Positions 1 through 42,136 of a DNA stretch of 42,136 nt are shown piece by piece; position 1 is the stretch's first letter; every line of letters begins with the position of its first letter. The translations under genes and the position numbers were made by a program. A model generated the notes under the pieces. The model was not told where the DNA came from, made no database searches, and saw only the letters and a list, made by a program, of their open reading frames with translations. The DNA is from a virus, in the IMG/VR virus record IMGVR_UViG_3300037394_000075, positions 1 to 42,136 of that record; one strand, 5' to 3'.

Positions 1-1194
1 ATGGAAATTACGGTTTATAAACGTCATTCAAAAGACTGCGAACACAAGGCTGACAGGGCATTTCGCCGCTGCTCATGCCGCATGATGCTGGAGTGGTCTG
101 AGAGCGGGAAACGATTCCGCGTCTCAGCGAAAACACGCTCTTGGACAGAAGCGGAGCAACGGGCTCGCGCCAGAATGCAAGACGCCCACGCCCGTACGAT
201 TGGCGAGCAGCCCAAAGCTGGCGAGCCGATCTCGCTTGAGCGGGCGGTTGAAATGTTCACAGCCAAGAAAAGCTCAAAGCACAAACAGACACGCCGCAAG
301 TATGAATACACCCTCAGAAACCTCAAGGCGTGGGCAGTCCGCAACGGGCGGCATTATTTGATGGACCTCACCGAGAGCGATCTTGAGCGGTATCAAGCCT
401 CCTGGACTCTCAAGAGCAACTATGCCAAGCGCAACGAGCAAGAGCGCCTCCGCACCTTCTTCCGCTATTGCTGTGCGTCCGCTGAAATCAAGCTGGCGTA
501 CAACCCCACGGCACAGCTTGAACACTTCAACACTACGTCCGACGAACCGGAAGACCCGTACACGGAAAAGGAATACAAGGCAATCGTTGCAGCGGCGGAT
601 CGTGTACCGACCTTCACGGGCGATGTTGCTGAGCGAGCCAAGGCGTTAATTGCCGTCATGCGATATGCGGGTCTCTCTATTCAGGATGCGGCAATCCTTG
701 AGCGAGGGGCGGTGACACCCGCCACGGTCAATGGCAAGGCTTGCTATCGCGTGGAGATTCGCAGGAGCAAGACCCACACAGGCATCAACAACGTAGTGCC
801 GAAAGAGGTTGGTGACGCCCTGCTCAAAGTCGCGAACGGCAATCCCAAGTATTTTTTCTGGAGTGGTAACGGTGAGCCGATCAGCACCACCAAGCACTGG
901 TCAGCACGCCTCAAGAAAGTCTTTGACGCCTCGGGAGTCACTGACGCACACTCGCATAGATTCCGCAAAACGTTCGGCGTGGACTTGCTCACGCACGGTG
1001 CCCCGCTGCAAATGGTTTCGAAGGCTCTCGGTCACCGCAACACGGTAATCACGGAGCGGCATTATTTGAAGTGGGTGCCGAAGCTACAGGAACAGTTGGC
1101 GGAGCACATCTCCAGAACATGGAGCACAGAACAGCAAGGAATCATGGAGCCTCAACAGTTCGCTGAGGTTCCTGTTGCCGCACCATTACAGTGA
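1..1194 (+). CDS. Tyrosine recombinase (phage integrase)
   Basis: Site-specific recombinase expected to integrate and excise the element at a tRNA gene. The catalytic set is visible: R221 in the box around VMRYAGLS, K257, H317-x-x-R320 (HSHR), H345 in LGHRN and the nucleophile Y355 in ERHYLKW. The N-terminus holds three Cys (C13, C24, C26) that could bind a metal, followed by a SAM-like core-binding domain at about residues 78-165. The Cys-rich start is, as I recall, common in integrases of Acidobacteriota. The length of 397 aa is normal. The ATG is the first base of the window, so its ribosome site and any attL/tRNA lie outside. The likely partner att site is the tRNA fragment at 41761-41788. 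The family call is very secure; the exact site preference is inferred. Confidence 0.96.
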   Translation: MEITVYKRHSKDCEHKADRAFRRCSCRMMLEWSESGKRFRVSAKTRSWTEAEQRARARMQDAHARTIGEQPKAGEPISLERAVEMFTAKKSSKHKQTRRKYEYTLRNLKAWAVRNGRHYLMDLTESDLERYQASWTLKSNYAKRNEQERLRTFFRYCCASAEIKLAYNPTAQLEHFNTTSDEPEDPYTEKEYKAIVAAADRVPTFTGDVAERAKALIAVMRYAGLSIQDAAILERGAVTPATVNGKACYRVEIRRSKTHTGINNVVPKEVGDALLKVANGNPKYFFWSGNGEPISTTKHWSARLKKVFDASGVTDAHSHRFRKTFGVDLLTHGAPLQMVSKALGHRNTVITERHYLKWVPKLQEQLAEHISRTWSTEQQGIMEPQQFAEVPVAAPLQ

Positions 1195-1220
1195 ACGCAT
1201 CTGGAAGGGAGAATATTGAA

Positions 1221-1448
1221 ATGGGTTTCATTATCAAATGCAAGATTCCGAGTGGCGGGTACGGATACATCCGTGGTCAGATTCTCAGCGGTCAGGACTG
1301 GGACATTGACAACTTGGCCTTCACTGCCAATGCTAGGGAAGCACACGTCTTTCCAACACTAGACGCGGCGTTGCGTGTGAAGGAAAAAGTACGCACGTCA
1401 CTTGAGGAGGTAGAGATTATTGACCTCGACAAACCAACACACCACTAA
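1221..1448 (+). CDS. Small hypothetical protein downstream of integrase
   Basis: A 75-aa protein of unknown function. The ATG at 1221 is chosen because an AAGGGAG ribosome site lies about ten bases upstream; the open frame extends a little further but overlaps the integrase end without its own site. The protein has a mixed beta-like N-terminus (IIKCKIPSGGYGYI) and an acidic C-terminal half with a short helix around VKEKVRTSLEEVEI. No known domain is recognised. It follows the integrase by 26 bases in the same direction and converges with the minus-strand gene ending at 1460. It is probably real because of the good ribosome site and protein-like composition. Confidence 0.65.
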   Translation: MGFIIKCKIPSGGYGYIRGQILSGQDWDIDNLAFTANAREAHVFPTLDAALRVKEKVRTSLEEVEIIDLDKPTHH

Positions 1449-1459
1449 TCTACAGGGAC

Positions 1460-1672
1460 TTATTTCTTTGCTGCCCGAATCTTGGCCCAACGTGCCTTCT
1501 GTGCGGCTGCGATTCTTCTCCGACCAGCAGCGGACAGCTTCCGTCGTGCCGTGCGTGGTTTGCCAACGACCTTGTCTATTGATACAGTCTTGCCCCCACT
1601 CAGCAGTTCGATAGCTTTTTCCATTCGGGCAATATTCTGCCGGATCTCGGCGATGATGCTCTCTATGCTCAA
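1460..1672 (-). CDS. Small basic-tailed hypothetical protein, acidobacterial type
   Basis: A 70-aa protein on the minus strand with a TTG start at 1672-1670, supported by a GGGAG ribosome site on the minus strand six to seven bases before it. The N-terminal half is an amphipathic helix (SIIAEIRQNIARMEKAIELL). The C-terminal half is very basic and ends KARWAKIRAAKK, preceded by RRKLSAAGRRRIAAA. This serine/alanine-arginine tail is a recurrent motif I associate with small proteins of Acidobacteriota genomes and their mobile elements, possibly nucleic-acid binding. Function is unknown. It converges with the gene ending at 1448 and is divergent from the HTH gene at 1955. Confidence 0.7.
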   Translation of the reverse strand: MSIESIIAEIRQNIARMEKAIELLSGGKTVSIDKVVGKPRTARRKLSAAGRRRIAAAQKARWAKIRAAKK

Positions 1673-1954
1673 CGTGTTCTCCCGTGTCGCCAGATGCGAC
1701 TGGAAAGACTAGCACGCAAAACCGCTATTCCGCTGGACCCCCTTGACCCGCGTACACCGCCTGTGGTACGTTTATAAAGCTGACATGCGGGTCGCCTGAC
1801 GCCGCATGACGGATTGTACGAGGTCCGATCTGAGACCCTGAAAAGTCTCGGCACGCTAACGAAGGACGCCAGGTCCGGCGAGCGTTGTGCTCAAGCGTGC
1901 AGGCTGCCTCTCACCAGCTGTTACCCAAGCCTCCAGTAAATCAAGAGTACCGTC
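1673..1954. promoter_or_regulatory. Divergent intergenic control region with operator-like palindrome
   Basis: These 282 bases separate the minus-strand gene from the HTH gene and hold no convincing ORF. A -35-like TTGACC at 1743-1748 is followed 18 bases later by TACGTT (1767-1772). Between and overlapping them is an imperfect palindrome, CGTACACC (1751-1758) and GTGGTACG (1763-1770), with six of eight symmetric pairs. That layout fits an early promoter with a repressor or excisionase site, possibly bound by the HTH product of 1955-2164. Function is inferred from position only. Confidence 0.35.
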
Positions 1955-2164
1955 ATGCAAGAAACACAACAGATGCTCACCACATCGGATGTTGCCGTTC
2001 GTTTGAACGTCTCACCCGACACTGCTTTAAGAATAATGAAATCAACCCCTGGAGTCCTACACCTCGGGACAGGCTCCAGAACACTTTATAGAATGCCCGA
2101 ACCAACGTTTAACGCCCTGGTCCGCAAGTCCTCTACGCCGACTACAAACAGGAGGACGCAATGA
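1955..2164 (+). CDS. Excisionase-like helix-turn-helix protein
   Basis: A 69-aa DNA-binding protein. Residues 8-30 (LTTSDVAVRLNVSPDTALRIMK) form a MerR/excisionase-type helix-turn-helix, followed by a short wing-like segment with GTGSRTLYRMPEP. Small proteins of this type near an integrase commonly act as recombination directionality factors or early regulators. The stop overlaps the ATG of the next gene (ATGA at 2161-2164), so the two are translationally coupled. No strong Shine-Dalgarno site is seen before the ATG. It could equally be a simple transcriptional regulator. Confidence 0.75.
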   Translation: MQETQQMLTTSDVAVRLNVSPDTALRIMKSTPGVLHLGTGSRTLYRMPEPTFNALVRKSSTPTTNRRTQ

Positions 2165-2658
2165 CGAAAAATCAACAGGAGCTAAGCGATAACAAAAAGC
2201 ATGAAGAGTTGGCGAACCGCATCCTTGCGGAACTCGACGGCGTAATGCTGAAAAAGCTGAAGGAACTCAAGCCTGAACTGCTTGAGTTGCGTGGTTATTT
2301 TCAAGAGAAGGGGCGGAGCGGAAACATTCTGGGCTGCGAAACGTGGGCAGCGTTCTGTAGCGAGAAGCTGCACCGCAGCAAGCAAGCGGTCAATCAGATG
2401 CTTGCCGAACCCAAGCGGAAAGAAACTTTCCACCCTGACGAGCCTGACGCTGCAACGGCAGAGGGCAAATCACCAGAACCGCTCGAAACATGGGAAAAAG
2501 CTCAGAGTGAAGCCAAGAAGAAAGTTAGGCATTTCTTCACTGCGTTAGCTTCGGTGAAGGACATCGAAGGCAAAATGAACGACCTGCTGGACGGGCTGAT
2601 TCCTTGCCGCAAGTTCAAGATAACCGTCGAGGAAATCGAAGAGGAGGTTACTCAATGA
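2161..2658 (+). CDS. Hypothetical phage/plasmid-type early protein
   Basis: A 165-aa protein of unknown function. The core at about residues 20-85 is helical and includes LRGYFQEKGRSG, then CETWAAFCSEKLHRSKQAVNQML. This resembles a motif I have seen in uncharacterised phage and plasmid proteins, where a short W-x-x-FC helix is followed by an HTH-like helix. The C-terminal third is charged and probably coiled coil. The start overlaps the HTH gene (ATGA) and the end overlaps the next gene (ATGA at 2655-2658), so it sits in a tight early operon. A DNA-binding role is possible but not shown. Confidence 0.7.
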   Translation: MTKNQQELSDNKKHEELANRILAELDGVMLKKLKELKPELLELRGYFQEKGRSGNILGCETWAAFCSEKLHRSKQAVNQMLAEPKRKETFHPDEPDAATAEGKSPEPLETWEKAQSEAKKKVRHFFTALASVKDIEGKMNDLLDGLIPCRKFKITVEEIEEEVTQ

Positions 2659-3854
2659 CCTCCCCTATAACAGTGAAACATCTGTGGCTCCCCTTCAGCG
2701 AGCAGGCTCCCTTGTTCAACGCTCTTGATGCTGGTCCTTGGCATCGTGCCTCGATTCGTGGGAAACAGATACACCGAAAGAATATCGTCTTCTATGAAGG
2801 CGACGCTGACACGGCGCAAGAATATGCACGGGCTGCCACGGACAAAGAGCCGCCGATACCGTATGCCGACGGACCCTCAGAGTTGCAGGTCGTCCGCAAT
2901 CGTCTGCAAGCGGAGTATGGATATTCATTCTCCGCTTGTTACATCAATTATTACGCCGATGAATCCGTGGGCATTGGATGGCATAACGATGCCGAGGAGA
3001 TAGGCTCCGAGATCCCCGTCAGAATGCTCTGTTTGGGCGGCTCAAGGACATTCTCCGTCTGGAAAGTCAGGCGCGGTGGCGACGGGAAACTCCAAAAACC
3101 TTTCGCAGAGTGGGAGGAACTGACCGAGAGCGGAGACCTTGTCGAGATGCCCGTAGGATTCCATGAGAAAGGTGCTTACCGTCATGCCGTACTGCCTCAG
3201 AAGTCTTATGCTGCCGCACGAATCAGCCTCACGTTCCGCAGTCCAGACTTGTCTGAGTGCAGTTTTTCCGCAGTGCGGGTCACAGCTGGCGAGATCACTG
3301 GACGGTCGACCAAAAACCAGTTTGCTGGCCCAAGAGTGTGGTGCTGTAAGGCTGGCAGGACCTATCCCGAGGACGCCGTGTACGTTGGTTGCAAGACCGT
3401 ACGCGGACAGGTGCGGGATGGGTCGATATTCGGCAATGCTGTGAACCCATTGAAGGTGAGAAATAAGAACAGCAACCCGTGGGTCGCCACGGATGCAGCG
3501 TCTTTCCGTGAATACGCCCAACAGAAACTGAGCGGAACCACCTCAAAGGACGCTGATTTCCGAGAGCACGTGAAATGGCTGCGTGGAAAACACCTCTTGT
3601 GTTGGTGTGAACAGGACGGCTCCAAGCGAGCAGACTTCTGCCACGCTCGGGTTTGGTTGGAGATAGCCAACCGCCCGACCTACTATTGGGACTCCAGTCC
3701 AAAGCAAGCAATACACGGGCTGGCGTCCCGCAGACAGTCGCTTACAGAGGAACACTTCCCAACGATGGATTTGATTGAGGGATCGTTGACGGCGAAAACC
3801 TCGGCGGGAGATTCGTCTCCGTCACACGGCGAAAAGATGCCTGAAAGCCCTTGA
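2655..3854 (+). CDS. AlkB-like 2-oxoglutarate/Fe(II) oxygenase fused to DUF4326
   Basis: A 399-aa two-domain protein. Residues 1-198 look like an AlkB-type dioxygenase: iron ligands H110-x-D112 (in GWHNDAE) and H177 (in YRHAVL), and a 2-oxoglutarate-binding R189/R195 pair in AARISLTFR. Residues about 225-345 match the DUF4326 pattern as I recall it: VYVGCKTVRG, the NPLKV turn, LRGKHLLCWC (C316, C318) and a later CH pair (C329-H330). The start at 2655 is chosen over an in-frame upstream one because GAGGAGG lies at 2641-2647 and the ATG overlaps the previous stop. AlkB relatives demethylate or hydroxylate nucleic-acid bases. A role in phage DNA repair or in protecting or modifying bases is inferred; the role of DUF4326 is unknown. 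Confidence 0.85.
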   Translation: MTSPITVKHLWLPFSEQAPLFNALDAGPWHRASIRGKQIHRKNIVFYEGDADTAQEYARAATDKEPPIPYADGPSELQVVRNRLQAEYGYSFSACYINYYADESVGIGWHNDAEEIGSEIPVRMLCLGGSRTFSVWKVRRGGDGKLQKPFAEWEELTESGDLVEMPVGFHEKGAYRHAVLPQKSYAAARISLTFRSPDLSECSFSAVRVTAGEITGRSTKNQFAGPRVWCCKAGRTYPEDAVYVGCKTVRGQVRDGSIFGNAVNPLKVRNKNSNPWVATDAASFREYAQQKLSGTTSKDADFREHVKWLRGKHLLCWCEQDGSKRADFCHARVWLEIANRPTYYWDSSPKQAIHGLASRRQSLTEEHFPTMDLIEGSLTAKTSAGDSSPSHGEKMPESP

Positions 3855-3973
3855 TGTTTTGGGATTGCGTCAAACTCCGGTCCTCCGAATATGACGCCGT
3901 GCTGTATTCCAAGCGTAGAGCTTGGGGGCACGTTAAAACCTATAACTCGACGCAATGCCGAGCGAGGCAATAG
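3854..3973 (+). CDS. Possible 39-aa coupled microprotein
   Basis: A short open frame whose ATG overlaps the stop of the oxygenase gene (TGATG), giving a 39-residue product starting MFWDCVKLRSSEYDAV and ending in a basic tail. Support is the coupled start and a plausible amino-acid mix; there is no homology or independent ribosome site. The remaining 82 bases to 4055 show only a short CCCG/CGGG hairpin and the ribosome site of the next gene. Confidence 0.3.
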   Translation: MFWDCVKLRSSEYDAVLYSKRRAWGHVKTYNSTQCRARQ

Positions 3974-4055
3974 CAGGAAAGCTAGACCCGCAATGACGGG
4001 CAGCTAGGACGCCTCTACAAGTACCTTCCTGTAATTCACTCTAAAAGGAAAGCAA

Positions 4056-4958
4056 ATGCCATACTATAGATTCAACGGGGATGTTGTGTTCTCCCCAACA
4101 CTACGTGAGAACGGAGAGCTTCACTTCACCGTTCCGACCGAAAGACTAAGCAGCTTAGGTATACCGCTCGGACAAGATGTCTGTATCCAGGTAGGGTTTC
4201 AGGGAGCGACTATCGAAGCCGACAACAGAACCACCGCATACGATGTGCTACGAGAAGCGGTGCACAATGCTAGCACCGCAGATATGCCATTGCGCACGAC
4301 TAATGAAAGATCCTGGGATTGGTCCAGAGCGGATGTGTTGTGGACGCAGGAACGGCAACTCTTGCAATTCACTCAGGAAGAGATTGCCGACCCTGATAGC
4401 ATACTCACGGCACTTTCTCACCAGTACGAACCTAACCAGCCTCCGCAAGATGTCATCAGAGCGGCCCGAAAAAGAAGGGCAAAGCTGCGACGTGTGCAAG
4501 GTCTACGTGCGTTTGTGGAAGCCCACCCAACCCTGGACATTAGGTGTCGGGACGAAATGAGTCCCGCGGCTCGCTTGATAATAAACTGTGCAGGTAACCA
4601 TGACGGAGTATCACGTCATTATGACGTAACCTCCATAACGTGCATCACCAGCGTAGACCCTGTTCAAATACACGTCAAAGACTTGCGTACAGGGCTGGAG
4701 ACGTACATAGCACCGACTGATGTACATGCATTCGATGTATTTATGCAGGGAGTGCAGCTAGCTACACAGGCTAATTGTGTTCATGGCGTCATTATTCACG
4801 AGCTACCTGCGCCACCGCCCAATATTCCAACAGCGGAGGAGGTTGCATTGGCGGAGCAGCGTGAGGCCTGGCAGGGAGAGTTGGCTGCGTGGCGAATAGC
4901 GCACCCGTATCCGCAAGCTCCACCGAGTTCAACAAATGATGCTGATGTTCCATTTTAA
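4056..4958 (+). CDS. Hypothetical protein with SSB-like acidic C-terminal tip
   Basis: A 300-aa protein of unknown function with a good AAAAGGAAAG ribosome site before the ATG. The N-terminal 60 residues are beta-rich (YYRFNGDVVFSP, LHFTVPTERL). The centre includes a helical Arg/Lys stretch (AARKRRAKLRRVQGLRAFV), and a second beta-rich region follows at about 175-245. The C-terminus is a Pro-rich linker ending NDADVPF. That tip closely resembles the DDDIPF tail of bacterial single-stranded DNA-binding proteins, which docks many replication and repair partners. Whether the body folds as an OB domain cannot be told by eye. It is the only gene between two sparsely coding stretches. Confidence 0.7.
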   Translation: MPYYRFNGDVVFSPTLRENGELHFTVPTERLSSLGIPLGQDVCIQVGFQGATIEADNRTTAYDVLREAVHNASTADMPLRTTNERSWDWSRADVLWTQERQLLQFTQEEIADPDSILTALSHQYEPNQPPQDVIRAARKRRAKLRRVQGLRAFVEAHPTLDIRCRDEMSPAARLIINCAGNHDGVSRHYDVTSITCITSVDPVQIHVKDLRTGLETYIAPTDVHAFDVFMQGVQLATQANCVHGVIIHELPAPPPNIPTAEEVALAEQREAWQGELAAWRIAHPYPQAPPSSTNDADVPF

Positions 4959-5540
4959 AAACACCGAGCGTCTTGCGAAGCTCGATACTAGAAAGGCTTG
5001 AGAACCAACAATAGAAATAAGTAAGGGACAGCAATGTCCATGTCATGGTTAAGCGGATGCGTCTCAATCGGCTGGCTACCAGAACAACGGAATGGTACGA
5101 GGTTGTGCTCGACAGTCCTGGTAGCACCGATATTAAGAGAGTCGATTGGCAGACGAGTAGATTAGTAACACTGTGCAAGAACGTGAAACCCTACGTCGAA
5201 TGAAGCCGCTTGTCGGGTGACAATAAACGGACCCAAGTCCAGGAACACTGTGGACCCACACCGAGCTGACAAGATAGACGCTGCTGTCCTTGTCCCGTTC
5301 AGACTCTTTGTACTTGATGGATGATATCAGTAATAGCGGAGGGTTAGCTATTGCTCTCTCCGAACCCTTCTCCTCATTACCTTGATGAACAAAGCAACCC
5401 CGATAAGCAGCATTGTAGATGCTTGATTACCTGACAATAGTTGGTCATCTTTTCCCTCGCAAGCGTCGTCGACCACATACTAGTCAGTAGAGAAGTGTGG
5501 AGGACCATCGAGTCCGAAATCTTATTAGGAGCGGACATCA
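4959..5540. other. 582-base sparsely coding region with alternative hairpins
   Basis: No ORF of ordinary size lies here. Two overlapping short frames occur near 5034-5203 (see separate entry). AGTAATAGC (5329-5337) can pair, with one mismatch, to GCTATTGCT (5347-5355). An alternative stem pairs AGGGTT (5340-5345) with AACCCT (5363-5368), so the two hairpins exclude each other, as in an attenuator. GTCCA and TGGAC near 5237-5256 form another small stem. The ribosome site TAGGAG for the HNH gene is at the right edge. Any regulatory role is inferred only from these structures. Confidence 0.35.
5045..5203 (+). CDS. Possible small protein (two competing frames)
   Basis: A 52-codon frame starting at ATG 5045 encodes a protein-like sequence including TEWYEVVLDSPGSTDIKRV and ending KNVKPYVE. 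However, the good ribosome site AAGGGA (5023-5028) is spaced for ATG 5034, which opens another frame of 43 codons ending at 5165. The two overlap almost fully, so at most one is likely real. Amino-acid content favours the 52-codon frame; the ribosome site favours the other. Function is unknown. Confidence 0.25.
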   Translation: MVKRMRLNRLATRTTEWYEVVLDSPGSTDIKRVDWQTSRLVTLCKNVKPYVE

Positions 5541-5984
5541 ATGGCAAAAGAGAAGAAATCAGCAACAACTCGTATTCAGGGAAAATACACAGTCGCAGAA
5601 AACCAATGTTGGATCTGGACAGCGGCAAAAGGAACACAAGGGCAGTATCCAGTTATCCGTGGAGATGGCAGTCAGGACAGTAAAGGAAAACCGCAATACG
5701 TCTATCACCTGACGTGGGAGGCAGAGAACGGTCCTTTGCCAACTACAGCACCGCCAGACGGCAGTACTCGTTGGGAGCTTCATCATACTTGCCGCAATCG
5801 CCTGTGCGTCAATCCGTCCCACATCGCTTTGGTGACACAGAAGGAACACGCCAAAATACACCGTAGAACCGAACCCAAGTGCCCGTTGAAGCATGTTTCC
5901 GACGCTGGAATCCTCGATTTTCCTGGATTCATGTGGCATCGAGTTGGGTCTCACGGCTGGGCATGGTCCGCAGAACTCCAATAG
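5541..5984 (+). CDS. HNH endonuclease (homing/phage type)
   Basis: A 147-aa HNH nuclease. The motif at about residues 78-108 reads LHHTCRNRLCVNPSHIAL, followed by KEHAKIH. This is the HNH_3-like arrangement in which the first His pair, two Cys and the NPSHI segment form the beta-beta-alpha-metal site. N-terminally, CWIWTAAKGTQGQYP is the substrate-facing region typical of these small nucleases. A TAGGAG ribosome site precedes the ATG. It stands alone after a long sparse stretch, which is how free-standing homing HNH genes often sit in phage genomes. A role in DNA processing or mobility is inferred. Confidence 0.88.
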   Translation: MAKEKKSATTRIQGKYTVAENQCWIWTAAKGTQGQYPVIRGDGSQDSKGKPQYVYHLTWEAENGPLPTTAPPDGSTRWELHHTCRNRLCVNPSHIALVTQKEHAKIHRRTEPKCPLKHVSDAGILDFPGFMWHRVGSHGWAWSAELQ

Positions 5985-6005
5985 CGTTGTGAATCGACAG
6001 AGTTG

Positions 6006-6320
6006 ATGATGTTCACATCCGAAGCACTCGCCGCTCAGAAAGCAGCTCGAAGGACTGAGGTAGACAAAGACTGGGCGAAATGTACTGACGAGTTGGTTAA
6101 TCGGGTTCTGGAAGCGTCAAGACGCGTCCCAAATGCAGGATTTGAAGAGTTCGCCGCTGAGTTTACTTTAGGTCCGAACGCATCGGCTGAACGCAAACTC
6201 GAATTGACAAACACATTGGCTGCCCTTAAGAGGACTCCAGCTCGCAGTTACTTCAAGCAACTCAAGGCGGTTATGGACGCCGCCCGTAATTCGTTTCCCC
6301 TTATCCCGACGGAGCCATGA
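6006..6320 (+). CDS. Hypothetical helical protein
   Basis: A roughly 104-aa mostly helical protein (SEALAAQKAARRTEVDKDWA, then LVNRVLEASRRVPN and LKRTPARSYFKQLKAVMDAA). No domain is recognised. Three in-frame starts (TTG 6003, ATG 6006, ATG 6009) lie together with no strong ribosome site; the first ATG is chosen arbitrarily. It lies 21 bases after the HNH gene and may share its transcript. Function is unknown. Confidence 0.6.
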   Translation: MMFTSEALAAQKAARRTEVDKDWAKCTDELVNRVLEASRRVPNAGFEEFAAEFTLGPNASAERKLELTNTLAALKRTPARSYFKQLKAVMDAARNSFPLIPTEP

Positions 6321-6337
6321 CAAACCGCGCTGACGGG

Positions 6338-6443
6338 ACTCTAGATGGTCGGGGATTGTCTGCTTTCTTCTAGAGTTAATCAGACAAGTCTGTTCGGTAC
6401 TTGCTCCTAATAAAACCTAGCCAAGCTGACTGGAATGGTCAGC
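6338..6443. promoter_or_regulatory. Paired inverted repeats upstream of the sigma-like gene
   Basis: The 191-base gap before the sigma-like gene has no ORF but holds two exact inverted repeats: ACTCTAGA (6338-6345) with TCTAGAGT (6369-6376), and GCTGAC (6425-6430) with GTCAGC (6438-6443) around a 7-base loop. They could be operators or RNA hairpins. Neither is followed by a T-run, so an intrinsic terminator is unlikely. Confidence 0.35.
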
Positions 6444-6511
6444 AATCATCGAAGCCCTAGCGCCTCTGACCACGTACGGCGATCAGCCCATCCGCCGTCA
6501 AGAGGATTGTT

Positions 6512-7330
6512 TTGACAAAGAACCTCGACATAGACAAAAAACCATTTTCCGCCCGCTCTCATCTCCCAACCAACGAATTTCCCACTCGCTACGAGGCGGC
6601 GATACAAAAGCACGTCAGCAAGTTAAAACGCGCCTTTTCCTTATCGCGCGAAGACGCAGAGGACTTGTGGCAGGACATCGTCCTGGACCTGCTGAGCATT
6701 CCGATCTCGCTGCGGGGGCAAAAGTATTACGTTCTCAAATGTGTCGCCAATGCAGCAGTGGATTCAATCCGACGAATCACGGGCAAGCGCCCCTCCGACT
6801 CTCAATCCCAGCGTCAGCGGACGGTCTATTTCGAGGAGCACCTACACGACGACTCCAGTAGTGCGCTGTGCCACCTGATTTCGAGAGCTACGACTGTTCC
6901 AAGCCCTGATTACGATCAGAACTTGATGCTCAACCGAGTTCGCCACCGATTGAACCCAGCCACCCTCGAACTGTTCGACTGGGTACTCAAAGAGCCGAAA
7001 CATAACCACGGCGACCTCGTCCGGTATTGCAGGAAAGAACTGAACATGAGCGCTGACGACATCTCAACGGCCCGACTGGAAATCGTAGAAGCCATGCACG
7101 TCTGCGGGCTGGCACTGAATTACCCACCGCCAGCCATTCATAAGCAGAAAAGGATGCGCAGGACTGCGGTTGAACGGCTCCATTGGCTTCAAGGCCTAGT
7201 AAATGCTGGATACACGAGGGTGAGCGAGGCTGCCCAAGCGGCGGGTCTGACTCCGTACGCCGTCAACTGGCACTGTCGCAAATATCACGGCTGTAACTAC
7301 AACGAGTTCGTCGCAAGGAGCAAACAATAA
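6512..7330 (+). CDS. Sigma-70-family (ECF-like) factor, phage encoded
   Basis: A 272-aa protein. Residues about 28-92 match sigma region 2: YEAAIQKHVSKLKRAFSLS, REDAEDLWQDIVLDLL and YYVLKCVANAAVDSIRR, the conserved core-binding and -10 recognition helices of ECF sigmas. The middle (120-200) is divergent and longer than in ordinary ECF factors. The C-terminus has a helix-turn-helix-like stretch (VSEAAQAAGLTPYAVNWHC) that could contact a -35 element. TTG 6512 is chosen because AGAGGA lies five bases upstream. It overlaps the next gene (TAATG). It lies just before the late region, whose intergenic gaps carry a repeated bipartite promoter-like element, so it may be the late-gene activator. That link is inference. 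Confidence 0.72.
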   Translation: MTKNLDIDKKPFSARSHLPTNEFPTRYEAAIQKHVSKLKRAFSLSREDAEDLWQDIVLDLLSIPISLRGQKYYVLKCVANAAVDSIRRITGKRPSDSQSQRQRTVYFEEHLHDDSSSALCHLISRATTVPSPDYDQNLMLNRVRHRLNPATLELFDWVLKEPKHNHGDLVRYCRKELNMSADDISTARLEIVEAMHVCGLALNYPPPAIHKQKRMRRTAVERLHWLQGLVNAGYTRVSEAAQAAGLTPYAVNWHCRKYHGCNYNEFVARSKQ

Positions 7331-8013
7331 TGAGCGTGCTGATCGGAATCACCACCTGTATTCGTGAACTGGAACGCAGAAACGCCGTCCGTCAGACTTG
7401 GCTACCGTGGGTTCAAAAACTCAATTCGGACGCTGACGTTTACTTCTTCTGTGGCAAACCACAACAGAATGTCCTTCCAATGGATGACTACTGCGAGGAT
7501 GTCGTTTATCTCGACTGTCCCGACACATACGAGCACCTTCCTCAAAAGACGCTCGGCCTAATCGAGGTCGCAGCCGAGTACGACTACGACCTTCTTATCA
7601 AGTGCGACTCCGATACCTACTTTCTGCCGTTGTACGACAACATTTCTGAATTCCTCAATTATGACTGTCTTGGTTCTGTGCGCGTCAATCCGCCCTGGAA
7701 CCAAGGCATTCCCTACGCTCAAGGCGGCTGCTATTCACTGTCAAAGCAAGCGATGCTGGAGGTTCTGAAACAACGGAGCCTGTTTACCATGGGTATAGAA
7801 GACGGAGCGATAGGGAAAGCACTTCACAGCGCCAACATTCGCCTTTGTCACTCCGACAGAATCAAAACGAATTACCGACAAGGCTATCCGTGCTTGGACA
7901 ACGACATTATCAGTGCTCACGGTTGTACGCCAGAGACGCTACACGAAATCCATGAATGCAATCTGCTGCACTTGCTGAGCGCCTATAACCAGACGATACA
8001 GAATGCCCAGTAG
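7330..8013 (+). CDS. GT31-like (beta-1,3-galactosyltransferase family) glycosyltransferase
   Basis: A 227-aa glycosyltransferase. Motifs in order fit the GT31 galactosyltransferase family: ERRNAVRQTWL near residue 15, a Rossmann-like strand DVYFFCGKP, the metal/sugar-nucleotide DxD in YDLLIKCDSDTYF (about 87-99), PYAQGGCYSLSKQAM, and the ED motif of MGIEDGAIG. Family members transfer a sugar from UDP donors. In a phage the acceptor could be a virion protein, host surface glycan or modified DNA base; nothing in the sequence decides. It lacks any membrane anchor. The start overlaps the sigma-like gene and the end overlaps the next HNH gene, so it belongs to the same operon. Confidence 0.8.
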   Translation: MSVLIGITTCIRELERRNAVRQTWLPWVQKLNSDADVYFFCGKPQQNVLPMDDYCEDVVYLDCPDTYEHLPQKTLGLIEVAAEYDYDLLIKCDSDTYFLPLYDNISEFLNYDCLGSVRVNPPWNQGIPYAQGGCYSLSKQAMLEVLKQRSLFTMGIEDGAIGKALHSANIRLCHSDRIKTNYRQGYPCLDNDIISAHGCTPETLHEIHECNLLHLLSAYNQTIQNAQ

Positions 8014-8365
8014 AGCCCCGCAACTGTGCTCTCGTTGCTCCACCCTGGATTGCCAGCAGCACGGCGTCAAGGCGGTTGGCCACGAATACGACCTTTGGCG
8101 TAAGAGAAAGGAGAACAACCCATTTGCCGCGCACTACAAGACGGCACGCTGGCAGGCACTGCGTCTCCGTCTGCTCGCAGCGACTCCCGTATGCATCGAG
8201 TGCAAGCACGCTCTCGCTACCGACCTAGATCACATGGTCGACGCCAAGCAGTGGGTTGCACAGGGTCATGACTTCTATGCGGAGGAAAACCTCCAGTGTT
8301 TATGTCGCCAATGCCACAGTCGCAAGACCAGCGTTGAGTGTGGTTGGGCAGGCAGGCACGGTTAG
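8003..8365 (+). CDS. HNH endonuclease (packaging-associated type)
   Basis: A 120-aa HNH nuclease. ARWQALRLRLLAATPVCIEC supplies the first zinc knuckle (two Cys), DLDHMVDAKQW the catalytic DH, and ENLQCLCRQCHSRKT the NxxxLCxxCH metal site. Small HNH proteins of this type next to terminase genes assist DNA packaging in several HK97-like phages, forming a complex with TerL. Here terminase is 2 kb downstream and separated by the ParB-like and ABC/GNAT genes. The start overlaps the glycosyltransferase end. The stop codon directly abuts the late-promoter-like element P1. Confidence 0.9.
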   Translation: MPSRAPQLCSRCSTLDCQQHGVKAVGHEYDLWRKRKENNPFAAHYKTARWQALRLRLLAATPVCIECKHALATDLDHMVDAKQWVAQGHDFYAEENLQCLCRQCHSRKTSVECGWAGRHG

Positions 8366-8421
8366 CAGCAATAAAACTGCGATCTCGTAAGTATTTGATA
8401 GGTATGAGGGGTATGCCCCTC
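8366..8421 (+). promoter_or_regulatory. Late-promoter-like element P1 plus leader hairpin
   Basis: CAGCAATAAA (8366-8375), 14 bases, then AGTATTTGAT (8390-8399): the same bipartite element, with the same spacing, seen at three other late-gene gaps. It is followed by a perfect hairpin, GAGGGG (8406-8411) and CCCCTC (8416-8421), in the 110-base leader of the ParB-like gene. No T-run follows the hairpin. Confidence 0.6.
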
Positions 8422-8509
8422 TCGATTGCCAAGTCGTTTGTTTCTAGGGAGCGTCGCAACATCGTTTTTTCACGTGCGCGAAATGAACAAGCGGGGCCAT
8501 AGAGGATTC

Positions 8510-9067
8510 ATGAAGCTATCAGAGCTGCAACCCGACCCGGAGAACGCCAACAAGGGAACGTTTCGTGGCAAGTGTGCCGTGGAAAAGTCGCTGCTCGATT
8601 GTGGAGCCGGTCGCTCCATCGTCACTGACAAGAACGGAGTCATTCTCGCTGGTAATAAGACCGCAGCCGCTGCTCAGGCCGCTGGATTGAACGACGAGGT
8701 GATTCTGGTCGAGACGGACGGCTCACAGCTAGTGGTCGTAAAGCGCACAGACCTGACGGTTTCAGACACGAAGGCTAAGACGCTGGCGGTTGCGGACAAT
8801 CGTACCGCTGAGCTAGGGCTGGAATGGGACCCAGACGCATTGAAAGACCTGTCAGGCGAGCTAGACATGAAAGCCTACTTTTCCCCTGATGAGTTGAAGA
8901 AAATAACCGAACCAGGAGCGGAAGCCAGTGAGGGAGAAAAAGAATTGACCATGGGCAACGATTTGAAGTTTCGAGTAATCATCGAATGCGCCAACGAGCA
9001 AGAGCAGTTCGACCTCCTCGAAAGATTTGAAAAGGAGGGTTTGACATGCCTGGCATTGACTTCGTAG
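8510..9067 (+). CDS. ParB/Srx-like N-terminal domain protein
   Basis: A 185-aa protein with a ParB-N-like fold at about residues 1-100: KLSELQPDPENANKGT, SLLDCGAGRSIVTDKNG, VILAGNKTAAAAQAAG and ILVETDGSQ follow the usual order of a polar box, an i+D strand, an AGxxxxxAA helix and a final strand. AVADNRTAELGLEWDPD is typical of phage ParB-like proteins placed near DNA methylases or terminases. ATG 8510 is preferred because AGAGGA is just upstream; longer in-frame starts lack a ribosome site. It overlaps the ABC/GNAT gene by 22 bases, suggesting joint action. A DNA-binding or CTP/ATP-dependent role is known for relatives; here it is inferred. Confidence 0.8.
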   Translation: MKLSELQPDPENANKGTFRGKCAVEKSLLDCGAGRSIVTDKNGVILAGNKTAAAAQAAGLNDEVILVETDGSQLVVVKRTDLTVSDTKAKTLAVADNRTAELGLEWDPDALKDLSGELDMKAYFSPDELKKITEPGAEASEGEKELTMGNDLKFRVIIECANEQEQFDLLERFEKEGLTCLALTS

Positions 9068-10146
9068 TTTCCAGCGTGATTTCTAACACACCCAGAGTCA
9101 AGCAACTCGCCTCCATCTTTGATGTGCCGCTCGCTCAAAAGTCAGAGATTCATTTCGACGGAAATCTTCCGATTGAAGACTTTGACTGGAATGTTGGCTT
9201 GATCGTGGGACCGTCGGGCTGCGGCAAAAGCTCGATTCTTAATCGAGTGTTTCGCATCTCGCCACCGCTTCAATGGGGAGCCGCCTCGGCAATTGACGAT
9301 TTTCCGTCCTCGATTTCTATTCAGTCCATTTCGGAGACGTGTCAGAGCGTCGGATTTAACACCATCCCCGCATGGATGCGCCCCTACGCTGTCTTGTCGA
9401 ATGGCGAAAAGTTTCGAGTCGAAATGGCTCGAAGGCTGCTGTCTGGCGTTGACACAATCGTGATGGACGAGTTTACCAGCGTGGTGGATCGCCAGGTCGC
9501 CCAGATTGGCTGTCATGCCGTTCAGAAGTATGTCCGCAAGAACAATCTCAAATTTGTCGCTGCGTCCTGTCACTTTGACATTCTCGACTGGCTACAGCCC
9601 GACTGGATCTTCGAGCCGAGCACGATGTCATTTTCTAGGAGGTCACTTCGGCCAAGACCATCCCTTGAGGTCGAGATTCGCCGCGTCGGATACGAATATT
9701 GGAAGATTTTCTCTCCGTTTCACTATTTAACCGCCGAACTCAACCGGTCCGCTCAATGCTTCGTTCTGTTCGTGGGCGGGCAACCAACATCGTTTTCTGG
9801 AATGTTGCACTTTCCCCACCCTAGCGTCCGGGATATAAAACGATGCTCTCGACTCGTTACGCTGCCCGACTGGCAGGGGCTTGGCTTGGCAATGATTCTC
9901 GCGGAAAAGATGGGAGCAGCATACAAAGCCGTCGGCAATCGCCTGAGAACATACCCTGCTCACCCGTCATTGATTCGGAGTTTCAACAAGTCCGATCAAT
10001 GGGCACTGATGAAACGCCCTGGGGAATATTCACCCCGCCGGGGTAACACGTCAGAAGTCGATGGGTTTGGAGGGCGTCCATGTGCCGTTTTTCAATACAA
10101 AGGCGAAGTGATGAATGCCGAAGACGCTAGGCGATTACTTGCATAA
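9046..10146 (+). CDS. ABC-type ATPase fused to Mom-like GNAT acyltransferase
   Basis: A 366-aa fusion. Residues 40-195 are an ABC ATPase without membrane segments: Walker A GPSGCGKSS at 55-63, signature LSNGEKFRVEMARRL from 117, Walker B VDTIVMDE at 135-142 and the switch His in ASCHFD (H176). Residues about 200-325 look like a GNAT acyltransferase related to phage Mu Mom: a beta stretch CFVLFVGGQPTSF, then SRLVTLPDWQGLGLAMIL with the acyl-CoA-type QGLG loop at 277-280, then RTYPAHPSLIRSF. Mom converts adenine in phage DNA to a carbamoylmethyl form that resists restriction. I infer a DNA-modification role here, with the ATPase loading or scanning DNA. It overlaps the ParB-like gene and sits under P1, so expression would be late, as for Mom. 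Confidence 0.82.
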   Translation: MPGIDFVVSSVISNTPRVKQLASIFDVPLAQKSEIHFDGNLPIEDFDWNVGLIVGPSGCGKSSILNRVFRISPPLQWGAASAIDDFPSSISIQSISETCQSVGFNTIPAWMRPYAVLSNGEKFRVEMARRLLSGVDTIVMDEFTSVVDRQVAQIGCHAVQKYVRKNNLKFVAASCHFDILDWLQPDWIFEPSTMSFSRRSLRPRPSLEVEIRRVGYEYWKIFSPFHYLTAELNRSAQCFVLFVGGQPTSFSGMLHFPHPSVRDIKRCSRLVTLPDWQGLGLAMILAEKMGAAYKAVGNRLRTYPAHPSLIRSFNKSDQWALMKRPGEYSPRRGNTSEVDGFGGRPCAVFQYKGEVMNAEDARRLLA

Positions 10147-10345
10147 CGAGGAAGAAATACTGGAGTCGCGCCAACGCTCAAAAGACTGGCGAAAGGCAAT
10201 AGAAGAATATTGCCCACACGGCGGCGCCCTGCTCGGAGACGAGCCGATAGACAAGAAAGAGAAAAAACATGATAGGTCGAAAACCGAAACCGACAGCACT
10301 GAAACTTCTGGCTGGAAACCCAGGCCATCGTCCGCTCAATGCTGA
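10115..10345 (+). CDS. Possible small charged protein between ABC/GNAT and TerS
   Basis: A 76-codon frame beginning inside the end of the ABC/GNAT gene and ending inside the small terminase gene. The first fifty residues are protein-like and acidic (GDYLHNEEEILESRQRSKDW, then YCPHGGALLGDEP), while the tail that overlaps terminase is low complexity. It fills the 122-base gap between two certain genes, which supports it, but no strong ribosome site is seen. Function is unknown. Confidence 0.4.
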   Translation: MPKTLGDYLHNEEEILESRQRSKDWRKAIEEYCPHGGALLGDEPIDKKEKKHDRSKTETDSTETSGWKPRPSSAQC

Positions 10346-10766
10346 TGAACCGAAACCTTCAGGAACTCCGACTTGCCCCGAACACTTGAACGAAACCGCT
10401 AACAGTGAATGGAATCGCATTTCTGGCGAGTTGTCCGCACTTGGGCTGCTGACCCTAGTAGATCGAGCCGCGCTCGCCGCCTATTGCATGGTCTATGCTC
10501 GCTGGGTCGATGCCGAGTTGAACATTCAGAAGTACGGAACAGTTATCAAGACGAAGGCGGGAAACGCAATTCAGAATCCTTACGTCGGTGTTGCCAACAG
10601 GGCGTTAGACCTGATGTACAAGTTTCAGAGCGAGTTTGGCATGACGCCTTCCTCTCGCTCCAGATTGTCAGTAACTCCGTCGAGTCAAGCGCCCGCTGGT
10701 TCTTGGGATGAGTTCATTGACCAAGTTCCAGAGGAGCCTTCGTTTGACCCCACCCAAGCAAATTAG
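10269..10766 (+). CDS. terS: Terminase small subunit, P27 family
   Basis: A 165-aa protein that recognises phage DNA and recruits the large terminase to start packaging. The N-terminus GRKPKPTALKLLAGNPGHRPLN is diagnostic of the P27 (Terminase_4) family. It is followed by CPEHLNETANSEWNRISGEL, LVDRAALAAYCMVYARW and NPYVGVANRALDLMYKF, the usual helical blocks. The length is normal for the family. It lies directly upstream of and overlaps TerL. Confidence 0.94.
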   Translation: MIGRKPKPTALKLLAGNPGHRPLNADEPKPSGTPTCPEHLNETANSEWNRISGELSALGLLTLVDRAALAAYCMVYARWVDAELNIQKYGTVIKTKAGNAIQNPYVGVANRALDLMYKFQSEFGMTPSSRSRLSVTPSSQAPAGSWDEFIDQVPEEPSFDPTQAN

Positions 10767-12546
10767 AAACTATCAGGCGATTGCAGACCAATATATTGAT
10801 GAGGTCATTTCAGGGAAAATAATCTCAGGAAGGTGGACGCGTCTGGCTTGTGAGCGTCAACGCAATGACCTCCTCCGTCAAGACACCGAAAACTTCCCGT
10901 ATGTTTATGACGCTTCGATAGGTGCCAGAGCCTGTCGATTCTGCGAACTGATGCCCCACGTGGAGGGCAAGCAGTTTGCTGGCAAGAAAATCATTCTCCA
11001 ACCGTGGCAAGTCTTCGTTACTCTCACTGTTTTCTCGTGGCGTGACAAAGAGGGTGGAAGTCGTTTCCGCCGTGCCTACACTTCCGTCGCCAAGGGGAAC
11101 GGGAAATCTACCTGGGCATCTCCCATCGCCTTGTTTCGTGCGTTCGCAGATAACGAACCGGGAAGCCAGGTGTACTCCTGCGCGTCTAGCAAAGAGCAGG
11201 CGAAGATCACTTGGTCAGCCGCTCGCCAGATGTTGATGAACTCGCCTCAGTTCACACAGCGAGCGGGTATCGAGATCGAAAAGCATTCCCTGCACCAAGC
11301 CAAGTCAAATAGTTTTTTCCGCCCGCTGGCATCAGATGACAGAACATCGGAGGGCAAAAACCCGACGTTGGTGCTGTTCGATGAACTTCACACGCTACAA
11401 AGCCGTGAGTTCTACGACTCGCTCGACACTGCAACGGGAAAGCGTCAAGGTTCGTTGCTGTTCGTAATCACCACGAGAGGGACCGACCTTAGTTCGTGTT
11501 GCTATGAACTGGATACCGAAGTCTGTAAGGTTCTTTCTGGTGTGCTCCACGATGAAACCCTGTTCGGAATAATCTACGCTCCTGACGATAAGGACGATTG
11601 GGCAACTCCAGCGGCATGGATAAAGGCGAACCCAAGCATTGATGTTTGCGTTTCCAGCAAGACTCTTCGGGACAAGTGTGCAGCCGCTATTCAGATTCCG
11701 AGCCAGCAGTCTTCATTCAAAACGAAGCACGGAAACACTTGGGTCAAGTCTGACCACACGTGGATGGACATGACGAAGTTTCTCGCCTGTGGCGATTCGG
11801 CTCTTAAAGAAGACGACCACCTAAAAGACGACTGCGTCATCGGTCTTGACCTTGCCTCGAAGCTGGACATTCTCGCCGGCATGAAAGTCTTTTATCGAAC
11901 GCTTGAAAACAAACGGCACTATTTCGTCTTCGGTTCTTATTGGCTGCCCGCCGACCAGATAAACAAGAAAGAGAACGGACATTACAAGGGCTGGTCTGCC
12001 CAACACATTATCAACGAATGCCCAGGTGCGACCAACGATTACGACGCCGTAGAGGACTGGCTGCGAGCAGAGTGCAAGAAATACAAAATCCAGTCGATTC
12101 CCCATGACCAGTATCAAGCTGTCGAGATTGTTAATCACTTGCTGGAAGAGAAACTCCCTATGGTGGAGTTCGCTCAGCGGGCAGTGTACTTTACGCCGCC
12201 AATGGATGAGCTAGAAGCGGCTGTGCTCGACAAGCGATTTCATTACAACTGCCCGATCTTAGCGTGGTCCATCAGCAATGTGGTCTGTCACCGTGACAGA
12301 AACGGAATGCTGTTTCCCACGAAAGACGCACCGCAAAACAAGATTGATCCCTGTGTCGCTTTGCTCATGGCGATCGGCACCGTAATGAAGTTGGCAGGCA
12401 CGCCGAAGTCAAGCGGAGGCGGCTCCATTTCAATAGTTGGTAACTGTCCCTGTACGGCTCTCGCTATCGGAGAAATGAACAACGGTACGCTTGTGTTCGT
12501 CTGTGACAAGTGCCGCGCAGCAGCAGCAATAACTCCCCACGCTTAG
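10744..12546 (+). CDS. terL: Terminase large subunit (HK97-type)
   Basis: A 600-aa packaging motor. ATPase domain: the adenine-binding segment QPWQVFVTLTVFSW, Walker A VAKGNGKST and Walker B LVLFDELHT. Nuclease domain: VIGLDLASKLD (first catalytic Asp), a central Asp near DAVEDW and a final Asp in KIDPCVALL. The frame opens at 10708, but TTG 10744 is chosen because GAGGAG (10731-10736) is seven bases upstream, leaving only a 23-base overlap with TerS. An unusual C-terminal extension after a Gly/Ser linker has CPC and CDKC pairs that could form a zinc ribbon. The gene end contains the upstream half of late element P2. Confidence 0.95.
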   Translation: MTPPKQIRNYQAIADQYIDEVISGKIISGRWTRLACERQRNDLLRQDTENFPYVYDASIGARACRFCELMPHVEGKQFAGKKIILQPWQVFVTLTVFSWRDKEGGSRFRRAYTSVAKGNGKSTWASPIALFRAFADNEPGSQVYSCASSKEQAKITWSAARQMLMNSPQFTQRAGIEIEKHSLHQAKSNSFFRPLASDDRTSEGKNPTLVLFDELHTLQSREFYDSLDTATGKRQGSLLFVITTRGTDLSSCCYELDTEVCKVLSGVLHDETLFGIIYAPDDKDDWATPAAWIKANPSIDVCVSSKTLRDKCAAAIQIPSQQSSFKTKHGNTWVKSDHTWMDMTKFLACGDSALKEDDHLKDDCVIGLDLASKLDILAGMKVFYRTLENKRHYFVFGSYWLPADQINKKENGHYKGWSAQHIINECPGATNDYDAVEDWLRAECKKYKIQSIPHDQYQAVEIVNHLLEEKLPMVEFAQRAVYFTPPMDELEAAVLDKRFHYNCPILAWSISNVVCHRDRNGMLFPTKDAPQNKIDPCVALLMAIGTVMKLAGTPKSSGGGSISIVGNCPCTALAIGEMNNGTLVFVCDKCRAAAAITPHA

Positions 12547-12565
12547 AAGTATCTGAATAGTAGGA
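12524..12565 (+). promoter_or_regulatory. Late-promoter-like element P2
   Basis: CAGCAATAAC (12524-12533), 14 bases, then AGTATCTGAA (12548-12557) followed by TAGTAGG. The upstream box lies inside the last codons of TerL. The start codon at 12570 is only 12 bases after the downstream box, so a transcript from here would have a very short leader containing TAGGA. Confidence 0.6.
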
Positions 12566-12569
12566 ATCT

Positions 12570-12719
12570 ATGAACAGAATTGCCGTCGTGTGCCTGCTTG
12601 CAGGCTTTGCCCTAGTTGTGGTCGGAGCAACACTTGTGTTCCACCCTCTCGGCTATCTTACAGCGGGAGCGGGTCTAATTTACGCCTCGTTACGTGCCAG
12701 CCCCAAACGGAGTAAGTAA
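12570..12719 (+). CDS. Small two-segment membrane protein
   Basis: A 49-aa hydrophobic protein: residues 3-24 (IAVVCLLAGFALVVVGATLV) and 29-41 (YLTAGAGLIYAS) look like two membrane segments with a basic tail, SPKRSK. Small membrane proteins between terminase and portal occur in related phages. A holin-like role is possible but unproven. TAGGA lies just before the ATG and the stop is three bases from the portal start, whose ribosome site AAGG overlaps the stop. It is the first gene after element P2. Confidence 0.7.
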   Translation: MNRIAVVCLLAGFALVVVGATLVFHPLGYLTAGAGLIYASLRASPKRSK

Positions 12720-12722
12720 GGA

Positions 12723-14399
12723 ATGGCAACACTCAAAGAAGAATTTAGGGATTTCATGTCATCGTTTGCCAGCAGCGGTCTATCGGACTTCTTGCCTGGG
12801 CTGATGCTTGCCCCATGCGAGTCGGGCGTTGCTGTGACAGAAATGACTTCGATGCAAGTGGCCGCGGTTGCTGCCTGCATCCGCATTCTCTCCAGCTCAG
12901 TAGGAATGCTGCCCTGCAACGTCTATCAGCGTGTTGAGGGCGGTTCCAATCTTGCCCCAGACCATGCCCTCTATTCCATTCTTCACGATACGCCCAATAA
13001 CGAGTATGCCGCCGTCGATTTCTGGTCGATCATGGAGGTCCACCGCGTCTTGCTGGGCAACTGCTACGCCGAGGTCATCAGGGACAATGGCGGTGGTCCT
13101 GCCGAGCTTTGGATTCGCTCTCCGTTCAGAACATTCCCTTATCGCGTCCAGCAGACCAGCAAACTTGTTTACAGGACTACCGACACGTTCGACGGCTCGG
13201 AACGAATGATTCAGCCCGAGAACATGATTCACGTTAAGAGTCTCGGCATTGACCCGTGGGTAGGCTTGTCCCCGATTCGTTATCACGCTCGGGAAGTATT
13301 GGGCGCTGCCATTGCCACTCAGAACTATGGCTCCAGACTCTTCAGCAACGATGCTCGTCCTGGCGGCTACATCTCGTCCGCCGACGTGCTCCAGCCAGAT
13401 CGCAAACTTCAGCTTGCAAACCAGTGGCAAGCTGCCCACAGCCGTGCAGGGTCGCACACAATGGCGATTCTCGACGGCGGCTTGAAGTGGGAAGCGGTCG
13501 GAATTCAACCTGATGAGGCTCAATTTATTCAGACTCGCCAGATGCAGCGTGAGGACATTGCAGCCATTTACGGCGTTCCACCTCACTTCATTGGTGCCCA
13601 GAATTCCGAGCGCTCCGCAAACCTTGAGCAACGTTTCCTTGAGTTTCTGGTTATGTCGCTAAAGCCTAACCTCCGTCGCTATGAGGCGGAGCTCAATGCC
13701 AAGCTCTTTGCCAATGTCGGGCGCAATGCCAATAAGTTCTTTGTCAAGTTCGATACCGCTGAGTTTGAGCGCGCTGACTTCGCCTCGACGCTCAAAGCAT
13801 TGCAGGTTGGTCGTTATGCAGGTCTCTACACGATTGACGAGGGACGCAGAATGTTGGGTCTTAACCCGATTGACTCTAAATCACTCGATGCCGAGAACCC
13901 AGGCGGAAGTCTCTGGCAGCCCGTCAACATGGTGCCAATCACAAACGGCGAGGACGAAGAACCAACCGCGCCTTCGGTTGATGCTCCTGTTGTCGGTCCA
14001 GACGGCAAAACTCCACCGCCCGTTGCTGTTGAGCCAGGGGCGCAACCCGATGCCGTCAGCGATGCAAGAGCGTTCTTTCCTGTCTTCTTTCCGCAGATGA
14101 AGGACGGCATTAGCCGCCTTTGCGCTCGAAATAAGACTGATTCAGGCGACTTCCAGAAGGTATTCACGCCCATTCTTGCGGGTGTCGCGAGCACCTACGC
14201 ACCGCTTGAGGGCGACATGACCCTGCCCGTAGAGGTCGCCGGGATGATTAAGAGCTACACACAAGCGATGTACGACCGTCACACAAGCTGGGACACGAAC
14301 GATTTGAACAAATTGACCACGGATGAACTGACGCTGGCTCTCCAAGCAATCATTCCTGCGGCCAAGAACTTCACAAACGAGGTATCACATGATGAGTAA
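12723..14399 (+). CDS. HK97-family portal protein
   Basis: A 558-aa portal subunit; twelve copies form the DNA gate and head-tail joining ring. Hallmarks in order: VTEMTSMQVAAVAACIRIL, the LPCNVYQR segment, LLGNCYAEVIRDNGG, the HVKSLGIDPWVGLSPI block, and QMQREDIAAIYGVPPHFIG near residue 285, all typical of this family. The C-terminal 160 residues are a Pro/Glu-rich linker and a helical domain beyond the conserved core, longer than in HK97 itself. It overlaps the protease gene by eleven bases, as usual in this module. Confidence 0.96.
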   Translation: MATLKEEFRDFMSSFASSGLSDFLPGLMLAPCESGVAVTEMTSMQVAAVAACIRILSSSVGMLPCNVYQRVEGGSNLAPDHALYSILHDTPNNEYAAVDFWSIMEVHRVLLGNCYAEVIRDNGGGPAELWIRSPFRTFPYRVQQTSKLVYRTTDTFDGSERMIQPENMIHVKSLGIDPWVGLSPIRYHAREVLGAAIATQNYGSRLFSNDARPGGYISSADVLQPDRKLQLANQWQAAHSRAGSHTMAILDGGLKWEAVGIQPDEAQFIQTRQMQREDIAAIYGVPPHFIGAQNSERSANLEQRFLEFLVMSLKPNLRRYEAELNAKLFANVGRNANKFFVKFDTAEFERADFASTLKALQVGRYAGLYTIDEGRRMLGLNPIDSKSLDAENPGGSLWQPVNMVPITNGEDEEPTAPSVDAPVVGPDGKTPPPVAVEPGAQPDAVSDARAFFPVFFPQMKDGISRLCARNKTDSGDFQKVFTPILAGVASTYAPLEGDMTLPVEVAGMIKSYTQAMYDRHTSWDTNDLNKLTTDELTLALQAIIPAAKNFTNEVSHDE

Positions 14400-15000
14400 G
14401 CTAACCAACGCCAAAGAGTACCGCATCTTTACGACGGAGTTGCGAACTGCAAGTGCCGATAGCCGAACGACCGAGGGCTACGGCGCAATCTTCAACACCG
14501 TCACGGACCTCGGCTTCTTCAAGGAGCGGATTGTGCCCGGTGCTTTCACACGAGCAATCACCGAAAAGCAGGACGTCCGTTTTCTCTTCAATCACAACGC
14601 CGACAACGTGCTGGGACGCACCAAGAACGGAACGCTTACTTTGTCGCAGGACAATACGGGGCTAAAGTTCGTTAACGACATGCCCGATACCACGACAGGT
14701 CGAGACGTTCACACACTCGTTCAGCGTGGTGATGTCGATCAGTGCTCATTCGGCTTCATTGTTCGAGACGAAGAGGTCACTTACAGCGACGATGGCACCT
14801 GTCTGCGCTCCATCAACGATGTGGATTTGTTCGATGTGTCCATTGTGACGTACCCAGCCTATGAGTCCACTAGCGTGGAAGCCCGAAGCCGTGACGCGGC
14901 TGCCCAGGCCTACGCGATACCTGACGCAGATCCTGTGCCAGATGTGATGGACATCGAAACCGCTAGACGACTTACTTATCTCGCCAGCCTTGAGATGTAA
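14389..15000 (+). CDS. HK97-type prohead protease
   Basis: A 203-aa capsid maturation protease. TEGYGAIFNTVTDLGFF and ERIVPGAFTRAI match the family's N-terminal strands. The catalytic His is in FLFNHNADNVLGR and the catalytic Ser in DQCSFGFIV, followed by DVDLFDVSIVTYPAYEST, the usual end of the fold. It cleaves the capsid delta domain during assembly. GAGGT precedes the ATG at a good distance; a second ATG is one codon later. The tail after residue 165 is variable. It lies between portal and capsid, the canonical order. Confidence 0.95.
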   Translation: MMSKLTNAKEYRIFTTELRTASADSRTTEGYGAIFNTVTDLGFFKERIVPGAFTRAITEKQDVRFLFNHNADNVLGRTKNGTLTLSQDNTGLKFVNDMPDTTTGRDVHTLVQRGDVDQCSFGFIVRDEEVTYSDDGTCLRSINDVDLFDVSIVTYPAYESTSVEARSRDAAAQAYAIPDADPVPDVMDIETARRLTYLASLEM

Positions 15001-15107
15001 GACAGGACAATCGACATGCGCTTGATCGCGCCCTGGTAGGTTCGCATCCGACTTTAACCAGCACCCGATGTATTGTTGCTTACCCTTCAGTGGAGACCTA
15101 TCTGAAT

Positions 15108-15428
15108 TCATCCAGTCCCCCTAGGTGAACTTGCTTCGAGTGCTTCCAGAAGAGTTACACCATACAACCGCTGTAGCTCTTTAGTAATGTACTCAACACG
15201 TTGTTCATCGGCAGTAGAATCATACTCGTACCCTACATAAGTTCCTCTGGACGTGATCAGAACGCTTTCGGACAGAAGATTGCCGTAAGGCTGTTTCATG
15301 CTCATGAAACAACGCATCAACAGAACATCACCTGTCTCAGGGACCCTGATACTGCCCCGCTTATAACCAACTTTGTAGGCCAATACCAACAGTATGACCA
15401 CAGACATGAGCAGGAAAACATTGTTCAT
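15108..15428 (-). CDS. Membrane-anchored hypothetical protein on the opposite strand (moron candidate)
   Basis: A 106-aa protein encoded against the late genes. The N-terminus NNVFLLMSVVILLVLAYKVGYKRG is one membrane anchor with a basic stop, followed by a soluble domain (DVLLMRCFMSMKQPYGNLL, then SRGTYVGYEYDSTADEQRVEYI). No domain is recognised. The minus-strand ATG at 15428 has an AAGGGGA ribosome site. A TATACT -10 lies 19 bases upstream of the start. Such independently promoted genes inserted between capsid-module genes in the reverse direction are often prophage morons expressed in the lysogen. Function is unknown; a host-envelope or exclusion role is speculation. The 107 bases to its left, after the protease stop, show no gene. 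Confidence 0.72.
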   Translation of the reverse strand: MNNVFLLMSVVILLVLAYKVGYKRGSIRVPETGDVLLMRCFMSMKQPYGNLLSESVLITSRGTYVGYEYDSTADEQRVEYITKELQRLYGVTLLEALEASSPRGTG

Positions 15429-15446
15429 ATATTCCCCTTAATGGGA

Positions 15447-15452
15447 AGTATA
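15447..15452 (-). promoter_or_regulatory. -10 box for the reverse-strand gene
   Basis: The minus strand reads TATACT here, 19 bases before the minus-strand start at 15428. No good -35 hexamer is seen at 17 bases, so the promoter may be weak or activated. Confidence 0.4.
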
Positions 15453-15507
15453 CAGGAAAATCCAGATCATCGCCGCCGGAGTAAGAGAACCCGTCTTCAC
15501 TGCCCAT

Positions 15508-15556
15508 CAGCAATTATCACCTGAGACTCATAAGTCCGAAGTATTTGATAAGTAGG
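15508..15556 (+). promoter_or_regulatory. Late-promoter-like element P3 (variant spacing)
   Basis: AGTATTTGAT (15540-15549) followed by AAGTAGG matches the downstream box of the late element. The nearest upstream-box match, CAGCAATTAT, is at 15508-15517, eight bases further away than at the other four sites. The capsid start is about 90 bases downstream. Either the upstream box here is unrelated or the site is a divergent member. Confidence 0.45.
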
Positions 15557-15638
15557 ACCCGTAACGCAACCTGCGCCACGGTCATAGTTCCCACCATGAG
15601 AGTTGGAGGAACGTCACTCCTACTTACAGGACTTATCA

Positions 15639-16919
15639 ATGTCAAAGATTTTAGAGTTACGTAGTAGTCGCGCCACACTTGTGGCCGAAATGAAGTCGAT
15701 CCTTGAAAAGAACGACAAGCTCACCCCGGAGCAAGACAATCGCTGGAAGGAACTGGACGCAAAGCAGCAAGAACTCAAAACTCAGATTGACCAACTTGAG
15801 CGGACCGATGCTCTTGACGCGGAACTGCGTCAGGTAAACCGCCCTGCTAACTCGCAGGTTGGTGATGTGGACAAGCGTATCAATCCATACGCCGCCGCCG
15901 AAACCCGCGTAAAGCAAATTATCGGCACAGACGAGTATCACAACGAGTTCCGCAATTATCTCCGCACAGGAACAATCTCCGACAGCATGCATGAGGTTCG
16001 TACCTACGCTGGCCTCGGTGACGCCTCAGGTGCAGCGGGCGTAACACTGGTGCCCGTCGGATTTCAGAAGCAACTCGAAATCAAGTTGAAGGCTATTGGC
16101 GGAATCCGTCAAGCAGCCCAAATCCTCACTACAGCAACCGGCAATGCGCTGCACTACCCGAAGATGGACGACACCGCCAATCAAGGGTCATGGATTGCTG
16201 AAGCCACGGCGGTAAATCAGACCAACCCAAGTTTCTCGGAAGTTGTGCTCAGTGCAAATCTTGCGTCTTCCGACCAAGTGTTGGCCTCTGTTCAGCTTTT
16301 GCAGGACAGTGCATTCGATGTCGAGCAGTTCCTTGCCGACGCGTTCGGTATTCGTTTGCAGCGTCTCACCAACCTTGGCTATACGAAGGGAAGCGGCAGT
16401 GGACAGCCAACCGGGCTGGTAACCGCGCTCATCGCCGACGGCACCCGTGGCGTAACCGCAGTGGGTTCCAACTCCAACTCTGGCAACTCAAACGATACGG
16501 ACGTTGACAGCGTCGGCTCAGACGATTTGGACAACCTGATTACGAAAATTGACCCAGCGTACCGTATGAACGGTTCTTTTCAAGCGAACCAAGCGACATT
16601 TGACGCTCTCCGCAAGGTGAAGGACAAATACGGGCGTTCCATTTGGTCCGCTGGTTTGGCAGAAAAAGAGCCTGACACAATCCGTGGGTACAAGTATTAC
16701 TACAACCAGCACATGGACACGATTGCTCCAATGGCGAACTCCATGCTGTTCGGAGATTTTACGAAGTACATTATTCGTGATGTCCTGGGATTCCAGCTCG
16801 TTCGTTTCAATGAACTCTTTATGAGTTCTCATCAGGTTGGCTTCCAGGCCTATCTGAGAACGGACGGAAACATTCTCCAGACTGCGGCATTCGCAATGCT
16901 TCAGCACCCTTCGTCCTAA
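15639..16919 (+). CDS. HK97-fold major capsid protein
   Basis: A 426-aa capsid subunit. Residues about 10-75 are a charged coiled coil (LVAEMKSILEKNDKL, LDAKQQELKTQIDQLERT), the delta/scaffold domain expected to be removed by the neighbouring protease. The mature part includes AAGVTLVPVGFQKQLEIK, MDDTANQGSWIAEATA, LQRLTNLGYTKGSGSGQPTG and NQATFDALRKVKDKYG, all typical of the family. ATG 15639 is chosen because CAGGA precedes it by seven bases; the longer frame starting upstream lacks such a site. A strong terminator follows the stop. Confidence 0.96.
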   Translation: MSKILELRSSRATLVAEMKSILEKNDKLTPEQDNRWKELDAKQQELKTQIDQLERTDALDAELRQVNRPANSQVGDVDKRINPYAAAETRVKQIIGTDEYHNEFRNYLRTGTISDSMHEVRTYAGLGDASGAAGVTLVPVGFQKQLEIKLKAIGGIRQAAQILTTATGNALHYPKMDDTANQGSWIAEATAVNQTNPSFSEVVLSANLASSDQVLASVQLLQDSAFDVEQFLADAFGIRLQRLTNLGYTKGSGSGQPTGLVTALIADGTRGVTAVGSNSNSGNSNDTDVDSVGSDDLDNLITKIDPAYRMNGSFQANQATFDALRKVKDKYGRSIWSAGLAEKEPDTIRGYKYYYNQHMDTIAPMANSMLFGDFTKYIIRDVLGFQLVRFNELFMSSHQVGFQAYLRTDGNILQTAAFAMLQHPSS

Positions 16920-16943
16920 CAAGACGAAGGCGTTCCTCAACAG

Positions 16944-16975
16944 GGCAGGCTCGTTCTGAGTCTGCCTTTCCTTTT
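16944..16975 (+). terminator. Intrinsic terminator after capsid gene
   Basis: GGCAGGCTC (16944-16952) and GAGTCTGCC (16958-16966) form a nine-pair stem with one G-U pair and a five-base loop, followed by TTTCCTTTT. It separates the capsid gene from late element P4, which begins two bases after the T-run. Confidence 0.8.
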
Positions 16976-16976
16976 G

Positions 16977-17016
16977 CAGCAACAACATCACTGCATTCGC
17001 AGTATTTGAACATTAG
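16977..17016 (+). promoter_or_regulatory. Late-promoter-like element P4
   Basis: CAGCAACAAC (16977-16986), 14 bases, then AGTATTTGAA (17001-17010). It lies immediately downstream of a strong terminator and 15 bases upstream of the next start codon, exactly where a promoter is needed. This is the best positional evidence that the repeated element is a promoter. Confidence 0.65.
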
Positions 17017-17025
17017 AGGTACTCC

Positions 17026-17172
17026 ATGAAGAAACGACCACAGTTAGAGCGTGAATCTACGAGCTTGTCACCAGCGAAGCACTATGCGGTTCGCCCTTCC
17101 GCCGTGAAGAAAACCAAAGACAGATTTCCTCGTCCTCCTGTCATACGCACTCCTAAAAAGAAGGCTAAGTAA
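17026..17172 (+). CDS. Small highly basic protein
   Basis: A 48-aa protein with about a third Lys/Arg and many Pro (KKRPQLERESTSL, ending VIRTPKKKAK). AGAGGT (17015-17020) precedes the ATG, and the stop overlaps the next start (TAATG). It is the first gene of the connector/tail operon under P4. Function is unknown; nucleic-acid or capsid binding is possible from charge alone. Confidence 0.65.
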   Translation: MKKRPQLERESTSLSPAKHYAVRPSAVKKTKDRFPRPPVIRTPKKKAK

Positions 17173-17954
17173 TGTCAAGCGTGATCCAAACTGCGTATCC
17201 GTCAGTGGAACCCGTCAGCCTTGCGGAGATGACAAATTACTGCAAGGTCTTCGTCGCTTCGGATAACGACCTCATTACCGACCAGATTACTGCCGCTCGT
17301 GAGTGGATCGAAGACCAAACGGGATTGTGTCTGGCATCTCGCAACTTCATTCAGTTCGAGGACTCGCTTCCGTCAATTCCCTATGGATTCTCAGGCTACG
17401 CATACTCAGCCAGTCAAAATGCTTACTTCGGGTACGGTCCCCTTACACCCTATCCACCGATGGGCTGGAATCCCCGTGTCAATCCATTCGAGATCCAGAT
17501 CATCCGCAATCCCGTAACGGCAATCGACCACATTGAGTACATAGACACATTCGGAAATCTTCAGACGCTTGAACCAGGTCTGGACTTCGTGATGGACCTC
17601 GTATCGACGCCCGCTCGTGTCGCCCCACTCCCAGGTCAGCGTTGGCCACAGGGAATGGTCGGTCTAAACAACGCCCGCATTTACTTTACCGCTGGGGGAA
17701 CGCTGGGCACAGATGGCACCGAGACTGTCACGGATCCCGATGCTCCGACCCCACCAGACCAAGACAGCAACTCGTTCACCATGACGACCGACATTCCGAG
17801 GGCGTTGAAGATTGCGATTTTCCAGCTTGCGCTCCATTGGTATGAAAATCGTGGCTCGGTGACCGCTGGGGCTGCTAACTCGATTCCGCACTCGCTTGAC
17901 AACATCGTCAAGAGCTACAGAGTGCTCAACATCAATCCAGTGACGAGGTGCTAA
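17172..17954 (+). CDS. Head-tail connector protein, gp6-like
   Basis: A 260-aa adaptor that docks below the portal. The N-terminal block VEPVSLAEMTNYCKVFVASDNDLITDQITAAREWIEDQTG is the standard gp6-like/phage_connect pattern (quoted here only in part as VSLAEM and AAREWIEDQTG are the diagnostic pieces). The C-terminal helix IPRALKIAIFQLALHWYENR followed by a Pro-His segment closes the fold. The central 100 residues, rich in Tyr and Pro, are an insertion relative to the short forms. Order and neighbours agree with a siphophage connector module. Confidence 0.88.
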   Translation: MSSVIQTAYPSVEPVSLAEMTNYCKVFVASDNDLITDQITAAREWIEDQTGLCLASRNFIQFEDSLPSIPYGFSGYAYSASQNAYFGYGPLTPYPPMGWNPRVNPFEIQIIRNPVTAIDHIEYIDTFGNLQTLEPGLDFVMDLVSTPARVAPLPGQRWPQGMVGLNNARIYFTAGGTLGTDGTETVTDPDAPTPPDQDSNSFTMTTDIPRALKIAIFQLALHWYENRGSVTAGAANSIPHSLDNIVKSYRVLNINPVTRC

Positions 17955-17957
17955 GGA

Positions 17958-18326
17958 ATGGCACTTCGCCGACTCAACGATGGATTCAGATATAGCGACC
18001 GTGGAAGCTTCCGTGACCAAGTCACGTTGATGATGCCTGCCGCAGACAGCCTGCCCGATGGCAGTCCGAGCACACCGATCGTGTTCGCCTCAAACGTGTG
18101 GGCTTATATTCGTGCGCTGCGCTCGCAGGAAGTCAACACCGCTGACCTGGTTCAGAGCGAGTTGTTCTACGACGTGCGCATTCCCTATCTAGCGGGCGTG
18201 AACTCGGCGATGACCGTTATCTCGCCCAGCGGGGCGACGTGGTTCATCGTCAACGTTGCTGATCCCGATCAGCGTCAGGTCGAATTGCGGATGCTTTGCC
18301 GTTGCATCAACGACGGGGCCGTATAA
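17958..18326 (+). CDS. Head-tail adaptor (phage_H_T_join family)
   Basis: A 122-aa stopper/closure protein. The order of elements fits the family: FRDQVTLMMPAADSL, then VWAYIRALRSQEVN, FYDVRIPYLAGVNSAM, VISPSGATWFIVNVADPD and the closing beta strand RQVELRMLC. It sits three bases after the connector gene and directly before the gp10-like gene, the usual arrangement of HK97-type joining proteins. Subunit contacts are inferred from family knowledge. Confidence 0.88.
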   Translation: MALRRLNDGFRYSDRGSFRDQVTLMMPAADSLPDGSPSTPIVFASNVWAYIRALRSQEVNTADLVQSELFYDVRIPYLAGVNSAMTVISPSGATWFIVNVADPDQRQVELRMLCRCINDGAV

Positions 18327-18327
18327 G

Positions 18328-18774
18328 GTGAGCGACATCACCATCAGAGTCTCGGGCCTCGACGAACTCAAGCGGCGGCTCGATTCGTTGGACGACGGCA
18401 AGCTTGCTCGCTCGATGATGCAGACGGGGGCTCGAAAGGCAGCGAAAGTGCTTCTGGCCGCGCAGCAGCAGACCGTACCCGTCGCTGATGGTCGTTTGCG
18501 GGACGCGCTAGGCATACAGGTCAAGAGGGCAAAGAGCGACAAGCTTCAAGTGCTGATTGGGCCTGATCAAAAGCTCAATTTCATTGGAAGATTTCACGAG
18601 TTCGGCACCAAGTTCATGGCAGGCATTCACTGGATGCAAAAGGCATTTGACTATTCCTGCAACGATGCATTGGACATCTACACTGCGGAAGTCACCCGGA
18701 TGCTGGACAAGAAAATGTATGCGGACCTGATGGCTGCAATTGAAGACGGGCTAGCAGCGGGAGATGACGAATAA
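18328..18774 (+). CDS. HK97 gp10-like tail completion protein
   Basis: A 148-aa protein. ITIRVSGLDELKRRLDSL, KAAKVLLAAQQQTVPVADGRLRDAL, and FIGRFHEFGTKFMAG are the diagnostic blocks (the final RFHEFGT is a family hallmark). GTG 18328 is chosen since it follows the adaptor stop by one base and begins the conserved region; the open frame upstream reads across the adaptor gene. The gene overlaps the next by a TAATG. It helps join tail to head. Confidence 0.92.
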   Translation: MSDITIRVSGLDELKRRLDSLDDGKLARSMMQTGARKAAKVLLAAQQQTVPVADGRLRDALGIQVKRAKSDKLQVLIGPDQKLNFIGRFHEFGTKFMAGIHWMQKAFDYSCNDALDIYTAEVTRMLDKKMYADLMAAIEDGLAAGDDE

Positions 18775-19184
18775 TGATCCAAGAAGGCATCAATCAACTG
18801 TTGAAAGCTGATCCGACTTTGTCGGCGTTGACGACGCAGATCGTCCCAGTTGGGGTGGTCAAGGGCGTAACGAGTCCCTATATCGTCTACCACATCGGTA
18901 CGGCTCTCGACACGCTCGACACACAGGGGTCAACTGGGTATCGCTTGGCGCGATTTCAGTTCGACGCCTACAGCACCCTGTCTTACGCCGAGGCTAAGGC
19001 GGTCGTCAAGGCGATCCGGGGCGTGCTCCAAAACTTCCAGAACACTGCTCTTTCAGATTCTGACAGCACCTTCGTCCAAGGCTGTCTTATCGACATGGAA
19101 TCGGACATGCCATTTGTTCCGCAAGGTGTCGCCTCAATCGAATATAGAGTTATGGTTCAAGTGTCAGTCTTCTACAAAGAGTAA
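18774..19184 (+). CDS. Tail completion protein, DUF3168-like
   Basis: A 136-aa protein equivalent to lambda gpU. IQEGINQLLKADPTLSAL opens the family, followed by SPYIVYHIGTALD, ARFQFDAYSTLSYAEAKAVV and a final YRVMVQVSVFYKE strand. It caps the tail tube end facing the head. The start overlaps the gp10-like stop, and it ends right before late element P5. Confidence 0.9.
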   Translation: MIQEGINQLLKADPTLSALTTQIVPVGVVKGVTSPYIVYHIGTALDTLDTQGSTGYRLARFQFDAYSTLSYAEAKAVVKAIRGVLQNFQNTALSDSDSTFVQGCLIDMESDMPFVPQGVASIEYRVMVQVSVFYKE

Positions 19185-19189
19185 CCCAC

Positions 19190-19230
19190 CAGCAATAACT
19201 CCACCAAGTTAGCAGTATTTGAATAGTAGG
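19190..19230 (+). promoter_or_regulatory. Late-promoter-like element P5
   Basis: CAGCAATAAC (19190-19199), 14 bases, then AGTATTTGAA (19214-19223) and TAGTAGG. It lies six bases after the tail completion gene and upstream of the abundantly needed tail tube gene, with a leader of about 65 bases. Confidence 0.65.
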
Positions 19231-19293
19231 CGCTCTCAACCACGAGCGATGGCTAACCCCAGCAACCAAGAAACTCAAAGGAGAAACACACCC

Positions 19294-19701
19294 ATGTCGT
19301 TTGCTACTGCATCGTTCGTTGGCGTTGGACAGACCATCGCTTACAACTCCACCACTCTCAATCACATCACGGATATCGACTATTCAGGTTCCAAGGTTGA
19401 CACAGCCGACACCACAGATACTTCCGCCATCAGCGGATATCGCACATTCATTCCCGCCCTAAAAGATGCTGGCGACTGTCAGATTAAGGGTATCTGGTAT
19501 CCAGGCGAAGCGTCACAGGAGGGCCTTGAGCCACTCAAAGGCACTGTCGCTTCCTGGGTTCACACTCTTCCCAACAACCTGGGCATCGTCTCGTTTACCG
19601 GCATGTTGACCTCCGTGGATAAAACCGCAAATCTCGATAAGTCGGGCGAGTTCACAACGAAAATCAAAATCTCAGGTCCCATCATTTACGCACAGAGCTA
19701 A
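19294..19701 (+). CDS. Major tail tube protein
   Basis: A 135-aa beta-rich tube subunit. FVGVGQTIAYNSTTLNHITD, then SKVDTADTTDTSAISGYRTF, GDCQIKGIWYPGEAS and the TGMLTSV strand fit siphophage tail tube proteins. ATG 19294 is preferred because AAAGGAG (19277-19283) lies upstream at an acceptable distance; the open frame extends through the leader. Position before the G/GT chaperones and tape measure agrees. It has its own late element, P5, as expected for an abundant protein. Confidence 0.88.
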   Translation: MSFATASFVGVGQTIAYNSTTLNHITDIDYSGSKVDTADTTDTSAISGYRTFIPALKDAGDCQIKGIWYPGEASQEGLEPLKGTVASWVHTLPNNLGIVSFTGMLTSVDKTANLDKSGEFTTKIKISGPIIYAQS

Positions 19702-19769
19702 CGGGCGCTCACTTGCTCGTCGTGTCTGTGGCGTACAGGCACCCGTGCGTTTGATGGAAGGAAAAAGTT

Positions 19770-20183
19770 ATGAGTCAAGTTGCAGAAATAAAGAGTGCGG
19801 TAATTCCGTACATTCGGCTGGTCGTGTCGTACGAAGACCCGACCGGCGCGCTTTGTGAGCAGGAATGGAAGCTGTGCTTCGATTACAAATCCATAGCGAA
19901 GGCGGAACAAGAACTCAAGATAGACCTCAAATCATTCGAGGCGTGGAAGAGCGTCACCTCTGCTATGACCCCGCAACTGGTTCATGCAGGCCTCTCGCGG
20001 TATCACCCAGACGTGACATTAGAGCAGGTTCAAGAACGTCTCAATCCAGATATTCAGCGACCGTTACAAGAGGCATTGTTCGGCGCATTATTCCCAGGCG
20101 TTATGGAAGCTATGAACAAGTTCAAGGCCCAGCAGGGAAATGAAACAAAAAACGCAGAGTCCGTGGCAAGCCAAAGCGTCTAG
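19770..20183 (+). CDS. Tail assembly chaperone, G-like
   Basis: A 137-aa protein playing the role of lambda gpG. YIRLVVSYEDPTG and the segment FDYKSIAKAEQELKIDL, with a Phe-Glu-Ala-Trp turn and SAMTPQLVHAGL, match a family of tail chaperones that coat the tape measure before tube growth. The terminal residues (NETKNAESVASQSV) are short and polar because the main product stops just after the slippery site. GGAAGG precedes the ATG. The shifted product is listed separately. Confidence 0.85.
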   Translation: MSQVAEIKSAVIPYIRLVVSYEDPTGALCEQEWKLCFDYKSIAKAEQELKIDLKSFEAWKSVTSAMTPQLVHAGLSRYHPDVTLEQVQERLNPDIQRPLQEALFGALFPGVMEAMNKFKAQQGNETKNAESVASQSV

Positions 20184-20605
20184 AAAGCGAACCACGGACT
20201 TGGGAACAGCTCTGGGCAATCGCTCGCTACGACTTAGGTCTCAGTTGGGAAGAGTTCGAGGAACTGACGCCGTCGATGTTCAGGGCGCTGCGGTATAGGC
20301 AGGAAATCAAGTTTCGGCATGACTGTTTTGCTAATGCGATCGGGGCAGCGGATTACCGCAATGCACACAGGCTGGAATCGAACGATAAGGTATGGTCGCC
20401 ACTCGATTACGTCGTTTGTGAGGGAGGGGAGCAGGACACGAACCGCGACGAGGCCAAAAGAAACATTGCCTCGATCTATTGTCTGATCGGTTCCCTCACG
20501 CCCGAACAGGCGGCAAAACAGAAAGAAAAAGTCATCCATGACCTGACAAAGCAGGGCTTCGATGACGCGGAAGAGTTGTTCAAAGAAATATTTCCAGAGG
20601 GCTAA
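19770..20605 (+). CDS. Tail assembly chaperone GT-like fusion made by -1 frameshift
   Basis: If ribosomes slip one base back at 20147-20153, translation continues in the overlapping frame, which is open from 20144 to the stop at 20603-20605. The result is a protein of about 278 aa: the G-like part and a 150-residue T domain starting RRVRGKPKRLESEP and containing WEQLWAIARYDLGLSWEEFEEL, YRQEIKFRHDCFANAIG and a helical end, DDAEELFKEIFPEG. The T domain binds the tail tube subunit in lambda. No independent start with a ribosome site is seen for the second frame, supporting synthesis only by frameshift. Confidence 0.82.
20147..20153 (+). other. Programmed -1 frameshift slippery heptamer A-AAA-AAC
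   Basis: The seven bases AAAAAAC lie in the X-XXY-YYZ phase relative to the G-like frame (codons AAA at 20148, AAC at 20151). This is one of the strongest bacterial -1 slippery sites, and the shifted frame is open for 150 codons afterwards. The zero frame stops 28 bases further on. Confidence 0.85.
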
Positions 20606-20608
20606 GCA

Positions 20609-22735
20609 ATGAGCGTACTTGTTGGGACACTGGCGGTCGATGTAGTCAACGGGCGAGCTACGTTTACGCTCGACGACGCCAAATCCGAACTCGATTCGTT
20701 TGGTAAGAAAGTTCAGGACACGCAAGGGCAAGTCGATTACTCGATGGGTGAGGCTCGTCATTCGGTAATGATGCTGGGTGAGGAGTTCGGCGTTCACCTG
20801 CCTCGCGGTGTGACATCCTTCATTGCGTCCATCGGGCCACTTGGTGCTGTTCTTGAAGCGGCATTTCCCTTTCTAGCGATCATCCTCGGGGCAACCCTGC
20901 TCATTGAGCACCTGGCTAAGCTGCGTGAAGAAGGTGAGAAGCTCGCCCAATCTCAAAGTGAGTTCGGAACCATCATCAACAAAGTCTTCATGAGCCTCGA
21001 TGACAAGCTGTTGGAAGCTGGCATCCGTGCGGATGAACTCGCTGGGAATCATCTCGCCGCCCTCAGCAAGCAACTGACCCTCATCGACCACGCCAGTCTC
21101 AAGGACTTGATGCAGCAATTTGACATCTTGGATAAGGCTGCGGACGCCGTATTCGCCCAACTGAAGGCAAGTTGGTATCAGTTCGGAGCCGGATCGGCTG
21201 GCGCTAAGCACTCCCTGGAAGAATTCAAAGCCCAATATGACTCCCTGCTGTCCCAGGGCAAGGACACCGAAGCCACTGCTCTACTCGACGCCAAGGTTCA
21301 GAGGGAAGAGAAGATTCTCGCATTGCAAAAGCAAGCCAGAGACAGTCAGGGCGGTGACGGGCGGAGGGGCAATTACCAGAAATACGAAGAAGCCATCGTT
21401 CAGCTTCGTCAACTGGGTGTGGGAATAACGGAAAAGGAAATCGCCGCCCAGCAAACTTTGGTGGACGCACTCGACGCACAGGTTGCGGTCCAGCAGAAGG
21501 TTGTCGCCCTGAAACAGGCACAGGATCAGGCAGCGACTCAGAAGACGGACCACGAAATCGGTGGGGACGACGATAAGCGTTGGCGTGAAGAGGCTCGGGA
21601 GGCTAAGCAAGCCGCTGACGATGCCGAGAAAGCCTGGGAGAAAGCGTATCAAGAGGCTGTTTCCAAGCTCGAAGAAAGCGAAAAGGTGAAGATCGCCGCC
21701 ACTCGTGAAGGTAGTCAGGAACGCATCGCCGCAATCGATGCCGCCATCAAGGAAGAAGAATCCAAGGGTCTTCAAAACAACAATTACTACAAGGGACTAC
21801 TCGTCGCCAAGGTTCAGGCTCAAAGAGAAATGACCGATCAGATTCGCGCGATCAACCAGCGGATGGGTGAAGAGGATCTCAAGAACACGCTGGCAATGGC
21901 GAAGTTGAACGAAAAAGCCACGGAGGACCGAACACATTTTGAACTGGCTATGCGGATTTCGAGTGCCAAGCAGGTTCTCGCCGCCGACATCAAAGCGGTT
22001 CAAGATCAGACCAACATCGACGAGAACGGTTACAGGAAGCAGTTAGACGCTCTGGATAAGTTCGCCAAGGATTACGAAGTCAAGAAAAAGGAGTTGATGG
22101 ACAAGATCGCCCAGACGGAGAAACAGGGGGGCAATCAAGTCATGGAACTCCAGCAGAAGGCGCTGCTGAAGCAGGAACAGGACATCAAGCAAGCCTACAC
22201 GAAAATGGCTGACGACATTGGCAACAACATCGCCAAGACGCTCGTCGAAAACAAAAACTTCGCGCAGGCGATGGAAAAGACTGGCGAGCAGATGCTTGAG
22301 GGAATGATTAAGAACCTCGTCAAGATGATCCTTCTGCACGACGAAGCCAAGCTGTCTGACGCCAAGAAAGCCGCCGCCGACGCTTATGCGTGGGCTGGTA
22401 ACCCGATCTTGGGCGGTGTTCTTGCTGCTGGAGCGTTCGCGGCAGTCATGGCCTTCGAGGAAGGCGGAGTCGTGCCGGGTATGGGAAGTGCTGACAACGT
22501 CCCAGCCATGTTAAGTCCGCACGAGATGATTCTGCCCGCACCCATCTCGACGGGATTGCAGAATGCAATCGCTGGTGGAAATCTAGGCGGCGACAAGGGT
22601 GACATACACGTCCACCACAGTCCGACCTACCACGTGAACACGATTGATGGGCGTGGTTTCAAGGGCGTGCTCGAAGCTCATAAGCACGAGATAACTCAGC
22701 ATGTAAAGAAAGAGCTTCGGAGAAGTAACAAGTAA
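20609..22735 (+). CDS. Tail tape measure protein
   Basis: A 708-aa protein that sets tail length and probably helps DNA entry. N-terminus: VGTLAVDVVNGRATFTLDDA, then a helical region with a hydrophobic segment at about 78-102 (LGAVLEAAFPFLAIILGATL). Residues about 200-560 are long charged coiled coil (EAKQAADDAEKAWEKAYQEA and similar). The C-terminus carries the family signature GGVVPGMGSADNVPAMLSP followed by HEMILP and a His-rich end. At 708 residues the tail would be short, roughly 0.1 micrometre by the usual rule of about 0.15 nm per residue. It follows the G/GT genes directly. Confidence 0.93.
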   Translation: MSVLVGTLAVDVVNGRATFTLDDAKSELDSFGKKVQDTQGQVDYSMGEARHSVMMLGEEFGVHLPRGVTSFIASIGPLGAVLEAAFPFLAIILGATLLIEHLAKLREEGEKLAQSQSEFGTIINKVFMSLDDKLLEAGIRADELAGNHLAALSKQLTLIDHASLKDLMQQFDILDKAADAVFAQLKASWYQFGAGSAGAKHSLEEFKAQYDSLLSQGKDTEATALLDAKVQREEKILALQKQARDSQGGDGRRGNYQKYEEAIVQLRQLGVGITEKEIAAQQTLVDALDAQVAVQQKVVALKQAQDQAATQKTDHEIGGDDDKRWREEAREAKQAADDAEKAWEKAYQEAVSKLEESEKVKIAATREGSQERIAAIDAAIKEEESKGLQNNNYYKGLLVAKVQAQREMTDQIRAINQRMGEEDLKNTLAMAKLNEKATEDRTHFELAMRISSAKQVLAADIKAVQDQTNIDENGYRKQLDALDKFAKDYEVKKKELMDKIAQTEKQGGNQVMELQQKALLKQEQDIKQAYTKMADDIGNNIAKTLVENKNFAQAMEKTGEQMLEGMIKNLVKMILLHDEAKLSDAKKAAADAYAWAGNPILGGVLAAGAFAAVMAFEEGGVVPGMGSADNVPAMLSPHEMILPAPISTGLQNAIAGGNLGGDKGDIHVHHSPTYHVNTIDGRGFKGVLEAHKHEITQHVKKELRRSNK

Positions 22736-22737
22736 CT

Positions 22738-23400
22738 ATGTCCTATCCGATACTGTCATCCTCGATTAAATGGAAGGTCGAGAGTTACAAGAAAACTCTC
22801 AACTTCAATTCGGAGAAACAGGGCAACGCCGCTGGTCGCGGCGTGAGTGCTGTCAGCTTGAAGCCGTACTGCACCTGGGACTTCGACATTGAGATGCCGA
22901 CAAGCAGCGGGTCGATTGCCGCCGTCTCCTCTCAGGTTTCCGAATTGATCGGGGTCCACGCGGCCTGCAACGGTCAAGCGGGGCTCTTCCTGTACAGCGA
23001 CTATACAGACAATGCGGTCGCCACAGGTGTCAGCGGGATGCTCGATGTCACGCCCGCTTCCGCTTCGCCGATGGCAACAACGGGCAACGGTGTCTCCACA
23101 CAGTTTCAACTTGCACGGTCGCTTGGTGGAGTTGCATGGGACATCATTCAGAACCTTAACGGCAGCATTACCGGGTATATCGACGGTACGTTGACCACCG
23201 CCTATAGCGTCTCAAGCACGGGTGTCATCACCTTCACTTCCGCACCCGCCAGCGATGCCACGCTTACATGGAGTGGCAACTTCTATTTCCTCTGCCGCTT
23301 TGCGGCGAACTCCTTCAGCGACCTGTCCATGATCGGGTTCAACCAGGGCGGCGCGTTATGGACGTGCTCAGGTGTGAAATTTTCCTCGGAGTTCGTCTAA
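22738..23400 (+). CDS. Distal tail protein, DUF2460-like
   Basis: A 220-aa distal-tail/baseplate protein. LSSSIKWKVESYKKTLN, FDIEMPTSSGSIAAV and SELIGVHAACNGQAGLFLY resemble the strand order of DUF2460 proteins, as do the segment GNGVSTQFQLARSLGG and the end FSSEFV. DUF2460, DUF2163 and NlpC/P60 genes in a row characterise the tail tip of gene-transfer-agent-like siphophages. It starts two bases after the tape measure and abuts the next gene. Confidence 0.85.
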   Translation: MSYPILSSSIKWKVESYKKTLNFNSEKQGNAAGRGVSAVSLKPYCTWDFDIEMPTSSGSIAAVSSQVSELIGVHAACNGQAGLFLYSDYTDNAVATGVSGMLDVTPASASPMATTGNGVSTQFQLARSLGGVAWDIIQNLNGSITGYIDGTLTTAYSVSSTGVITFTSAPASDATLTWSGNFYFLCRFAANSFSDLSMIGFNQGGALWTCSGVKFSSEFV

Positions 23401-24348
23401 ATGAAACGCTTGATGCCATCGTCGCTTATCAGCTTCTTGCAGAACACGAACTATCGCGATGTTCTGAAGGCCGATCTCTTTGCTATCACCCTTCCAACCG
23501 GAACGGTCATGTATGCCACGGAAGGGCAATGGGACATCACTGTTCCCAGCGGAACCGGGGGTTGGAGCGGAAGTACGAATACCTTCTCAGCTACTCAGTA
23601 TGGACGATGGAATCGTGGTGCGATCACATCCGAGGCAAGTTTCAATCTGGAAGCGAACACGATGACATTGACCTGTACGCCGACGCAGGGCGTCGTTTAT
23701 CCGGGTCTGACCATCGGCATTCTTAACGCAGCGTGGAACGGCTTATTCGACGCTGCCACGGTCGATGTGTACACGGCATACATGCCGCTGAACAACTACG
23801 GCAACGTGAGCTATGGCATCGAGACCAAGTTTGGGAATGGAACGATTACGAAGATCAATGACATCAACCGCACGAAGGTTGAATTCGATTGTGCCGATCC
23901 GCTGTATCTGGCGAATCTGAAAATTCCAACGCGACTCTTTAAGGCTACCTGCCCGTGGAGCTTCGCGGACTCGAACTGCACGCTCAACGCAGCGAACTAC
24001 ACGGTGGACTTCACGCTCAAGACTGGGAGCACTCAGTATGTGATGACGCCCGCTACGGCATTCACTCAAGCGACGGGGTACTTCACCCAGGGCGTCGTCA
24101 CCTGTACAGCGGGTAACAACGCTGGACTTGGTCAGACGGTAAAGCTGCACGATTCCTCGGGAAACCTGGAAGTGATGAATCCTTGGTTTCTGCCAGTCGC
24201 GGCTGGCGACACATTCTCCGTCATCAAGGGATGCGACAAAACGATGCCCATTTGTGCTGCCACAAGAACGGCAAGCGGAACGTTGACCAACAACCTAATC
24301 AACTTCGGCGGGACACCGTTCACGCCAGTATCACAGAGTGCGGTGTAA
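23401..24348 (+). CDS. Tail hub protein, DUF2163/BR0599-like
   Basis: A 315-aa baseplate hub protein. The N-terminal half has YRDVLKADLFAITLPTGTV and GAITSEASFNLEANTMTLTC, as in DUF2163. The C-terminal part holds the Cys-containing block CPWSFADSNCTLN and the end signature GCDKTMPICAA then NNLINFGGTPFTPV, typical of the BR0599-like domain. In GTA-type tails this hub lies between DUF2460 and the peptidase. Its ATG directly follows the previous stop. Confidence 0.9.
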   Translation: MKRLMPSSLISFLQNTNYRDVLKADLFAITLPTGTVMYATEGQWDITVPSGTGGWSGSTNTFSATQYGRWNRGAITSEASFNLEANTMTLTCTPTQGVVYPGLTIGILNAAWNGLFDAATVDVYTAYMPLNNYGNVSYGIETKFGNGTITKINDINRTKVEFDCADPLYLANLKIPTRLFKATCPWSFADSNCTLNAANYTVDFTLKTGSTQYVMTPATAFTQATGYFTQGVVTCTAGNNAGLGQTVKLHDSSGNLEVMNPWFLPVAAGDTFSVIKGCDKTMPICAATRTASGTLTNNLINFGGTPFTPVSQSAV

Positions 24349-24350
24349 CT

Positions 24351-24827
24351 ATGCCTTTAACAAGTGAACAACGCCAACGAGTGGCAACAGAAGCGATGAG
24401 TTGGATTGGAACTCCCTATCGCGGGTGGTCGTGTCTGAAGGGATGCGGAGTGGACTGCGGACAGCTTCTCATTGGTGTTTATGTGCACGCTGGTTTCTTC
24501 AGGGGCGGCTACATCAAGACACCCACGGATTACTCGTTGCAGGTTGCTCAACACAAAGAGGACACCGAGTACGTCGAGACGGTAGAGAAATATATGCGGG
24601 AAATCCCAGAATCCGATGTTCAACCGGCAGATGTTGTCGTCTACAAGCTCGGTCTGGCGTTCGCACATGCGGCAATCGTTATCGAATGGCCGAACGTCGT
24701 CGTTCACGCAATGGCTCACGGCGGCGTCAGGTGTGCTCACGGCTATAACCACGTGAAGCTAAAGAGAACGACAAAGAAGTTTTTCACTCTGCGGGATGAG
24801 TTCTGCGAAGGAGAAGGCAACAAGTAA
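24351..24827 (+). CDS. NlpC/P60-type tail peptidase
   Basis: A 158-aa cell-wall hydrolase carried in the tail tip. The catalytic Cys is in KGCGVDCGQLLIGVY (second Cys, start of the active-site helix). The catalytic His is in FAHAAIVIEW and a third polar residue follows in VVVHAMAHGGV. ATG 24351 follows the hub stop by two bases; the open frame extends upstream only as a shadow of the hub gene. It cleaves peptide cross-links to let DNA through the wall. The next gene overlaps its stop (TAATG). Confidence 0.9.
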   Translation: MPLTSEQRQRVATEAMSWIGTPYRGWSCLKGCGVDCGQLLIGVYVHAGFFRGGYIKTPTDYSLQVAQHKEDTEYVETVEKYMREIPESDVQPADVVVYKLGLAFAHAAIVIEWPNVVVHAMAHGGVRCAHGYNHVKLKRTTKKFFTLRDEFCEGEGNK

Positions 24828-27800
24828 TGGCAATTTTCTTCGGGGGTGGAAACAATGGCCCCAGTGCGATCAACGGAGTCAAGTTCAACCAGAGCAAGCA
24901 GGGGTACCCTATCCCCGTTGCAATGGGGCAGGTGCGGGCGGATCAGTGCCTCATCTGGATGGACGGACTTCGGGAAGCGGAAGTCAGTCAAGGCGGTAAG
25001 GGTGGCGGTAAGGGCGGATCAAACTATCTGTACTCTGCGGACGCCATCACAGCGTTGTGCAACGGAGTTGTGGTTTCCATCGGGAACGTTTGGTCTGGTC
25101 AAAGTTGGCTATCAACTCTCAGCGGTAATGAGAGCATAACGGTTGCATCCGTGTATGCCCCGCAGAATGCTGCTGTTCTGATCGGCGACAATGGCGCGGC
25201 GATCGCCAACACCTATTCTCAAACCTACACCGATTACGGGGCACCAGCAGCAACGGTGCTGAGTGGTACCGACTATGCCCCGATGGTGCAAGTTTCTTAC
25301 GGGACCATTCTCGCCACGGGTGAATACAGTATCAATTCCGCATCCATCGGGACATTCACCCTAACAGCGGCTGCTAACGCTTCAGGCGGCGACACGATAT
25401 ACACGGGCACAATCACGGGTGGAACTTCCCCGTACACTAGCGGTGCCTCCGGCGGCTATGTGGGCTTCGCCTTTATCGTCAAGGGATTTACGAATGCGGG
25501 GAACAACGGAACATTCGTTTGCGTGGCATCCTCAGCCACAACGCTGACATTGCAGAACCCGAGCGGCATAGCCGAGACGCACGCGGGGAGCGCTGCGGAC
25601 ACAGGCAACACGTATCACTTCTCCAGTGCCGATGTCGGTAGAGACGCCATCGTGAATTATCAGTTCAGCGTGCAGAACTTCTTCAACTCCGAAACTGACC
25701 TGATTTCATCCAGCGGCGTCATCAATGTGGGCGGTCAATATAATCCCACTACTGACCAAGGCGTTTGGTACTACAACAACGGAACTAGCATTGACGGGAC
25801 ACGACTCACGTCAGTGAGCGGAACCCCCTCGGCAACGGGTGAGTACCACTTCTCAACTCCCGCTACGGGCAGCAGTGGTGGTGCCAAATATACCTTCTAC
25901 ACGGCTGGCGGCTCTGGTGGAGATTTCGACAAGGAAGTCTTGATTAAGTGGGGGTACACGAATAAAAGTGCTGCTCAGAACGGTATTGACACCCTCATGA
26001 ACTTCGAGTTGTTCGGGGGCACGCAGAGTCAAGCTGTTGCTCCCTACATGCTGAGTGGTCTCAATGTCAATGTGAATACGCAGAAATTCTTTGATCCTGC
26101 TTTCCCCGGAGCGGCACTTGGTTACACCAATACAGCCTACCTGCTCTGGTATCCGATGGAACTCGGGTTCGAGGGTGAGGTTGAAGACAATGCATTTGAA
26201 ATCCTGACACCCGATGCCCTCGGCGGCGGGATCACCGATTGCAATCCCGTGCAATGCATCACAAGAGTGTTTACCAGCGATGTCTGGGGTCTGGGTAGCG
26301 GAAAAGTTCCGTTTCCAGCCGCAGCCATCGACAACGGCTCATCTGGAACCTGGGGCGGGCCTTCTGGTACTCCCGGAGCACGCAGCACCGAATCCACAGC
26401 CTGGAATTGGTTCGCTGCTAACTCATTTTTCATTTCGACATATATCGACTCACAGGATACCGCCGCTTCGATCATGGCTAAATGGCTCGAAGCGGGTCAG
26501 TGTGCTGCGTTTATGAGCGAAGGTCTGCTCAAACTCGTGCCCTACGGAACGCAGAGCACGGCGGGTAACGGCTGCACATGGACGGCTCCACAGGATTATG
26601 TCGTGGCTCTGGACGACACGTGCTTTCTTGCGAAGGAAAGCGAAGATCCCGTCAAGATTGAGCGTTCCGCCTGGCAGGACGGTTACAACGAAGTTCAGGT
26701 TCAGTGGAAGAACCGGACTAACCAATACGCCGACGAAATCACCGAAGAATCAGACCAAGCCTCGATTGACCGCTTTGGTCTGCGTGTGGAAGACCCGCAA
26801 AACTGGAACTTCATTACGACGCTCCGAGCAGCGACGTTTGCATCGAACATGCGTGTGAAGCGGATGACCAGTGTTCGCAATACTTACACATTCTCGCTTC
26901 CTTTCTCCTACTCCTACGTGGAACCGATGGATATCTTGGTGGTCAGCACAACTAGTCAGTGGGCGCAGGGCTTGAACAATGTGAATCTCGGTGTCAGCAA
27001 TCTCCCTGTGCGTGTCACAAAGATCGTGGATGATCCCATCAAGGGATTGGACATTACGTGCGAGGACAGTCTGTTCCCCGCTGGTGCCCCTGTGCTTTTC
27101 AACAAAGGACTTTCCACGAACAACCCAGTGGTCAATGTCTATGCAAACCCCGGCACTTCCGAGATCGTGATGTTCGAGGCTACGAGCCGTCTCACGGGAT
27201 TTGCGGGCAACCAGATTTGGATTGGTGCTTGCGGCACGTCGGACAATTACGGAGGCACCAATGTGTGGGTCTCGCAGGACGGGACGAAATACTTGGAGGT
27301 GGGAACGATCAAAGCGGCGGCCCGAATCGGAGCGCTGAATTCGACGTTTGCCTCCGGAAGCGATCCCGACACGATCAACTCGCTCGTGATTGATATGGCT
27401 GAGAACTCGGCTCCGCTCGAAGCTGGAAGCGCGATTGATGCGGATAGCGGCAACACGATGTGTTTCGTGGATGGGGAAATCATCTCCTACTCGGCTTGCA
27501 CTGTCACGGGCCAGAACCAGTACTCGATGGGCACCTACATCCGCCGTGGGCAGATGGGTTCGGCCATCGGGTCTCACGCTCTCGATTCGTTGTTTATGCG
27601 ACTTGACCAGAGCATTTTCAAGTACACCTACGACCCGACATGGGCGGGGCAGATTTTGTTCTTCAAGTTCCAACCTGTGAACACGTTTGGCAACTCCGCA
27701 CCAGACCTGAGCACGCTGACCGCCGTGTCATTCACGGTGCCCGGTAAGAATCCGGGAACGATTGATGCATCCTCCGGCTTAGTGCTTATCACGCAGCCAA

Positions 27801-28516
27801 CTTCACCGAGAAGGAAGCCGATACTTCCGCCCATCGGTATCGGGCGGCTGGGCTGGAACGAGCTTGTTAACGAGGGCAAGTGGACGCCGCTGGTCGGCAC
27901 ACCTGCGGGGGGTTATACCGGTCCCTGGTTCACAGAATCTGGACTGCCATTCTATTCCGCAACTGGCGGTATAGACGGTCTCTTTTCCGTGAGTGGTGGA
28001 ACCTTCGCCGGTCACGGCTTCGGCGGATTCTCGCAGCAGAGTAGCAACATAGCGCCCCTGGGCAGTTCAAATATGACGTTCACGGCAGTACTAAGTTGTG
28101 GTTATGACACCACCGGAGCATCGGGCAGCATGAAGATTGGGCTCGCCAATGGCGACCTGTGGACGAGCGGCTACGACTCTGCCATCGGCTTCTTGTGGTC
28201 TGGTAGCGTCGGCGCGACACCGCAGTGGCAGATATATTCCAGGCAGTTTAAGAATGACAACAGCGGGGCGGTAGCGTACTTAGTTCCGACCAACACGGGT
28301 GTTTTCGCATACGGAACCGACGTTACCCTGAGTTTCACAGTTAGCACGTCAGGTGTCGTTGTCTTCTTTATCAACGGAGTTCAGGTCGGAACGGTGGGCG
28401 GCATGATCTTTGATGGCTCTTACTTCATCGAACACGGTGCACAGATGCAGTTCTTTGGGTTTTCGTATTCCGGTACTAACTTTCTTTATTTCGCATCGCT
28501 AAAGTGGGACTACTAG
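24827..28516 (+). CDS. Tail host-specificity protein, GTA/gpJ-like, with lectin-like C-terminus
   Basis: A 1229-aa tail-tip protein. The N-terminus (FGGGNNGPSAINGVKFNQS, GYPIPVAMGQVRADQ) and a Gly-Lys-rich loop lead into the tail-tip scaffold. Residues about 590-760, with YNEVQVQWKNRTNQYADE, then TFASNMRVKRMTS and FSLPFSYSYVEPMDILV, correspond to the Phage-tail_3-type region of gpJ-like proteins. A second repeat region follows, and the last 200 residues (FSVSGGTFAGHGFGGFS to FASLKWDY) look like a beta-sandwich carbohydrate-binding domain. It contacts the receptor or supports the fibre. An inserted Gly/Thr/Ser-rich part at about 160-340 is also beta-sandwich-like. Confidence 0.85.
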   Translation: MAIFFGGGNNGPSAINGVKFNQSKQGYPIPVAMGQVRADQCLIWMDGLREAEVSQGGKGGGKGGSNYLYSADAITALCNGVVVSIGNVWSGQSWLSTLSGNESITVASVYAPQNAAVLIGDNGAAIANTYSQTYTDYGAPAATVLSGTDYAPMVQVSYGTILATGEYSINSASIGTFTLTAAANASGGDTIYTGTITGGTSPYTSGASGGYVGFAFIVKGFTNAGNNGTFVCVASSATTLTLQNPSGIAETHAGSAADTGNTYHFSSADVGRDAIVNYQFSVQNFFNSETDLISSSGVINVGGQYNPTTDQGVWYYNNGTSIDGTRLTSVSGTPSATGEYHFSTPATGSSGGAKYTFYTAGGSGGDFDKEVLIKWGYTNKSAAQNGIDTLMNFELFGGTQSQAVAPYMLSGLNVNVNTQKFFDPAFPGAALGYTNTAYLLWYPMELGFEGEVEDNAFEILTPDALGGGITDCNPVQCITRVFTSDVWGLGSGKVPFPAAAIDNGSSGTWGGPSGTPGARSTESTAWNWFAANSFFISTYIDSQDTAASIMAKWLEAGQCAAFMSEGLLKLVPYGTQSTAGNGCTWTAPQDYVVALDDTCFLAKESEDPVKIERSAWQDGYNEVQVQWKNRTNQYADEITEESDQASIDRFGLRVEDPQNWNFITTLRAATFASNMRVKRMTSVRNTYTFSLPFSYSYVEPMDILVVSTTSQWAQGLNNVNLGVSNLPVRVTKIVDDPIKGLDITCEDSLFPAGAPVLFNKGLSTNNPVVNVYANPGTSEIVMFEATSRLTGFAGNQIWIGACGTSDNYGGTNVWVSQDGTKYLEVGTIKAAARIGALNSTFASGSDPDTINSLVIDMAENSAPLEAGSAIDADSGNTMCFVDGEIISYSACTVTGQNQYSMGTYIRRGQMGSAIGSHALDSLFMRLDQSIFKYTYDPTWAGQILFFKFQPVNTFGNSAPDLSTLTAVSFTVPGKNPGTIDASSGLVLITQPTSPRRKPILPPIGIGRLGWNELVNEGKWTPLVGTPAGGYTGPWFTESGLPFYSATGGIDGLFSVSGGTFAGHGFGGFSQQSSNIAPLGSSNMTFTAVLSCGYDTTGASGSMKIGLANGDLWTSGYDSAIGFLWSGSVGATPQWQIYSRQFKNDNSGAVAYLVPTNTGVFAYGTDVTLSFTVSTSGVVVFFINGVQVGTVGGMIFDGSYFIEHGAQMQFFGFSYSGTNFLYFASLKWDY

Positions 28517-30403
28517 ATGATTTCAGCAGTGGCACCGATAAATTACGGTAACGTGGTGAGCGGGAGCAACACACTTCCAACTCAGTGCAACGGCTCATAC
28601 TTCTATGCGCGATTTACGGGACTGCTCGTTCCGACGGTCACCGGGTTATACACCATCGGGGTGAACTGTCAGGACGGATGTAATCTGTTCGTGGGCAACC
28701 AAGAAATCGTAAGCAATGTTACGGGCATGGACACAGCCCTCTCGTCTCTCGGTTACACCGAGAGCAGCACGATATTCCTGACCGCTGGCGTTCAGTATCC
28801 GATCACGAGTGAGTGGGCGGTCGGAGTTGGCACATACTATCAATTACAACTCATCTGGACGCTTCCGGCAGGCGGTGCAACGGAACTGATTCCCAACACA
28901 TGCCTCACAAATCTTTCTACCAGCATCACGGGGAACCTTGACAGCAGTTGGTGGAATGGAACAGGCGCCTTGTACTATCCGGGCGGAAACGGAACCATCG
29001 ACTTCGCGAATACGCAGCACGCGAACAAGACGCTGGACCACATTCCAGACGGTGGGGCTAGAGTGCTGCTCACTGGCTCCGGGAGCATGGCGAAGGCGGC
29101 GACAGCCGCGACCAATCTCGCGACTGCTCCAAGCGGCGACGTGCTCACTGCGGACGGTGCGGGCAACGTACAAGACTCCGGTACACTGCTCTCAAGCCTC
29201 ACGTCTACATCTTCTGTCACTTCGGCTGTGGCTGTGGAAACGGCTCGGGCTGAAGCAGCCGAAGCCCTTCTCTCCCCACTAGCGTCCCCGACCTTTACTG
29301 GTACGGTGACAGAAGCGAACGTCTACGTCACTGGCACTCTAAAGGATGGAATGGGTTCGGTCGGCACCATCAGTCAGGTGCTTAGTTCAACGGGTACTGG
29401 GACGCTGTGGGCCAACCCCTCCAGTTCTGGTTCTTACGCTACTACGGTTGGCGATGGCTCGACCCTAATCTACACGATAACCCACAACCTCGATACAGAG
29501 GACGTGGTTGTCGGGGTTTATAACATCTCCACGGGCGAGTTGGAGGTCGTAGGTATAGACATCACGGGGGTGAACACGCTCACGGTCACGTTCTCTGGAG
29601 CGCCTTCTTCGAACTCGGAACGAGTTGTCGTTCTGTCTAGCGGTGGAGCTACAGGAGGAAGCGGAAGCGTTGACCCCGGCTTGATTCAGCATGTTGACTT
29701 CACTTCGGCTGTTGGGAGCAATTCGGGTTCCGCTCCCGGCTATGCTCCTGATTCGGCGGGTTCAAATCCTTGTTACATCACGTCAGGGAATACCATCTCG
29801 CCTGGGACGGGAGTTACAACGAACGGATCAGGCTCATTCATCGACACTGGAATGTGTCTGATGGGTCGCTATTTATGGACTGTAGCCGTGAAATTCAAGA
29901 CGACCTCAAACACAGTCGGCGCACAGTATTGGAATGACCCGACGATATACGGTGTTGCGCTGCAAGCCGATGGCGAAGATTTCGGCATGACGGTTCACAA
30001 TCAATACTTCGCAGCTTGGGGAGGCTTTCAAGACTCCACCGATTACAACGCAGTGTCTTCCGTTGTGGTCAACGATGGCAACTTCCACACCGCCGTAGCC
30101 ACGTGTGACGGGTACAACGTTCGGTTCTATGTTGATGGCGTGAACGCTGGTATCGACTTTACTTCTGGCACCCAAACTTGGCTGGGTATGCGAGCTGGAA
30201 TCACTAATGGAGGAAGCTCCCAAATTCAGCGCATAGCGCCATGGATGGGTCGCACCAATACAATTGACTTTGATGGTTGGAACAACAACCCGCCCCCTAC
30301 AGGAGGAGCCAACTACGGTGGTCAGTCCGCCTTTACATTCGCGAAACTGGAATGCTTTGCCTATCCGCTCACTGTTACCGAAGTCTCCGCCCTAGTGCTG
30401 TAA
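28517..30403 (+). CDS. Tail fibre with PA14-like and LamG/ConA-like domains
   Basis: A 628-aa receptor-binding protein. Residues about 1-135 resemble a PA14 domain (GSYFYARFTGLLVPTVTGLY, then CNLFVGNQEIV and YQLQLIWTLPAGG). Residues about 195-270 are a helical stalk ending in SPLASPTFTGTV, a motif common in tail fibres. A small beta domain around THNLDTEDVVVGVYN follows. Residues about 390-628 form a LamG/concanavalin-like sandwich (WTVAVKFKTTSNT, then VVVNDGNFHTAVATCDGYNV and RFYVDGVNAG). Both end domains bind glycans in other proteins. It starts directly after the host-specificity gene and ends the structural region. Confidence 0.85.
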   Translation: MISAVAPINYGNVVSGSNTLPTQCNGSYFYARFTGLLVPTVTGLYTIGVNCQDGCNLFVGNQEIVSNVTGMDTALSSLGYTESSTIFLTAGVQYPITSEWAVGVGTYYQLQLIWTLPAGGATELIPNTCLTNLSTSITGNLDSSWWNGTGALYYPGGNGTIDFANTQHANKTLDHIPDGGARVLLTGSGSMAKAATAATNLATAPSGDVLTADGAGNVQDSGTLLSSLTSTSSVTSAVAVETARAEAAEALLSPLASPTFTGTVTEANVYVTGTLKDGMGSVGTISQVLSSTGTGTLWANPSSSGSYATTVGDGSTLIYTITHNLDTEDVVVGVYNISTGELEVVGIDITGVNTLTVTFSGAPSSNSERVVVLSSGGATGGSGSVDPGLIQHVDFTSAVGSNSGSAPGYAPDSAGSNPCYITSGNTISPGTGVTTNGSGSFIDTGMCLMGRYLWTVAVKFKTTSNTVGAQYWNDPTIYGVALQADGEDFGMTVHNQYFAAWGGFQDSTDYNAVSSVVVNDGNFHTAVATCDGYNVRFYVDGVNAGIDFTSGTQTWLGMRAGITNGGSSQIQRIAPWMGRTNTIDFDGWNNNPPPTGGANYGGQSAFTFAKLECFAYPLTVTEVSALVL

Positions 30404-30585
30404 GATTACTGGATCCGTCGATCTTCCCTGGATTCATACACTTACAATCCTGGCACTTTTTTCCTGCTGGACATGTTAATTCCAATGAGGTACCCTGCTA
30501 TTGTTGTCGTAGGTCGCAGCCAACCGCGGCCAATTTCCGAATCATCGTTCAGCCTTCGGGCGAGCGAGGTTCAAAGGAGCAACAA
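30404..30585 (+). other. Boundary gap between fibre gene and cargo region
   Basis: These 182 bases hold no ORF of their own. A T6 run follows TGGCAC near 30450, and GAGGTACC lies near 30486. The right edge carries the AAAGGAG ribosome site of the next gene. No stem-loop terminator after the fibre stop was found by eye. Confidence 0.3.
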
Positions 30586-30795
30586 ATGGCACACCTTACG
30601 CTCGAAGAGCGCAACCTCTGCGCTTCTCAATTTCTCCAAACCCAACTATCTTCTCGTGAACGCGTCCTCGTGGCGGCATATACGCTCGGTTACTCGCCCA
30701 GCCAGGTCGCGAAGGCACTCGAAGTGTCGGCCCCTGCCGTAACGCAGATGGCCCGCCGCATCGAGACGAAAGCAGCCCGCTTCTGGCAGCAGTAA
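30586..30795 (+). CDS. Small sigma-region-4/HTH-like protein
   Basis: A 69-aa protein. Residues about 22-60 (SSRERVLVAAYTLGYSPSQV, then AKALEVSAPAVTQMARRIE) form a helix-turn-helix of the sigma region 4/LuxR kind, with an aromatic C-terminus, ARFWQQ. ATG 30586 is chosen because AAAGGAG (30573-30579) is six bases upstream. The frame is open further 5' but runs into the fibre gene. It could be a transcription regulator acting on the neighbouring cargo or late genes. A stem-loop follows its stop. Confidence 0.75.
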   Translation: MAHLTLEERNLCASQFLQTQLSSRERVLVAAYTLGYSPSQVAKALEVSAPAVTQMARRIETKAARFWQQ

Positions 30796-30798
30796 ACC

Positions 30799-30833
30799 CG
30801 GTGGGACGCGGCTCCCCACCGCGTTCTCCTTTT
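30799..30833 (+). terminator. Probable weak intrinsic terminator
   Basis: CGGTGGG (30799-30805) and CCCACCG (30815-30821) form a seven-pair stem with a nine-base loop, followed a few bases later by CCTTTT. It lies three bases after the small HTH gene and before the GHKL gene, whose own ribosome site AAGGAG follows. Confidence 0.55.
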
Positions 30834-30871
30834 ACAAGAAAACGAATTCAAAATCATAAGGAGATATCAAA

Positions 30872-32620
30872 ATGGCCACGAAGACTTTAGTCGCAACAGA
30901 AGTTCCGCTGATTCAGGTGGACAAAGCCCTCGAATCTTTACGATCCTCCAACTTCGATACTCCCGCAGCAGTTGGCGAGCCCATTGACAACGCCCTGCAA
31001 GCTGGTGCGAACAACATTCAGATTCGCCTCGTCGAAGGCGAAAGAAATGTTGGCAAAAAGCAAAAGCCAACACCGGTGGTAGAGCAGATCGCATTTTCCG
31101 ATGACGGATCTGGGATGGAGAAGGAAGTGTTGAGGCAAACACTCGTCTTGGGCTATTCGACTCGTTACAACAATCGCTCCGGCATGGGCCGTTTCGGAGT
31201 CGGAGCGACGCTTGCTGGTATCAGCCAAGCAAAGAGGTTGGAAGTCTACAGCAGAAACAAACCCGACGGAGATTTCTTCTACTCCTACATTGATCTGGCT
31301 GAGATCGCGAACAAGGAACAAACCCATATGCCAGAACCAACGCCAGTCGAGATTCCGAAGCAGTTTGTAGACATGGCTCCGACTGGCACCGGCACTCTGG
31401 TCGTTTGGTCGAATTGCGACCGATTGACTCAGGGAGATGACGGCACCGTGAACGACCTAAAGACGGTAAAAGACGAACTGATTAATTGGCTGTCTCGCAC
31501 CTACCGCTACTTCATTGACGGCGGCGTCAAGATTCAGCTCAACGAACTCGTGATCGAACCGCACGATCCGCTCTATCTGATGACGATTCCTCGCCTCGCC
31601 TCTGACGAGAAGGCGGAAGTCTTGTTGGATGACTCCTTTGATTGGGATATCCCTTCCGATCCAAGCCGGCATTCGACTGTCAAGCTCAGAATGACGCTGC
31701 TTCCCGAGTCCTGGCGTCTCAAGCGTGGCTGGGGCCAGCCAAATCGTCCCTTTACGCGTGAGCGCAGGATACACGAGAACGAAGGCATCTCAATCCTGCG
31801 GGCAAAGCGGGAGATTTTCGACGGAATTTTGCCGAGATTCTATCCATCCGCCGTCGAGGAGCTCGATCGCTGGTTCGGTATTGAAATCTCTTTCGAACCC
31901 GAACTCGATGAGTGTTTCAGAGTCAAGAACGTTAAGAAAGGTGCGGAACCTATTGAGGGTCTGCGAGATGCATTGAAGAAGCGTGTTGAGTCGACGATCA
32001 AAAGTGCTCGCAAGCGAGTAAAGGACACGTACATCATTCAAGACAACAAGGAAAAAACCGAACAGCGCGTCCATGAAGAAGCTGAGAGGATTGGCGCGGA
32101 AGTTGAAAAGACTGCGCCAAAGGCTCGGTCTGGTGCTGATGTTGGAGAACAGGAACGCGACGAGAAGCTGGGAGAAATTGCAGTGGAGGCTGCAAAAGCA
32201 TCCAACGAGGAGGGCACCGTAACGCCCCCCGCGTCGGCAGAAGAAATCAAAGGGCGTATCAAAGCGTTGCCCTTCTCGATCGTGGACACTCAATGGCCCG
32301 GTAAGGAGTTCATTCACATCGAGCACCTGGGCACGAATACGATCGTGAAACTCAATAACAAGCATCCTTTCTTCACGAAGATTTACTCACCCGTTCTCAA
32401 GGCGGCTGGCATTCTCGATGCAAAGAGTGACGTTGAGGAACAGTTGACGGTCGAAGAGTTCCGCAAGACTGCTCGGATGCTTCACGTCGGCCTGGACTTG
32501 CTCATCATGGCGTACGCGAAGGCTGAGAGCATGGATCCAGACCCTGAAGAGAAATATGGTGACCTTCGCACTGAATGGGGTAAGTTCCTGTACAACCTCA
32601 TTCAGGCCGCAGTGAAATAG
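30872..32620 (+). CDS. GHKL ATPase of MutL/MORC-like type
   Basis: A 582-aa ATPase of the gyrase/Hsp90/histidine-kinase/MutL fold. N-box E36-P-I-D39-N40 (GEPIDNALQAGAN), G1 box SDDGSGM (77-82) and G2 box GMGRFGVGATLA (104-115) are intact, so ATP binding is likely. A transducer-like domain follows (about 170-340), then a charged coiled coil (about 370-430) and a separate C-terminal domain (about 460-582). Bacterial MORC-like ATPases of this size occur in restriction and phosphorothioation-type islands. AAGGAG (30858-30863) precedes the ATG. It begins the cargo block; a 12-pair hairpin follows the stop. Its link to the DUF4007 operon is by position only. Confidence 0.85.
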   Translation: MATKTLVATEVPLIQVDKALESLRSSNFDTPAAVGEPIDNALQAGANNIQIRLVEGERNVGKKQKPTPVVEQIAFSDDGSGMEKEVLRQTLVLGYSTRYNNRSGMGRFGVGATLAGISQAKRLEVYSRNKPDGDFFYSYIDLAEIANKEQTHMPEPTPVEIPKQFVDMAPTGTGTLVVWSNCDRLTQGDDGTVNDLKTVKDELINWLSRTYRYFIDGGVKIQLNELVIEPHDPLYLMTIPRLASDEKAEVLLDDSFDWDIPSDPSRHSTVKLRMTLLPESWRLKRGWGQPNRPFTRERRIHENEGISILRAKREIFDGILPRFYPSAVEELDRWFGIEISFEPELDECFRVKNVKKGAEPIEGLRDALKKRVESTIKSARKRVKDTYIIQDNKEKTEQRVHEEAERIGAEVEKTAPKARSGADVGEQERDEKLGEIAVEAAKASNEEGTVTPPASAEEIKGRIKALPFSIVDTQWPGKEFIHIEHLGTNTIVKLNNKHPFFTKIYSPVLKAAGILDAKSDVEEQLTVEEFRKTARMLHVGLDLLIMAYAKAESMDPDPEEKYGDLRTEWGKFLYNLIQAAVK

Positions 32621-32635
32621 CAGTGCATCGGCGTC

Positions 32636-32668
32636 CTACCGGCTGGATCGGATCGGTCCAGCCGGTAG
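32636..32668. other. Perfect 12-pair stem-loop between GHKL gene and SBD-like gene
   Basis: CTACCGGCTGGA (32636-32647) pairs fully with TCCAGCCGGTAG (32657-32668) around a nine-base loop. There is no T-run on the plus side, so it is not a standard terminator. It could stabilise the upstream message, act with Rho or be a binding site. Confidence 0.55.
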
Positions 32669-32743
32669 AGTCGTCGTTCAGCACGTCGGTAGTTCTGACG
32701 CCGAAAAAATTGACTTTCCCTATTGCTCCCTTGGAGGTCTACG

Positions 32744-33226
32744 ATGAAGGACGCTGCCTACTACGTGGAGAAGTTTACACAACTGCGCCGAGACGAAATA
32801 CCTGGTCGCTGGACGCGCAGAACAACAAACAAAGCTCCACATAAGCCCCTACTTCTGATCTCGGTGACAGATGCATACGTCGACCAGCCCACTAGAAGCA
32901 ACTCTGTTCCATTGAATGAAAGTCTACAAAACCGCTTCGAGACATACTGGTCGTTTATCTTCACCGATCAAAGAAAGAGCACCATTGCTCTTCCGTTTTA
33001 TCATTTGAAGGGCGACGGCTTCTGGCATCTCATTCCGGCGGCTGCGAACGTTCCGGAATCCTGCCGCAAATCGCTCTCTGCTCTTAAGACAGTTGTGAAT
33101 GGTGCTTCGCTAGACGATGAGCTGCATGAGCTGTTGTCTGAGCGCAGGTGGGCGAACCATTTGCGTTCGGTGTTGATCACAACGTATTTTTCCGCTGACC
33201 TTCACCGCGAATTCTTCAAGAACTAG
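32744..33226 (+). CDS. Stand-alone domain like the N-terminal (sulfur-binding-like) module of HNH restriction enzymes
   Basis: A 160-aa protein. KAPHKPLLL (30-38) and LPFYHLKGDGFWHL (83-96) are the two signature blocks of the N-terminal module found in many putative HNH restriction endonucleases. I relate it to the ScoMcrA-type sulfur-binding domain, where an HR/HK pair and a Y/L-P-x segment line the pocket for phosphorothioate DNA. That relation is from memory and is weaker than the family match itself. No HNH or other nuclease motif follows; the protein ends soon after. ATG 32744 is chosen because GGAGGT (32733-32738) is five bases upstream. It precedes the unknown 33230 gene by three bases. 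It may be a reader for DNA made by the PAPS-reductase operon. Confidence 0.68.
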   Translation: MKDAAYYVEKFTQLRRDEIPGRWTRRTTNKAPHKPLLLISVTDAYVDQPTRSNSVPLNESLQNRFETYWSFIFTDQRKSTIALPFYHLKGDGFWHLIPAAANVPESCRKSLSALKTVVNGASLDDELHELLSERRWANHLRSVLITTYFSADLHREFFKN

Positions 33227-33229
33227 ACC

Positions 33230-33643
33230 ATGAAGTGGCGACACCCATTATTGTCCCCACTGTCAGTCGAAGGGAGAATCCCTGTGCACGCATGGGCGGA
33301 CGATGCAATGGCTGGACGTTCGGAGACTGGGGTCACGGCACTACTCGCAGCTAGCCGCGCTGCTGACTCGAATGAATTGGAATTCGCGGCCTCAGGCGGC
33401 TTCTATGCCTTCTGGCAGCTTGTCGTTTGGGCGGTCTGCGACACTGGAGGGCGCACAACTATGTTGGAACTTGCCTCAGCTTGGTGGAGGGACGGTCATC
33501 GCGGAACAAAGGAGCAGTTCGCCCGTCAGCTTTTGCGCAAAGCCATAACGGTGGCCGATATCACGGGCGAGGACAATCTGGTCGAGTTCTGCCAACAGTT
33601 CTTGTTAGTGATGACCGCAGATGGGTCAACCGTTAGGAATTAA
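33230..33643 (+). CDS. Hypothetical protein coupled to the SBD-like gene
   Basis: A 137-aa protein of unknown function starting three bases after the previous stop without its own ribosome site, so translational coupling is likely. It begins KWRHPLLSPLSVEGRIPVHA, has a hydrophobic aromatic centre (GGFYAFWQLVVWAV) and a charged helical C-terminal half (FARQLLRKAITVADI). No catalytic motif is seen. It may be a partner of the SBD-like protein. Confidence 0.65.
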   Translation: MKWRHPLLSPLSVEGRIPVHAWADDAMAGRSETGVTALLAASRAADSNELEFAASGGFYAFWQLVVWAVCDTGGRTTMLELASAWWRDGHRGTKEQFARQLLRKAITVADITGEDNLVEFCQQFLLVMTADGSTVRN

Positions 33644-33681
33644 CCCATGGCGAACACATAGCGAACATGCTACTATGCTGA

Positions 33682-33885
33682 ATGGACGAGGGCCGCAAGC
33701 GGGTCGTGAACATCATCGCTGGGAATCGGTCTCGCAATCTGGATCGAGCCGATGATCTGTTTGGTGACCCGCACGGGTAGTCCACGCACTGACAAGATGA
33801 TTGCCGACGCAATTCAGCGGGCCGAGCTAATCATACGGAAGATCGATACATCTTCCATCCGAGATAAAACCATGAGCAAAAAGAA
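33682..33885 (+). pseudogene. Frameshifted remnant of a small acidobacterial gene
   Basis: Frame 1 from ATG 33682 reads MDEGRKRVVNIIAGNRSRNL, continues to DLFGDPHG and stops at 33780. The +1-shifted frame continues in the same sense with GSPRTDKMIADAIQRAELII and RKID. Both halves fit a family of small Acidobacteriota proteins that I recall as starting MDExRKRV and ending AIRWAExIMxxID, so the gene looks broken by an indel near 33750-33780. A TACTAT -10 five bases before the ATG would give a leaderless message. It splits the cargo block into two transcription units. Confidence 0.4.
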
Positions 33886-33911
33886 AAGTTTCCCTAACGT
33901 GGTTTTGGCTT

Positions 33912-33941
33912 TATACTTCATGTCATTACACTTCATTACAC
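33912..33941 (+). promoter_or_regulatory. Promoter/operator of the RHH-DUF4007 operon with 10-base direct repeats
   Basis: TATACT (33912-33917) fits a -10 box. Two exact copies of TCATTACAC (33923-33931 and 33933-33941), one helical turn apart, fill the space up to the start codon. This is the arrangement expected for cooperative binding of a ribbon-helix-helix autorepressor. No Shine-Dalgarno site is present. Confidence 0.55.
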
Positions 33942-34157
33942 ATGACAAGAAGAGCATCGTCTCGAAAACGCCCAGTCAACAGAGCCGGGATTCCGTTTCA
34001 GGTCTACTTCACGCCGGAACAAATGTCTCAGATGAGACGCTTTTCGCAGGAACGCTCTTTGCCCCTAGCCACAATCGTGCGGGCCGCCGTAGATCAACTG
34101 CTCAGAAAATGGCGTAATGATGACCTTACTCTTCCATTGGGGTTCGAACAACAATGA
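33942..34157 (+). CDS. Ribbon-helix-helix regulator
   Basis: A 71-aa protein. After a basic N-terminal arm (TRRASSRKRPVNR), GIPFQVYFTPEQMSQMRRFS and LPLATIVRAAVDQLLRKW form the strand and two helices of a ribbon-helix-helix DNA-binding domain. Such proteins bind operator repeats as dimers and usually repress their own operon. Its ATG abuts a pair of TCATTACAC repeats, and its stop overlaps the DUF4007 start (ATGA at 34154-34157), so it probably controls the whole downstream operon. The short untranslated leader suggests weak or coupled translation. Confidence 0.78.
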   Translation: MTRRASSRKRPVNRAGIPFQVYFTPEQMSQMRRFSQERSLPLATIVRAAVDQLLRKWRNDDLTLPLGFEQQ

Positions 34158-35101
34158 AGCAATCTGACGATTCCGTCACTCGCGCAACAGGTGTGCTGGC
34201 GTTCTCTGGTCACGAAACCTTCACCCTGCGCCACGGCTGGTTGGCAAAAGCGGTGGATGCAATCGAGGAGGACGGCGAAGCTTTCAACAGCGAGAATGCG
34301 ATGACCAACCTTGGCGTTGGAAAGAACATGGTTCGATCCATCAGGCATTGGGCGTTGGCCACGGGCATGTTGAGTGAGACGCCCGCCACTCGTGGCGCGA
34401 ACCTGTATGTAACGGAACTCGGCAAACTTATTTTCGATGAACAATCCGGTCTCGATCGCTTTAATGAGGACCCGAGCACTCTCTGGTTGATACATTGGAA
34501 ATTAACTACCAACGAGCGCAGAAGTACGACTTGGTGTTGGGCATTCAATTTGATGAGTTCGATAGATTTCACTCGTGACGGCCTTCAAGAATTGCTGCAA
34601 TCCGAGCTTCACCGAAGAAACGTGGTCGGTCCTAGCGAGGGTTCTCTCAAGCGTGATGTTGACTGTTTCGTTCGCTCTTACGTTCGAGATTCGACAACGC
34701 GAGTTTCTGAGGAGGCTCTTGAGTGCCCTCTGGCAGACATCTCACTCATCCAAGGTTCCACTGATCGAATGCTGTACACATTTAATCGTGGTCCGCAGCC
34801 GTCACTCACTGATGCGCTTTTTGCATTCGCTCTGCTGGAGTATTGGGCTTTGATCCATCCGAATCAGGAGACTATGGCTTTCTCAGAACTGGCATTTGGT
34901 TCGGGAAGTCCTGGTATCGTCTTCAAACTGGACGAGCTGAGTCTCGTAACGCGGTTGGAGCGGTTGCATGACCTGACCCGTGGTGAACTCAGCTACGCGG
35001 ATACTGCTGGTCTGCGCCAGGTTTACAGCAAGGGCAAACGGAATCCATTGGCGTTGCTTAAGCAGCATTACAGCACCAGTGCAACTGGAGTGGCCGCATG
35101 A
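34154..35101 (+). CDS. DUF4007 family protein
   Basis: A 315-aa protein recognised by FSGHETFTLRHGWLAKAVDA at residues 18-37 and LGVGKNMVRSIRHWA at about 54-68, both hallmarks of DUF4007. A winged-helix-like arrangement in the N-terminal half suggests DNA binding. The rest is helical, with TWCWAFNLMSS in the centre and LVTRLERLHDL near the end. DUF4007 proteins are repeatedly found next to PAPS-reductase-like and large ATPase genes in defence or phosphorothioation-type loci. The gene overlaps both neighbours by ATGA (34154, 35098), so it is made together with them. Biochemical role is unknown. Confidence 0.88.
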   Translation: MKQSDDSVTRATGVLAFSGHETFTLRHGWLAKAVDAIEEDGEAFNSENAMTNLGVGKNMVRSIRHWALATGMLSETPATRGANLYVTELGKLIFDEQSGLDRFNEDPSTLWLIHWKLTTNERRSTTWCWAFNLMSSIDFTRDGLQELLQSELHRRNVVGPSEGSLKRDVDCFVRSYVRDSTTRVSEEALECPLADISLIQGSTDRMLYTFNRGPQPSLTDALFAFALLEYWALIHPNQETMAFSELAFGSGSPGIVFKLDELSLVTRLERLHDLTRGELSYADTAGLRQVYSKGKRNPLALLKQHYSTSATGVAA

Positions 35102-38100
35102 AACTATCCGAGTACATCGCAGTCTCCCCACGGTTTTCTAGGTCGATAAACCTAGAACGTGATCTGCTCAGCGATGTTGCAGTTAGCGGCTATGTTCTCA
35201 CTCCAACTGGCCTTGATTGCATCAGCCAGATCGCCAACGCACTGGACAAACCATCGACCGGAACCGCGTGGACCCTCACCGGACCTTACGGTACCGGAAA
35301 GTCCGCATTTGCACTCTACCTGACGCGGCTGCTGGCCAAGAAAGATCAGAGCATTGAGGCACGAAAGCTTCTGCTGCACGCGGCACCCGAGCTTCATGGA
35401 AGGCTATTCAGTCGGAAGGCTGTGGCGCAGGAAGGCTTTTGCTCCATTGTGGTCTCCGCAACCAGCGAGAGCCTTACAAAGTCTTTGCTCACCTCGGCTG
35501 TCCGTGATTTGCGACGATTCACCGGCAGACGAAAGCTAAGGTCGATCAAGGAATTAGAGCGGCTGGAGAGAAAGGGCGACAAGGTAACGTCGAAAGCGGT
35601 GATCCAGGGATTCGGTAGCGTAATTGTTGAGCTCCGACGGCGTAACCTGGCTGCGGGTCTAGTTCTGATTGTCGATGAATTGGGCAAGGCACTGGAACAT
35701 GCAGCGCGAAATTCTGGCGACATATTTGTGTTGCAAGAACTCGCAGAATTCGCGGCGTCATATGAGACTCCAGGACTTCTTCTCATTACGCTTCTGCATC
35801 AGTCCTTCGAGCAGTATGCGGCGGGACTTCGTGCCTCAGCACGCAGTGAATGGGCCAAAGTTCAAGGTCGGTTCGCGGACATCGCGTTTCAAGATCCACC
35901 GGAGCAAGTATTAAACGTACTCGCGAAGGCAATTCAGCAACGTCCTGACGCTGCGCTGAGCAAGATTCGTTCGGCAGCAGCTTCTGTCGCGGCCAAATTG
36001 TATGAAGTGGGGGCTGCACCGAAGGGTCTCTCAAAGAAAGCCTTTGTGGATACCGCAGCCGCGCTTGCACCAATTCACCCGGTTACCGCTCTCTGTTTGA
36101 CACGCCTCTGTCGCAAGTTTGGGCAGAACCAACGGTCGCTGTTCGCATTCCTACTTTCTCGCGAACCGAACGGCTTCATGGGTTTTCTGGAGGAGAGCAA
36201 GCCAGGTGAATTGTTTGGCCCAGCTAGGCTCTTCGATTACGTTCTCGACAGTTTCGGGTCTGCCGCATTAGTTGGTGATGGTGCTGTGCGATGGGCTGAA
36301 ACTCAAGCAATCTTGCAACAACATTCCGATTTGCAAGTGGCAGAGCAGGAAGTAATAAAGATTGTCGGCCTGTTGACCTCGGTCGGAGCCTACGGCAACG
36401 TTCTTGCCAGCGCTGATGTTCTGCGTTTGGCGGCGAATAGCGACTCGGTTGCGCACACATGCAAGGAACTATCGCGGCGTTCAATTCTTGTGTACAGGAA
36501 ACACTCCGGATCGTTCGCCCTGTGGCAAGGCAGCGATGTCGATATCGAAGAGCGACTGAAAGAAGCACAGAAGCGTGTTCCTTCCCTCGGCACACTAGCT
36601 GCTCGAATGAAATGCCGCATCGTGCCTCCCCCTGTCATTGCAAAACGGCACTCCTTCCGAACAGGTACGCTGCGCTTCTTCAAAGTAATATTCGTGGCTG
36701 CATCAGACATCGGAGTGTCGCCCAATGAACCTGAGTCTGATGGGACACTCGTGTACGTCCTTCCCGACTCGGATCAGGATCGGGTGCGTGCAATTGAACT
36801 TGCTGCATCTTCCCAGTACAAGTCTAGACCGGATATTGTGCTCGCAATCCCAAGCACGACCGAGCCCCTCAAGCATGGTTTTCGTGAGTTGGAGTTGCTG
36901 CAGTGGGTTGCGCAGAACACTCCAGAGTTGCAATCGGACTCAGTGGCGCGTCGCGAACTGCGAACACGACTGACGTTTGCAGAGCGGCAGCTAGAATTCG
37001 AGATCGCGAGACTCTTTTCGCCTTCGGCTGTAACTCAGACTTGTTGGTTCCAAGCCGGAATCCAGCGCAGCATCCCATCCGCGCGACTGCTGTCGCGGAT
37101 GATCTCTGACATTTGTGACCAGGTATATTCAAGCACGCCCATTATCCGCAACGAACTGTTGAATCGTAGGCATTTGTCATCAGCCGCCGCTGCAGCTCGC
37201 CGAAACTTAATAGAGGCGATGCTGAAACGTAGTTCCGAAATGCAACTAGGCATCGAAGGATATCCACCGGAGCTGAGTATGTACGTATCTGTTCTCAAGG
37301 CTTCCGGGATGCATCGTGCTGCGGAGAACAACGCGTTCGACCTTGGTCCTCCATCCGCGGGTTCAAGCCTGTTTCCTGTTTGGAGCCGCATCGAGCGGTT
37401 CTTTGCAGATAGTGAGTTACAACGTCAAACCGTCACGGTCCTCTACGACATCTTGGCTGATAAACCCTTCGGTCTTAAGCAGGGCGTGATCCCGGTCCTG
37501 TTCTGCGCATCCCTTCTGTGCCACGACACCGATGTTGCCCTGTATGAAGAAGGAGCATTCGTCCCAGAGATCACAGCTGACGTGTTCGAGCGATTGCTCA
37601 AGCATCCCAAGGAGTTTGAGGTTCGCTCGTATCGTGTGTCAGGTGTTCGCAAACAAGTGTTCGAGCAGTATGCGGCCGTATTCGATGCACAGAACGCTCC
37701 CAACCTAGTCGCAGTTGTTCGCCCTCTTTTCCGATTCTTTAATCGGTTACCCGACTACTCAAAGCGCACAAGCACGGTGAGCACCACTGCGATTGCGGTG
37801 AGGGACGCTTTGTTTGCCGCAAAAGAGCCAGACGTTCTGCTGTTCCAACAATTGCCGGCAGCCTGCGGCTTCAGCGCATTTTCTCCAGCCGAGGATGCCC
37901 GTGATTTTCAGAAGTTCTTTAGGAAGTTGCGGGAGGCTCTCGCCGAACTCCAGAGAAGCTACGATGACCTGCTGACCCACGCCACTGATGTTCTCTTCGG
38001 AGCGTTTGATGTCAGTCCCAAGAAGGGCCGGTCGGAACTGCAGCTTCGAGCTAGGGCCATTGCTGATTACGCGGTTGAACCTCGGATGAGAGCACTTCTG

Positions 38101-38553
38101 CTGCATCTAACGGATACCGAACTCGCAGAGGTGCTCTGGATCGAGGCAGTAGCTACTCTCTGTGTGGGGAAACCTCCCCGAACCTGGACAGACACTGATC
38201 GCGCTCGGTGCCAGGTTGTAGTTTCGGATCTTGCCCGGAGCTTCAAGCACCTTGAGGCCATGATGTTTGAGGTCTCGCGAGCTGTTCTGAAATCCGGAAC
38301 ACCAGCCCAAGTGTTGAGACTCGGAGTGACGGATCAGTTTTCTCCGGAGATTGAACACGTTGTCACTGTTTCCTTCGACGAGGTCCAGTGGCTCACAAAG
38401 ATTACGGAAAGCATCGAGAATTTGCTCGCTGAAGAGGAGCTGCAAGCGGCAAACCATGTGGTCATTGCAGCACTCGCGCTGACAGCGAAGAAATTCATGT
38501 CAGGAGAACGCAAGAGCACCTTACAAGTCGTCGCGGCCAAGGAGGCGTCATGA
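35098..38553 (+). CDS. Large P-loop ATPase (BrxC/PglY-like class)
   Basis: A 1151-aa ATPase. Walker A GPYGTGKSAF lies at 62-71 and Walker B LVLIVDELGK at 188-197, the DE being catalytic. ETPGLLLITLLHQSFEQYA around 225-243 looks like the sensor-1 region of an AAA/STAND-like ATPase. The remaining 850 residues are mainly helical without a nuclease or helicase motif. Size and layout are like BrxC/PglY of BREX, but I cannot claim membership by eye. Start and stop overlap neighbours by ATGA, making it part of one coupled operon with DUF4007 and the PAPS reductase. It probably supplies energy for DNA recognition or effector assembly. Confidence 0.82.
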   Translation: MKLSEYIAVSPRFSRSINLERDLLSDVAVSGYVLTPTGLDCISQIANALDKPSTGTAWTLTGPYGTGKSAFALYLTRLLAKKDQSIEARKLLLHAAPELHGRLFSRKAVAQEGFCSIVVSATSESLTKSLLTSAVRDLRRFTGRRKLRSIKELERLERKGDKVTSKAVIQGFGSVIVELRRRNLAAGLVLIVDELGKALEHAARNSGDIFVLQELAEFAASYETPGLLLITLLHQSFEQYAAGLRASARSEWAKVQGRFADIAFQDPPEQVLNVLAKAIQQRPDAALSKIRSAAASVAAKLYEVGAAPKGLSKKAFVDTAAALAPIHPVTALCLTRLCRKFGQNQRSLFAFLLSREPNGFMGFLEESKPGELFGPARLFDYVLDSFGSAALVGDGAVRWAETQAILQQHSDLQVAEQEVIKIVGLLTSVGAYGNVLASADVLRLAANSDSVAHTCKELSRRSILVYRKHSGSFALWQGSDVDIEERLKEAQKRVPSLGTLAARMKCRIVPPPVIAKRHSFRTGTLRFFKVIFVAASDIGVSPNEPESDGTLVYVLPDSDQDRVRAIELAASSQYKSRPDIVLAIPSTTEPLKHGFRELELLQWVAQNTPELQSDSVARRELRTRLTFAERQLEFEIARLFSPSAVTQTCWFQAGIQRSIPSARLLSRMISDICDQVYSSTPIIRNELLNRRHLSSAAAAARRNLIEAMLKRSSEMQLGIEGYPPELSMYVSVLKASGMHRAAENNAFDLGPPSAGSSLFPVWSRIERFFADSELQRQTVTVLYDILADKPFGLKQGVIPVLFCASLLCHDTDVALYEEGAFVPEITADVFERLLKHPKEFEVRSYRVSGVRKQVFEQYAAVFDAQNAPNLVAVVRPLFRFFNRLPDYSKRTSTVSTTAIAVRDALFAAKEPDVLLFQQLPAACGFSAFSPAEDARDFQKFFRKLREALAELQRSYDDLLTHATDVLFGAFDVSPKKGRSELQLRARAIADYAVEPRMRALLLHLTDTELAEVLWIEAVATLCVGKPPRTWTDTDRARCQVVVSDLARSFKHLEAMMFEVSRAVLKSGTPAQVLRLGVTDQFSPEIEHVVTVSFDEVQWLTKITESIENLLAEEELQAANHVVIAALALTAKKFMSGERKSTLQVVAAKEAS

Positions 38554-39362
38554 CCGTTCCTGAGCGTCATATTTTGGGACTATCCGGTGGCAAAGACAGT
38601 ACCGCACTTGCAATCTATATGAAGGACCGAGTGCCGCAGATGGAGTACGTGTTCTGTGACACCCAGAAGGAACTTCCAGAAACGTACGAGTACCTGGACA
38701 AATTGGAAGCATTTCTTGCAAAGCCGATCAGGCGTCTGAATGCTCAGCGTGGGTTCGATCACTATTTGAAGGTTTACGGTGGTTACCTCCCGTCGTCCCG
38801 GATGCGTTGGTGCACGAAAATGCTCAAGCTGAGACCGCTGGAGGACTACATTGGCGATGATCCTGTCCTCAGCTATGTCGCCATACGTGGTGATGAAGAC
38901 CGCGATGGCTACATCTCCACGAAAGCGAATATTCGACCTGTGTACCCGTTTAAGGAAGCCGGGATTACTGAGGCTGATGTCTATCAGCTCTTGAACGACG
39001 CCGGTCTTGGCTTGCCTGAGTACTACAAGTGGAGGACGCGATCAGGGTGTTATTTTTGCTTCTTCCAACGGAAAGCGGAGTGGATCGGCCTCCGGGAACG
39101 GCATCCAGAATTGTTTGAATTGGCCAAAGGATACGAAAAGATCGACGCTGAAACTGGAGTGAGATACACGTGGAGCGAGCGAGAGAGTCTGGACGAGATC
39201 GCGCAGCCGGAACGAGTTGCTGAGATAAAGCGAAAACATGAAGAGGCATTAAAAGCTAACGCGCAACAGATGAAGGGTCAGCGGCTGTACCAAATCCTAG
39301 GTGCCGCTCTCGAAGACCAGGACGAAAACAACGAAGAACCATGCCTTATCTGCCAACTCTAG
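38550..39362 (+). CDS. PAPS-reductase-like sulfotransferase (DndC/BrxP type)
   Basis: A 270-aa PP-loop protein. LSGGKDSTAL at 11-20 is the ATP pyrophosphatase loop, and VFCDTQKELPETY follows as the second strand. Cys88 (RWCTKML), Cys167 and Cys170 (SGCYFCFFQ) could hold an iron-sulfur cluster, as in DndC. RGDEDRDGY at 113-121 is the conserved substrate-side motif. A C-terminal CLICQL adds two Cys. DndC and SspD use this fold to activate DNA for phosphorothioation; BrxP of type 4 BREX also has it. True assimilatory CysH is unlikely, given the defence-like operon and the extra Cys. It ends the DUF4007 operon; no cysteine desulfurase is nearby, so a host IscS would have to supply sulfur. Confidence 0.88.
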   Translation: MTVPERHILGLSGGKDSTALAIYMKDRVPQMEYVFCDTQKELPETYEYLDKLEAFLAKPIRRLNAQRGFDHYLKVYGGYLPSSRMRWCTKMLKLRPLEDYIGDDPVLSYVAIRGDEDRDGYISTKANIRPVYPFKEAGITEADVYQLLNDAGLGLPEYYKWRTRSGCYFCFFQRKAEWIGLRERHPELFELAKGYEKIDAETGVRYTWSERESLDEIAQPERVAEIKRKHEEALKANAQQMKGQRLYQILGAALEDQDENNEEPCLICQL

Positions 39363-39397
39363 TGGCAACCCTAGGGCTGTTCTAGAATTGCTGCACA

Positions 39398-39745
39398 ATG
39401 AAAAGCGAGACTCGCCGTCTCAATAAGCTCGCCGGGGCAAGCAGGAGTGTAGCGAAACGATACAAGCTCACGACTGCCGCCGCCGAGATAATCGACCAAG
39501 CAGGGCAAATCCACGGACAGAAATCCCGTGCCGTGCAAATCGCCGTTGAGATTCTGTGGCGTACAGCAGGACTAGGTAAAATCCCGTCCGCTATTCTCGA
39601 ATCTCCCATTACAGCGAGAACCTATAAAATCCCCGACCGGACAGTCTCACTCATCGAGGCACTCGCCCGTAAAGGTTCCAGGACACGAGGGGAAGTCCTA
39701 GCGGCTTGTGCTGGGTTGCTCGCTCAAGACTTGAAAGAAGGCTGA
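39398..39745 (+). CDS. Tandem RHH-like small protein
   Basis: A 115-aa protein with two similar halves. RYKLTTAAAEIIDQAGQIHG followed by QKSRAVQIAVEILWR (about 21-55), and YKIPDRTVSLIEALARKG followed by RTRGEVLAACAGLL (about 75-108), each look like a ribbon-helix-helix unit. It would be a single-chain RHH dimer. No Shine-Dalgarno site is seen; TAGAAT at 39382-39387 could be a -10 giving an almost leaderless message. An inverted TGCCA/TGGCA pair spans the preceding stop. It may be a regulator of the genes around it or an antitoxin. Confidence 0.6.
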   Translation: MKSETRRLNKLAGASRSVAKRYKLTTAAAEIIDQAGQIHGQKSRAVQIAVEILWRTAGLGKIPSAILESPITARTYKIPDRTVSLIEALARKGSRTRGEVLAACAGLLAQDLKEG

Positions 39746-39753
39746 GCACTTGG

Positions 39754-40527
39754 ATGCCTAAACGCCCGTGGTTTAAGATTTCGCTCTCCGTTCTTGCGGT
39801 CGCGGGCGCGGTCATAGTTGTGTGTGGGCGGCTTTTTAGCCCCCGAAAGGAGCAAAGTAGAACTAACATGCCTAAGCTCGACTACGAACAAATCCGGCGA
39901 TGCTTAGACGAAATCGAGGGCGCGTTATTCAAAGTTGCTGACGGCGATGAGTGCCAAAGATTTCATAAAGACACCCAGCTAACCGCTACGCTGTTGTTGC
40001 TTCTCCGCTCGTCATCCCTGATTCGCCCTTTATTGGTTCTGCTACAGTCAGAGGACTTCGATGGTTTCGATGCGGTATTGAGAGCGTTTGAAGAAAGCTG
40101 GTACTTGGCTCACGAGTTTCGATTGAGTGCACGTCGCGATAAAGCTATGGCGTGGTTAGCTGGCGATAAGAACGCATGGAGCGCAAAGATTGATCTACTG
40201 GTCGCATTTGCCAAGGGACGGGGACACCCCGGTCCAAACATAGGCCGCGATTACGGCCTATTGAGCGAACTTGCCCATCCGACGCGGACAGCCGCCGAGA
40301 ATGCTGTCACACTCTGCGGTGTCAGAAGAGGGATCGAGGGGGCCGACGCTGAGCTTGCGTTGTCAAGAGTAATCAACGAAGAGCGCATTAGGTATGCGCT
40401 TTACCGCCTCGCTTGGCTCGCGTTAGATCAGGATGCACAATTCATTCCGATTCCGGTTGCGCCGAAAAGTATGCCTCTTTCCGAGAAGTTCCTTGATACA
40501 TACGACCATATAGAACCGGGAACTTGA
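39754..40527 (+). CDS. Membrane-anchored hypothetical protein (DUF5677-like?)
   Basis: A 257-aa protein if ATG 39754 is used: one membrane segment, WFKISLSVLAVAGAVIVVCG (6-25), then a soluble helical domain. LRAFEESWYLAHEFRLSA, then KNAWSAKIDLLVAF and YGLLSELAHPTRTAAEN loosely recall DUF5677-type proteins, whose function is unknown. An alternative start at ATG 39868 would remove the membrane segment; AAAGGAG lies 15 to 16 bases before it, which is rather far. It follows the tandem-RHH gene by eight bases and may share its transcript. Confidence 0.6.
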   Translation: MPKRPWFKISLSVLAVAGAVIVVCGRLFSPRKEQSRTNMPKLDYEQIRRCLDEIEGALFKVADGDECQRFHKDTQLTATLLLLLRSSSLIRPLLVLLQSEDFDGFDAVLRAFEESWYLAHEFRLSARRDKAMAWLAGDKNAWSAKIDLLVAFAKGRGHPGPNIGRDYGLLSELAHPTRTAAENAVTLCGVRRGIEGADAELALSRVINEERIRYALYRLAWLALDQDAQFIPIPVAPKSMPLSEKFLDTYDHIEPGT

Positions 40528-40591
40528 TAGAATTTTCGGGGCGGCGAAGTGAAACTACGGACGAGAAATGGAATACCTGGGGGAATCACTA

Positions 40592-41653
40592 GTGTATTGC
40601 CAGAATTGCGGTGCCATGCTCGGTCAGGACGCCAAGTTTTGCCCGTCGTGCGGCAAGCCGCAGACGCCAGCTTCATCTCCAACCGTCTCAACGACGAATA
40701 CAGTTCAAGTTTCACGGCAGGACGCCGTGCCCAGAAAGCAACCACAGTCGAAGATCATCTGGTTAGTCATGGGCGGAATAATCTTGGCTGTTATCGCAGG
40801 AATAATTGTCAGGTCACCATCGGATAGTTCGACTTCAACAACCCAGCAAAGCTCCACACCAGACACCACTCCGCAAAGACAGGGCAATGAAGTCGACCAA
40901 CATCAAGCTGCGGCCCTCAAACCGCCGAAATACCGAGTGTACAAGTCTACGGCTGAAGTAGGGACCGCCTACATCGTTGCGGTAAGCGCCACAGACGATG
41001 AGTTGAAGAATCTGCTCTGGTTTTTCCGTAATAAGGCACGAACGGGTGGGTTTGGTGATATCGGAATCACCGGGGGCCAGAACAACTATGCTGGGGGAAT
41101 GCTGCTAGTCTACAGGGGTGCGAAGTGCGCCAATGAGCAGTTTCTCAGTATCGCACAATTGGAGAATGGCAACCGTGGCCCGTGCGGGGACGGCGAGCAT
41201 GACGACGCTTATTATCAATGGGGCATCAACGGCGACCCTGTTAAGGATTCTGGCGGAATCAGAGCCAAGGACGGAGACACTACAGAGATTTTCAATTACG
41301 AAGACAATTGGCACCCGTCGTCAGAAGTTTCCCAAGTCGTTCTCGACAAAGTGAAGGAATCACGGCAGGCAAGGCAACAAGAATGGGAGCCTAGACAACG
41401 TTTTGCTGTTCAAATCGCAAACGAGTTCCTCAGAAAGGGACTAGCTATAGATGTTTCGGCTAATGCCGACGAACCCAAGGAGTTGGATTTTCGGTCAAAA
41501 CTGTTCAGCGATGCCACCTTCCGCAAGACGTTTACTGACACCTCTTTATCGAAGATTCGTCCAGACCTTTGTAAGGCAGGATTTCAGAACATTCGTGTTT
41601 TGACCGAAGACGAGTCTGATGCTGGACAGAGCTATTTGTTGCGCTGTCTGTAA
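40592..41653 (+). CDS. Zinc-ribbon membrane protein
   Basis: A 353-aa protein. YCQNCGAMLGQDAKFCPSCG at residues 2-21 is a double CxxC zinc ribbon. After a Ser/Thr/Pro linker, a single membrane segment, IIWLVMGGIILAVIAGIIV, is followed by an extracytoplasmic domain with GGQNNYAGGMLLVYRG and a helical end. GTG 40592 is chosen since GGGGGAA lies eight bases before it and zinc-ribbon proteins normally begin right at the CxxC; ATG 40568 is the alternative. Proteins of this layout often sense or assemble at the membrane. Role unknown. It is the last gene before attR and has its own terminator. Confidence 0.7.
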   Translation: MYCQNCGAMLGQDAKFCPSCGKPQTPASSPTVSTTNTVQVSRQDAVPRKQPQSKIIWLVMGGIILAVIAGIIVRSPSDSSTSTTQQSSTPDTTPQRQGNEVDQHQAAALKPPKYRVYKSTAEVGTAYIVAVSATDDELKNLLWFFRNKARTGGFGDIGITGGQNNYAGGMLLVYRGAKCANEQFLSIAQLENGNRGPCGDGEHDDAYYQWGINGDPVKDSGGIRAKDGDTTEIFNYEDNWHPSSEVSQVVLDKVKESRQARQQEWEPRQRFAVQIANEFLRKGLAIDVSANADEPKELDFRSKLFSDATFRKTFTDTSLSKIRPDLCKAGFQNIRVLTEDESDAGQSYLLRCL

Positions 41654-41656
41654 GGG

Positions 41657-41677
41657 GGGCCAGATTGTGCCCTTTTT
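41657..41677 (+). terminator. Intrinsic terminator at the element's right end
   Basis: GGGC (41657-41660) pairs with GCCC (41669-41672), extendable by G-U pairs using the preceding run of G. Five T follow (41673-41677). It comes three bases after the zinc-ribbon gene. Confidence 0.6.
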
Positions 41678-41860
41678 GTGTCGTGACTTTGAGGGATGAG
41701 CGGTGAGAGCGTCTCAAGCAGTGTGTCGAATCAATAAGTTACGTATTATCAATACGCACAGAGGGAACGAATCCCTCCCTCTCCGCCATTACCTTATTTA
41801 TCTAGCACTTGAAAGCTGGTGATACCTATACTGATTCCACAATCAGCGAGGTAGTCACCG
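41678..41860. other. Right junction region of the element
   Basis: No gene is seen between the terminator and the second integrase start. It holds an inverted repeat CGTATT (41742-41747) and AATACG (41751-41756) just before the tRNA fragment, possibly an integrase arm or core site. Beyond the fragment it contains the GAGGT ribosome site (41848-41852) of the next ORF. Confidence 0.4.
41761..41788 (+). other. attR candidate: 3' end of a tRNA-Ser gene
   Basis: The sequence contains a complete T-arm (GAGGG, loop AACGAAT, CCCTC at 41761-41777), then the acceptor 3' strand CCTCTCC, discriminator G and CCA (41778-41788). G before CCA and the CTCTCC acceptor are typical of tRNA-Ser. The loop has AA where a normal tRNA has TT. 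No matching 5' part (GGAGAGG, D-arm, anticodon) lies within 120 bases upstream, so this is a displaced 3' fragment, as produced by integration into a tRNA gene. Confidence 0.65.
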
Positions 41861-42136
41861 ATGAATCGCGAAGTCAATCTCACCAAAAGAGTCCAAACAC
41901 CGCATGGATGGCGGTATTGCACGGTAGTCCTGTCCACTAATGGCCGGGTCAAGCCGGACCTGGTTATCGTGAACGGCAAGCAGGAGTGCCACAAAGAAGG
42001 CGCGTATTACCTAGCAGGTTGCGGAAAAACTCGATTTGAAGCGGACGCCGTACCACGAAACTCTCTTGTTTCCACAGCACAACCTGATAAGAAGAAGGTA
42101 TGCGTGGAAAAGACGAGCAACAGTTGGATGTGTTCA
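41861..42136 (+). CDS. N-terminal part of a second integrase-like protein (runs off the window)
   Basis: An open frame of 92 codons with no stop before the window end. NREVNLTKRVQTPHGWRYC, then VVLSTNGRVKPDLVIVNGK and HKEGAYYL resemble the N-terminus of tyrosine recombinases common in Acidobacteriota. After about residue 56 (LAGCGKTRFEADAVP) the resemblance is less clear, so the gene may be divergent or broken. GAGGT is eight bases before the ATG. Its place 72 bases after the tRNA fragment suggests another integrated element or the remnant of one in the same tRNA site. Confidence 0.55.
   Translation, partial: MNREVNLTKRVQTPHGWRYCTVVLSTNGRVKPDLVIVNGKQECHKEGAYYLAGCGKTRFEADAVPRNSLVSTAQPDKKKVCVEKTSNSWMCS

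Follow-up and report, generated by a model that had tools for sequence, protein, structure and literature searches.

A candidate late sigma factor and repeated bipartite sites ahead of the late genes of a temperate-type siphovirus

The stretch of DNA analysed here (the window) is the complete 42,136-base record of an uncultivated virus. From the left, its genes encode an integrase, early proteins, an HNH endonuclease, the protein of 6512-7330 (described below), a galactosyltransferase and a second HNH protein, followed by a ParB-like protein, the small and large terminase subunits, and the portal, protease, capsid, head-tail connector and tail proteins; defence-type genes occupy the right arm. 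The phage is probably temperate. In a search for the host, a first genome scan produced no relative, and a second produced, among long matches, only relatives of the large terminase subunit (TerL) at 43% or less, together with one fragment of 69 residues at 57%.

The gaps between late genes contain a repeated bipartite element, CAGCAAYAA(C) followed by 14 bases and AGTATYTGA, which was found exactly on the plus strand at 8366, 12524, 16977 and 19190, where a sequence-only reading of the window had placed it. No occurrence was expected by chance and none was seen in 100 dinucleotide shuffles of the window. The downstream box alone was present in five exact copies in the 42 kb (8390, 12548, 15540, 17001 and 19214), all on the plus strand and all in late-gene gaps between 8366 and 19222, just upstream of late genes, and exact copies were absent from both the left and the right arm; the strand, the placement and the empty arms had all been described correctly from the sequence. 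When scored with a weight matrix built from the four full sites and one site in a related phage (L006, below), a scan of the kind proposed with that reading, the four full sites reached 33 to 35 bits, values that are partly circular because the matrix was built from these sites. The next best position in the window (30466, minus strand) scored 12.4 bits, which was reached by 7 of 60 shuffles, and was discarded as background. A relaxed version of the pattern occurred only twice in about 3.8 Mb of sequence from two bacterial genomes. An element repeated in one orientation ahead of late genes, and rare elsewhere, is what a late regulon read by a phage sigma factor would look like.

Read as hexamers, the four full sites (P1, P2, P4 and P5) all consist of CAAYAA, exactly 17 bp and TATYTG. 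Judged from the letters, this is the geometry of a sigma-family promoter, with canonical sigma spacing and non-housekeeping boxes; the sequence-only reading had recognised the boxes as non-housekeeping but had missed the spacing. Compared with the housekeeping sigma70 boxes (TTGACA and TATAAT), one and three of six letters matched, respectively, and only the 17 bp spacing fitted. None of the five sigma70-type matches in the window coincided with P1 to P5.

The candidate late promoter P1 (8366-8398, plus strand; CAATAA at 8369-8374, 17 bp, TATTTG at 8392-8397) lies directly 3' of the HNH gene and 5' of the ParB-like, MTase, TerS and TerL genes. P2 (12524-12556, plus strand; CAATAA at 12527-12532, 17 bp, TATCTG at 12550-12555) overlaps the 3' end of terL and precedes a small membrane ORF and the portal gene. 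P4 (16977-17009, plus strand; CAACAA at 16980-16985, 17 bp, TATTTG at 17003-17008) is located upstream of the head-tail adaptor genes, and P5 (19190-19222, plus strand; CAATAA at 19193-19198, 17 bp, TATTTG at 19216-19221) between the genes for the tail terminator and the major tail protein. A strong intrinsic terminator (16942-16976, plus strand) lies 3' of the capsid gene and immediately before P4, as had been noticed from the sequence: its stem (16942-16968) is followed by TCCTTTTG, and the upstream box of P4 begins at 16977. Folding of 16936-16976 gave -18 kcal/mol (z -3.65), and the equivalent segment of a related phage (L074, below) gave -22.5 kcal/mol (z -5.6). At P3 (15540-15548, plus strand), ahead of the major capsid gene, only the downstream box AGTATTTGA was found, and there is no proper upstream box. 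The earlier proposal of an upstream box displaced by eight further bases was only half borne out: its downstream part is exact, while the putative upstream part at 15508 (CAGCAATTA) is a one-mismatch match and was rejected as probable chance, because the window holds many matches of this quality (32 against 17.6 expected). P3 may be a weak or single-element site.

A single orientation, short gaps and an asymmetric repeated sequence would also suit repressor (stoperator-type) sites or start-associated sequences, which would block elongation or mark translation starts; both types of short gene-gap repeat are known from mycobacteriophages (PMC9283540, PMC3203893). Depending on the site, the next plausible ATG lies about 13 to 90 bases past the downstream box (13 and 16 bases to the start codons at P2 and P4, with longer leaders at P1, P3 and P5), so that the sites do not appear tied to start codons, in contrast to a start-associated sequence at a fixed distance. 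The two boxes and their invariant 17 bp spacing also argue against stoperators, as does the presence of only five sites, all at late-gene heads, instead of many sites distributed genome-wide. Furthermore, one site lies just past a terminator both here and in L074, a position at which an elongation block would be pointless. We therefore regard repressor or start-associated sites as very improbable. Of the leaders, that of P1 alone has a clear and stable stem-loop (z -3.1), which opens it just behind the predicted start; the stem-loops of P3 and P5 are weak, and P2 and P4 have none. Leader stem-loops were dropped as evidence for start sites.

When 2.9 million viral contigs were searched for exact copies of the motif, 68 stretches were returned, comprising L053, L006 and 66 others. 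L053 (the same as L005) is nearly the same virus as that of the window, with 3 mismatches in 13.3 kb, and thus provides no independent evidence. In L006 (TerL 71% identical), the counterpart of P2, at 5872, was kept as CAATAA, 17 bp (a spacing obtained by reading the L006 sequence) and TATTTG, with an unrelated spacer. In L006 the upstream box contains the stop codon of terL (read as CAG CAA TAA), whereas the window terL runs in another frame and stops inside the P2 spacer; retention of the site with a different spacer and reading frame points to conservation of DNA rather than of protein.

A longer comparison was provided by L074, a contig of 41.5 kb (TerL 70%) that has the whole head and tail module in common with the window. 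It carries a diverged element, CAAWAW (CAATAA or CAAAAT), 17 bp and TATCTA, followed by TAAGTG or TAACCA, in the same gaps as P2, P4 and P5: between terL and portal (11805), capsid and adaptor (17152), and tail terminator and major tail protein (contig position 11548, reverse strand). The spacer is exactly 17 bp at all four full window sites and all three L074 sites, and the capsid-adaptor site lies directly behind a terminator in both phages. The protease-capsid gap of L074 contains GCTATCTATTG with no correctly spaced upstream box, which mirrors P3; no equivalent of P1 was found in L074. A blind search for a 12-base motif across the four homologous gaps recovered the downstream box in both phages, with scores well clear of those of random windows: 12.2 bits in the window (null 9.1 +/- 0.35, 0/200) and 11.7 in L074 (null 9.5 +/- 0.4, 0/200). 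In the homologous gaps of the more distant L078 (TerL 49%), the best repeated element did not exceed chance (9.4 against 9.6 +/- 0.57), and gap similarities seen there by eye were dropped.

These comparisons bear on whether the element could stem from chance, from coding constraint or from a module-boundary sequence serving recombination only. P2 does overlap the coding end of terL, and the 66 other contig matches, which were set aside as chance, all lie inside open frames of at least 80 aa. The element is, however, absent from the shuffles, and the frame at P2 differs between the window and L006. In L074 the sequence has diverged while positions and spacing have stayed, unlike a sequence used for identity-based recombination. 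This explanation is strongly disfavoured, and we give it almost no weight.

The candidate reader of the sites is encoded at 6512-7330 (plus strand, 272 aa, TTG start). A sigma-2-like domain (residues ~20-95) and a sigma-4-like domain (~136-200) are predicted in this protein, and a further HTH-like stretch of about 58 residues forms its C-terminus. Its sole homologue in everything searched is encoded at 5085-5735 of L074; the two proteins are 44-45% identical, the C-terminal stretch is missing from the L074 protein, and both genes adjoin the same galactosyltransferase gene. Apart from L074, no homologue was found in the viral contigs, in the phage collection or in the other loci fetched, and a plasmid search gave only a weak partial match; tblastn against the phage collection returned nothing for the window protein at E <= 0.1 or for the L074 homologue at E <= 1. 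L074 also carries a second region-2-like ORF (3923-4765), to which the window ORF at 4056-4958 is not a counterpart.

Both proteins matched the Pfam family Sigma70_r2 weakly (E 0.0057 for the window protein and 0.0024 for its homologue), with scores that fall short of the curated cut-off. A two-sequence profile of the pair was compared by hhalign with 11 small bacterial sigma factors. One run gave 70.8% across columns 1-202, and default settings gave 78.7%, restricted to region 2; a reversed profile gave 0.4% and 30 column shuffles at most 1.0%. When 44 window ORFs were compared with sigma factors in the same manner, only the 6512-7330 protein scored clearly (47.6%, the next being 7.6%). Predicted models of the window and L074 proteins were of moderate confidence (pLDDT 61.5 and 68.8, respectively). 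For the L074 model, Foldseek listed sigmaE and sigma28 first, none of the matches being significant (E >= 0.75), and after re-alignment with VIA-align the eight best rows were all sigma factors (Z 6.5-7.7, under 8 throughout and short of a conclusive level for helical proteins), several rows spanning both domains (sigma28 and sigmaH, with sigmaE lower down). For the window model, Foldseek gave nothing significant; its fold list was led by sigma28 and included T4 gp55 (7d7c_F), mixed with unrelated helical proteins. A search of PDB sequences with the sigma profile gave nothing relevant. By Pfam, hhalign and fold comparison, region 2 is that of a distant relative. Region 4 was matched by helix order and position: model helices at 136-197 occupy the place of region 4, and the two-domain alignments to sigma28, sigmaE and sigmaH span 11-193 or 16-202, while no significant sequence match of the 6512-7330 protein to region 4 was found. 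Together, sequence profiles and models speak for a sigma factor built of two domains, region 2 and, less certainly, region 4.

The motif was thus found in the window (and L005), L006 and L074, and the sigma gene in the window and L074, the two genomes in which a long element-bearing stretch could be read (n=2); the association of gene and motif refers to these two phages only. The 6.6 kb contig of L006 has no sigma gene and is too short to tell. In a further relative, L075 (TerL 68%), the contig includes the stretch from the homologue of 6003-6320 to the galactosyltransferase gene, and the sigma gene is absent from this slot. In L075 and L076, the terL-portal gap, where the window has its own element, contains a different one (ATACTAGATAGG, also written ATACTAGATAG), and in L075 this element additionally borders a non-coding block that is conserved. 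Because the element differs in L075 and L076 and the L075 slot is without a sigma gene, whole promoter codes may have been swapped within this phage group, as far as can be judged from very few genomes and partial contigs.

The late genes of many temperate phages are driven by activators, and the reader of P1 to P5 could instead be an alternative sigma factor of the host, or host sigma70 together with a phage activator bound at CAGCAAYAAC, the 6512-7330 protein then being either that activator or not a reader at all. TATYTG keeps three of the six letters of the sigma70 -10 box at a spacing of 17 bp, and the extra HTH-like stretch of the protein would also suit an activator. The downstream box, however, has diverged along with the sigma homologue (TATYTGA in the window, TATCTATAA in L074), which is expected if a sigma factor reads it. 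Moreover, the 6512-7330 ORF is the only one in the window that scores as a sigma factor, and no L074 homologue was found for any other candidate regulator of the window. We consider an activator or a host sigma factor unlikely, though a more serious contender than the other alternatives weighed above.

The reading that we prefer, and hold to be quite likely, is that P1 to P5 are the late promoters of a temperate-type siphovirus, to which the sigma factor of 6512-7330 directs the host core RNA polymerase. The phage-specific late regulon proposed in the sequence-only reading agrees with the operon-head positions, the single strand, the promoter geometry, the conservation in L006 and the counterpart in L074; we infer recognition of the sites by the sigma factor, the transcript starts and the timing from these observed features of the motif. 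An early transcript through 6512-8365 would supply the sigma factor, whose region 2 would read TATYTG(A) and whose region 4 would read CAAYAA 17 bp upstream, taking the host core RNA polymerase to P1 to P5. On the pattern of phage 7-11 (PMC8948821), transcription would start about 6-9 bases past the downstream box. The resulting transcripts would cover the terminase, portal, capsid, adaptor and tail genes, with P4 restarting transcription past the capsid terminator. The phage thus seems to redirect the host RNA polymerase with a promoter code of its own, given five matching sites and a sigma-like gene whose product probably reads them. The chances are roughly even that the two phages represent an undescribed lineage of temperate-type siphoviruses with its own late sigma factor, in which sigma factor and promoter drift together (CAAYAA-17-TATYTGA in the window versus CAAWAW-17-TATCTATAA in L074) while promoter positions stay fixed.

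Phage sigma factors for late genes are best documented in the lytic phages 7-11, phiEco32 and T4. Here, an integrase-bearing phage of about 42 kb appears to use one, with target sites that the sequence alone reveals. The window and L074 form a natural pair, with homologous sigma factors and matched, diverged promoters, so that a change in promoter specificity that does not break the phage becomes directly testable; the pair also offers small orthogonal sigma/promoter pairs. In T4, the sigma-like protein gp55 acts with the host RNA polymerase at late promoters that have only a -10-like element, TATAAATA, and that need a clamp and a co-activator. The window resembles T4 in that a phage sigma-like protein, here a candidate, assigns late promoters to the host RNA polymerase, and differs in that no clamp or co-activator was identified in the window. 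In phiEco32, gp36, a sigma factor without region 4, serves middle and late genes from single-element promoters, tAATGTAtA (PMC8948821). Phage sigma factor, repeated sites and host RNA polymerase are alike there, and P3 resembles a single-element site, whereas four of the five window sites have two elements. In phage 7-11, the sigma factor SaPh711_gp47 comprises regions 2 and 4, and a bipartite late promoter, GTAAtg-16-aCTA, is repeated before the late genes (PMC8948821). A sigma factor (here a candidate, with region 2 and, less certainly, region 4), repeated bipartite sites upstream of late genes, and promoter positions that are kept between relatives while sequences change are features of both systems. 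The boxes differ (CAAYAA-17-TATYTG in the window), 7-11 is lytic, in contrast to the integrase-bearing genome of the window, and the window and L074 would represent drift within homologous sigma factors, not independent acquisition. No relatives of the window and L074 sigma proteins were found in the phage collection, which may not include 7-11 or phiEco32, and, with no sequence relationship found, the window system is not placed by descent in the 7-11/phiEco32 group. This group is nevertheless the closest known system, and by analogy the system of the window would work like theirs.

A non-coding block of approximately 390 bases was found at 4992-5476 of the window (core at approximately 5020-5403), all frames of which were interrupted by stops. 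Against the related viral contig L075, the block had a mean column identity of 88% over the full 592-column alignment, with higher values in the core. The window's only two copies of ATACTAG (4985 and 5477) lay on either side of it, and an HNH endonuclease gene was located downstream. Searches of the block against Rfam and against phages gave no match, and its fold z was -1.7. The block is a candidate for encoding a new phage RNA.

In L075, the non-coding block was also bordered by ATACTAGATAGG, and the same sequence was present in the terL-portal gaps of L075 (7299) and L076 (1413), in place of the late element (CAAYAA, 17 bp, TATYTG) found in the window at 12524. The gene for the candidate late sigma factor (window 6512-7330) was absent from its slot in L075. 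Directly 3' of this gene, both in the window (7330-8013) and in L074 (5696-8698), was a galactosyltransferase-like gene, also present in L006 (564-2696); in L006 and L074 it was contained within a far longer glycosyltransferase-like ORF. Shortly upstream of the sigma homologue, L074 carried a second ORF (3923-4765) weakly resembling sigma region 2 (E 0.032 in Pfam and E 0.1 for the PHROG sigma factor), and comparison with window ORF 4056-4958 revealed no counterpart. In the window, an 89-amino-acid protein encoded where the tail genes end (30473-30742), scanned inside the longer ORF 30277-30795, had a weak likeness to sigma-70 region 4 (E 0.004) and is possibly a small DNA-binding regulator.

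Past the downstream box at 15540 (P3), an inverted repeat, TTGATAAGTAGGA ... TCCTACTTACAGGACTTATCAA, was observed at 15548-15640, extending to the capsid start codon. Folding of this leader could cover the ribosome site.

Among the remaining genes of the window, 2604-3854 encoded an AlkB-like 2OG-Fe(II) oxygenase domain fused to DUF4326. The protein encoded at 9046-10146 was 91% identical to its L075 copy, compared with 68% for TerL, which suggests that this gene was recently exchanged. In the right arm (34154-39362), relatives of SspB (DUF4007), SspC and SspD were identified with very strong PADLOC matches; SspA and SspE were not found alongside them. Judged by these sequence matches, the three relatives are phosphorothioation-type defence genes carried by the phage.
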